Source of the DNA: Chloroflexota bacterium
Lineage (GTDB): Bacteria; Chloroflexota; Anaerolineae; Anaerolineales; UBA11579
Length of the DNA: 40,674 nt
Direction: 5' to 3'
Assembly: GCA_023485685.1 (NCBI GenBank)
Contig: JAMCZK010000031.1
Span: 1 to 40,674, forward strand
Positions 1 to 40,674 of this stretch are shown here, in pieces. The notes beneath the pieces are model-generated. The model had not been told where the DNA came from. It saw only the letters and a list, made by a program, of their open reading frames with translations, and made no database searches. Position numbers and translations under genes: made by a program. Each line of letters opens with the position of its first letter. Position 1 is the stretch's first letter.

Positions 1-856
1 CGTCAATAAAGAGGATAGCGTCCGAGGCCTTGAGCTCGTCGATGACTTTCTTCAGGCGCTCTTCGAATTGGCCGCGGTACATAGTGCCGGCTACCAGTGA
101 ACCAACATCCAATTGCAACACACGCTTCCCGAGCAGTGGAGCCGGCGCATCGCCGTTGACGATACGTTGAGCGAGGCCTTCCACAATGGCGGTCTTGCCC
201 ACTCCCGGTTCACCGATGAGGGCCGGGTTGTTCTTGGTGCGGCGCGCCAAAATCTGGATGACTCGTTCAATCTCCATTTCCCGGCCAATGACCGGGTCCA
301 GTTTTTCTTCCTCCGCCAGAGAGGTGAGATCCACGGCCAACTGGTCGATCATGGGAGTCTTGGCCGAGCGGGATTCGCGGCGGGTGCTGCGGCGCTCAGG
401 CGTGGTGGCGCTACGACGCGGGGCGCTGCTCTCTTGCAGTACGCGGCGGGTCTGGCGGCGAATCTGTTCTGGGGAGACGCCCAGCTTGCGCAACACGTTC
501 AAGGCGATGCCTTCGCCGTAGCGGACGAGGCCGAGCAAGAGATGTTCGGTGCTTACGTAATGATTGCCAAGGCGGCGTGCCTCTTCAAAGGCAAACTCGA
601 GAACCTGTTGGGTTCCCGGGGACAGATCGATTTTGCCGCCTTCATGTTGGCCGGCGCCGGTGAGGCGCTCCACGATTTCTTCAACTCGGGCAGCCTCCAG
701 GCCCAACTCGCGCAAGACGCGAGCAGCCACGCCGCCCTCCTCACGGATCAAACCGAGCAACAAGTGCTCGGTGCCGATGTAATTGTGGCGCAAGCGCTCT
801 GCTTCATGATGGGCGAGGCTGAGCACGCGGCGTGCTCGTTGGGTTAAGCGTTCCAT
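1..856 (-). CDS. clpC: ATP-dependent Clp protease ATP-binding subunit ClpC (N-terminal 285 residues; 3' end outside window)
   Basis: Hsp100 unfoldase that feeds proteins to the ClpP peptidase in the cytoplasm. Visible are the two N-terminal Clp_N repeats (about residues 5-70 and 80-145, each carrying the EHLLLGL motif), a basic linker (about 145-170) and the start of the first AAA+ module with Walker A GEPGVGKT (215-222) and the start of Walker B (ILFID, at the window edge). I chose ATG 856 because [12 protein letters not shown] matches the usual ClpC start. An in-frame ATG at 892 would add 12 residues, and neither start has a well-placed ribosome site. The gene lies downstream of rpsA but is separated from it by a terminator, so it probably has its own promoter (TAGAAT at 928-933). 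ClpB is less likely because of the short basic linker after the N-domain. The call is firm. Confidence 0.93.
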
Positions 857-927
857 TCCAGCCAAGGCGACGTCTCCTACTGAAACTCGCATCCCGGCAG
901 GCCGGTTTGCTCTTTCAGTTTGGTGAG

Positions 928-933
928 ATTCTA
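928..933 (-). promoter_or_regulatory. Candidate -10 box of clpC
   Basis: On the minus strand this reads TAGAAT, about 70 bases before the chosen clpC start. A TAGACA further upstream (947-952) is only 13 bases away, too close for a normal -35. No CIRCE (HrcA) inverted repeat was seen between rpsA and clpC. Inference from motif only. Confidence 0.35.
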
Positions 934-1011
934 CCAAAAAGGAAATTGTCTATGAGGAGAGAAATATTAATGCGGAAGTAGCCACTGATGAGGGTGGACA
1001 ACCACTGGCAA

Positions 1012-1039
1012 CAAAAAGAGCGCACTGGATTGTGCGCTC
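1012..1039 (-). terminator. Rho-independent terminator of rpsA
   Basis: Inverted repeat GAGCGCAC/GTGCGCTC (1018-1025 with 1032-1039) around a 6-base loop. Read on the minus strand it is followed by CTTTTTG. It starts 24 bases past the rpsA stop and separates rpsA from clpC. Confidence 0.8.
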
Positions 1040-1062
1040 CGGAAAATCAGTATATTTGTATA

Positions 1063-2445
1063 TCAGGCTTTGTCCGCTTTTTGTTCCATGGGATTGGGTG
1101 CAGGCTCCTCTGCCCGCACCACTTCCAAAGACTCGGCCGAGTGGTTCTCTGTTTTTACTTCCTCGGTAGATCCCGGAGCGGCTTGCGGAACGTCTTCTGC
1201 GGAGGCCGTCGCTTCGGCGGTTGGAACCGGTGCGGCCTCGCCGGCTTCCGCCAGGGCGGCTTCGTAATCCAAATCGCTGTATTGCGCCGAATCGACTTTG
1301 CGCAGCGACAGGCCGATGCGGCGGCGGTCTGGCTCGATCTTGATGACGCGTAGCGCCAGCTTGTCGCCTTCCTTCACCACTTCCTTGGGATGTTCGATGC
1401 GGTCTTCGCTCAATTCGGAGATGTGGATCAGGCCTTCGACGTGATCATCGATGCGGGCAAAGGCGCCGAACTTCACCAGGCGGGTGATGGTGCCTTCAAC
1501 CAATTGGCCCACATGGTAGTCCTCGACGTTGTCTTCCCAGGGATCTTTTTGTAACTGGCGCATGGAGAGCCCGATGCGTTTGCGCTCCGTGTCGATGCTA
1601 ATCACTTTCACTTCGACCTCATCGCCAACGGACAGCATCTTGTTGGGATGATCGATCCGTTCCCAGGAAAGCTCGGAGAGGTGCACGAGGCCATCGGCGC
1701 CATTGATGTTCACGAAGGCGCCGAAATCCGCCAGGCTGGTTACGCGGCCCTTACGCACTTCGCCGATATGAATCTCGGTGAGCAGACGCTCTTTGAGCGC
1801 CTCGCGGGATTCTTGGGCGGCGGCGCGCTCGGAGAGGATGAGACGGCGGCGTTCACGGTCTACCTCAATGACGCGGGCTACCAGGGTCTCCCCGGACATT
1901 TCACTCCAGCGCTGCTCGGGCGTATCGCCTTTGTAGCGCATGCGGCGGGTTTGGCTGACTTGCGAAGCGGGAACGAAGCCGCGCAGACGGCCTACAGTGA
2001 CAATCAGGCCGCCTTTGTTGAAGCCCTCTACTTTGCCCTGATAAGCTTCCTTCGACTTGAGCAACGCTTCAGCCTGGCTCCAATCGTCATCTTCCATCGA
2101 GCGGGTATACGAGAGCTGCATGATGCCTTTGTTCCCCTCGGGGCTGACAATGTAAACCTGGATCTCCTGGCCGACCTTGAGATTGGCGCGTTCCTCGGGA
2201 CTCATGGCCTCCAGTTCGCGCGCGGGAATCACTCCTTCGGATTTTGCCCCGATGCTGACCATCACTTCGTCTTCCGAGATGCTGGCAATCATGCCCGTGC
2301 GCAGGTCTCCGGGCTTGGGCATATCCAGGTTTAGGTCTCCCTGATTAAGCAACTGCTCCATAGTCAGGCCGGGCGCTGGCTTGGCAGCCTCAATAGGTTT
2401 CGCAGCAGCCTGCTCCCCCGCCTGGGGGACTTCGTTTTGCTCCAT
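1063..2445 (-). CDS. rpsA: 30S ribosomal protein S1, four S1 domains
   Basis: RNA-binding protein that helps load mRNA on the 30S subunit. The 460 residues hold four S1/OB-fold domains: about 45-115, 130-200, 228-297 and 315-383. The last two are the most typical, with FGAFV or FGAFA, then GL(V/I)HISELS-type sequence and R(K/R)RIGLS(L/M)R ends. Residues from about 390 onward form an acidic, Ala/Glu/Pro-rich, probably disordered tail. E. coli S1 has six domains; the four-domain form is common in Gram-positive and Chloroflexi-type bacteria. It starts with ATG, with GGGAG 11 bases upstream. The gene has a clear TATAAT on the minus strand (2480-2485) and is divergent from the chelatase gene. Confidence 0.93.
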   Translation of the reverse strand: MEQNEVPQAGEQAAAKPIEAAKPAPGLTMEQLLNQGDLNLDMPKPGDLRTGMIASISEDEVMVSIGAKSEGVIPARELEAMSPEERANLKVGQEIQVYIVSPEGNKGIMQLSYTRSMEDDDWSQAEALLKSKEAYQGKVEGFNKGGLIVTVGRLRGFVPASQVSQTRRMRYKGDTPEQRWSEMSGETLVARVIEVDRERRRLILSERAAAQESREALKERLLTEIHIGEVRKGRVTSLADFGAFVNINGADGLVHLSELSWERIDHPNKMLSVGDEVEVKVISIDTERKRIGLSMRQLQKDPWEDNVEDYHVGQLVEGTITRLVKFGAFARIDDHVEGLIHISELSEDRIEHPKEVVKEGDKLALRVIKIEPDRRRIGLSLRKVDSAQYSDLDYEAALAEAGEAAPVPTAEATASAEDVPQAAPGSTEEVKTENHSAESLEVVRAEEPAPNPMEQKADKA

Positions 2446-2474
2446 TTAGTTGGGTACTCCCATTATTAAGATGG

Positions 2475-2489
2475 CGGTTATTATAACCG
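2475..2489 (-). promoter_or_regulatory. rpsA -10 box inside a perfect palindrome
   Basis: CGGTTAT-T-ATAACCG is a perfect 7-bp palindrome around one base. On the minus strand it contains TATAAT (2485-2480), 34 bases before the rpsA ATG. No convincing -35 is seen. The palindrome sits between two divergent genes, so it could also be an operator; that part is inference. Confidence 0.5.
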
Positions 2490-2588
2490 TTAAAAAACGA
2501 GAGTCTCTTGCGTGTAAATGGAGCGCTAATCTGGAGTACGCGTCACCCTTATTATGCGTGTGATAACATACCGGCTTGTCTTACAAGA

Positions 2589-3704
2589 ATGATGAACCTC
2601 CGTAGCATTTACCCTTTCACTGCCATCGTTGGCCAGGAACGAATGAAACGCGCCCTGATCCTCAATGCCGTCGACCAGCGTATTGGGGGCGTGCTTATTC
2701 GCGGCGAGCGTGGTACGGCTAAATCCACCGCGGCGCGCGCCATGGCCGCCCTGCTACCCGAGATTGAGGTATTCGCCGAATCACCCTTCAACGACGATCC
2801 GCGCGCGCCGGAATCCTGGTCCGACTGGGCGAAAGAGCGCAAGGCCAGGGGCGAAGAATTAAATGTGGTGAAGCGTAAGACTGGATTTATTGACCTGCCT
2901 GTGAGCGCCACCGAAGATCGGGTGGTGGGCACCCTGGATATCGAACGCGCAATCAAACAGGGGGAGAAGCATTTCGAACCCGGCGTGCTGGCGGCCGCTA
3001 ACCGCGGATTGCTGTATATCGACGAAGTGAACCTGCTGGATGACCATGTGGTCGACCTGCTCCTAGATTCGGCTGCTATGGGTGTAAATATTGTCGAGCG
3101 GGAGGGTATTTCCTTCACTCATCCGGCGCGCTTCATCTTAGTTGGCACGATGAATCCCGAAGAAGGCGACCTGCGCCCGCAATTACTCGACCGATTTGCA
3201 TTGGCGGTAGACATTTACGGTATCCGCGATGCCCGCCAGCGGGTGCAGATCATGGAGCGCAACTTGAGATTCGAGGGGGATCCGGAAGCCTTTTATCGGG
3301 AATGGGAACCCAAGGAGCAGGAGTTGGCAAACAAGATCATAGCGGCCCGCGAGGTGGTGGATGATGTCGAATATACCTCGCGCGATTTGATTTCGATTGC
3401 TGCCCTGACTTCGTCACTGCAAGTGGACGGCCACCGCGGCGACCTGGTGATCCTCAAAACCGCCCGGGCTCAGGCCGCCTTCGACGCTCGCAAGGCCATC
3501 AGCGATCTCGACATTGCCATCGCCGCTGAATTGGCATTGCCTCACCGCATCAAGCGCGGCCCCTTCCACCAGACTGAGATCACGGTAACGGAGTTGCAGG
3601 AACGCATCGCCGAGATGCAACAACAAGCGGCAGCCCAGGGTGAATCCGAAGTGGAAGCCGAAGAAGAGTCAGAAGAGAAAGAACCTGTAAAAAAAAAGGC
3701 TTAG
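2589..3704 (+). CDS. Magnesium/cobalt chelatase ATPase subunit (BchI/ChlI-like), 0-frame product of a frameshifted chlD-type gene
   Basis: AAA+ ATPase part of a metal chelatase that inserts Mg or Co into a tetrapyrrole. Walker A is GERGTAKST (residues 39-47). Walker B is LLYIDEVNLL, sensor 1 is VGTMNPEEGDLRPQ and the arginine region is LLDRFAL, all as in BchI/ChlI. The C-terminus (about 350-371) is strongly acidic and ends VKKKA then TAG. I chose ATG 2589 (or 2592, MNLRSIYPF) because this matches the family start; an upstream TTG at 2508 would add unrelated sequence. The stop comes two codons after A AAA AAG, where the reading frame for the von Willebrand half begins. The acidic end is the usual ChlD linker, so this is the front half of a ChlD protein and may also serve alone as the small subunit. 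No bacteriochlorophyll genes are near, so a cobaltochelatase role is as likely as a magnesium one. Confidence 0.88.
   Translation: MMNLRSIYPFTAIVGQERMKRALILNAVDQRIGGVLIRGERGTAKSTAARAMAALLPEIEVFAESPFNDDPRAPESWSDWAKERKARGEELNVVKRKTGFIDLPVSATEDRVVGTLDIERAIKQGEKHFEPGVLAAANRGLLYIDEVNLLDDHVVDLLLDSAAMGVNIVEREGISFTHPARFILVGTMNPEEGDLRPQLLDRFALAVDIYGIRDARQRVQIMERNLRFEGDPEAFYREWEPKEQELANKIIAAREVVDDVEYTSRDLISIAALTSSLQVDGHRGDLVILKTARAQAAFDARKAISDLDIAIAAELALPHRIKRGPFHQTEITVTELQERIAEMQQQAAAQGESEVEAEEESEEKEPVKKKA
3690..3698 (+). promoter_or_regulatory. Candidate programmed -1 ribosomal frameshift site
   Basis: In the ATPase frame the codons read GTA AAA AAA AAG GCT TAG, so it contains the classical heptamer A AAA AAG (3692-3698), the same as the dnaX site. 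A purine-rich AGAAGAGAAAG lies about 10 bases upstream (3671-3681) and could act as an internal Shine-Dalgarno. Only weak hairpins are visible downstream (GGCTT/AAGCC 3698-3718; CAGC-GAA-GCTG 3718-3728). A sequencing error in the 9-A run is the main alternative. Confidence 0.7.
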
Positions 3705-4657
3705 ACCAGCAACAAGCCAGCGAAGCTGAACCGAAGAACCGCACTCCCGAGCCGGGTCCACAGGAAGTTTTCGACAGCGGCAACGCCCATTGGTGGGAGG
3801 GCGGACAGAAGGTTCGACCCAGCGAAACATTCACCCCGCGCAAGATCGACAATCCCCTGGACAAGATCACCCGCCGCCAAAGCGGAAGACGTTCGCGCAC
3901 TCACACGGAGCGCAAGCGCGGCCGTTACATCCAGGCGCGGCCGGCTGGCGAGGACAAGAGCGATATCGCCTTCGACGCCACCTTCCGCGCCGCGGCCCCC
4001 TACCAGAAGAAGCGTAGTAAGCAGCGCGAGAAAGTAGCTTTTGCCATCCAGCCGCAAGATTTACAGCGCAAAGTTCGTGTAAAGCGGACGGCCAACCTGG
4101 TGTTGTTCGTGGTCGACGCGTCCTGGTCTATGGCGGTGGCGGAGCGCATGTCGGCAACTAAGGGCGCTATTTTGTCTTTGCTCACCGATGCGTACCAGCG
4201 CCGCGACCGCGTAGGGTTGATCGTTTTTCAGAAGGACCGTGCGAATTTAATTCTGCCGCCGACCAACTCAGTTCAATTGGCGCAGCGCGCTTTGGTGGAT
4301 ATCCCGGTGGGCGGCAAGACGCCGCTCTCGGCGGGATTATTCCTCGCGCATGATGTCGTTGTGCGTGAAAAGCGACTGCATCCCGATGTGATGCCGCTAT
4401 TGATCTTCCTCACGGACGGAGCTGGGAACGTGGCCATGGGTGAAGCCTCACCGCAGAAGGAGGCACATGACTTGGCGGACCAGATCGCAGAAGACGAGAT
4501 TCGCTGCGTGGTGATCAACATGGAGCACGCCGCTTTCGACCAGGGACTGGCCAACTCGCTGGCCGAACATTTGAAATCGCCTTGTTATACGCTCAGCCAA
4601 TTGCGTGCTCAGAATTTGTATGAGGCGGTGCGAACCGAGATGGCGAAGGCGCAGTAA
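3698..4657 (+). CDS. Chelatase subunit D, C-terminal linker and von Willebrand factor A domain (-1 frame continuation)
   Basis: Reading in the -1 frame from the slippery site is open from 3692 to the TAA at 4655-4657. It gives a proline/basic linker (about 3700-4080) and a VWA domain (about 4100-4650). The metal-binding MIDAS motif is intact (DASWS), followed by LIVFQKDRANLILPPT and a conserved TDGAGN. No plausible start codon lies at the head of this frame: the first ATG is 4130, inside the MIDAS motif, and would lose its Asp. Joined to the upstream ATPase by a -1 shift, the protein is about 689 residues, the size and domain order of ChlD/BchD (AAA+, acidic/Pro linker, VWA). The VWA domain is thought to bridge the ATPase ring to the large catalytic subunit, which is not in this window. 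Confidence 0.82.
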   Translation, partial: GLDQQQASEAEPKNRTPEPGPQEVFDSGNAHWWEGGQKVRPSETFTPRKIDNPLDKITRRQSGRRSRTHTERKRGRYIQARPAGEDKSDIAFDATFRAAAPYQKKRSKQREKVAFAIQPQDLQRKVRVKRTANLVLFVVDASWSMAVAERMSATKGAILSLLTDAYQRRDRVGLIVFQKDRANLILPPTNSVQLAQRALVDIPVGGKTPLSAGLFLAHDVVVREKRLHPDVMPLLIFLTDGAGNVAMGEASPQKEAHDLADQIAEDEIRCVVINMEHAAFDQGLANSLAEHLKSPCYTLSQLRAQNLYEAVRTEMAKAQ

Positions 4658-4724
4658 TAGGTTGAAGGTTTAAGGTTGACAGGTTTGATGGCCGCCCTGC
4701 ATTATTCAAACAGTCATTAATCCC

Positions 4725-5564
4725 ATGAATTCTGTTTTGGTCACCGGCGCGTCTACCGGCATCGGCGAAGCCTGTGCGCTGTATTTGGCAGAGCGGGAAT
4801 GGCGCGTATTTGCCGGAGTACGCAAGGTCGCGGACGCCACTCGGCTTGCCGTTACATCCGAAAATATCAAACCGATTCGCCTCGATGTAACCAAACCCAA
4901 AGAAATTGCAAAGGCTGTTGCCGCTATTCGCGAGCTTGTCGGCGAAGATGGGTTACAGGGGTTGGTCAACAACGCAGGTATTGCTATCGCCGGACCGCTG
5001 GAATTTCTTCCAATCCGTGATTTGCGCCGTCAATTTGACGTGAATCTCTTCGGGCTTGTGAAATTGACCCAGGCTAGTCTGTCGCTGTTGCGCCGTGGCT
5101 GCGGACGAGTGGTGAATATCAGCTCCATCGGTGGAAGGGCAACCAGCCCGTTTCTTGTTCCGTATTCGGCATCCAAGTTTGCCCTTGAAGCCTTTACCGA
5201 TGGCTTGCGCCGCGAATTGATGCCCTAGAAAATGCACGTGGCCAGCGTGGAGCCAGGCAGCATTGCCACTCCCATTTGGGAAAAATCATTGAAGAGAGCT
5301 GATGCAACGCGAGGTAAGTTGCCGCGCCAGGTCGAAGAACTGTATGGTATCGCTATGGAGCGGGCGCGCAAACGGGCGTGGGAGGCCGGGGCACGCGGAA
5401 TTCCAGCCACGATGGTGGCGCGAGCAGTGCATCATGCCCTCAGCGCCCGGCGACCGCGCACGCGGTACGTTGTCGGACGCGGCACGCGGCTGGCTATCTG
5501 GCTGACCCGTTTCCTGCCGGATGAGTGGGTGGATTGGGCTGTGGGGCGCGCACTCTATCGTTGA
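4725..5564 (+). pseudogene. Short-chain dehydrogenase/reductase interrupted by one in-frame TAG
   Basis: Classical SDR of about 279 residues, all in one frame. The NAD(P)-binding TGASTGIG lies at residues 7-14, NNAG near 84, the catalytic Ser in NISSIGG near 136, and YSASK near 149-153. At 5226-5228 the codon is TAG, inside RRELMP*KMHVASVEPGSIATPIW. Family members usually have Trp here (P-W), so a single TGG-to-TAG change explains the break. Everything after it (residues 169-279) still reads as good SDR sequence. The catalytic half alone (167 residues) would lack the C-terminal substrate-binding part. It could be a recent nonsense mutation, a base-call error or read-through. The 3' end overlaps the convergent mscS gene by 71 bases. 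Substrate unknown. Confidence 0.8.
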
Positions 5565-6405
5565 GGCGCGCGCCATCTTCGTGTAAACGTAATTCGCGAT
5601 AGGGCACCGGGACCTCGATGCCGGCGCGGTCGAAGGCTGATTTCAGGCCGGAGATGCCTGCATCCAGGGCGCGTGGGTGGCTGGTCTTCGACTCGTCGTA
5701 CCAATAGGAAATTTGCGATCGAATCGCATGTTCTGCAAAGGATTCAAAGACTATATCCACCGCGGGGTCGCTCAGAACGCCAGGTATGTTCTTGATCGTT
5801 TCTAACGCCACCTGGCGCACTTCGTCTAGATCGCTGTCGTAATCTACGCCGAGCGTGATCTCGATGCGCCGCCGGCGCAGGCGCGAAAAATTCACGATGG
5901 GCTTGGTGAAGATATCGCCATTGGGGATGCGCACGCGCAGCCCTTCTCCGGTGAGAAGTACCGTGTCGCGCAAAGTGATGTCGAGCACCTTGCCGTTGAA
6001 GCCAGAAACTTCGATGGTGTCCCCCAGCGAAAAGGGTTTCTGCAACAACATCAGAATGCCGGAGACAAAATTTTTGCTGATGTCCTGCAGCGCAAAGCCC
6101 AAGGTGAAGCCCAGGATGCCTAGACCGGTGAGGAAGGCGGTGACGTCCACACCAATCTGTTGGGTGGCGAAAAGCAAAGCGAATATGATGATGCCCCATT
6201 GCACGATGCGGCCCAACAGCAACGAAAGCTCCGGATCGGCGCGGCGGAAACGTAAGCCGCGTTGCACCAGTGCTTTCGCCAGTCGCGCAAAATAGAGGCC
6301 AGCGATAAAGGCGAGCAGTGCCAGCAGGATTACGGGCGCCTGCCTCGCGGTTTGCGCCATCAACCCATTGAAAAAATCTGTGAGTATCGTTAAGAAATCA
6401 TCCAT
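5494..6405 (-). CDS. mscS: Small-conductance mechanosensitive channel, MscS family
   Basis: Inner-membrane channel of 303 residues that opens under membrane tension to release solutes in hypo-osmotic shock. Three transmembrane segments are visible (about 20-45, 65-85 and 92-125). The third is Gly/Ala-rich (LGILGFTLGFALQD), the pore helix of MscS. The beta domain follows with KPFSLGDTIEVSGFNGKV and the IPNGD...NFSR motif at about 160-175, then the alpha/beta C-terminal domain (about 180-285). The size matches the E. coli protein (286). Residues after about 280 are proline-rich and overlap the tail of the broken SDR gene on the other strand. The start ATG 6405 lies 43 bases from the divergent tsaE promoter. 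Confidence 0.9.
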   Translation of the reverse strand: MDDFLTILTDFFNGLMAQTARQAPVILLALLAFIAGLYFARLAKALVQRGLRFRRADPELSLLLGRIVQWGIIIFALLFATQQIGVDVTAFLTGLGILGFTLGFALQDISKNFVSGILMLLQKPFSLGDTIEVSGFNGKVLDITLRDTVLLTGEGLRVRIPNGDIFTKPIVNFSRLRRRRIEITLGVDYDSDLDEVRQVALETIKNIPGVLSDPAVDIVFESFAEHAIRSQISYWYDESKTSHPRALDAGISGLKSAFDRAGIEVPVPYRELRLHEDGARLNDRVRAPQPNPPTHPAGNGSAR

Positions 6406-6447
6406 ATATATGCTCCCTTCGCGTCGGCGTCAAGTTTCTTGCTGGCT

Positions 6448-6453
6448 TATAAT
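6448..6453 (+). promoter_or_regulatory. tsaE -10 box at leaderless distance
   Basis: TATAAT ends 6 bases before the tsaE ATG (6460), so the transcript would begin at or next to the start codon. There is no Shine-Dalgarno. The same arrangement occurs before several other genes in this window. Confidence 0.6.
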
Positions 6454-6459
6454 TTCTTC

Positions 6460-6957
6460 ATGCCCATTTTGCGCGCCGGCGCTTTTGAGGTTTTCAGCAA
6501 CAGCCCCGAGCAAACCCGACGCCTGGGGATTCAACTGGGAGGCTTGCTGCAGAAGGGCGACCTGGTCTGCCTGGAAGGCGAACTGGGGTCCGGCAAGACC
6601 ACGCTGGTGCAGGGCATTACGGCCGGTTGGGGGTCCGCTACCCATGCCACCAGTCCCACCTTCGTTTTGGTAAACGTATATCGACGCCCCGATGGTGCGC
6701 AGCTATCCCACCTGGACGCCTATCGCCTCCAAAATTCACGGGAAGCCGAGGCGCTGGATATCGATCTTTACCTTGAGCAAGGCCCTTTGGTAGTGGAGTG
6801 GGCGCAGAAAATCGAAGCAGCGTTGCCCCCAGAGCGGATGTGGCTGAAATTATTCTGGGTCGAAGATGAGCGGCGGCGTATCGAAGTCTCGCCGCAAGGA
6901 AAGCAATACGAGGCAATGGTGTCAGCGTTTCAGGAAGCCGTGTACGGCTTGGTATGA
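6460..6957 (+). CDS. tsaE: tRNA N6-threonylcarbamoyladenosine biosynthesis ATPase TsaE
   Basis: ATPase partner of the TsaB-TsaD complex that makes t6A37 on ANN-decoding tRNAs. It has 165 residues from ATG 6460. Walker A is GELGSGKTT (about residues 41-49), followed by the family motif SPTFVLVNVY and by HLDAYRL. The Walker B-like region ends in EQGPLVVEWAQKI. A TTG at 6439 is in frame but overlaps the promoter, so ATG 6460 (MPILRAG) is preferred. The gene overlaps tsaB by 4 bases (ATGA), and both sit in one operon with rimI, as is common in bacteria. tsaD and tsaC are not in this window. Confidence 0.9.
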   Translation: MPILRAGAFEVFSNSPEQTRRLGIQLGGLLQKGDLVCLEGELGSGKTTLVQGITAGWGSATHATSPTFVLVNVYRRPDGAQLSHLDAYRLQNSREAEALDIDLYLEQGPLVVEWAQKIEAALPPERMWLKLFWVEDERRRIEVSPQGKQYEAMVSAFQEAVYGLV

Positions 6958-7625
6958 CCTTACTGGCGATCGATTCCTCGACTCATGTTGGCGGCCTGGC
7001 GCTTTACGACGGCCACCGGGTGCTTTATGAATGCGCCTGGACACGCCCGGACATGCGCGGCGCGGATTTGGCGCCGGGGATCCAGGCAGCGTTTAAGCGA
7101 ACGGGTCTGAAATTAAATGATGTGAATGCAATTGCTATCGCTATCGGACCCGGCTCCTATACAGGATTGCGTACCAGCCTGGCGCTCGCCAAAGGCATGG
7201 TCCTGGCACGCGGCCTCGATTTGATTGCCGTGCCCACGCTGGATATCCTCGCCGCGGGCCAGCCGCTGCAGGAGAAGCCACTAGCAGCGGTGCTACAAGC
7301 TGGGCGCGGCCGCCTGGCGGTTGGATGGTATCGCGAAAAGAAAAACCGCTGGCAGGCCGAAGGCAAAGCCGCCTTGATGACGACAGCCGAGTTGGAAGAA
7401 GCCATCAACAAGCCGACCCTGATCTGCGGTGAACTCAATGAAGAAGACCGGCGCACCCTGGGGCGTAAATACAAGAACGCCGAGCTTGCCTCGCCGGCGC
7501 AATGTGTGCGCAGGCCGGCCGTCTTAGCGGAATTAGCCTGGGCGCGTTGGGATGCCGGAGACACCGATGATATTAAGGGATTGTCGCCAATTTATTTGCA
7601 GGCCGGCCAGGCGGTGCCCGCGTGA
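6954..7625 (+). CDS. tsaB: tRNA threonylcarbamoyladenosine biosynthesis protein TsaB
   Basis: ASKHA-fold partner of TsaD in t6A synthesis; scaffolding rather than catalytic. The 223 residues match the family length. Typical features are MTLLAIDSST at the N-terminus, the IAIAIGPGSYTGLR motif (about 61-74) and ALAKGMVLARG after it. The C-terminal half is more variable, ending SPIYLQAGQAVPA. The start ATG overlaps the tsaE stop (ATGA), and the stop overlaps the GTG start of rimI, which implies translational coupling. Confidence 0.92.
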   Translation: MTLLAIDSSTHVGGLALYDGHRVLYECAWTRPDMRGADLAPGIQAAFKRTGLKLNDVNAIAIAIGPGSYTGLRTSLALAKGMVLARGLDLIAVPTLDILAAGQPLQEKPLAAVLQAGRGRLAVGWYREKKNRWQAEGKAALMTTAELEEAINKPTLICGELNEEDRRTLGRKYKNAELASPAQCVRRPAVLAELAWARWDAGDTDDIKGLSPIYLQAGQAVPA

Positions 7626-8152
7626 GGCCGGGGCATGAGGCGATTAAATTTAGGTTGCGCAGCATGCGACGCGATGACATTGACCAGGTCTACGCACTCG
7701 AAGAACGTATTTTCCCAACGCCTTGGACGCGAAAAAGCTACGAATTCGAATTGGAACACAATCCATCCTCGGAGCAGTGGATCATCGAGGTTTGGGCCGA
7801 GCAGAACGAGTGGCTGATCGTCGCCTACAGCGTGTGCTGGCAGCTGGGGGATGAATTGCACGTGGCGAATATCGCGGTGGCGCCCAAGTTCCGGCGTCGA
7901 GGCTTGGGGCGCCGCTTGCTGCATCACGTGCTGGCGCGGGCCGCGGAAAAAGGAATGAAGAGCGCAACTTTGGAAGTGCGTTCGGGCAATCTGGCGGCGC
8001 AGGCCCTGTATGCCCATTTCGGCTTCGAAGTCGTGGGGCGACGAAAACGCTATTACAGCAACAACCGCGAAGACGCTTTGTTGATGCAGTTGACTCACTT
8101 GGACCAGCAGACCTTGAGCTTCGAGCAATTCAGACGTGCGGAGCAGGCGTGA
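7622..8152 (+). CDS. rimI: GNAT N-acetyltransferase, RimI (ribosomal protein S18 alanine acetyltransferase) type
   Basis: Acetyl-CoA-dependent N-terminal acetyltransferase, 176 residues. The acetyl-CoA-binding motif A is VAPKFRRRGLGRRLL (about 91-105), preceded by LHVANIAV. The family ending LEVRSGNLAAQALYAHFGFEVVG gives the conserved R-N-A-L-Y-F pattern (about 121-143), followed by Tyr-rich RKRYYSNNREDALLM. The GTG start overlaps the tsaB stop (GTGA). An alternative start would be ATG 7635 in another frame, which is not coding. Its place after tsaE-tsaB supports RimI, but substrate range cannot be read from sequence. Confidence 0.87.
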   Translation: MRPGHEAIKFRLRSMRRDDIDQVYALEERIFPTPWTRKSYEFELEHNPSSEQWIIEVWAEQNEWLIVAYSVCWQLGDELHVANIAVAPKFRRRGLGRRLLHHVLARAAEKGMKSATLEVRSGNLAAQALYAHFGFEVVGRRKRYYSNNREDALLMQLTHLDQQTLSFEQFRRAEQA

Positions 8153-8778
8153 ATTCAGTCGAGGTTTTGAAGGAAGTCGCGGCACAGGCCGCAATCTGTA
8201 CCAAATGCGAGTTGCAATACTCGCGCAAACTGGCGGTCCCCGGAGAAGGGCCCGCGGACGCCGAGATCTTCTTCATAGGCGAGGGACCCGGTTTCCACGA
8301 AAATGAACAGGGTCGACCTTTTGTAGGTGCGGCCGGCCAATTCTTGGAAGAATTGCTGGCGAGCATTCATTTGAGGCGCGAACAGGTCTTTATAACCAAC
8401 GTGGTAAAATGTCGCCCGCCCGGAAACCGAGATCCGCAAACTGAAGAGCTGGCAGCCTGCAGCGATTATTTGGAACGGCAGATCCTTGCCATCAATCCCA
8501 GGGTCATCGTCACTCTGGGGCGCTATTCTTTGGCGCGCTTTTTGCCGAATGCAAAAATCAGCGAAATCCATGGACAGGCCGTGCGTGTGCACGGAAGATT
8601 GATGGTGCCCATGTACCATCCCGCGGCGGCACTGCACCAGCCTTCACTGCGCAGCGTAGTGGAAGCGGACTTCGCCCGGCTGCCCGAATGGATGGCGAAA
8701 GCGGGCACCGTGCCTGAAATTCCGAGTGAACCCGTGGCTCAGGAAGCTCAAAGCCCAGAACAGTTAAGCCTATTTTAG
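8149..8778 (+). CDS. Uracil-DNA glycosylase, family 4 (iron-sulfur type)
   Basis: Removes uracil from DNA to start base-excision repair. It has 209 residues with GTG start overlapping the rimI stop (GTGA). The four cysteines that hold the 4Fe-4S cluster are all present: C17 and C20 (CTKC), C88 (VKCRPP) and C104. The active-site motif is GEGPG (44-48), followed by GRPFVGAAG, and the second catalytic region is MYHPAAALHQ. This is the family 4/5 signature seen in thermophiles and many anaerobes. Residues after about 185 form a short variable tail. The gene ends 7 bases before the polysaccharide cluster begins, so the two may be cotranscribed. Confidence 0.92.
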   Translation: MNSVEVLKEVAAQAAICTKCELQYSRKLAVPGEGPADAEIFFIGEGPGFHENEQGRPFVGAAGQFLEELLASIHLRREQVFITNVVKCRPPGNRDPQTEELAACSDYLERQILAINPRVIVTLGRYSLARFLPNAKISEIHGQAVRVHGRLMVPMYHPAAALHQPSLRSVVEADFARLPEWMAKAGTVPEIPSEPVAQEAQSPEQLSLF

Positions 8779-8785
8779 AGGTGAA

Positions 8786-10105
8786 ATGACCGATATTCGA
8801 TCCTCATTGGTGGGTAAACTGCGCGACCGCAGTGCAAAAATGGCAGTGCTTGGCCTCGGCTACGTGGGCCTCCCTTTTGCCACTGTGTTCGCCGAGGCCG
8901 GCTTCGAAGTTGTCGGGGTAGACCCGGATCCTAGAAAAGTGCACGCGATCAATGCAGGGAAATCCTATATCGGCGATGTGGAGAACGAACAAGTCGCCCG
9001 ACTGGTAAAAGCCAGGAAATTGCGCGCCACAACGGATTTTTCGGAGTTGGCCAATGTGGATGCGGTGAGCATTTGTGTGCCTACGCCATTGCGCAAGACG
9101 GGCGACCCGGATCTCTCCTTTATTGTTTCGGCTGCAGAGAAGTTGGCGGACCACATGCACCCGGGCATGGTTATCGTACTGGAATCTACAACTTATCCCG
9201 GAACGACGCGCGAACTGATGCTGGACATGCTGGCAGGAAAAAGCGGCATGAAAGTGGGCGAGGATTTCTTTTTGGCGTTTTCGCCGGAGCGAGTGGACCC
9301 TGGCCGTACGGATTGGACCACCTCCAACATGCCCAAGGTAGTCGGTGGAGTCACCAAGGTTTGCGGAGAAGTTGCTTCGCTGTGGTATTCGCAGGCGTTA
9401 AAGACAGTAGTGCCGGTGAGTTCAGCGGAAGTGGCCGAGATGGCCAAGCTGCTGGAGAATACCTTCCGCATGGTGAACATCGGCCTGGTGAATGAGATGG
9501 CGCTGATGTGCAATCGCCTGGGTGTCGATGTATGGGAGGTGATCGATGCCGCGGCCACCAAACCTTTCGGATTCATGAAATTTACACCGGGCCCCGGCCT
9601 GGGTGGGCACTGCATCCCAATCGACCCCCTGTACCTATCCTGGAAGTTAAAAGAACTCAACTATACGGCGCGCTTTATTGAACTGGCTTCGGAAATCAAT
9701 ACCAGCATGCCCCGCTATGTCGTTGGCCGGGTGCAGGACGCCCTCAACGAGCACAGTAAATCGCTCAATGGCAGCAAGGTATTGGTGCTGGGGACCGCCT
9801 ACAAGCCGGACATCGATGACCTGCGCGAATCGCCTGCGTTAGACGTGATCGCCTTGCTGCGCGAGAAAAAAGCGGAGGTCGTGTATCACGACCCCTACAT
9901 CCCACATATGGACCATGAGGATTGGGCGCTGGATAGTGTGCCCGACTATATGAAGGCAGCCAGGGAAGCCGATGTGGTAGTGATTGTGACCAACCATAAG
10001 GTTTACGACTACCCGGGGCTGCTGAAGCAAAGCAAACTTATCGTCGATACACGTAACGCCTACGGGCAGCTTGCCAAGGGCGATCCCAAAGTGGTTGGAC
10101 TTTAG
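8786..10105 (+). CDS. UDP-N-acetyl-sugar / UDP-glucose 6-dehydrogenase family protein (WbpA/WecC/TviB-like)
   Basis: Four-electron oxidation of a UDP-hexose (probably an N-acetylated sugar) to the uronic acid, for polysaccharide synthesis in the cytoplasm. It has 439 residues. Rossmann motif GLGYVGLP is at 23-30 and PTPLRKTGDPDLS near 100. The Lys region is LLENTFRMVNIGLVNE, and the catalytic Cys lies in GLGGHCIPIDPLYL (about 265-280). C-terminal UDP-binding sequence includes GTAYKPDIDDLRESPA. The GHCIPIDPLYLSWK form resembles the WbpA branch more than plain UDP-glucose dehydrogenase, but the substrate is inferred. Shine-Dalgarno GAGGTGA precedes the ATG, 7 bases after the glycosylase stop. 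Its stop overlaps the next start (TAGTG). Confidence 0.88.
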   Translation: MTDIRSSLVGKLRDRSAKMAVLGLGYVGLPFATVFAEAGFEVVGVDPDPRKVHAINAGKSYIGDVENEQVARLVKARKLRATTDFSELANVDAVSICVPTPLRKTGDPDLSFIVSAAEKLADHMHPGMVIVLESTTYPGTTRELMLDMLAGKSGMKVGEDFFLAFSPERVDPGRTDWTTSNMPKVVGGVTKVCGEVASLWYSQALKTVVPVSSAEVAEMAKLLENTFRMVNIGLVNEMALMCNRLGVDVWEVIDAAATKPFGFMKFTPGPGLGGHCIPIDPLYLSWKLKELNYTARFIELASEINTSMPRYVVGRVQDALNEHSKSLNGSKVLVLGTAYKPDIDDLRESPALDVIALLREKKAEVVYHDPYIPHMDHEDWALDSVPDYMKAAREADVVVIVTNHKVYDYPGLLKQSKLIVDTRNAYGQLAKGDPKVVGL

Positions 10106-11073
10106 TGCCCCGCTATCTGGTTACAGGCGTAGCGGGCTTCATCGGCGCCCGGGTGGCAGGACTGCTGCTTGACGCGGGACACGCCGTGGTAGGTCTAGAC
10201 AATATGAACACGTCCTACGACGTGCGCATGAAGGAATATCGCCTCAAAGGCTTGCAGGGGCGAGGCGGGTTTGAATTTCATCGCCTGGATATTTCTGATC
10301 GCGAGGTTATCAACCAACTGGATGGTAAGCTCAATGCAGTGATCAACCTGGCAGCGCGCGCGGGGGTGCGTGATAGCGTAGAGGACCCCTGGGCTTATCT
10401 CGAGTCGAATATTACAGGCACATTGAATTTGCTGGAGCTGTGTCGTCGTCAGGGAATCTCGAAATTCGTGCTGGCGTCCACGTCTAGCATCTATGGTGCC
10501 GATGCGCCGCTGCCCACCGCGGAAACCGCCGACAGCAGCCTCCCGCTGCAGCCGTACGCTGCCAGTAAGAAGGGCGCTGAGGCCATGTGTCATGCCTACC
10601 ATTTCCTCTACGGTATTGACGTGACCATTGTGCGTTACTTCACTGTATATGGGCCCGCGGGACGGCCCAATATGTCCATGTTCCGGTTCGTACAAAGCAT
10701 CAGTGAGGGCAGCCTCATTCAATTACTGGGCGATGGCAATCAGACTCGCGGTTTCACTTATATTGATGATATTGCCCGCGGCACGATCTTGGCGTTGAAG
10801 CCGGTGGGCTTCGAGATCATAAACCTTGGTGGTCATGAATCGATCTCAATAAATGATTTGATCGCCATGCTTGAGAAATCCATCGGACGCAAAGCAATTG
10901 TTGAGCAGCAGCCTGCCGAAAAGGCAGATATGATGGCCAGTTGGGCGGATGTGAGCAAAGCCGGCAAACTGTTGGGCTGGGAACCGCAAGTGGGATTGAA
11001 AGAAGGCGTCGCCAGGATGGTGGATTGGTATATGTCGGAACGATCCTGGGCATCCAAGATTAAGCCCGATTGA
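10105..11073 (+). CDS. NAD-dependent nucleotide-sugar epimerase/dehydratase (extended SDR, UDP-uronate 4-epimerase-like)
   Basis: Extended short-chain dehydrogenase of 322 residues with a GTG start that overlaps the previous stop by one base. NAD-binding GVAGFIG lies at 8-14 and the acidic NAD-ribose residue is in GLDNMN. ARAGVRDSVEDP and the active-site pair STSSIYG and YAASKKGAE (YxxxK, about 149-153) follow, then RYFTVYGPAGRPNM and FTYIDDIA. This is the pattern of UDP-glucuronate/UDP-GlcNAcA 4-epimerases. Placement right after the dehydrogenase suggests it epimerises that enzyme's product. GalE-type activity on a neutral sugar cannot be excluded. Confidence 0.85.
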   Translation: MPRYLVTGVAGFIGARVAGLLLDAGHAVVGLDNMNTSYDVRMKEYRLKGLQGRGGFEFHRLDISDREVINQLDGKLNAVINLAARAGVRDSVEDPWAYLESNITGTLNLLELCRRQGISKFVLASTSSIYGADAPLPTAETADSSLPLQPYAASKKGAEAMCHAYHFLYGIDVTIVRYFTVYGPAGRPNMSMFRFVQSISEGSLIQLLGDGNQTRGFTYIDDIARGTILALKPVGFEIINLGGHESISINDLIAMLEKSIGRKAIVEQQPAEKADMMASWADVSKAGKLLGWEPQVGLKEGVARMVDWYMSERSWASKIKPD

Positions 11074-11084
11074 ATTCTCCTCAC

Positions 11085-11090
11085 TAGAAT
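11085..11090 (+). promoter_or_regulatory. Internal -10 box before the flippase gene
   Basis: TAGAAT ends 8 bases before ATG 11099, in the 25-base gap after the epimerase. No Shine-Dalgarno is present, so a leaderless internal transcript is likely. Inference from position. Confidence 0.45.
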
Positions 11091-11098
11091 GCCCTTGA

Positions 11099-12454
11099 AT
11101 GTTTAGACTCCCGCTCGAACGTCTGGAACAACTTTACCTACGCGTCTTCGATACTGAATTACTACGTCGCATCCTGCGCAATTCAAGCTACCTGGTTAGC
11201 GCCACGGTGCTCTCCGCGGGGATGGGCATGGTGCAAGGCGCCATTCAGGTGCGGGTGGTCGGTGTAGCCAGTGTCGGCTTATTGGCCGCCTTAGTCACTT
11301 TCACCAACGTGCTCAACCGTTTCACCTCTTTCCGCATTGACGAACTAGTCGTTCGCTACGTACGTCTATATGAAGAGCGCAAACAGCATGAACGGGCTGC
11401 TGCCGTATACAAGATTGCGGCATTGCTGGAATTGGGCGGCAATGCGCTGGCTTTTCTATTGATCCTTTTGCTGGCACCACTTGGTGTGGAACTTTTTTCA
11501 GATCAAGGCGGGGTTGAGTACCTTTTTATTCTTTATGGTTCTTTGGTGCTGATCAACGTATTCTTCGATAGTTCCGATGGGATTCTGCAAGTCTTCAATC
11601 GCTTTGGCGCCAAGTCCGTTATCGATATCACGCAGAGTGTGATCCGGCTTGGCTTGACGGTCTTGGTCTGGCTGACTGGCGGCGGGATGACTGAAATTAT
11701 TTTGGCGGAATTGGCTGGGCGTTTGGTACGCTCGGCTGCGGTTTTGGCCGTAGCGCTTTCTACTGCGCGGAAACAATGGGGTGCTGGCTGGTGGCGCACA
11801 CCCTTTAGCGTCCTCAAGGAGGATCGACGTAGCTTGCTCACCTTCGCCTTCAGTACCAATCTCAGTGCCACCGTAAGCCTGGTGGCCAAGGACAGCGAAG
11901 ATCTGTGGGCTAATGCATTCCTCGGCAACCTGGTGGGTGGCTACTACGCCGTCGCGCGGGCGCTGATCGGATTCTTGCAGATCCCGGTCAGCCCATTGCC
12001 TTCGACCACGTATCCGGAGCTTTCACGCGCGGTAGCGAAAGACGATTGGAAGTCGGTGCGACATGTATTGCGTCGCGGTTCTATGCTAGCCGCGCTGTAT
12101 TCCCTGCCAGTGGCGGCTTTCTTGATCTTGTTCGGCCCGCAAGTGATCACCCTGTACACAAAACAAGACCTGCCGGAGGTGTACGCGCCGTTATTGGTAT
12201 TGTTGATGGGTTATTCGGTCGTTAATATCTTTTATTGGAGTCGTGCGGCTTTATTGGCGTTCAACCGCCCGGTGTTTCCAACTATCGTCAACACCATTGG
12301 CATGGTATTAAAAGTCGTTGGGATATTTATTTTCGCGCCCTTGGGGGCTGTGGCTTTTGCAGCACTGCTTGCGGGTTACTATGTGTTCACTGTGGGCATA
12401 GCAGTGATCCGCATCCTCCAAGATGTGCGCGCTCACTTGGCTTCCTCGGCTTAG
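11099..12454 (+). CDS. Polysaccharide flippase, Wzx/MATE-like superfamily
   Basis: Integral membrane protein of 451 residues with about 12 hydrophobic segments. It is expected to flip undecaprenyl-linked sugar units across the membrane. It opens with RNSSYLVSATVLSAGMGMVQGA, typical of polysaccharide-biosynthesis exporters, and has the usual repeated pairs of helices separated by short charged loops (for example ARKQWGAGWW near 223). A conserved stretch around 255-290 (NLSATVSLVAKDSEDLW) resembles the lipid-linked-oligosaccharide flippases of this superfamily. The context is sugar-nucleotide enzymes upstream and glycosyltransferases downstream. Substrate unknown. Confidence 0.82.
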   Translation: MFRLPLERLEQLYLRVFDTELLRRILRNSSYLVSATVLSAGMGMVQGAIQVRVVGVASVGLLAALVTFTNVLNRFTSFRIDELVVRYVRLYEERKQHERAAAVYKIAALLELGGNALAFLLILLLAPLGVELFSDQGGVEYLFILYGSLVLINVFFDSSDGILQVFNRFGAKSVIDITQSVIRLGLTVLVWLTGGGMTEIILAELAGRLVRSAAVLAVALSTARKQWGAGWWRTPFSVLKEDRRSLLTFAFSTNLSATVSLVAKDSEDLWANAFLGNLVGGYYAVARALIGFLQIPVSPLPSTTYPELSRAVAKDDWKSVRHVLRRGSMLAALYSLPVAAFLILFGPQVITLYTKQDLPEVYAPLLVLLMGYSVVNIFYWSRAALLAFNRPVFPTIVNTIGMVLKVVGIFIFAPLGAVAFAALLAGYYVFTVGIAVIRILQDVRAHLASSA

Positions 12455-12457
12455 CTA

Positions 12458-14598
<2,141 letters not shown>

Positions 14599-14628
14599 CG
14601 CGAAGAAAATCTCTGATACCGGAGATCA

Positions 14629-16722
14629 ATGTATTGGTATCGTGACGGCAACCCTCTGAGCTTGCTGCCCTGGCTGGTGGTCATGCTGGTCGCTTGGTTG
14701 GCGGGTTGGCTGCTGGCAACGCATGCCTTCCGCCTTCAAGCACGTGAACGCCTCATCGCCGGTCTTGGCCTGGGTTTGGTGCTTTACGTTTGGCTGGCGA
14801 ACCTAATAGGTCATTGGCTTTCACCCGATCTCACATTTTTACTTCCTGCGCTCATCTTGCTGATTGTTGGCGTCCTGTTTGGTTGGCGTCGCAAAGAAGG
14901 CCTCTGGCTGGACCGCGAGGATTTAAGAGTTTGGCCCTGGCTGTTGGCTGGCTTGGGGCTCGTGTGGCTATTCCTGCTTTGGAGCAAAGGTCTCACGCTC
15001 TTCGATGAGCACAAGAACCTGTCGCTAATTTCCATTATTGGTAATGGGGATATTCCTCCGCGATTCTTTCCCAATTATCCGCTCAACTTTATTTACCACT
15101 ATGGTTTCCATTTCATTGGCGCCAGTTTGATGCGCCTCGGTGGCATGCTCCCGTGGAGCGCATTCGACGTATCGAAGGCGCTCCTGTGGGGTGAAATGCT
15201 GCTGCTGGCTGTTTTATTGGGCAAACGTTACATCGGCCAGCGCTGGGGCGGCTGGGCTGCGGCGGCTGTGGTTGCATTGGCAAGCGGTACACGCTATTTG
15301 TTGTTGTTGTTACCTCCCGCATTTTTGTTACAAGCCGACAAGGTTGTTCGGCTACAGGGTACCAGTGCGCTGATCGGCAAGCCGTTTTCTGAGGCGCTGA
15401 TCTCGCCCTGGCCCGTGGATGGCGGGCCGCCCATGCCGTATATGTTCGGCTTCCTCAACGGCATCATGGATCCCATGGTGATGGCGCACCAGGGGCCGAA
15501 TATTTTCTCAGTGCTCATCTTGCTGCTGGTCTGGTTACTATTGCCGCGCCTGGCCAGCCGCTGGTCAATACTCTTGGTGGCGGCTGCATTCGCCACCTGG
15601 GCTTTGGCTTGGGAAACGACTTACGCGCTCTTTATTTCTGGACTGATTGTGTTTACCATCATTTATTTCTGGCAGAAACGTAATTTGAGATTGCCGGATT
15701 TCAATTCCGTATTGGCCGCTGCGGCTCTTTCGATTCCTGTTGCGCTGCTGCAGGGTGGCACGCTGACTGAGCTGGTCCGTGATTTCTTGTTCGGCATCGA
15801 GGGTCCCGGGTTGTTGCAATCTTTCGGTTTCAGCAATCTGCTCTCATCATTAGGGACTAGCTTAGCTCATTTCGGTTTCGCCGTCAGTATTCCATCCGCT
15901 CCGACGAGTAGTGTTCTGGGATTTTCGTTTCGCTGGCCACCTGCCATCCTGTCCTCCCATTTGGGTGCTTTGAGTCTTTTCTCCCCGGTTCAACTGGTCG
16001 TTGGTTTGTTCGAACTTGGTCCGGTCATTCTATTCACGCCCTGGATTACGCGCTGGGCTTGGCGCCGCGCCAATGCCGGCGACTGGGTGCTGGGAGTTTT
16101 GGCCACCACCGCTTGGCTCGGCCTGTTTATCCCTATGTTCCTTCAATACGAAGCCGACCGGGATATTTCGCGACTGAGTTGGCAGGCTCTGCTCACCTGG
16201 ACGATCTTATTGGCTTTTGTGGTGACCGACCAAGCTTTCCCATGGCGCCCGTGGATTCGGCAAGCCGCCATGGGCAGCTTGGCCATCATGGTCTTCGGGG
16301 GCCTGGTAATTGCCGGCACACAGTTTTCGGCGGCCAGTACTACGCGGTTGGGTGATGGCTACAACGAGTTGGACGCCGCTATCGCCGCGCAAATCTGGGG
16401 GCGGATTCCTGCGGATGCGATAGTCTTTGGCCCCATGGGCAGCACCACAGTCCTGACCGGCCACCTGAGTGGGCAATTGCTCAGTGAGCCGCCTCCCAGC
16501 GATATATGGCACTCTTTAATGGCCACTCCTTCATTAGAGCGATTACTGGCCGGGGGATACGACTTCGCCTATATCGACAGCCGCGTTTGGGATGATCTGG
16601 CTCCCGAAATCCAGGCTGCTTCTGGATTGGACACCGACTGCGTTGTGACTTTTGCCGAAGTTTGGGATAATTCGCACGTTAATTTCCGCCGTATGCTAGA
16701 CTTGCGGCCCTGCAAACCTTAG
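14629..16722 (+). CDS. Large multi-spanning membrane protein, unrecognised (possible GT-C-type glycosyltransferase or polymerase)
   Basis: 697 residues with about 13 to 15 hydrophobic segments, from residue 12 to about 595, then a soluble C-terminal part of roughly 100 residues. I do not recognise the family. Suggestive features are an acidic/aromatic first large loop (TLFDEHKNLSLISIIGNGDI, followed by HYGFHF), an NGIMDPMVMAHQG loop, and a C-terminal domain with VFGPMGST and ALIW-type sites. The acidic first loop and extracytoplasmic tail resemble GT-C glycosyltransferases, and its place among polysaccharide genes fits either such an enzyme or a Wzy-like polymerase. Shine-Dalgarno GGAG lies 5 bases upstream. 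A second giant membrane protein occurs at 18697. Confidence 0.7.
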   Translation: MYWYRDGNPLSLLPWLVVMLVAWLAGWLLATHAFRLQARERLIAGLGLGLVLYVWLANLIGHWLSPDLTFLLPALILLIVGVLFGWRRKEGLWLDREDLRVWPWLLAGLGLVWLFLLWSKGLTLFDEHKNLSLISIIGNGDIPPRFFPNYPLNFIYHYGFHFIGASLMRLGGMLPWSAFDVSKALLWGEMLLLAVLLGKRYIGQRWGGWAAAAVVALASGTRYLLLLLPPAFLLQADKVVRLQGTSALIGKPFSEALISPWPVDGGPPMPYMFGFLNGIMDPMVMAHQGPNIFSVLILLLVWLLLPRLASRWSILLVAAAFATWALAWETTYALFISGLIVFTIIYFWQKRNLRLPDFNSVLAAAALSIPVALLQGGTLTELVRDFLFGIEGPGLLQSFGFSNLLSSLGTSLAHFGFAVSIPSAPTSSVLGFSFRWPPAILSSHLGALSLFSPVQLVVGLFELGPVILFTPWITRWAWRRANAGDWVLGVLATTAWLGLFIPMFLQYEADRDISRLSWQALLTWTILLAFVVTDQAFPWRPWIRQAAMGSLAIMVFGGLVIAGTQFSAASTTRLGDGYNELDAAIAAQIWGRIPADAIVFGPMGSTTVLTGHLSGQLLSEPPPSDIWHSLMATPSLERLLAGGYDFAYIDSRVWDDLAPEIQAASGLDTDCVVTFAEVWDNSHVNFRRMLDLRPCKP

Positions 16723-16726
16723 GCCC

Positions 16727-17740
16727 ATGGCGCTCAAACAAATCAAACGACGTATCACTCGGCCGCCCAAAACCAGCATGACGGTTTCTGTGGTCGTGCC
16801 GGTATTTAATGAAGTGCAAAGTGTCCCGGAACTGCATCGGCGAATCTCGAAAGCTCTTGCAGGGAGCCACCAGGTTTGGGAGATTGTTTTCGTAGACGAT
16901 GGCAGCAATGACGGCAGCCTGCAAGCCATGGAAATGCTGGCTGCGAAAGACCCCTTCCACACCCGTGTAGTGGCTCTGCGCCGTAACTTCGGGCAGACGG
17001 CGGCCATCTCGGCAGGCATCGACCATTCCACTGGCGAAATCATTGTGCTCATGGATGGCGATCTGCAAAATGACCCCGCGGATATTCCCAAGTTGCTCGC
17101 AGAAATCGCCAACGGCTACGATCTGGTGAGCGGCTGGCGCAAATTCCGTAAGGACAATTTCATTACGCGCACCTTTCCATCTATGGTGGCGAATTGGGTT
17201 ATTTCCCGAGTGACCGGAGTATCCTTACACGATTATGGCTGCACCCTCAAAGCTTACCGTCGAGAAGTGCTGACTGGCTTCCGCTTGTATGGAGAAATGC
17301 ATCGTTTTATCCCGGCCTACGCGGGTTATGTGGGTGCCAGGATTACCGAAGTGCCGGTGCAGCATCATCCTCGAGAGCACGGCAAAAGTAATTATGGTTT
17401 GAACCGCGCCATCAAGGTGGTTTTGGATTTGTTCACAGTTAAATTCCTTAGCGGTTATGTGAACAAGCCCATTTATTTATTCGGAGGCGTGGGTGTCGGT
17501 TTCGGTTTTGCCGGCGTGATGGGTTTGGTTTTTCTCTTCGTGCGGCGCACGCTTTACGGAACCTCTACCGTTGATTCGCCAATATTTCTTTTAAGCGCCC
17601 TGCTATTTGTCTTGGGAGTACAGTCCATTTTATTGGGGTTGCTGGCCGAGATGTCGGTACGCACCTACCATGAATCGCAGTCAAAGCCTATTTACACGGT
17701 GAGGTATGTGATCCGGAGAGCGAATGGCAAGGGCCACTAA
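16727..17740 (+). CDS. Glycosyltransferase family 2, DPM1/ArnC/GtrB-like, with C-terminal membrane helices
   Basis: Transfers a sugar from a nucleotide donor to a polyprenyl phosphate at the inner membrane. It has 337 residues. The GT-A domain has VVVPVFNEVQSVPEL (about 25-39), VDDGSNDGS, RNFGQTAAISAGI and the metal-binding MDGDLQNDP (DxD, about 108). SGWRKFRKDN and TLKAYRREV follow. Two transmembrane segments lie at about 245-275 and 285-315. This layout matches polyprenyl-phosphate sugar synthases. It starts 4 bases after the previous stop and overlaps the next gene by 17 bases. It could supply lipid-linked sugar to the neighbouring multi-spanning proteins. Confidence 0.88.
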   Translation: MALKQIKRRITRPPKTSMTVSVVVPVFNEVQSVPELHRRISKALAGSHQVWEIVFVDDGSNDGSLQAMEMLAAKDPFHTRVVALRRNFGQTAAISAGIDHSTGEIIVLMDGDLQNDPADIPKLLAEIANGYDLVSGWRKFRKDNFITRTFPSMVANWVISRVTGVSLHDYGCTLKAYRREVLTGFRLYGEMHRFIPAYAGYVGARITEVPVQHHPREHGKSNYGLNRAIKVVLDLFTVKFLSGYVNKPIYLFGGVGVGFGFAGVMGLVFLFVRRTLYGTSTVDSPIFLLSALLFVLGVQSILLGLLAEMSVRTYHESQSKPIYTVRYVIRRANGKGH

Positions 17741-18686
17741 TTCCCGGTCGAGTTACTCCACACCCGGGGGGCTTTTGCGCGTCTTGGGGACCCTGGTCGC
17801 ATTGGGGCTGGTGATCTATCTCGTCGCCCAGCAGGGTTGGCAGGATATTGCAGATGCGGTGGCGCGGATCGAGCTCTGGCGCTTTGCCCTCGCAATTGCC
17901 CTCACGGTAATCTCGCGCGTCGCCGTCGGCCGCCGCTGGTATGTGCTGCTGCGCTCGGGTGGCGTAAACGCTTCCTGGCCACAAAGCCTGCGCATCACAT
18001 TCGCGGGCTTGTTTGCCAATAACTTCTTGCCCACTACGGTGGGCGGTGACCTGGCCCGCATGGCGGGAGCGCTGCAGGTGGGCTTCGATGCTACTGTGTC
18101 GGCCGCCTCACTGGTTGCAGATCGCCTGATAGGTTTGCTGGGCTTCGCCTTCACGTTGCCAATAGGCCTGCAAATCCTGGCGAAGGCGAATTTGCAAGCC
18201 GGGATGGCTCTTCCGCTGATGATGTTGGCGGCGCAAACCAATTGGATGGCACGCATGACGAACCGCGTGCGCAAGATTTGGGAAAGATTATCGAGGGCGA
18301 TTCGGCTTTGGATAAGCCAGCCGCGCGCGTTGATGACCGCCCTCTTCTTTACATTCGTTCATATGGCCTGCTTGTTTGCTACCCTCTATATTCTGTTGGA
18401 GGGCATGAACGACCCGATGCCATTTTGGTCGGTGGCTGGGTTGCAGAGTTTGGTCTATATCGTCACATTGATCCCCATTAGCATCAGCGGCTGGGGCGTG
18501 CAGGAATTCTCCAGCAGTTTTGCTTTCTCGGCGCTGGGCGGGGTGGATCCGGCCAACAGCCTGGTGCTGGCCCTGCTGATCCGCACGTTATACGTGCTGG
18601 TGAGCTTGCCGGGAGCGTTGGTGCTCTCCGATGTGCTGCCTGGGATGGCAAAAGCGCAACCGTTATTATCGAAACTGGATGGGTAG
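17724..18686 (+). CDS. Lysylphosphatidylglycerol-synthase-TM-like membrane protein (UPF0104 family)
   Basis: Multi-spanning protein of 320 residues with about 7 or 8 helices and the family motif ANNFLPTTVGGDLARM (about 91-106). It also has AGLQSLVYIVTLIPISISGWGVQE near 233-256, a region usual in this flippase-like domain. The catalytic domain of true lysyl-PG synthases is absent. Such stand-alone proteins commonly sit in polysaccharide or lipid clusters and are presumed transporters or accessory proteins. The start overlaps the glycosyltransferase upstream by 17 bases. Confidence 0.8.
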   Translation: MARATNSRSSYSTPGGLLRVLGTLVALGLVIYLVAQQGWQDIADAVARIELWRFALAIALTVISRVAVGRRWYVLLRSGGVNASWPQSLRITFAGLFANNFLPTTVGGDLARMAGALQVGFDATVSAASLVADRLIGLLGFAFTLPIGLQILAKANLQAGMALPLMMLAAQTNWMARMTNRVRKIWERLSRAIRLWISQPRALMTALFFTFVHMACLFATLYILLEGMNDPMPFWSVAGLQSLVYIVTLIPISISGWGVQEFSSSFAFSALGGVDPANSLVLALLIRTLYVLVSLPGALVLSDVLPGMAKAQPLLSKLDG

Positions 18687-18696
18687 ACTCTCGAGA

Positions 18697-20694
18697 ATGC
18701 CCGTCCCCATTCAATTCCCAAAGCCCAGTCTAATTACTTTCTTGCGCCTTGGATTGCTCACCGGCGCACTGCTGGGTGCGGCGGCCGTTTGGCAGTTCCA
18801 GGCGCAGATCACCGCCGAAGGCCTGATCGTCACCTCGATCAACTTCCGCGCCGGGCTTTACGTAAGCTATGTATTTGTGGGTGCGCTCGCTTTGCTGGCA
18901 GTGTCAGCATGGACGCCTTTTGCATCCCGTCTGCTGCGATGGCTCGCCGCCATCCAGAAAAAATTGCGGGCGCTAGGCGTGCTCGCACTGGTGTTATTTT
19001 TGCTCCTATTGGTCGCGTTCCCTTTCATTGCGCTTGGGTTTTACGGACGATTTTTGCTCAACCCATTTCCGAGACTTTTTATATTTTTAATCTTTAGTGC
19101 CGTGGGTGCCTCCCTCCTTGCAGCCTGGCGAAAATCAGATTGGCTTGCCAACTTGTCGGCTTCAATATTGACTTTTGCGTCTATCTATCTGGCGGCAACA
19201 TTTTTGAATCAAGTTACGGATTACCCTTTTTCGCTGGAATGGTCCGAGGTTAGTCGCTATTACCAGGCTTCGTTTTATTTCAGCCGGCGGGTGTACGGTG
19301 TAAGTCTGCCGCTTCCTGTCACCCATCCCAGCCGCTACCTGTTGCAATCCATCCCATTTCTTATCCCGGGTTCTTCGCTGTTGATCCATCGGCTCTGGCA
19401 AGCGCTTCTCTGGGTTGGCCTGCCCATGCTCACGGCATGGATCCTTGCCGGGCGCCTACGCCTGCAGTCGCTTTGGTTCCGCGGGCTATTTATCCTCTGG
19501 GTATTCCTATTCTTGATGCTGGGTGCCGTCTTCTATCATTTGCTCCCCGGCGTTTTTCTAGTCTTGCTCGGCTTCGATAAAGAACGCCCCTGGCGCTCAT
19601 TGCTATTTGTTGCTCTGGCTTCGGCCTGGGCCGGCATCAGCCGCATCAACTGGGCGCCGTTGCCAGGCGCGTTGGCAGCACTGCTTTATCTGCTTGAGGT
19701 CCGCCCAAAGAAAAACAGCTCGGTGTTTTCTCTAGGCTATTTGTGGCAGCCAGCGCTCTACACCATAGGTGGCGGGATTGTCGCCCTGGGAACGTATGCG
19801 CTCTACATCGCCAATTCCGGAGTGGCCGATAAAAGCCAGTTCGGTTCCTCTTTTACATCCGAATTGCTTTGGGATCGCTTATGGCCTAATGACACCTTTT
19901 TTCTGGGCATTTTGCCTGGCATCCTGTTGGTCTCCGCCCCAATATTTGTCCTTTTCTGGCTTCGTTTTCGGCAGAAGGGAATGGGTATAGGACTTTGGCG
20001 CGGCATTGGCATCGCCGCACTGCTGGTGATTTTCTTTCTTGGCGGTTTGGTGGTGAGCGTCAAGATCGGCGGCGGCACCAATCTCCACAATCTGGATGCG
20101 TATATGGTGTTGCTGCTTGTATTGGGAGTTGTCTTTGCTTTTGGCGCTTATGCTCCGGCGGCGACCCGATCGGTTTCCATCTTCAAGATCCCGCCTGCGT
20201 TGCTGACTGCATTGCTGCTGATGCCTGTGCTTTTCGCCGTGCTCAGTGGCGAACCTCTCGAGTTGCCGTCCAAGCAGATTTCCGCTGACATCCTCGCACA
20301 AATTCAAACCATGGCGGACCAAGCTACGGCTCAAGGCGGCGAGGTGCTATTCATCTCGCAGAGACATCTGGTTACTTTCCACCTGATCAAGAATGTGCCC
20401 TTGGTGCCCGAATATGAAAAATTATTTCTAATGGAAATGGCCATCTCGCACAATGACGCGTATTTGACTCGTTTTGCCCAGGATATCGACCGGCAGCGTT
20501 TCGCCCTTATCATCACCGATCCGCTCTTCAACAACATAACAGATACCAGCGAAGACACGCTCGCCCCGGAGAACAATGCCTGGGTGCGCAGTGTGGGTCG
20601 CCCGATCCTGTGCGCCTATGAACCCGCAGCCACATTTTCCAACCCGGCTATCCAATTGCTCACCCCTCGCTACGGCAACAAGTGCAACCAATAG
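18697..20694 (+). CDS. Large multi-spanning membrane protein, unrecognised
   Basis: About 665 residues from ATG 18697 (MPVPIQFPKPSL). In-frame ATGs at 18679 and 18631 would overlap the previous gene; I favour 18697 because the first helix follows soon after it. There are about 13 hydrophobic segments, ending near residue 525. The soluble tail of about 140 residues includes VLFISQRHLVTFHLI and ends with CAYEPAATF. An acidic loop SLEWSEVSRYYQA, after helix 5 or so, resembles the catalytic loop of GT-C enzymes, but that is a guess. It is similar in architecture to the protein at 14629 (many helices plus a soluble tail). I do not assign a function. Confidence 0.68.
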   Translation: MPVPIQFPKPSLITFLRLGLLTGALLGAAAVWQFQAQITAEGLIVTSINFRAGLYVSYVFVGALALLAVSAWTPFASRLLRWLAAIQKKLRALGVLALVLFLLLLVAFPFIALGFYGRFLLNPFPRLFIFLIFSAVGASLLAAWRKSDWLANLSASILTFASIYLAATFLNQVTDYPFSLEWSEVSRYYQASFYFSRRVYGVSLPLPVTHPSRYLLQSIPFLIPGSSLLIHRLWQALLWVGLPMLTAWILAGRLRLQSLWFRGLFILWVFLFLMLGAVFYHLLPGVFLVLLGFDKERPWRSLLFVALASAWAGISRINWAPLPGALAALLYLLEVRPKKNSSVFSLGYLWQPALYTIGGGIVALGTYALYIANSGVADKSQFGSSFTSELLWDRLWPNDTFFLGILPGILLVSAPIFVLFWLRFRQKGMGIGLWRGIGIAALLVIFFLGGLVVSVKIGGGTNLHNLDAYMVLLLVLGVVFAFGAYAPAATRSVSIFKIPPALLTALLLMPVLFAVLSGEPLELPSKQISADILAQIQTMADQATAQGGEVLFISQRHLVTFHLIKNVPLVPEYEKLFLMEMAISHNDAYLTRFAQDIDRQRFALIITDPLFNNITDTSEDTLAPENNAWVRSVGRPILCAYEPAATFSNPAIQLLTPRYGNKCNQ

Positions 20695-20697
20695 CTC

Positions 20698-21831
20698 ATG
20701 CACATCCTCATCATCAATAGTGAATATCCTCCCATTGGGGGTGGTGCAAGCAATGCCAGCGCAGAAATCGCCAGGAGCCTGGTGAAACTTGGGCAACAGG
20801 TCACCGTGTTGACTGCCGCTTATCACAATCTTCCTAGCGGCGAAGAAATCGATGACGTACGTATAGTGCGTATGCCTGCTTGGCGCCGCAAATCCGACCG
20901 TTCCACTACCGCCGAACAGATCTCGTTCATGCTGTCCGCTTCATTTCTGGGTTTGTGGCAGATCCGTCGCCTGCGCCCAGATGTAGCGCTTGCGTTTTTT
21001 GGTGCGCCCAGCGGCGTGGCCGCCTGGTTCTGGAGCTTTTTCTTTGGGCTGCCCTACGTCGTTAGTTTGCGCGGGGGCGATGTCCCCGGCTTCCGTCCCT
21101 ATGATTTTGCCCGCCAGCATCGGCTGCTCGGTCCGTTGCTGCGTAGAGTCTGGCGGCGAGCCGCGGCGGTGGTGGCGAATAGCGAAGGACTGCGGCAGCT
21201 TGGAGGAGTCTTCGAGCCGCGCGTGCCTATTCGAGTAATTCCCAACGGAGTCGACCTGGATAAATTCCAGGCTGGCGACCGAGTTTGGGCACCGGCCCGG
21301 TTGCTCTTCGTCGGGCGAGTTGTCTACCAAAAAGGTCTCGACCTCATTCTGAACGCACTATCGGCATTGAAGACGTTGGATTGGCGGCTGGAGATTGTCG
21401 GCGATGGCCCACGCGTCGATCGACTGCGAGCGCAGGCCGACGAACTCGGAATCGTTGAGCGGGTAAGCTTTCCTGGCTGGCAGAGTCGCGAGATTTTGCC
21501 TTCCGCCTATCGGCGGGCGAATTTATTTGTTTACCCTTCTCGGCACGAAGGTATGCCGAATGCTGTGCTCGAAGCCATGGCCAGCGGCCTGCCTGTTTTG
21601 GCCTCGCGCATTGCAGGCAACGAAGAACTGGTGACCGAAGAAGCAGGCTTGCTGGTGCCCCCGGAAGATGTGCAGGCGCTGAAATCCGCGCTGGTGCAAT
21701 TGATACCCGACGCAAGCGCGCGTGAGCGCATGGGCGCTGCGGCTCGCAAGCGCGTGGAAGCTCAATACAGTTGGCGCAAAGTCGCCCAGGCGTATTTGGA
21801 TTTGATGAACTCGATCGTGGAGTCTCGCTAA
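20698..21831 (+). CDS. Glycosyltransferase family 4 (GT-B fold)
   Basis: 377 residues. The N-terminal PPIGGGASNASAEIARSL loop is typical of GT4 enzymes. ANSEGLRQLGG and VIPNGVDLDKF mark the domain junction, then LFVGRVVYQKGLDLIL. The donor-site motif is YPSRHEGMPNAVLEAMASGL (about 279-298), with both acidic residues of the E-x7-E pattern. It starts 3 bases after the previous stop, and its stop touches the asnB start (TAAATG). Likely adds a sugar to the lipid-linked unit; specificity unknown. Confidence 0.9.
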   Translation: MHILIINSEYPPIGGGASNASAEIARSLVKLGQQVTVLTAAYHNLPSGEEIDDVRIVRMPAWRRKSDRSTTAEQISFMLSASFLGLWQIRRLRPDVALAFFGAPSGVAAWFWSFFFGLPYVVSLRGGDVPGFRPYDFARQHRLLGPLLRRVWRRAAAVVANSEGLRQLGGVFEPRVPIRVIPNGVDLDKFQAGDRVWAPARLLFVGRVVYQKGLDLILNALSALKTLDWRLEIVGDGPRVDRLRAQADELGIVERVSFPGWQSREILPSAYRRANLFVYPSRHEGMPNAVLEAMASGLPVLASRIAGNEELVTEEAGLLVPPEDVQALKSALVQLIPDASARERMGAAARKRVEAQYSWRKVAQAYLDLMNSIVESR

Positions 21832-23730
21832 ATGTGCGGTATCTGCGGCATCGTCGATAGCGCTGGACGCGCAGTGGATAGCGCCGCTTTGCGGCGCTTG
21901 AACGCGGCCATCGCTCACCGCGGCCCGGATGGCGACGGTTATTTCGAGAGGACCGGCACATCGCTTGCGATGCGCCGTCTGGCGATCATCGACGTGGCTG
22001 GCGGGGATCAGCCCATTTTCAACGAAGACGAATCGCTTGCCATTGTCTACAACGGGGAATGTTACAACTACCCGGAATTGCGTCAGCGACTGGACAAAAA
22101 GGGTCACCAATTCCGCACGAATTCCGACACTGAATGCATCCTCCATCTTTATGAGGATCATGGCGACGATTGCCTGCAATATTTGCGCGGCATGTTCGCC
22201 TTTGCACTCTGGGATGAAAACCGTCGAAGACTGCTGATCGCCCGAGACCGCCTGGGTAAGAAACCCATGTATTACACCGTGATGGATGGCAAGTTGTATT
22301 TCGCCTCTGAACTAAGGGCTCTGCTCAGCGTGCTACCACACCAGCCCGAGATCGATCTGCAGGCTATCGATGATTACTTGAGCTTGCAATACATTCCCGA
22401 ACCGCATACTGCTTACCAGGGTGTCTACAAGCTGCCAGCTGCGCACCGTTTAGTTTGGGAGCGCGGCGATCTCAAGATCGAAGGCTATTGGGATTTCAAC
22501 TACGAGCCGAAACACACAGCGAGTGAAGCCGAGCTAATCGAAGAGCTGCGCACCATCACCACCGATGCGGTGCGCATGCGCCTAATCAGCGAAGTCCCTT
22601 TGGGCGCACATCTCAGTGGCGGCATCGATTCCAGCATCGTTGTGGCTTTGATGGCGCAGGCCAGTGCGGGACCGGTGAAGACGTTCTCCATTGGCTTCGA
22701 GGAAACGAATTTCACCGAGCTGCCTTACGCCCGTGCGGCAGCCGAGCGCTACGCAACCGACCACCACGAATTCACACTCACCTTCGGCAATATCCCCGCC
22801 ACGTTGGAAATTTTGCTGCAGCATTTCGGCGAGCCGTTCGCCGACCCGTCCGCGTTGCCGCTGTACCACCTCTCCAAATTGACTCGCCAGCACGTTACCG
22901 TGGCGCTCAACGGCGATGGTGGCGACGAATCCTTTGCCGGCTACCAACGCTACTGGCTGGATGCCTATGCCGACAGCTATTTGCGCTTGCCCGGCGTGGT
23001 GACCCGCAACCTGGTGCCCGCTCTGGCCGGCGCGCTGCCCGACCGCGGCGACGGGCCCGTCGGCAGCAGCTTCAGCAATGGCATCAAAAGACTGCCGCAA
23101 CTGAACGATGTGGACCCGCGCGCCTCATTACTGCGCTGGAGCTCCTACTTCTCTGTGCGACAGAAGGGCAGTCTCTGGCAGCCCAATCATACGGCTCTCC
23201 TTGATCTGCGGCGCGCCGAACATGACCTGGCGAATATATATGCCAATGCGCCGGCGCGCAATCGCCTGGATCGCACGCTGTATGCGGACATCAAGAGCTA
23301 CCTGGCAGCTTGCCTGTTGGTGAAGGCCGATCGCATGACTATGGCCAGTTCGCTTGAAGGGCGCTCACCTTTCCTCGATCACGTCTTTGTCGAATGGGCC
23401 GCCAGGCTGCCCGTGCATTACAAGTTGAAAGGCCGGCAGGGTAAAGTGTTGCTGCGCAAAGCATTTGCAAACCTGCTTCCTCCTGAAGTCTTGACCCATG
23501 GCAAACAGGGCTTCGGCATTCCGGTAGGCGCCTGGCTGCGCGGTCCGCTGGCAGCCTGGACGCGGGAAACGCTGCTGGCTCCCGATATATTGTTGGCTAA
23601 ATGGTTCCAGCGCGATGCGATGGTGAAACTAATCGCTGAACATCAAGCGGGCAAGCAAGATCACGGCAAGCGTTTATGGGCGCTGGCTTGCCTGGCGCTG
23701 TGGGCGCGTCAGCCTCAAAACTCCCGATGA
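21832..23730 (+). CDS. asnB: Glutamine-hydrolysing asparagine synthetase
   Basis: 632 residues. The class II glutaminase domain starts with the catalytic Cys2 (MCGICGIV), followed by HRGPDG, NGECYNY and SDTECILHLYEDHG (about 1-210). The synthetase domain has the PP-loop SGGIDSS (about 263-269), then FSIGFEETNFTEL, NGDGGDESFAGYQRY and GRSPFLDH. Family members in capsule and exopolysaccharide clusters often amidate sugar acids or act on unknown substrates rather than free aspartate. That is possible here because the cluster encodes a uronate-forming dehydrogenase. It is the last gene of the run and starts directly at the previous stop. A TATAAT just past its stop serves the following tRNA. Confidence 0.92.
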   Translation: MCGICGIVDSAGRAVDSAALRRLNAAIAHRGPDGDGYFERTGTSLAMRRLAIIDVAGGDQPIFNEDESLAIVYNGECYNYPELRQRLDKKGHQFRTNSDTECILHLYEDHGDDCLQYLRGMFAFALWDENRRRLLIARDRLGKKPMYYTVMDGKLYFASELRALLSVLPHQPEIDLQAIDDYLSLQYIPEPHTAYQGVYKLPAAHRLVWERGDLKIEGYWDFNYEPKHTASEAELIEELRTITTDAVRMRLISEVPLGAHLSGGIDSSIVVALMAQASAGPVKTFSIGFEETNFTELPYARAAAERYATDHHEFTLTFGNIPATLEILLQHFGEPFADPSALPLYHLSKLTRQHVTVALNGDGGDESFAGYQRYWLDAYADSYLRLPGVVTRNLVPALAGALPDRGDGPVGSSFSNGIKRLPQLNDVDPRASLLRWSSYFSVRQKGSLWQPNHTALLDLRRAEHDLANIYANAPARNRLDRTLYADIKSYLAACLLVKADRMTMASSLEGRSPFLDHVFVEWAARLPVHYKLKGRQGKVLLRKAFANLLPPEVLTHGKQGFGIPVGAWLRGPLAAWTRETLLAPDILLAKWFQRDAMVKLIAEHQAGKQDHGKRLWALACLALWARQPQNSR

Positions 23731-23736
23731 TATAAT
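23731..23736 (+). promoter_or_regulatory. tRNA-Val -10 box
   Basis: TATAAT lies immediately after the asnB stop and 10 bases before the tRNA 5' end, so transcription starts a few bases before the mature tRNA. No strong -35 was seen. Confidence 0.7.
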
Positions 23737-23746
23737 TTTTGCCCTT

Positions 23747-23823
23747 GGGCGCGTAGCTCAGCTGGTTAGAGCGTTGCGTTGACATCGCAAAGGTCGTAGG
23801 TTCGAGTCCTATCGCGCCCACCA
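23747..23823 (+). tRNA. tRNA-Val (GAC anticodon)
   Basis: 77-base cloverleaf with acceptor stem GGGCGCG/CGCGCCC, D-arm AGCTCAGCTGGTTAGAGC, anticodon stem TTGCG/CGCAA around loop TTGACAT, and T-arm GTAGG-TTCGAGT-CCTAT. The anticodon is GAC, reading GUC/GUU (valine). Discriminator A is at 23820 and the CCA end is encoded (23821-23823). Confidence 0.96.
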
Positions 23824-23850
23824 TGCGGCAGTAACCTGCCGCATTTTTGT
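23823..23850 (+). terminator. Rho-independent terminator of tRNA-Val
   Basis: Perfect 9-bp stem ATGCGGCAG/CTGCCGCAT (23823-23831 with 23836-23844), loop TAAC, then TTTTTG. It begins at the last base of the CCA end. Confidence 0.88.
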
Positions 23851-23856
23851 TAGAAT
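23851..23856 (+). promoter_or_regulatory. -10 box at leaderless distance before the SpoIIM-like gene
   Basis: TAGAAT, then 6 bases, then the GTG start. It follows directly on the T-run of the tRNA terminator. No Shine-Dalgarno precedes the GTG. Confidence 0.5.
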
Positions 23857-23862
23857 GCCTCG

Positions 23863-24466
23863 GTGATCACCCGGTTCATTAGTAATTTGTTGCGGGTATT
23901 ACGCCGAGCACGGGGTTCAATTCTTATCGTCGCCGTTACCTATCTTCTCTCACTCATTGTCGGCATTACCATGGTTCATACGGGGAATGATTTTGCGCTT
24001 TCATATCGGGATCGCTTGGTGGCAGAGGCGCGATCGGGCCCGGTATTGGCTCAATCCAATCCCCTTTCGATGGCGCTTGCCGATTTCGCTGGCAACCTCA
24101 GGGGGGCCGTGGTAGATGCCCTGGGCGGCTTGGGTGTCGTTTTCCCGTTTCCGCTGGTGGCTTATCGTGGTTGGGTTGGCGGCATTGTTTCCGTGGATGG
24201 CAGCCACGCCAGCCGCTTGCTGAACCCAACCAGCTCAGCTTACTATCTCTCAGTCGTATTTCTGCAGCTTACAGCTTATACACTGGCGGCTGGCGCGGGA
24301 GTAAATGCGGGGTTGAGCTTTTGGCGGGGAAGGCCGGAGTATGCTGGAAGGAAATGGCTGGGCCTGCCTACTGAAGCCTTACGTGATCTTGGCCGCATTT
24401 TTTGTTCTGGTTATTCCTATTTTTCTGCTGGCTTCTCTCTGGGAGTTCCTGAGCCCATGGCGATGA
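23863..24466 (+). pseudogene. SpoIIM/DUF95-family membrane protein with a one-base frameshift
   Basis: Stage II sporulation protein M-like integral membrane protein with four or five helices. It includes the conserved YYLSVVFLQLTAYTLAAGAGVNAG segment (about 127-150) and a following basic loop. As written, the frame shifts at the six-T run 24398-24403. Removing one T lets it continue GRIFVLVIPIFLLASLWEFL, a normal last helix, to a TGA at 24464-24466, giving about 200 residues. Without that correction the sequence runs in frame straight into the hydrolase, making a 463-residue fusion with a hydrophilic break where the last helix should be. GTG start 23863 lies 6 bases after TAGAAT, with no ribosome site. 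The role of the family outside sporulation is unclear. Confidence 0.72.
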
Positions 24467-25254
24467 CCGCAGAGCAAGCCCTCGACCTCTGGCTCACCGT
24501 GCCGCGGTTGCCGATCTCCAAACGCGAGCGCCGCGTGCTGGAGGCCGCTGAGAATTTTACGCTGCCCTTTACAAGTACCGTGCGACCCACCGGCGAATTC
24601 ACGTTGCCCGTGACCGCCTGGGGCGAAGCGGGCCGGCGGCTGGTGCTGTTGATGCATGGCTGGGGCGGGCATCGCGGTCAGCTCACCGGCTTCGTCGCGC
24701 CGTTGATGAAAGCAGGTTTCCGCGTGGTGGCTTTCGACGCGCCTGCACACGGCGATGCGCCCGGCAAACAGGCCAGCGGCTTTCAAATGGCAGCAGCCAT
24801 GCGCATTGTGCTGGAAAAGGCCGGCCAACCCTATGCCATAGTCGCCCATTCCATCGGCACGATGGTGGTTACGGTGGCATTGCAGCATTGGCTGGAAGTC
24901 GAGAAATTGGTGTTCTCCGGACCGACGCGACGGCTTGAGGATACCCTGGAGCCTTACCTAAAGATGAATGGGCTGCCGCTCGAAATGGCGGCAGAGTTCC
25001 GGCGGCTTACTGAACAATCTTGGGGCAGCGATGTCTGGCAGCGAACTTCCTTGGACTTGGTGCTTCCCAAATTTAACACCCCCGCACTGATCTTCCACGA
25101 TCGCGATGACGAGACCACGCCCTACATCAGCGGCGTCGGCGTCGCCCGCGCCTGGCCCTCGGCGCGCTTGGTGACCACCCACGGTCTAGGTCACCGCGGC
25201 GCGTTGAAAGACCCCGAAGTGATTCGCCAAGTTGTGGAATTTATAAAACTTTAG
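24463..25254 (+). CDS. Alpha/beta-hydrolase
   Basis: About 263 residues from ATG 24463, overlapping the corrected SpoIIM stop (ATGA); ATG 24457 is an alternative. The oxyanion motif is LMHGWGGHRGQ, the nucleophile Ser is in VAHSIGTMVV, the acid Asp is in FHDRDDETTP and the His is in THGLGHRGAL, so a full catalytic triad is present. The fold extends through VVAFDAPAHGDAPGK. Residues 1-60 are a variable lead containing ERRVLEAAENFTLP. Substrate unknown; closest in style to BAAT/serine aminopeptidase-like hydrolases of small esters. In the raw sequence it is in frame with the damaged gene upstream. The stop overlaps the convergent regulator gene by 4 bases. Confidence 0.85.
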   Translation: MTAEQALDLWLTVPRLPISKRERRVLEAAENFTLPFTSTVRPTGEFTLPVTAWGEAGRRLVLLMHGWGGHRGQLTGFVAPLMKAGFRVVAFDAPAHGDAPGKQASGFQMAAAMRIVLEKAGQPYAIVAHSIGTMVVTVALQHWLEVEKLVFSGPTRRLEDTLEPYLKMNGLPLEMAAEFRRLTEQSWGSDVWQRTSLDLVLPKFNTPALIFHDRDDETTPYISGVGVARAWPSARLVTTHGLGHRGALKDPEVIRQVVEFIKL

Positions 25255-25904
25255 GTTCCGCGGTTCTGTTCCAGCGCCTGATAGGTTTCCAAAAGTGACA
25301 GAAGAATCTGATTGGTGAACGCGTCCATCTTGCGCGCCATATCTCCCCAGGCTTGCGGTGAACGCACTCCTGCGTCCTCATAGGTTGCCAGCAGCGCCTC
25401 TTGCAGCGCATTGCGGAAAAACAGGAAAGCTTTAGTCGCTTCCAAAGTATCCAACCCATGGCGCCGCCCCAGGATTGCATAGTCGTACCCAATGGCCCGC
25501 GCTTCGGCCCGCCCTAACTTTTCCTCGGAGCCGATGAATTTGCCTAATCCTTGCATCAGCCTGCGGCCGCCGCGCGCATATTCCTCACGCGCAGGTTTGT
25601 CCAGTTTCTTGAACCAGCTCTGCCCTTCCAGGGCGCCCTCACTGATCTGTATTCGCGTGTAATCCAGTGCGCCCTGGATAACCTGTGCAGCCTCTATCCT
25701 CGAAGGTTTGCTGCGCTGCGATTGGGCCCATAGTTCCAGTTCGGATCGCCGGAAGCGGCGGTGCCCGCCTTGGGTTCGGTGGCTGGGCAGCGTGCCCTTA
25801 TCCGCCCACTTGCGCACGGTGCTGCTGTGCACCCCAAGCCATTCGGCGACCTCGCTTAGGGTCATCCAATCATTGCCAGTTTTTGTCCGAACTGTCTCAG
25901 CCAT
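25251..25904 (-). CDS. Excisionase/MerR-type helix-turn-helix regulator with an all-alpha C-terminal domain
   Basis: 217 residues from ATG 25904. The N-terminal winged helix-turn-helix has MTLSEVAEWLGVHSSTVRKW then GTLPSHRTQGGHRRFRRSEL (about 14-53), the pattern of excisionase-family DNA-binding proteins. The rest is a helical domain of about 150 residues (ALDYTRIQ..., GRAEARAIGYDYA...) that resembles the RsbR/RsbT-type sensor helical bundle, possibly a ligand or partner domain. A longer start (GTG-like, 25955) is less likely because TATATT on the minus strand (25914-25919) lies 9 bases before ATG 25904. No integrase is near, so it is probably a transcription regulator and not a true excisionase. 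Confidence 0.8.
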   Translation of the reverse strand: MAETVRTKTGNDWMTLSEVAEWLGVHSSTVRKWADKGTLPSHRTQGGHRRFRRSELELWAQSQRSKPSRIEAAQVIQGALDYTRIQISEGALEGQSWFKKLDKPAREEYARGGRRLMQGLGKFIGSEEKLGRAEARAIGYDYAILGRRHGLDTLEATKAFLFFRNALQEALLATYEDAGVRSPQAWGDMARKMDAFTNQILLSLLETYQALEQNRGT

Positions 25905-26056
25905 TGATGCACAAATATATCCCGATTTAACCAGGTGGAGTTCCGTGCCAGGCAAGGCCGGGCAGGAACTCGGACGCGTCGCTGATTTTTGCGACGCAAC
26001 GAAACCTATGCAAACTTATCTTTACAGCCTGGGTCCTTTTCAGCATTATTGCCGTT

Positions 26057-26227
26057 GTGTCAGCGAGAAATTCGCCAGCTGAACGCAGACCGCGTAAATC
26101 GGTCAGGCAGCCGTATTCCTCCCTGGAGAGAAGACTCGTCCCGTTTCTGCTGATCGTTATGGCAGCTGTAATGGGCCTCATGATCCTCTTCGCCGTGGGC
26201 ATCGTTGCCGGTCTTATCCAATACTGA
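26057..26227 (+). CDS. Small single-pass membrane protein, hypothetical
   Basis: Open frame ending in TGA 26225-26227. From GTG 26057 it encodes about 56 residues: a basic cytoplasmic-type N-terminus (VSARNSPAERRPRKSV) and one strong transmembrane helix (FLLIVMAAVMGLMILFAVGI) with a short tail. The frame stays open upstream to 25931 and contains another hydrophobic stretch (LIFTAWVLFSIIAVV) but no ATG/GTG/TTG start, so the true start is uncertain. It ends 9 bases before the ATG of the next membrane protein, which suggests one transcript. No family recognised. Confidence 0.45.
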   Translation: MSARNSPAERRPRKSVRQPYSSLERRLVPFLLIVMAAVMGLMILFAVGIVAGLIQY

Positions 26228-26236
26228 AGGAGCCTC

Positions 26237-27025
26237 ATGTCTCTGAACCAGGTCCTGCCTTTTCTTTCCACCCTCATTATCTTGGTCTTCGTTATCAAGG
26301 TGTTCCAAAGATACTTCGCCACGCGCAAGGCCCATTTCCTGTTTTGGGGGATCGGTTTGGCCATGTTTGGCGTGGGCAGTTTCGCAGAAGCTTACCTGGT
26401 CCTGGCCTGGAACAGGTGGGTCTTCTTCGGCTGGTACTTGTTCGGCGCGGCGTTGAACGCTGCCTGGATCGGTCACGGCACTTTGACTATGCTCGTGCGA
26501 AAAAGCTGGGTGCACATCGTGACAGCTGTGCTGGTCATCGGCAGCCTGGCAGCCGCGGCCCTGATGCTCCAGGTCGTGCCGAATCTGGACGAAGATATTT
26601 TCACCACCGATCAGCCGATCAGTGAACAGTACGGAACCAAGCGCCTTGAAGAGGGCGAAACGGCGCCGGCCGGAAAGGAAACCGCAGTGGTCAGCTACCG
26701 CGGCGAGCAGGTCACCGTGGTGCGCGGGCTGCTGCCGCTGGGCAGCCCGGTGCGGCTGACCACGCCGTTCTTCAATATTTACGGCCTGGTCACTCTGGTA
26801 GGCGGCGCTATCTGGTCGGCCTATTTATTCTGGCGCAAGGAAGTCTTGCTGAACCGGGTGTGGGCCAACTTGCTCATCGCCGCGGGTGCGCTGCTGATCG
26901 GCTTTGCCAGCACCCTGACGCGTTTGGGATACGGGCAATATTTGTACATCGGCGAGTTGCTCTCCGCTATCCTGATGTTTGCCGGTTTCCAGATGGCAGC
27001 CAAGCCCCAGAAGGGCGGGAAGTAA
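26237..27025 (+). CDS. Multi-spanning membrane protein, hypothetical
   Basis: 262 residues with about seven helices. Four or five come before residue 115, then there is a soluble stretch (about 117-175) rich in charged residues (DEDIFTTDQPISEQYG...). The rest are helices to residue 255 (FFNIYGLVTLVGGAIWSAYLFW, ANLLIAAGALLIGFAS). The first helices are Trp/Tyr/Phe-rich. Ribosome site AAGGAG is 6 bases before ATG 26237. It forms a compact run with the small protein before it and the repeat protein after it (1-base gap). Function not recognised. Confidence 0.75.
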   Translation: MSLNQVLPFLSTLIILVFVIKVFQRYFATRKAHFLFWGIGLAMFGVGSFAEAYLVLAWNRWVFFGWYLFGAALNAAWIGHGTLTMLVRKSWVHIVTAVLVIGSLAAAALMLQVVPNLDEDIFTTDQPISEQYGTKRLEEGETAPAGKETAVVSYRGEQVTVVRGLLPLGSPVRLTTPFFNIYGLVTLVGGAIWSAYLFWRKEVLLNRVWANLLIAAGALLIGFASTLTRLGYGQYLYIGELLSAILMFAGFQMAAKPQKGGK

Positions 27026-27026
27026 A

Positions 27027-27455
27027 ATGGAAGCTGCGCAAGAAGAAATGACTTCCATTGAAAAAACGAAACGTGCCAGGGCGCAGATGAAGCTCGACCG
27101 GGGAACCTGGGGTTCTATCCTGATTATCCTCGGCGTGGCCGCCTGGCTGCCTTACTTCTACTTGTTGAGTCGCGGCAGCGCGCCTTCCATTTTCCCCTTC
27201 CTCGCCGTGCACCTCGCCGGAGTGCTCAGCGGCGGCTGGCTGCGTTCCGGCTTGCAGCGCAGCGCCAAGGGATCGGATCATAAACTCCGCTGGCTCAGCC
27301 GCATCTTGATCTATCTCGGCGTGCTGGCTTGGGCGCCGTACTTTTACCTCACCCGCGTGGCGGGAGTCGACACGGTGATCGCGCCCTTCCTCGCCGCGCA
27401 CCTCACCGGGGTGCTCAGCGGCCTTGGTTTGCGGTTGTACCTCCAATTCAGGTAA
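27027..27455 (+). CDS. Small membrane protein made of two similar halves, hypothetical
   Basis: 142 residues from ATG 27027. After a charged N-terminus (about 1-32) come two copies of one unit: LGVAAWLPYFYLLSRGS...PFLAVHLAGVLSGGWLR and LGVLAWAPYFYLTRVAG...PFLAAHLTGVLSGLGLR. Each unit holds two helices around a conserved PYFYL turn and an HL(A/T)GVLSG motif, so four helices in all. An upstream in-frame start at 26979 lies inside the previous gene and is not favoured. Start and preceding stop are one base apart. Internal duplication is clear; the family is unknown to me. Confidence 0.72.
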   Translation: MEAAQEEMTSIEKTKRARAQMKLDRGTWGSILIILGVAAWLPYFYLLSRGSAPSIFPFLAVHLAGVLSGGWLRSGLQRSAKGSDHKLRWLSRILIYLGVLAWAPYFYLTRVAGVDTVIAPFLAAHLTGVLSGLGLRLYLQFR

Positions 27456-27533
27456 TCCTTAAATCCGTTCTGTAACATGCGGGGGAACCCGGCGTTAGCC
27501 TTGTCAACGATTAATCCATTACCACGAGGTCAG

Positions 27534-28011
27534 ATGAAACACACCAAGGGTCACGAAATGAAACACAAGCCTATGCACTGGAACCGGTTGCTGCTGATGG
27601 CGGCCCTGCATTTCATTGCCATGTAAGTCTTGATGTACGCCATGGTGGACCGCATCGACAACGTTTTCCCAAATTTGAACCAGGCCTACATGGCTGCCAT
27701 CATGACTTCACCCATGCTGTCCTCGAAGTCTGGCTGATGGTTCGATGTACGCGAACCAGCGCGCCTTGTGGGCGATCCTGGCGGGCAGCGTCTTCGTTTT
27801 CGGCGCCGCTTTCATCTTCATCCGCCAACAGACTGCCATCGGCGATGAGGGATTCCTGCGCTCGATGATTCCGCACCATTCCGCCGCAATCCTGATGTGT
27901 GCGCAGGCGTCTATAGAGGACGCGCAGATCTTGGACCTCTGCCAACGTATCATCACTTCACAGCAGGCCGAGATTGAAGAAATGAAGGCAGCCTTGGAGC
28001 GGTTCGAATAA
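27534..28011 (+). pseudogene. DUF305-type membrane protein, broken by a stop and two single-base deletions
   Basis: The pieces match a small membrane protein whose N-terminus is His-rich (MKHTKGHEMKHKPMHW), followed by helices and a DUF305-like C-terminus with RSMIPHHSAAILMCAQA and CQRIITSQQAEIEEMKAAL. The conserved HH and Q residues suggest metal binding. ATG 27534 has a ribosome site (GAGG, 6 bases). TAA at 27624-27626 replaces a Tyr codon in HFIAM*VLMYAMVD. The frame then moves twice, near 27719 (LFLEVWLM continues in another frame) and near 27743. The last open part from 27745 (88 residues) could still be made alone. Three lesions make a decayed gene more likely than one read error. Confidence 0.7.
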
Positions 28012-28037
28012 TTTATCTGGCCGCTAGTTTGGCGTAG

Positions 28038-28063
28038 GGGCGCACGGCCGTGCGCCCTTTTTT
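28038..28063 (+). terminator. Rho-independent terminator
   Basis: Perfect 20-base palindrome (GGGCGCACGG/CCGTGCGCCC, 28038-28057) followed by TTTTTT. It lies 27 bases after the DUF305-type stop and ends that transcript. Confidence 0.8.
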
Positions 28064-28136
28064 ATCCCCCGCAATCTTCCGGCTCCACGTCGAAATTACC
28101 TTGCCTTATCCCTCTGCAATCGCTCCTCGATATTCC

Positions 28137-28245
28137 GTCATTGCGAGGAGGGAGCTTTAAGCCGCCTATAGCGGCGAAGCCCAGAGCCTGCCCTGACCCT
28201 GAGCGAAGCGAAGGGGAATGGGTGGCAATCTCCTGGCTGGCCTGC
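28137..28245. repeat. Intergenic REP-like repeat (GTCATTGCGAGG type)
   Basis: Contains CGTCATTGCGAGGAGGGAGC, then GCGGCGAAGCCC, CCCTGAGCGAAGCGAAGGGG and GGTGGCAATCTCCTGG. These are the building blocks of repetitive intergenic elements seen in many Chloroflexi genomes. The arms are partly inverted (GAGCGAAGCGA). No coding frame fits. Related short pieces occur at 35129-35155 (ACTCCGAGCGTAGCGAGGAATCT). Copy number must be checked genome-wide. Confidence 0.6.
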
Positions 28246-28249
28246 GCGG

Positions 28250-28546
28250 TTACCCTCCAGCAATCGCCCCCACGATCATAAATGGCTCCTCCCCTTTCGC
28301 CACCGCCTCCGGCAGCGCTGCGTCCGGCGGCTCGTGCGAGAGATCTTCCTGGCAGGCGAAGAAACGCAGGTAGGCGCGCCGCTTCCCGCTCTCGTGTTCG
28401 CGGATCGTGCCGCGCAGCATCGGGTACTTGGCTTCCAGCGCATCCAGGATGCTGCGCTGGGTAACCGCGCCGGTGACTTCGACCGCGATCTCGCTGCCGA
28501 CGTGAGCGAGTTGCTGCAAATGGTAGGGGAGTTTGACTCGAACCAT
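28250..28546 (-). CDS. MoaD/ThiS-family ubiquitin-like sulfur-carrier protein
   Basis: 98 residues ending in the Gly-Gly needed for thiocarboxylation (MIVGAIAGG, stop TAA). The beta-grasp pattern is seen in [34 protein letters not shown] and [14 protein letters not shown]. The middle ([18 protein letters not shown]) is longer than in ordinary MoaD and is typical of the stand-alone MoaD-like group. It follows the BNR propeller gene on the same strand, 74 bases downstream. Pairings of MoaD-like and BNR/propeller proteins are, to my knowledge, seen in other bacteria but not explained. No molybdopterin genes are near. A sulfur-transfer role is inferred; the target is unknown. Confidence 0.8.
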
Positions 28547-28568
28547 GATAGGTACATCCGGACGTCCT

Positions 28569-28606
28569 GAGGTCTCGAAGTCCTGACGTCAAGACCCCTA
28601 GACCTC
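28569..28606. repeat. GACGTC-centred hairpin element, copy 1
   Basis: GAGGTCT (28569-28575) pairs with AGACCTC (28600-28606). The interior has GTCCTGACGTCAAGAC, centred on TGACGTCA. It lies between the propeller gene and the MoaD-like gene. A related hairpin is at 33165-33222. Confidence 0.6.
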
Positions 28607-28620
28607 TAGACTTCGGGACA

Positions 28621-29733
28621 TCACTTGAGCGTTTGCACTTCCACCGACTTCACCGCCGGCAGGTCGCGCACGATGGCGTTCCACGTGTCGCCGGAATCCG
28701 CCGACGCGTACACCTGGCCGCCCGTGGTTCCGAAATAGATGCCGCACTCGTCCATCGTGTCCACCGCCATGGCATCCCGCAGCACGTTCACGTAGCAGTC
28801 TTTCTGCGGCAGACCCTTGGTCAGCGCTTCCCACTCGTTCCCGCCTTTGCTGCGATACACGCGCAGTTTCCCGTCCGGCGGGTAATGCTCGGAATCGCTC
28901 TTGATCGGAACAACATAGATGGTCTGCGGGTCGTGGGCGTGCACGTCGATCACGAAGCCGAAGTCGCTGGGCAGGTTGCCGCTCACTTCGCGCCAGTTCT
29001 CGCCTGCGTCGTCGCTGCGCATCACGTCCCAGTGTTTTTGCATGAAGAGTACGTTCGGATTCGAAGGATGCATGGCCACATGGTGCACGCAGTGACCCAC
29101 TTCCGCGGTGGGGTTCGGCAAAAAGTCGGACTTCAGTCCCTTGGTGATCGTCTTCCAAGTTTTGCCGCCGTCGTCGCTGCGGAAGGCGCCCGCCGCCGAG
29201 ATGGCGGTGTACATGCGCTCGGGGTTGCGCGGGTCCAGGATGATTGTATGTAGGCACAGGCCGCCGGCGCCCGGCGCCCACTGCGAGCCGGTGCTATGCT
29301 CGCGCAGCCCGGAAAGCTCCGCCCAGGTTTTTCCGCCGTCGGTGGACTTGAACAGCGCCGCGTCCTCTACACCTGCGAACACCGTATCCACGTCGTGCGG
29401 CGAAGGTTCGAAGTGCCAGACGCGCTTGAACTCCCAGGGGTGCGGGGTGCCGTCGTACCACTGGTGCGTGCCTGGCGTGCCGTGGTACTTGAAATCGTTG
29501 CCAACCGCTTCCCAGGTCACCCCGCCGTCATCGGAGCGGTGCACCACCTGCCCGAACCAGTCGCCGGCTTGCGAGGCGTAGATACGGTTGGGCTCGATGG
29601 GCGAGCCCTTGACGTGGTAGATCTCCAGCCCGCCAAAATGCGGACCTTCGACCTTCCAATCTTTGCGCTTGCCGTCCGATGTGAGGACGAACGCGCCTTT
29701 ATGTGTACCTACGAGTACGCGAACTTGGGACAT
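28621..29733 (-). CDS. BNR/Asp-box beta-propeller protein (sialidase/sortilin-like fold)
   Basis: 370 residues with repeated Asp-box motifs: [48 protein letters not shown] and [11 protein letters not shown], spaced about 50 to 70 residues apart. This predicts a multi-bladed beta-propeller. No signal peptide is seen, so it is probably cytoplasmic. The sialidase catalytic residues (Arg triad, Tyr/Glu) are not recognisable, so a glycosidase role is not supported. The N-terminus is [17 protein letters not shown]. The start has ribosome site AAGGAG 6 bases upstream. It is followed by the MoaD-like gene. A truncated second copy of its 5' end lies 400 bases upstream. Confidence 0.85.
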
Positions 29734-29819
29734 GAGACACTCCTTATGGCGAAGGGATTAGGGGGCATATTTTACATGATGGTAAACCTCGCCTGGCCTG
29801 TGAGTGCTATTGCCACTAG

Positions 29820-29984
29820 TCAAGATATTATTCCGCGAAGTACGCGGGGTGGGGTCCTCCTTACCCATTCGTCGCAGTAAACTGCTCCCCAGGGCGGAGC
29901 TTGACTTGACAGGCCTAACCCCAAGACAACGAAAATGAAGCGCTGGTTATGGGCTTCGTCGAATTCGGGTTCGAAATCGGACAT
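29820..29984 (-). CDS. Small hypothetical ORF between the propeller gene and its truncated copy
   Basis: 54 codons starting MSDFEPEFDEAHNQRFIFVV, with a good ribosome site (GGGAGG, 5 bases) on the minus strand. The N-terminus is acidic, then there is a short hydrophobic stretch (FIFVVLGLGL), and the tail is Trp/Pro/Arg-rich. It could be a real small protein or the front of a decayed gene. No family recognised. Confidence 0.35.
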   Translation of the reverse strand: MSDFEPEFDEAHNQRFIFVVLGLGLSSQAPPWGAVYCDEWVRRTPPRVLRGIIS

Positions 29985-30136
29985 GATGGCCTCCCTTATT
30001 TGGCGGGCAGCAAACAGCTATCAGTCAGCGGTCAGCTATTGGCCGTAGAGTTAGGTTGTCTAAATAGCATGAAAATGTGGATTTGTGGGGAAATTGGGGC
30101 GGTTGTCAAGGAAGTGGAAAGGAAAGGTGGAGGCAG

Positions 30137-30292
30137 CTAGCTGGTGGGGCTGCGGCCTAACGAGCCTTTCACGTAGTGGATCTCCATCCCGCCGAAATGC
30201 GGTCCCTCGACCTTCCAGTCTTTGCGCTTGCCGTCCGACGTGAGGACGAACGCGCCTTTATGTGTGCCTACGAGTACTCGTACTTGGGACAA
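30137..30292 (-). pseudogene. Truncated second copy of the BNR propeller gene (5' end only)
   Basis: From TTG 30292 (ribosome site AAAGGAG) it encodes [18 protein letters not shown] and the next residues almost identically to the gene at 29733. The match is about 43 residues, with LEIYHVKG in one and MEIHYVKG in the other. After VKGS it leaves homology, and a TAG stops it 7 residues later. At DNA level roughly 10-12% of bases differ, mostly at silent positions, so the copy was probably a working paralog before truncation and not a fresh duplication. Homology extends upstream through the ribosome site. Confidence 0.72.
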
Positions 30293-30404
30293 GGGATGCT
30301 CCTTTTGGGAGATGAGATAATTGCGAAAACATTTTACCTGTAGATTTCCCAACTATGACTGCTCTTTTTTATCAATTCAGAAATGAAATGAGTGTAGAAT
30401 TGTT

Positions 30405-30869
30405 ATGGAGGATCAAATGTCGTTCTCTGAGGGACCCTATGTGCAGGCTGCTTGTTTTTGTGAGCAGGTGATCGAGGATAAATCGGGCGTCTTATCTCTG
30501 ATAAGAATAATAGATACTCTTACACATACTGCTGCCGGTCCGGAACCTCCAAAGGATCTCCAACCATTTACTTATAATTTAAAACTTGTACTAATGCTAA
30601 AAGCTGGAAGTGCAAGGGGGAGGTTTACCTTGCAATTGACTCCTGAATTACCAACCGGTGAAGCAAGAAAAACTGTTGATATAACAGTACATCTAGATGG
30701 GGAAGAAAAAGGACAGAATATCATCACAAACATGGCATTTACGTTTGAGCATGAAGGTTTGCATTGGTTTATTGTTAAATTCGAGAATGAAATACTAACT
30801 CAAATCCCTCTTCGAATTCGATACAACCGCGTCATAACAGGTGCGCCACCTGGACCTGAAACAAAATAA
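30405..30869 (+). CDS. DUF6941-type protein, hypothetical
   Basis: 154 residues from ATG 30405 or 150 from ATG 30417. The second has the better ribosome site (GGAGG, 6 bases), while the first sits 4 bases after a TAGAAT. The sequence opens with VQAACFCEQVIEDKSGVLSL then IRIIDTLTH, a pattern I associate with the DUF6941 family of small beta-rich proteins. It continues with FTLQLTPELPTG and LHWFIVKFENEILTQIPLRI, alternating strands. No signal peptide. Codon usage is visibly AT-richer than in neighbouring GC-rich genes, suggesting acquisition by transfer. Function unknown. Confidence 0.68.
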   Translation: MEDQMSFSEGPYVQAACFCEQVIEDKSGVLSLIRIIDTLTHTAAGPEPPKDLQPFTYNLKLVLMLKAGSARGRFTLQLTPELPTGEARKTVDITVHLDGEEKGQNIITNMAFTFEHEGLHWFIVKFENEILTQIPLRIRYNRVITGAPPGPETK

Positions 30870-30887
30870 CGCAGGGCGAATGCTATT

Positions 30888-31247
30888 CTAGTGATTAAAT
30901 TCCGCGGTAAAGTCGGGTTCTATGATTTTAAGATCATCTGAGTGACTAGATGCGTTAGAGGAAGAGGCGTACGAGGAAATGTATTGAAGGGTTGGATAAT
31001 AATTCTCTACGACAGTATATTTGTCCAGCATTTGAGAAACAATTCTTTTAATCTCGGATTGTGGTTTTATGCTCGCTGAAACTTCTGCAATAGCAAGCTC
31101 AAGCGCAGCAACCACTTCAGAATCCGCGGTGTCGAGTTGACTGGCATACATATGGACGCGCGAAGCTAGCCATTCTTCAAATTCTTTGGGAGAAATGATC
31201 GATTCACTAAAATCGATCAGGACTTCTCTAAGGTCGTTACTGATCAT
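30888..31247 (-). CDS. Hypothetical small acidic/helical protein
   Basis: 119 residues, starting MISNDLREVLIDFSESIISP, with a textbook ribosome site (GGAGG, 5 bases before ATG 31247). The sequence looks mostly helical (KEFEEWLASRVHMYASQLD, EVVAALELAIAEVSA), with a Ser-rich tail. It is AT-rich like its neighbours. Its ATG overlaps the ATG of the opposite-strand gene (CATG at 31245-31248). No family recognised. Confidence 0.6.
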   Translation of the reverse strand: MISNDLREVLIDFSESIISPKEFEEWLASRVHMYASQLDTADSEVVAALELAIAEVSASIKPQSEIKRIVSQMLDKYTVVENYYPTLQYISSYASSSNASSHSDDLKIIEPDFTAEFNH

Positions 31248-31581
31248 GCCTTCCTCCAGTTTTGAAAAACGCCCATTACCCGTGGATTGGGTGACAGCCG
31301 ATTTTATTCGTGAATATTTTAACAGAAATAACTACTATCAAAAGGCGCTTAATGGCGAATTAATCACGAAAATCAAGCGTAGCGATCATCCCGAAGTCCC
31401 TCCTAAGGGCGAACCAGTCTGTACTCATAGTCAGATTGTATATTACTTTGATCAGAACGGAAGGCCGTTAGCAGTAGTTCATCAGTACTTGCGCCCAGAT
31501 GGGTCCTTGGGGGCAAGCGGACAGCCCGATCCTAAACGGATCATATTAAGTGACAAAATCATAGCAACGCGACAATTATAG
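31246..31581 (+). CDS. Hypothetical protein of 111 residues
   Basis: From ATG 31246 it encodes MPSSSFEKRPLPVDWVTADF and so on, with a plausible globular beta-rich middle (THSQIVYYFDQNGRPLAVVH, QYLRPDGSLGASGQPDPKRI). A TTG at 31186 would add 20 residues read antisense through the other gene, so I prefer 31246. The upstream ribosome site is weak (AAGG, 12 bases). AT-rich. The pattern of Tyr/Phe-Asp-Gly residues resembles small colicin-immunity-like or toxin-partner proteins, but I do not claim this. Confidence 0.55.
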   Translation: MPSSSFEKRPLPVDWVTADFIREYFNRNNYYQKALNGELITKIKRSDHPEVPPKGEPVCTHSQIVYYFDQNGRPLAVVHQYLRPDGSLGASGQPDPKRIILSDKIIATRQL

Positions 31582-31683
31582 CGGAAAGAGATAAAAAACC
31601 AGGAAGATAGCACTGCTTGTTAAGTAAAGGACTAGGGGGTTTTTACGAAAGCTAAACTTCAAAGCCCTCCGCCTCTCTTGCCG

Positions 31684-31795
31684 TATAAACCCCTACAAGC
31701 TAAACAACACGCGTCCTAAACAACACGCGTCGACCGGTCCGGCTAGCCGGGTTCGCTGCCGCCAGCAAGCCGAGGCCACAACCTAGGTCTTTTTT
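31684..31795 (+). repeat. Decayed copy of the thrS promoter/T-box leader 5' part
   Basis: The order of motifs matches the intact leader at 32808-32915. Here CCGTATAAACCCCTACAAGC stands against CCGTATAATCCTCCTCACAA, ACACGCGTCGACCGG against CGCGCGTCGACCGG, and CGCCAGCAAGCCGAGGCC against CGCCAGGAAGCCGAGGCC. A 16-base direct repeat (CTAAACAACACGCGTC, 31700-31715 and 31716-31731) sits in it. It lacks the T-box sequence and ends in a T-run that overlaps the stop of the minus-strand gene. It cannot work as a complete T-box. Confidence 0.6.
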
Positions 31796-32751
31796 ATCTG
31801 CTAAAGCTTGTCACAAATTGCTCTTCCCCTACATTGGATAGCACGCCCTGATACGGCCACATGCTTTGGTCATCCACCAGGAGGGTCACCTTGTAGGCGT
31901 TGAAGCCCGTGTACTCGCAGCTTTGGTAATACACCGCGTAGACCTGGTAGGTGCCGTGCGGCGCGCCGCCCGTAGGCCAAAAGATATTCTCGACAGGCGG
32001 ATCATTGCTGCACGACGCGTTGGCGTCCACGTCCAGCGTGCCGCCGCTGGCTGAATGCGAATTCTGGAACCAGATTTCTTCGCCCGAGGGATCGAACACG
32101 TGCAGGTCGAGATCTACCGGGGATTCCCAGCGCAGAGTCACCTGCACGTCGCCGGTGCCCAACAGGGGTTCTGTGGACACGATGCCGGGGATTAACTCAG
32201 CGAGGATTGGTTTGATGTAGTCATCGTAAAAGACCACCCCCACCGCAACCGCTGCCAGGGTGGCTAGCAGCACCAGCGCGCAGCCCACCTTGGCGCAGGA
32301 GGATGACGACTTGGCCGGTTCGGCTTTTTGTGTGGAGCCTTCCGCACCGCCCCGCTCGGCGGCCGGCTGGCTGGCAGCCGAAGAGCCGCCCGCCGCGCTT
32401 TGTTCTGCGAGCAAGCGGCCCAGGGTTTCCTTGGCCTCTTTCCTGGCCTCGTCCTTGAGTTCTCCTTCGGCTTGAATCTTTGAGCACTTTGACCAGGGTG
32501 TCGAAGGCTTTGTCACGGATCGGCTTGAGTTGCAGCTCAGCCCCCGCCGAGATCTTGGCGGCTTGCAGCGTTTTTCCGGCATCCAGCGCTTTGCCGTTTG
32601 CCAGGTTGATCAATTGATAATTGAGCTTCTTGGGGAGATTGAGGCGGTCTGCAAGGATGAGGGTCAGTTCGCGGACGGGCAGATCCTCATGAAGCAATTG
32701 GGCGAAGCGGTGCCCGCCAGGATCACGTACGGCAACGGCGATCTCTGCCAT
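31794..32751 (-). pseudogene. EsaB/YukD-like ubiquitin-fold protein with transmembrane and DUF2135-like C-terminal domain, one-base frameshift
   Basis: Read in two frames it makes one sensible protein. The N-terminus (ATG 32751) is MAEIAVAVRDPGGHRFAQLL through LTLILADRLNLPKKLNYQLI and GKTLQAAKISAGAELQLKPI, a beta-grasp EsaB/YukD-type domain (about 1-80). The frame ends near 32480 at ...TLVKVLK and continues one base later as IQAEGELKDEARKEAKETLG, a helical linker. Then come a Ser/Ala-rich segment, one transmembrane helix (VGCALVLLATLAAVAVGVVF) and a domain with DLDLHVFDPSGEEIWF and GAPHGTYQVYAVYYQ, like DUF2135/YfaP domains. Total about 315 residues. A single extra A in CTCAAAGATTCAAGCC would explain the break. 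Probably exposes the C-terminal domain outside the membrane. Confidence 0.68.
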
Positions 32752-32788
32752 CGTTCCTCCTCACACTTCGATTTTCGCATTGGGCCGC

Positions 32789-32817
32789 TTGCCATCCTCA
32801 TCCCTTCGCCGTATAAT
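32789..32817 (+). promoter_or_regulatory. thrS promoter
   Basis: TTGCCA (32789-32794), 17-base spacer, TATAAT (32812-32817). A near-consensus sigma-70 type promoter placed just before the T-box leader; expected start near 32824. Confidence 0.85.
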
Positions 32818-33042
32818 CCTCCTCACAACTAAACACGCGCGTCGACCGGGAAGAGTAATGCTTAGGACGGGTTAAAACCCCGTCCACGCTCCGCCAGGAA
32901 GCCGAGGCCAGAGACTGCGAGCCTCAGCCGGTAGCACCGCATAAAAACCACCCGCGAGCGAGAAACTGAACGTTGCCAATGGCAGCAAGTAAGCGAAACG
33001 GGCGCTCCCGTTATAGAGCCAAAAGATAGTCAGATAGTTTCG

Positions 33043-33099
33043 TAGTCAGGTAGTTTGTAGTCAACTACCAGACTAAGTGACTAGCAAACTACTTGACTA
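33043..33099 (+). other. Long T-box stem III
   Basis: TAGTCAGGTAGTTTG (33043-33057) pairs with CAAACTACTTGACTA (33085-33099) with one G-U, and TAGTCA (33058-33063) pairs with TGACTA (33078-33083) inside it. That gives about 21 bp, one bulge and a 14-base loop, longer than is usual for this stem. Confidence 0.7.
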
Positions 33100-33121
33100 A
33101 TTTGGGTGGAACCGCGAGCTA

Positions 33122-33152
33122 ACGCTTGCCCCAATATCGGGCAGGCGTTTTT
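33122..33152 (+). terminator. T-box regulated intrinsic terminator
   Basis: ACGCTTGCCC (33122-33131) pairs with GGGCAGGCGT (33139-33148), one G-U, loop CAATATC, then TTTTT. Its 5' arm follows the T-box core, as required for the alternative antiterminator. Confidence 0.88.
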
Positions 33153-33164
33153 GTTTAACTACAT

Positions 33165-33222
33165 CGTCTAGAAGTCCGGAGGTCTTGACGTCAAGACTTC
33201 CAGACCTCAAGACCTCCAGACG
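33165..33222. repeat. GACGTC-centred hairpin element, copy 2
   Basis: The core GGAGGTCTTGACGTCAAGACTTCC (33178-33201) is a 24-base palindrome with one mismatch. Outer CGTCT/AGACG arms complete it. It lies between the T-box terminator and the thrS start. It shares TGACGTCAAGAC and the AGACCTC-type arms with copy 1 at 28569. Confidence 0.6.
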
Positions 33223-33237
33223 ACAAAGGAGTGTTTT

Positions 33238-35040
33238 ATGGCACAGAAAAAAATATCCCGTTACGAAGACTCGGACTTATACAAAATCCGCCATTCGGCC
33301 GCGCATATCATGGCCCAAGCCGTCACCGAACTGTTCCCGCCCGGCGAGGCCAAGGTCGCCATCGGCCCGCCCATCGAAGATGGCTTTTACTACGACTTCG
33401 ACCTGCCGCGCCAACTCAAGCCCGAGGATTTCCCCGCCATCGAAAAGCGCATGCGCGCCATCATCGGCGGCAAATTCGAGTTCAAGAAGCGCGTCGTCTC
33501 CGCGGACGAAGCAAAGAGAGAATTCAAGGGCCAGCCCTACAAGCTGGAACTGATCGAGGGCCTCGAAAAAGGCGGCTTCGATGAATACGGCAACCCGCTC
33601 AAGGAAAAGCCGGAGATTTCTTTTTACACGCACGACAGTTTTACGGATTTGTGCCGCGGGCCGCACGTAGCCAACACGGGCCAGATCAACCCCGACGCCT
33701 TCAAGCTGATGAATATCGCCGGCGCCTACTGGCGCGGCGATGAGAAGAACAAGCAACTGCAGCGCATTTATGGCACGGCCTGGGAAACGGCCCAGCAGCT
33801 GGAGGAATATCTCTGGCGCCAGGAAGAAGCCAAGAAGCGCGACCACCGCAAGCTGGGCAAGGAGCTTGGGCTCTTCTACTTCTCCGATGACATCGGCCCC
33901 GGCATCCCGCTGTTCACGCCCAAAGGTGAAATGCTGCGTCATATAGCGGAGAACTACATACGCGAAACACAAACGCGCTACGGTTTCCAGCATGTGTGGA
34001 CGGCCAACCTGGTGAAAGAAGACCTCTACAAGAAATCCGGCCACTACGACAACTATGCGGATGTGATGTTCCCGCCCATGGTGGGCGATGGCGTGACCTA
34101 TCGCCTCAAACCTATGAACTGCCCCAGCCACATGACATTGTTCAAGGAAATGGGCTTGCATTCTTACCGCGAACTGCCGCTGCGCTTTAGCGAATTCGCC
34201 ACGCTGTACCGCTATGAAAAGTCCGGCGAGCTCACCGGCCTGGCGCGCGTGCGCACGGTCACGCAGGATGATTGCCATACCTTCTGCACGGAGGAGCAGA
34301 TCGGCTCCGAGTGCGCGCTGACGTTCAAGTTATTCAACGAGGTCTTTGCCCGCTATCGCTTTTCCAGTTACGTAGTGCGCCTTTCGCTCCGCGGCGAAGG
34401 CGGCAAGTACGTGAAGGATCCGGAGAAGTGGGACCGCGCTGAAGCCGCGCTGCGCAAAGCGCTGGATGAGAACAACGTGGAATATTACGAAGCGGAAGGC
34501 GAGGCGGCCTTCTATGGACCCAAGGCGGACATCATCGCCCGGGATGTGCTGGGCCGCGAGTGGCAGCTTTCCACCTTCCAGGTGGATTTCATCCAGCCCG
34601 CACGTTTGGGTCTCACCTACATTGGCGAGGACAACCAGGAGCACACGCCCGTGGTGCTGCATCGCGCCGTGATGGGTTCGACGGAGCGCTTTTTGGCGGT
34701 GATTATCGAGCATTTTGCTGGCGCCTTCCCGGTATGGCTAGCGCCCGTGCAGGCCGTGCTCATCCCCATCGCCGATCGCCACACTGCCTACGCGCAAAAA
34801 GTGGCCGAGCAGCTCAAAGCCGCAGGCCTGCGCGTCGAAGTGAACGCCGGCTCTGACCGCATGAGCGCCAAGATTCGCGACGCGCAGAATCAAAAGGTGC
34901 CCTACATGTTGGTGATGGGCGACAAAGAAATGGAATCCGGCGCCGTCGCCCTGCGCCTGCGCTCCGGTGAAGACCTGGGCGCCATCAGCGTGGACGCCTT
35001 CCTCTCCCGTGCTAAAGAGGATATCGAAAAAGGTGACTAG
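33238..35040 (+). CDS. thrS: Threonyl-tRNA synthetase (no TGS domain)
   Basis: Charges tRNA-Thr in the cytoplasm. It has 600 residues. It begins directly at the N2 editing domain, with the metal-type His pair in HSAAHIMAQ (about 18-26) and the conserved CRGPHVANTG (about 140-149). The catalytic class II core has zinc ligand Cys in MNCPSHM, motif 2 RYEKSGELTGLARVRTV and motif 3 GSTERFLAVIIEH. The C-terminal anticodon-binding domain runs from about 500. Compared with E. coli (642) it lacks the N-terminal TGS domain. Ribosome site AAGGAG lies 7 bases before ATG 33238. It is preceded by a T-box leader and followed by a strong terminator, so it is monocistronic. Confidence 0.96.
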   Translation: MAQKKISRYEDSDLYKIRHSAAHIMAQAVTELFPPGEAKVAIGPPIEDGFYYDFDLPRQLKPEDFPAIEKRMRAIIGGKFEFKKRVVSADEAKREFKGQPYKLELIEGLEKGGFDEYGNPLKEKPEISFYTHDSFTDLCRGPHVANTGQINPDAFKLMNIAGAYWRGDEKNKQLQRIYGTAWETAQQLEEYLWRQEEAKKRDHRKLGKELGLFYFSDDIGPGIPLFTPKGEMLRHIAENYIRETQTRYGFQHVWTANLVKEDLYKKSGHYDNYADVMFPPMVGDGVTYRLKPMNCPSHMTLFKEMGLHSYRELPLRFSEFATLYRYEKSGELTGLARVRTVTQDDCHTFCTEEQIGSECALTFKLFNEVFARYRFSSYVVRLSLRGEGGKYVKDPEKWDRAEAALRKALDENNVEYYEAEGEAAFYGPKADIIARDVLGREWQLSTFQVDFIQPARLGLTYIGEDNQEHTPVVLHRAVMGSTERFLAVIIEHFAGAFPVWLAPVQAVLIPIADRHTAYAQKVAEQLKAAGLRVEVNAGSDRMSAKIRDAQNQKVPYMLVMGDKEMESGAVALRLRSGEDLGAISVDAFLSRAKEDIEKGD

Positions 35041-35100
35041 TAACTTCAACCATTGCCCGCGAAGCGGGCTCGCAGCCCCCAAGCCTGTTTGCAAACGTAG

Positions 35101-35127
35101 GGGCGGGTCTCAGACCCGCCCTTTTTT
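35101..35127 (+). terminator. Rho-independent terminator of thrS
   Basis: GGGCGGGTCT and AGACCCGCCC around a single C (35101-35121), so the closed stem is 7 to 8 bp with a small loop. TTTTTT follows at 35122-35127. It lies 60 bases after the thrS stop. Confidence 0.85.
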
Positions 35128-35240
35128 GTTACTCCGAGCGTAGCGAGGAATCTATTTGGTCATGAAAAACCCTTCACCGAAAAGAATTGACTATCAAAAT
35201 AGCGAAATTACACATAACACATAGCACATCCGATGACCTT

Positions 35241-35246
35241 TATAAT
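35241..35246 (+). promoter_or_regulatory. -10 box at leaderless distance before the alcohol dehydrogenase
   Basis: TATAAT, 7 bases, then ATG 35254, with no ribosome site. The in-frame ATG at 35233 lies upstream of this box and would not be on the transcript. Confidence 0.6.
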
Positions 35247-35253
35247 CGGCGAA

Positions 35254-36474
35254 ATGAGAGCAGTCCAATTCACCTTCTCGTACCCGCGCTACGCCCTGGG
35301 CCTTGCTCTCGGCCATTGGTTCCCTTCCGTGCTTTGGAGCGGCGCATCTTGCACCGTTCTGCGCGACGTTCCCGAACCCAGTCTGCCGGGTCCCGAATGG
35401 GTGAAGATCAAGACCCGTCTTGCCGGCGTTTGTGGCACGGACCTTGGCGCCATCTATCTCAAGACCAGCCCTTATTATTCCCCGTACAGTTCCTTCCCCT
35501 TCACCTTTGGCCACGAAAATGTCGGCGCCCTTGCCGAGATCGGTGCCAACGTGAAGGGATGGGAACTGGGCCAGCGCGTGGTGGTGAATCCCATCCTCAG
35601 CTGCGCCACGCGCGGCTTCAGCGACCTCTGCGATTTCTGCGCTCGCGGCGAGACCAACCGCTGCCAGCGCTTCACCGAAGGCGCCCTGGCCCCTGGCATC
35701 ATGACCGGAACGGCGCGCGATACCGGCGGCTCCTGGAGCGCCTATTTTCTGGCGCATCAAAGCCAGCTCTACGCTGTCCCCGAAGGCATCAGCGACGAGA
35801 ACGCCGTGATGCTGGAACCCTATGCCTGTGGCCAGCACGCGGTACTGATCGATTTTCCCAAGGACGACGAAACGATTTTGATTTTGGGTGCCGGAACCAT
35901 GGGCTTGGTAACTTTGGCTGCGTTGCGGGCTCTAGGCAGCAAAGCGCGCGTCCTTGTTTCGGCGCGTTATGCCAATCAAGTGGAGGCTGCTCAGCGCCTG
36001 GGTGCCACCGAAGTATTGCGCAGTAACCTGTACCAGGAGGTTGCCGAGCGCACCGGAGCCAGGATCCTAAAACCGCTGCTGGGAAAACTCGTGGTCGAGG
36101 GCGGTGTAGACCGCGTCTATGAATGCGTGGGCACGAGCCGCTCGTTGGATGATGCCAACCGATTGGCGCGCAGTGGAGGAAAAGTGGTTCTCGTAGGGAT
36201 TCCGGGCATCGCCAAAGGGGTCGATTGGACCGCCATCTTTGCCCAGGAGCTTACCTTGCTGGCAGCCCGGCAGTTCCACGACGCTGAACCTTACCAGGGT
36301 AAAAAGTGGCGTGCTTTCGACCTGGCTTTGGATCTAATGGCCATAGGAAAACTTGATCTTGGTTGGATGGTGAGCCGTAAATATCTACTCCTCCATTACA
36401 AGCGTGCCCTCAATGATCTGGCGAAAAAAGGTTCACGGAGCATAATTAAAGCGGCTTTCGAATTTGTGCACTAA
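35254..36474 (+). CDS. Zinc-binding alcohol dehydrogenase, medium-chain (threonine/sorbitol dehydrogenase-like)
   Basis: NAD(P)-dependent oxidoreductase of 406 residues from ATG 35254. The catalytic zinc ligands are Cys in GVCGTDLG, then His-Glu in GHENVGALAEIG. Structural-zinc Cys are seen in the lobe around CATRGFSDLCDFC and TNRCQRF. The cofactor site is LILGAGTMGLVTLAALRALG. An insertion of about 30 residues near 5-35 and the unusual LYAVPEGISDENAVMLEPYACG are noteworthy. Substrate not predictable; related proteins include sugar and threonine dehydrogenases. Confidence 0.85.
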   Translation: MRAVQFTFSYPRYALGLALGHWFPSVLWSGASCTVLRDVPEPSLPGPEWVKIKTRLAGVCGTDLGAIYLKTSPYYSPYSSFPFTFGHENVGALAEIGANVKGWELGQRVVVNPILSCATRGFSDLCDFCARGETNRCQRFTEGALAPGIMTGTARDTGGSWSAYFLAHQSQLYAVPEGISDENAVMLEPYACGQHAVLIDFPKDDETILILGAGTMGLVTLAALRALGSKARVLVSARYANQVEAAQRLGATEVLRSNLYQEVAERTGARILKPLLGKLVVEGGVDRVYECVGTSRSLDDANRLARSGGKVVLVGIPGIAKGVDWTAIFAQELTLLAARQFHDAEPYQGKKWRAFDLALDLMAIGKLDLGWMVSRKYLLLHYKRALNDLAKKGSRSIIKAAFEFVH

Positions 36475-36495
36475 GGAGGTAAAAGGGAGGATTTA

Positions 36496-37524
36496 ATGGA
36501 TATCGAAGGAAACGAAAGGCCCCCAAGTCCTGACGTTCTTTCCCGCTTGGAAAAGTCGGTCGGGTATCTTGAGGTTCTTAGGCAAGCCAGCCTTCAGCTT
36601 ACCTCGAGTCTGAATCTGAAGGAAGTTCTGTATGCGCTCCTAGAGAGCGCATTCAAACTGGTCGGTGACACCCACGATGCGAACATTTTCTTATATGAAG
36701 GTGGAAAACTGTCCTTTGGTGCTGCTATATTTGAGGATGGCAGGCGGGGAAAGCCCTGGGCAGAACCGCGGCAGGACGGGCTCACCTACACCGTGGCGCG
36801 CAGCGGAAAAGTTTTGGCCATCGAGGACATGAAAACCCACCCGCTTTTTCAAACTGCGCCCAGCGATTGGAACGGGGCCATCATCGGCTTGCCGCTGAAA
36901 TACGGCAGTCGGGTGCTGGGTGTGATGAATATTTCCTGGCCCACGCCGCGTCACTTCGACCAGGAGGAACTGCACGCTATGGAACTGCTCGCTGACCAGG
37001 CTGCCATCGCCGTGGAAAACGCCCGCCTGCACACCATTGTTCAGAACGAAGCACTGACTGACCCCCTCACGGGCTTGCCCAATCGGCGCGCTTTCGATTT
37101 GCGCCTGGCGGAAGAGGTGCGCCGCTCCGCGCGCTACCACCATACCTTCACTGTGCTCATGGTGGACCTTGATGACTTTAAGCGCGTTAATGATACTCAC
37201 GGCCACATGGTAGGTGACGTGGCGTTGCGTGAAATCGCGCGCTGCTTACGCCGCAGCGTACGGGATACCGACTTCATGGCTCGCTTCGGTGGCGATGAGT
37301 TTGTGCTTATTCTCCCGGAAGCCAAAGCGGGCGACGAAGGACCCATTGCACAGAAGCTTCGCGAAGCAGCAAAATCCTGTCAGCTGGGCCTGCCAGGCGA
37401 TAAGACAGATAGTCTCACCTTGTCAATCGGTGCTGCTTCCTTCCCACAGGATGCCACCAAGGCTGCCGGTCTGATGTTCCAGGCCGACCGGAGATTTTAC
37501 GAGAAAAAGAAAAAACATGATTGA
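36496..37524 (+). CDS. GAF-GGDEF diguanylate cyclase
   Basis: Synthesises cyclic di-GMP. It has 342 residues. A GAF domain is at about 30-175, with LEVLRQASLQLTSSLNLKEV and GAIIGLPLKYGSRVLGVMNI. The GGDEF domain is at about 185-340, with DPLTGLPNRRAFD, VDLDDFKRVNDTHGH and an intact active site RFGGDEFVLIL. An inhibitory I-site RDTD lies 5 residues before GGDEF, so product inhibition is likely. No signal peptide or membrane helix, so it is cytoplasmic. Ribosome site AAGGAGG lies well before ATG 36496, with a second GGGAGG near it. Last residues are KKKKHD. Confidence 0.93.
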   Translation: MDIEGNERPPSPDVLSRLEKSVGYLEVLRQASLQLTSSLNLKEVLYALLESAFKLVGDTHDANIFLYEGGKLSFGAAIFEDGRRGKPWAEPRQDGLTYTVARSGKVLAIEDMKTHPLFQTAPSDWNGAIIGLPLKYGSRVLGVMNISWPTPRHFDQEELHAMELLADQAAIAVENARLHTIVQNEALTDPLTGLPNRRAFDLRLAEEVRRSARYHHTFTVLMVDLDDFKRVNDTHGHMVGDVALREIARCLRRSVRDTDFMARFGGDEFVLILPEAKAGDEGPIAQKLREAAKSCQLGLPGDKTDSLTLSIGAASFPQDATKAAGLMFQADRRFYEKKKKHD

Positions 37525-37567
37525 TTATTGCGTTGCATCTGATTCTGGTTTGGAAACCCCGCTGGGT

Positions 37568-37573
37568 TAAAAT
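37568..37573 (+). promoter_or_regulatory. -10-like box at leaderless distance
   Basis: TAAAAT, 7 bases, then ATG 37581, with no ribosome site (TTCTTCCT precedes the ATG). Confidence 0.4.
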
Positions 37574-37580
37574 TCTTCCT

Positions 37581-38045
37581 ATGGCATCGGTGCAGCCTCC
37601 CACCACCAGCCGCACGCTTCGCAAGCGCATTGGGATTGCGATCCTGCCCATTGGCATGCTGGTGTTTTTGCTGGGCGCCGCGCCGCAATGGTTCGGCCTC
37701 GATCGCAGCCCCGTGGTCGGCTTTGTTCAGATCGGTGTTTTTACCATTGGTTTGGGCTTGATTTCAGCAGGTGGTTATATGACTATGGAAGGTTTGTGGC
37801 ATGACCGCCCCAAACTGATCGTCACCGAATTGGGCGCCCGTTTCATCGGTACCGGCTATGTAATCGCGCTGGCTTCCGGAATGGCAGACGTCTTCGGCCT
37901 CGGTACCCGGCCGCTGCCTTCAGTGCCGTTCTTCGGTTACTGGCAAGGACGCGGTGTTTTGATTGGCGAGATCGTAATTATTATTGGATTGGTGATGATG
38001 TCGCCCTTTTGGGGGCGGCGCGCTGAGAATAAAAAGCCGCAATGA
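37581..38045 (+). CDS. Hypothetical membrane protein
   Basis: 154 residues from ATG 37581 (MASVQPPTTSRTLRKR) with about four hydrophobic segments: ILPIGMLVFLLGAAPQWFG, VQIGVFTIGLGLISAGGYM, a shorter one around IALASGMADVF, and GEIVIIIGLVMMSPF. The N-terminus is basic. An upstream in-frame start exists at 37521, but the -10 box lies after it. No family recognised. The stop is followed at once by a terminator. Confidence 0.65.
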   Translation: MASVQPPTTSRTLRKRIGIAILPIGMLVFLLGAAPQWFGLDRSPVVGFVQIGVFTIGLGLISAGGYMTMEGLWHDRPKLIVTELGARFIGTGYVIALASGMADVFGLGTRPLPSVPFFGYWQGRGVLIGEIVIIIGLVMMSPFWGRRAENKKPQ

Positions 38046-38072
38046 AAAAAGCGCTCCGCGGGGCGCTTTTTT
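38045..38072. terminator. Bidirectional rho-independent terminator
   Basis: AAAAAAGCGC (38045-38054) and GCGCTTTTTT (38063-38072) around TCCGCGGG. It serves the convergent membrane-protein gene (plus) and the flavoprotein gene (minus), which end within 45 bases of each other. Confidence 0.85.
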
Positions 38073-38087
38073 GTATATCGAAAGTAC

Positions 38088-39452
38088 CTAACTCGTTTCG
38101 CGTTGGCGCGCCAGTCCCATCACGGCCAGCATCTCGTCATTGGAGGCGAACTTGTATTCAGGCAAGCCGAATTCCGCGGCGTGCGCGGCTTCGGCGACCT
38201 CCAGCTTCTTCAAATCTGCAGCGCGCACCACGGGTTTCTGCAGCATCTCCACTTTCGCGTTCAATGCCTCCAGCGGCTGCTCTGTCCTGGGCTGTATCGT
38301 GGATAGATAACTCAATACAGCCTGCGCGGCATTGGTGCCGTCTTTGCGAGCCGTGCCTACCAGGCCTACACTGGCCTCCCGAGCCCACCCTGCCAGGAAG
38401 ATTCCTTCGACAGGTTGTTTCATTTCTGGGTTGTACGCTTCGTAAGAGATCTCGTTAATGGGGAAGCGCGGTTCGGGGTTTTTAGCAAAATCACCCCTTT
38501 TGTCCAGCGGCAGTCCCATCCCCGTGTCCACGCGGTCGCCGATAGAGAAGATCACGGTGTCCGCGGGAATCTCGTGATAGGTGCCCAGCCCGTTCGCCGT
38601 GGTGCTTCCATCGGGACGCGCGGCCAAGGTGGTTTCTTCCACCTCGATGGCCCGTACACCGCCTTTGCCGTCGTCCAGCATCCGGTGAGGCGAGGCCAGG
38701 AATTGGAAAGAGAAGCGCGTCTGAGAAACCGGTTCCTCAGCTCCCTCCATCGCGGAGAGAATGAAGGCCTTCGCCGCATCGGGGTCCTGGCCCACAGCAC
38801 GCATGATCGGCGCGCACCGTTCGAATTCGGCATCCAGTGCGGCTTGATCCAGGTTGCGGATCACGGATTCCAGTTCCTTCTTGGTGAACTTCACGTCGCC
38901 TGGCCCGCGGCGAGCAATGGCAGTAAATTGATCCACTTTAAGTTCGCGGATCGCCCAGTGGGCAATGTCTGCCATCACGTTGCCCACGCCGATGCAAACG
39001 ATGTGCTTGCCAATGGCAAACTGTTGCTGGGCAAACGGTGGCAGCCGGTTGTAGTGATAGACGATATCTTTGGCGTGATAAACGCCCCTCAGGTCTTCCC
39101 CGGGCAAGCCCAATTTCTTGGTGCCCTGGGCGCCTACCGTTACCAAAATGGCGTCGAAGCCCATCTCCTGTAATTCAGAGAGGGTCAACTCGTCATCCAG
39201 GCTGACGCTAAGGTGCCCAAAATATTCGATGTTGGGCAGCGCTAATACCTGCTGGAATTGCCGCCGCAAGCCGTCTTTCATTTTCAACTTACTGGGATAG
39301 ATGCCGTATTCCGCCAGGCCGCCGGCCTTGATGTCGCGGTTGATCAACGCCACCTGCGCTCCGGCTTGCGCCAACTCACGGGCGGCAAAGAGCCCTGCGG
39401 GCCCGGCTCCGACGACAGCTACGCTGTAGTTATCCATTTTTTTGTTTTCCAT
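38088..39452 (-). CDS. FAD-dependent oxidoreductase, adrenodoxin-reductase / ferredoxin-NADP reductase (FprA) type
   Basis: 454 residues. The FAD-binding GxGxxG is VGAGPAGLFAARELA (about 14-28), followed by the NRDIKAGGLAEYGIYPSKL motif. A second nucleotide site is CIGVGNVMADIA, with GVGNV as in this family. The NADP region has ARRGPGDVKFTKKELE, and GWAREASVGLVGTARKDG is near the C-terminus, matching the FprA/adrenodoxin-reductase group. It should pass electrons between NAD(P)H and a ferredoxin. The C-terminal 60 residues are an extra tail that is not typical. ATG 39452 (MENKKMDN) has ribosome site GGAAGGA; ATG 39437 is possible. A TACAAT on the minus strand (39475-39480) may be its -10. Confidence 0.9.
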   Translation of the reverse strand: MENKKMDNYSVAVVGAGPAGLFAARELAQAGAQVALINRDIKAGGLAEYGIYPSKLKMKDGLRRQFQQVLALPNIEYFGHLSVSLDDELTLSELQEMGFDAILVTVGAQGTKKLGLPGEDLRGVYHAKDIVYHYNRLPPFAQQQFAIGKHIVCIGVGNVMADIAHWAIRELKVDQFTAIARRGPGDVKFTKKELESVIRNLDQAALDAEFERCAPIMRAVGQDPDAAKAFILSAMEGAEEPVSQTRFSFQFLASPHRMLDDGKGGVRAIEVEETTLAARPDGSTTANGLGTYHEIPADTVIFSIGDRVDTGMGLPLDKRGDFAKNPEPRFPINEISYEAYNPEMKQPVEGIFLAGWAREASVGLVGTARKDGTNAAQAVLSYLSTIQPRTEQPLEALNAKVEMLQKPVVRAADLKKLEVAEAAHAAEFGLPEYKFASNDEMLAVMGLARQRETS

Positions 39453-39511
39453 AGTCCTTCCGCAAACGCGGGGGATTGTATCTTAAATCACTACCCGTCC
39501 GCGTTCCACAT

Positions 39512-39555
39512 AAAAAAGGTGCTGTGGCTGATGCTAACGCAAGCGCAACAGCACC
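39512..39555 (-). terminator. Minus-strand terminator between two divergent genes
   Basis: GGTGCTGT (39518-39525) pairs with ACAGCACC (39548-39555) around a 22-base loop. On the minus strand the stem is followed by TTTTTT (39512-39517). It lies upstream of the flavoprotein and downstream of the opposite strand of the M16 gene. It may be a leader attenuator or a block on antisense transcription. Confidence 0.55.
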
Positions 39556-39574
39556 CAAATCAGGGTGTGTATGC

Positions 39575-39580
39575 TATAGT
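39575..39580 (+). promoter_or_regulatory. Candidate -10 box for the M16 peptidase
   Basis: TATAGT with a TATG extension before it, 29 bases before ATG 39610. A short AAGG ribosome site lies directly before the ATG. Confidence 0.4.
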
Positions 39581-39609
39581 TTGTGGCGTTTTCCCCGGGA
39601 ACGTAAGGT

Positions 39610-40674
39610 ATGGATATCCTGCAAACTACCCTGTCGAATGGCTTGAAAATCCTATTAAAAGAGATCCATACCACACCGATTATTAGCCAGTGGCTGTGGG
39701 TGCGGGTAGGTTCGCGCGACGAGATGCCAGGGGTGACTGGCGTCTCCCACTGGGTGGAGCATATGCAGTTCAAGGGTACGCCGAATTTCCCAGCCGGGAA
39801 GCTGGATAAGGATATTTCTCGGGACGGGGGCTATTGGAACGCCATGACCTATATCGACTGGACGGTGTATTTCGAAACCATGCCCGCCAACAAGATCGAC
39901 TTAGCTCTTCGCCTGGAGGCAGATCGGCTGGTGAACAGCCTCTTCAAGCCGGAAGAGGTTGCCTCGGAGCGCACCGTGATCATTTCGGAACGCCAGGGCA
40001 ATGAGAACAACCCCATGTTCCTTCTGGACGAGGACGTGCAGACTGCCGCCTTCGTAAGCCACCCTTACCGGCACGAAGTCATCGGCAACATGGCGGACCT
40101 CCAAAGCATGACGCGGGAGGACCTATATAACCATTACAGGCGTTTCTATACGCCAAATAATGCTATTTTGGCGGTTGCCGGCGATTTCGATAGTAAGGCT
40201 ATGCTGGCCCGTATCGAAGAGCTATACGAATCTATTCCAAGTGGGGAGGAGCCTACTCGGGTCGCCAAGGAAGAACCTGCACCGGCGGAAGAGCGGAGGG
40301 TGGTGACCCAGGGTCCCGGTGAAACTATTTTTGTGCGCGCAGCCTATCGGTCGTTACCCGCTACCGACCCGGATTTCTTTGCTCTAGGCGTGGCCGATAG
40401 CCTGTTAGCTGGACCCAGCAACCTGAATCTGTTCAGCGGCGGCATCTCCAATAAAACATCGCGTCTCTATCAGCGACTCGTAGAGAATGAATTAGCGGTC
40501 AGTGTCAGCGGTGGATTGCAAGCCACCATTGACCCTTATCTCTATGATCTCACTGTTACAGTGCACCCCAGCAGAAAAGCCGAAGACGTTATTGGCCCTC
40601 TTGATGATGAAATCGCGCGCTTGCAAGAGAGTCCGCCCAAACCCGCCGAATTGGCGCGCGCCGTCAAACAGATT
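39610..40674 (+). CDS. M16-family (insulinase/pitrilysin-like) zinc peptidase, N-terminal half (runs off the window)
   Basis: 355 residues are visible. The inverted zinc motif HxxEH is present as SHWVEHMQFKGT (about 54-65), with the typical downstream WNAMTYIDWTVYFETMP pattern and the distal Glu in the SERQGNENNP region. HPYRHEVIGNM and FYTPNNAILAVAGDF follow, then the second, non-catalytic-type domain with FFALGVADSLL. It begins MDILQTTLSNGLKILL, the normal M16 start, with ATG 39610 chosen for this reason. Whether it is a membrane-associated processing peptidase cannot be said. Confidence 0.92.
   Translation, partial: MDILQTTLSNGLKILLKEIHTTPIISQWLWVRVGSRDEMPGVTGVSHWVEHMQFKGTPNFPAGKLDKDISRDGGYWNAMTYIDWTVYFETMPANKIDLALRLEADRLVNSLFKPEEVASERTVIISERQGNENNPMFLLDEDVQTAAFVSHPYRHEVIGNMADLQSMTREDLYNHYRRFYTPNNAILAVAGDFDSKAMLARIEELYESIPSGEEPTRVAKEEPAPAEERRVVTQGPGETIFVRAAYRSLPATDPDFFALGVADSLLAGPSNLNLFSGGISNKTSRLYQRLVENELAVSVSGGLQATIDPYLYDLTVTVHPSRKAEDVIGPLDDEIARLQESPPKPAELARAVKQI

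Follow-up and report, generated by a model that had tools for sequence, protein, structure and literature searches.

An AAA+ ATPase gene in the DNA studied here, a 40,674-nt stretch from a Chloroflexota bacterium (the window), stops soon after a run of nine A's, and the -1 frame goes on from there into a VWA domain. The earlier note had read this as a chlD-type gene able to give two chelatase subunits, and the locus raises the question of whether the frame change is real, whether a single gene makes two proteins, whether these belong to a chelatase, and what moves the reading frame. The window corresponds to contig C17 in a genome of 1.71 Mb that is 76% complete, and because of this incompleteness the absences reported below rest on relatives. 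MAGs of Anaerolineales / Anaerolineae are the nearest relatives with a name that were found.

The zero frame opens with ATG at 2589 and extends to 3704 on the plus strand. It encodes a ChlI/BchI-type AAA+ ATPase of 371 residues, the putative short product, recognized by its open frame and by Pfam (AAA_lid_2 and Mg_chelatase) and NCBIfam matches; ChlI (8osf) and BchI (1g8p) are solved relatives. The junction codons read GTA AAA AAA AAG GCT TAG. The nine A's, a putative slippage tract at 3689..3697 (plus strand) for which relatives have A7 to A10 at the same junction, include an in-phase A AAA AAG heptamer with the following G (3692..3698, plus strand), and one sense codon, GCT, separates this heptamer from the TAG stop at 3702..3704 (plus strand); the ATPase frame does end just past the heptamer, as had been noted. 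The +1 frame meets a TGA at 3727..3729 (plus strand), 29 nt past the run, so this third frame also closes early. On the same strand, the -1 frame is uninterrupted between 3698 and 4657, where TAA (4655-4657) closes it, and carries an acidic linker and a VWA domain (Pfam VWA_2 and TIGR02442), with the BchD VWA domain (2x31) as solved relative. It contains D-A-S-W-S at 4115..4129 (plus strand), read from the sequence, which from the pattern of the motif we take to be the MIDAS. No ATG, GTG or TTG occurs in this frame after its upstream stop until the conserved VWA part is reached, and its earliest start codon is GTG at 4100, within the VWA domain, in agreement with the earlier description of a linker and MIDAS-bearing domain without a usable start.

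The two frames together rebuild one protein. Against the NCBIfam model TIGR02442 (641 positions), the ATPase frame covers positions 1-355 and the -1 frame positions 357-640, in order, with scores of 483.8 and 268 bits that each fall below the cut-off of 779 when taken singly; the ATPase frame also matches TIGR02030, at 418.6 bits (under the cut-off of 466.95). By the -1 route the long product would have 370 + 319 = 689 residues by arithmetic, and with the 371 residues translated for the short one the sizes given in the earlier note stand.

Conservation was followed in 61 genomes of the same genus, family and order, the window's own included. The gene is present at 65% identity or more in 53 of them (counted from the search table), and all 52 junctions read, the window's among them, join ATPase and VWA parts by a -1 change at a run of A7 to A10. 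An in-phase A_AAA_AAN heptamer occurs in every one (26 ending in AAG, 20 in AAA and 6 in AAC), so that the comparison of homologues suggested beforehand finds both heptamer and frame change kept. This set leaves out one genome in which the gene is present (G043), locus L057, and five more distant genes (L058-L062, 49-55% identity) that have no run. L057 (also L114) is an extra, stand-alone copy of the ATPase in an order-level genome, G035, with 66% identity, and no VWA part was found in about 20 kb around it. Of 77 loci that could be read in named public records, 68 show the same arrangement with a run; their source genomes partly overlap the other samples. In the window's own genome, A9 has 10 listed matches, which we read as about seven tracts; five of the other six are intergenic by eye, and one is a T9 in a dehydrogenase-like gene. 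Nine or more A's at the junction are thus a rare type of tract in this genome and more than chance would place there.

The -1 frame also evolves as coding sequence. It shares 75-80% amino-acid identity with five close relatives, and its substitutions fall mostly at the third codon position (e.g., 60/22/144 by position against L006); purifying selection acts on both frames. A sequencing or assembly error in the homopolymer, or a pseudogene in decay, has practically no chance of explaining the locus, for although nine A's are prone to error and the name of the gene implies a single continuous frame, the order-level junctions are all alike while their flanks and run lengths differ, most named public loci share the arrangement with its run, and selection maintains both frames. 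The ATPase/VWA observation is confirmed, and the frame change is not an assembly error.

Two coupled genes, with the VWA part begun anew by reinitiation, would be another way to read the same layout, and one that fits certain run-less split relatives (L059-L061, L190, L196-L198, L200 and L201), in which starts lie near the ATPase stop. However, the window's -1 frame offers no start ahead of the VWA domain, many run-bearing relatives likewise lack a start codon there, and retention of the run would need a different reason. We therefore regard reinitiation as very improbable here.

Very probably, instead, one gene yields two proteins through slippage at the conserved A-run, and two products from one gene, as the earlier note proposed, is the best reading of a tract that joins both frames throughout the order. 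Without a slip, translation would terminate at 3702 and give the I-like AAA+ ATPase; a one-base slip would lead into the -1 frame and give a D-like protein consisting of ATPase, linker and VWA domain. The ratio of short to long product would be set by the run. Since both share the ATPase, they could assemble together as I and D do in chelatases, either as a mixed ring or as a two-tier AAA+/VWA machine.

That the two proteins are chelatase subunits is a separate matter. CobN and ChlH/BchH are both covered by the PF02514 (CobN-Mg_chel) profile, which has no match in the window's own, incomplete genome or in any other of the 61 order-level genomes, whereas it does match in 5 of 14 control genomes. 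The corrin-pathway marker cbiC, the single such marker searched, is absent from the own genome and occurs in 3 of the 61. Nor did a search of the own genome with the window protein find a second full ChlI-type gene: the single other match (E 2.5e-4) falls at a locus that PF01078 matches with 320 bits, and PF01078 has two further weak matches there (24.4 and 20.4 bits). The other chlI, cobN or chlH genes that the earlier note had proposed to look for in this genome were accordingly not found in what is assembled of it. In the class, 14 of 150 genomes have a PF02514 match (13 above the cut-off), and ten of these 13 CobN-positive genomes carry a second I/D gene, about 50-55% identical, which lies within 5 kb of cobN in eight (8 of the 13). 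The 11 such loci read are continuous or split and never show six or more A's in a row.

When 143 ATPase parts are arranged in a quick tree, these second I/D genes fall into an 18-row group separate from the other 125 (support 92, no bootstrap). One member of this group, L202, has an A9 run and the -1 arrangement, and the run-less, long-branched L058 is placed among the 125. Genomes without CobN contribute seven of the 18 rows, so a rule equating run-less genes with CobN has its limit in this group. Within the scope of the search, which comprised the order sample and the class, the run-less paralogue beside cobN points to the run-bearing genes as a distinct, CobN-independent lineage.

It is very improbable, in view of this, that the two proteins serve as I and D subunits in a functional cobalto- or magnesium chelatase. 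Such a role would agree with the strong matches to TIGR02442 (named 'putative cobaltochelatase') and TIGR02030, with the presence of some main-clade run-bearing genes in CobN-containing genomes (e.g., L130, L134, L174 and L175), and with a published fs-chlD that occurs with cobN and without chlI (via PMC9227772, from the part of that source available to us). Against it stand the missing PF02514 in all 61 genomes, the rarity of cbiC, and the separate I/D gene of the CobN genomes, mostly near cobN. The chelatase label is doubtful for these reasons, and the window gene is probably not a cobalt or magnesium chelatase gene; the part of the earlier note that named two chelatase subunits is largely refuted for the order, although it would gain ground again if PF02514 had overlooked a divergent large subunit.

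The gene neighbourhood was compared in 39 stretches (38 fetched plus the window, one of them around the additional ATPase copy in G035). Retained most widely is a divergent gene upstream, which in the window lies at 1063..2445 on the minus strand and encodes four S1 domains (ORF list and Pfam); a homologue stands there in 25 of the 39 stretches, from 9 families. Two further recurring genes, identified by eye, are a Clp-type ATPase (23 genomes, 8 families) and a RadA-like gene (16 genomes, 7 families). As no recurrent downstream metalloenzyme or partner gene was seen in these stretches, the context names no client. By analogy, the proteins would act independently of CobN as an AAA+/VWA chaperone that remodels a client or inserts metal into it, a role judged the likeliest because no large subunit was found.

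Relatives in which the two parts form one continuous frame bear on which product is the default. The main clade was defined by an ATPase part at least 59.5% identical, with 19 rows below this limit, L202 (A9, -1) among them. Rows removed from the class table were L001-L005, L063, L064, L117 and L118 (duplicates or other genes) and L057 (no VWA part), besides L241, L245, L246 and L250 at phylum level and L294, L322 and L331 from the named public records. The 124 main-clade rows comprise 86 with the -1 arrangement (85 with A7 or more), 36 that are continuous (27 with A7 or more, two with A6 and seven with no run of six or more A's) and two that are +1, both with A10. As 7 of the 36 continuous genes do without it, some lineages can dispense with the run. 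A -1 stop within 29 nt follows in every one of the 27 continuous genes that have A7 or more, compared with 21% of control codons within 30 nt. When phylum-level and named loci are added and identical junctions merged, the figure becomes 35 of 35; among all distinct run-bearing junctions in this non-random sample, 158 of 196 are -1 and three genes are +1. Outside the class, all six loci read from family f75 have A9 with a -1 stop exactly 3 nt past the run, and ten other phylum-level loci (52-57% identity) have no run. The run-bearing genomes at phylum level belong to families f75, f85, f111 and f114.

On the quick tree, 13 changes between -1 and continuous are needed among run-bearing rows, and well-supported branches alone force eight for the continuous run-bearing label. 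Families f16, f47 and f56 are mixed, and genus g41 has one continuous A10 gene beside two -1 genes with A9. Since many continuous genes were chosen deliberately, the shares of the two arrangements among the junctions read do not estimate their frequency in the population; a count by hand from the open-frame column gave 39 continuous genes among 126 genomes whose best match is at least 59% identical. With the run and an early -1 stop retained in many continuous relatives, the default product would flip between short and long, and continuous run-bearing genes, so far read as fusions, may make both products.

The remaining question is whether ribosome or RNA polymerase slips. The 196 distinct run-bearing junctions have A7 in 26 cases, A8 in 10, A9 in 133 and A10 in 27, which makes A9 the usual length but not a universal one (A7-A8 in 36 of 196). 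All 26 A7 runs lie in the phase that puts A_AAA_AAA in frame, each followed by G, and nine of the ten A8 runs end at a codon boundary, giving 35 of 36 phase-locked together. Downstream folding is weak overall (mean z -0.71 in -1 genes and -0.79 in continuous ones, against about -0.2 in controls). By run length, the mean z is -1.38 for A7 (9 of 17 below -1.5), -0.37 for A8 (1 of 5), -0.48 for A9 (14 of 92) and -0.38 for A10 (3 of 22), and several A7 relatives do have a downstream hairpin. With their phase lock and stronger downstream folding, the A7 genes look ribosomal with a stimulator, and ribosomal slippage is the clear reading for them on these sequence features.

The heptamer of E. coli dnaX is also A AAA AAG, and that gene has an upstream Shine-Dalgarno sequence and a downstream hairpin, neither of which was seen in the window. 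No hairpin was found downstream of its run (z of -0.6, +0.1 and -0.3 in three windows/runs), and upstream pairing showed no Shine-Dalgarno peak over the purine-rich linker background, the pairing energy being elevated throughout the linker (-2.1 to -3.0, compared with -1.4 for controls; -0.9 to -3.3 in the window). The polarity of E. coli dnaX is shared by related continuous genes and reversed in the window. The dnaX-like character claimed for the site hence holds for the heptamer but not for the polarity or the hairpin. In the own genome, dnaX itself extends over 514 codons between the start of the match and the stop; its one A7 lies 379 nt from the start of the match and far from the end of the frame, and no slippage junction of the window's type was established in it.

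A9-A10 members also show features of polymerase slippage. RNA polymerase may make both products at these runs, through mRNAs with 8, 9, 10 or 11 A's that are then read normally, an explanation to which we give slightly less than an even chance. Consistent with it, A9 is the commonest length; the -1 genes with A9 have no phase preference (33/35/39); folding is weaker than at A7; and a +1 stop within 30 nt follows in 143 of 157 A9-10 genes, compared with 16 of 36 genes that have A7-8 and with 29% of the control codons, through which the unwanted frames both mostly close early. Moreover, the three +1 run-bearing genes could not be served by a -1 ribosomal shift. On the other side, the window has an in-phase A_AAA_AAG, its A7 orthologues are clearly ribosomal-looking, and few A9-10 junctions (3 of 160) are +1. 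The missing phase preference is compatible with ribosomes, since every A9 phase holds an in-phase heptamer, and a preference does appear among -1 genes with A10 (19 of 20 in one phase) and continuous genes with A9 (16 of 25). On the tree, the association of run length with the +1 stop is not significant (median p 0.5), with four pairs on starred branches, too few to decide.

The tRNA genes point both ways. In Thermus, two tRNA-Lys have been linked to polymerase slippage (PMC5009743, in the part available to us), and a closed genome of the window's genus likewise has two, UUU and CUU (27 loci scanned). Among 25 tRNA matches in the own incomplete genome tRNA-Lys UUU stands alone, and the absence of CUU is perhaps due to incompleteness, as the closed genus-mate has both. 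A genome with tRNA-Lys UUU alone would favour ribosomal slippage. For the A9 of the window we consider ribosomal and polymerase slippage roughly equally likely.

A more general reading, which we put forward tentatively and hold to be rather doubtful, is that conservation in this family applies to the A-run as a unit and not to the frame in which the gene is read. The long product would then lie in the -1 frame, the zero frame or rarely the +1 frame, and both products would always be made; at A9, polymerase would supply transcripts in three frames, with stops closing the unused ones, and at A7 a ribosomal signal would operate through a phase-locked heptamer and hairpin.

Frameshifted chlD genes are already published as a kind, including stage-1 species without a large subunit; the accounts cited here are drawn from the parts of these sources available to us. 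For fs-chlD, Antonov et al. 2013 (PMC3711429) obtained 63, 40 and 10% frameshifting in E. coli from cassettes with 11, 9 and 7 A's, and the 40% of the nine-A chelatase reporter did not separate ribosome from polymerase. These genes (PMC3711429; Atkins et al. 2016, PMC5009743) and the window are alike in the I-type ATPase frame, the A_AAA_AAR or longer run and the VWA part in the -1 frame, and the earlier note was right that a precedent existed (PMC3711429, PMC9227772). They differ in that the window belongs to a clade for which no CobN/ChlH was found in the order and has an A9 without detectable downstream structure; such structures are usual at fs-chlD genes and not required (PMC9227772). Genes of this kind were also reported from members of the Anaerolineaceae that have neither B12 nor chlorophyll pathways (PMC9227772, PMC3711429); a 'stage 1' fs-chlD is that of Brevefilum fermentans, with no large subunit and a function given as unknown (Kuznetsov et al. 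2022, PMC9227772). Anaerolinea thermophila UNI-1 is listed as another carrier of fs-chlD (PMC9227772). The window gene is of the same kind, from the same bacterial group and likewise lacking a large subunit. Stage-1 genes were taken there as the starting point of pathway evolution (PMC9227772), whereas the run-less paralogue beside cobN points to a separate, CobN-independent lineage. The continuous gene of Chloroflexus aggregans and others like it were taken as fusions (PMC3711429), whereas many continuous relatives here keep the run and the -1 stop. In the available parts of the fs-chlD literature, the 2020 chlD paper aside, we found no mention of reversed polarity for chlD.

The window also resembles E. 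coli dnaX in having short and long AAA+ products predicted from a single gene, with the difference that the long product of dnaX is in the zero frame and that of the window in the shifted frame (PMC5009743); reversed polarity is known for dnaX genes (PMC5009743). In Thermus thermophilus dnaX, transcriptional slippage at A9 has been shown (PMC5009743, PMC1088944), and stops soon close the other frames (PMC5009743). Nine A's and early stops in the other frames are common to that gene and the window; in Thermus the long product lies in the zero frame and slippage is demonstrated, whereas in the window it lies in the shifted frame and we infer slippage. What our comparison would add to this published work is the run-less paralogue beside cobN, the apparent flipping of the default product and the two putative classes of run.

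Genes of the window type are now annotated as chelatases or as broken genes. Read as proposed here, they would represent a testable and widespread AAA+/VWA machine in a group represented mainly by MAGs in the collections used, together with a set of natural variants in which to ask what determines whether ribosome or polymerase slips. If the A-run is indeed the conserved unit, the family would be a natural series of switches, both in which product is the default and in whether polymerase or ribosome slips, in a CobN-independent machine.

The A run at the junction between the ATPase and VWA parts was absent from the main-clade homologues (at least 59.5% identity in the ATPase part) L151, L158, L160 (family f23), L162, L204 (f39), L177 (f32) and L179 (f63), in which the two parts form one continuous frame. 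The sole run-less junction of this clade with the VWA part in the -1 frame was that of L185 (genome G084, also f39), and since both of its two sister loci are continuous, this arrangement may reflect a mutation or an assembly error. Locus L202 (genome G073, contig C4) has an A9 run and the -1 arrangement though its group is otherwise run-less; its genome lacks CobN. A TTG overlaps the ATPase stop codon of L202, at which its second frame could also start. The +1 arrangement was found in the run-bearing genes L169 and L170 (family f56; A10 in both) and L308 (A9). A -1 ribosomal shift cannot serve these genes, which have either homopolymer miscalls or polymerase slippage at their runs.

In the family f85 genes L231–L233, short complementary arms were seen by eye to flank an A7 run (GGGGC...AGCT AAAAAAA GCT...GCCCC), so that the slip site itself may be held in a hairpin loop. 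Folding of the 60 nt downstream of these junctions, taken alone, revealed nothing unusual.

Elsewhere in the source genome of the window, a T9 tract (L071, contig C15:40799-40807) lies within a glutamate-dehydrogenase-like gene; immediately past it, a conserved-looking GYRVQHN stretch appears in another frame, and the main frame then resumes. In the window itself, the genes at 8786-23730, as judged by eye from their translations, include a nucleotide-sugar dehydrogenase, epimerases, a flippase-like protein, glycosyltransferases and an asparagine-synthase-like protein, and read like a polysaccharide or cell-surface cluster.

Additional ATPase genes were detected in relatives. Genome G035 carries, besides a run-bearing gene, a second, stand-alone ATPase gene (L057/L114, contig C23; 66% identity), around which no VWA part was found across about 20 kb. 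Many genomes of the order and class contain a second ATPase match of ~34-41% identity (for example L113, G017:C15), none being listed for the window's genus in the homologue search. These matches point to a further ChlI-like gene, which may be the 'separate chlI' of Kuznetsov et al. (2022; PMC9227772).
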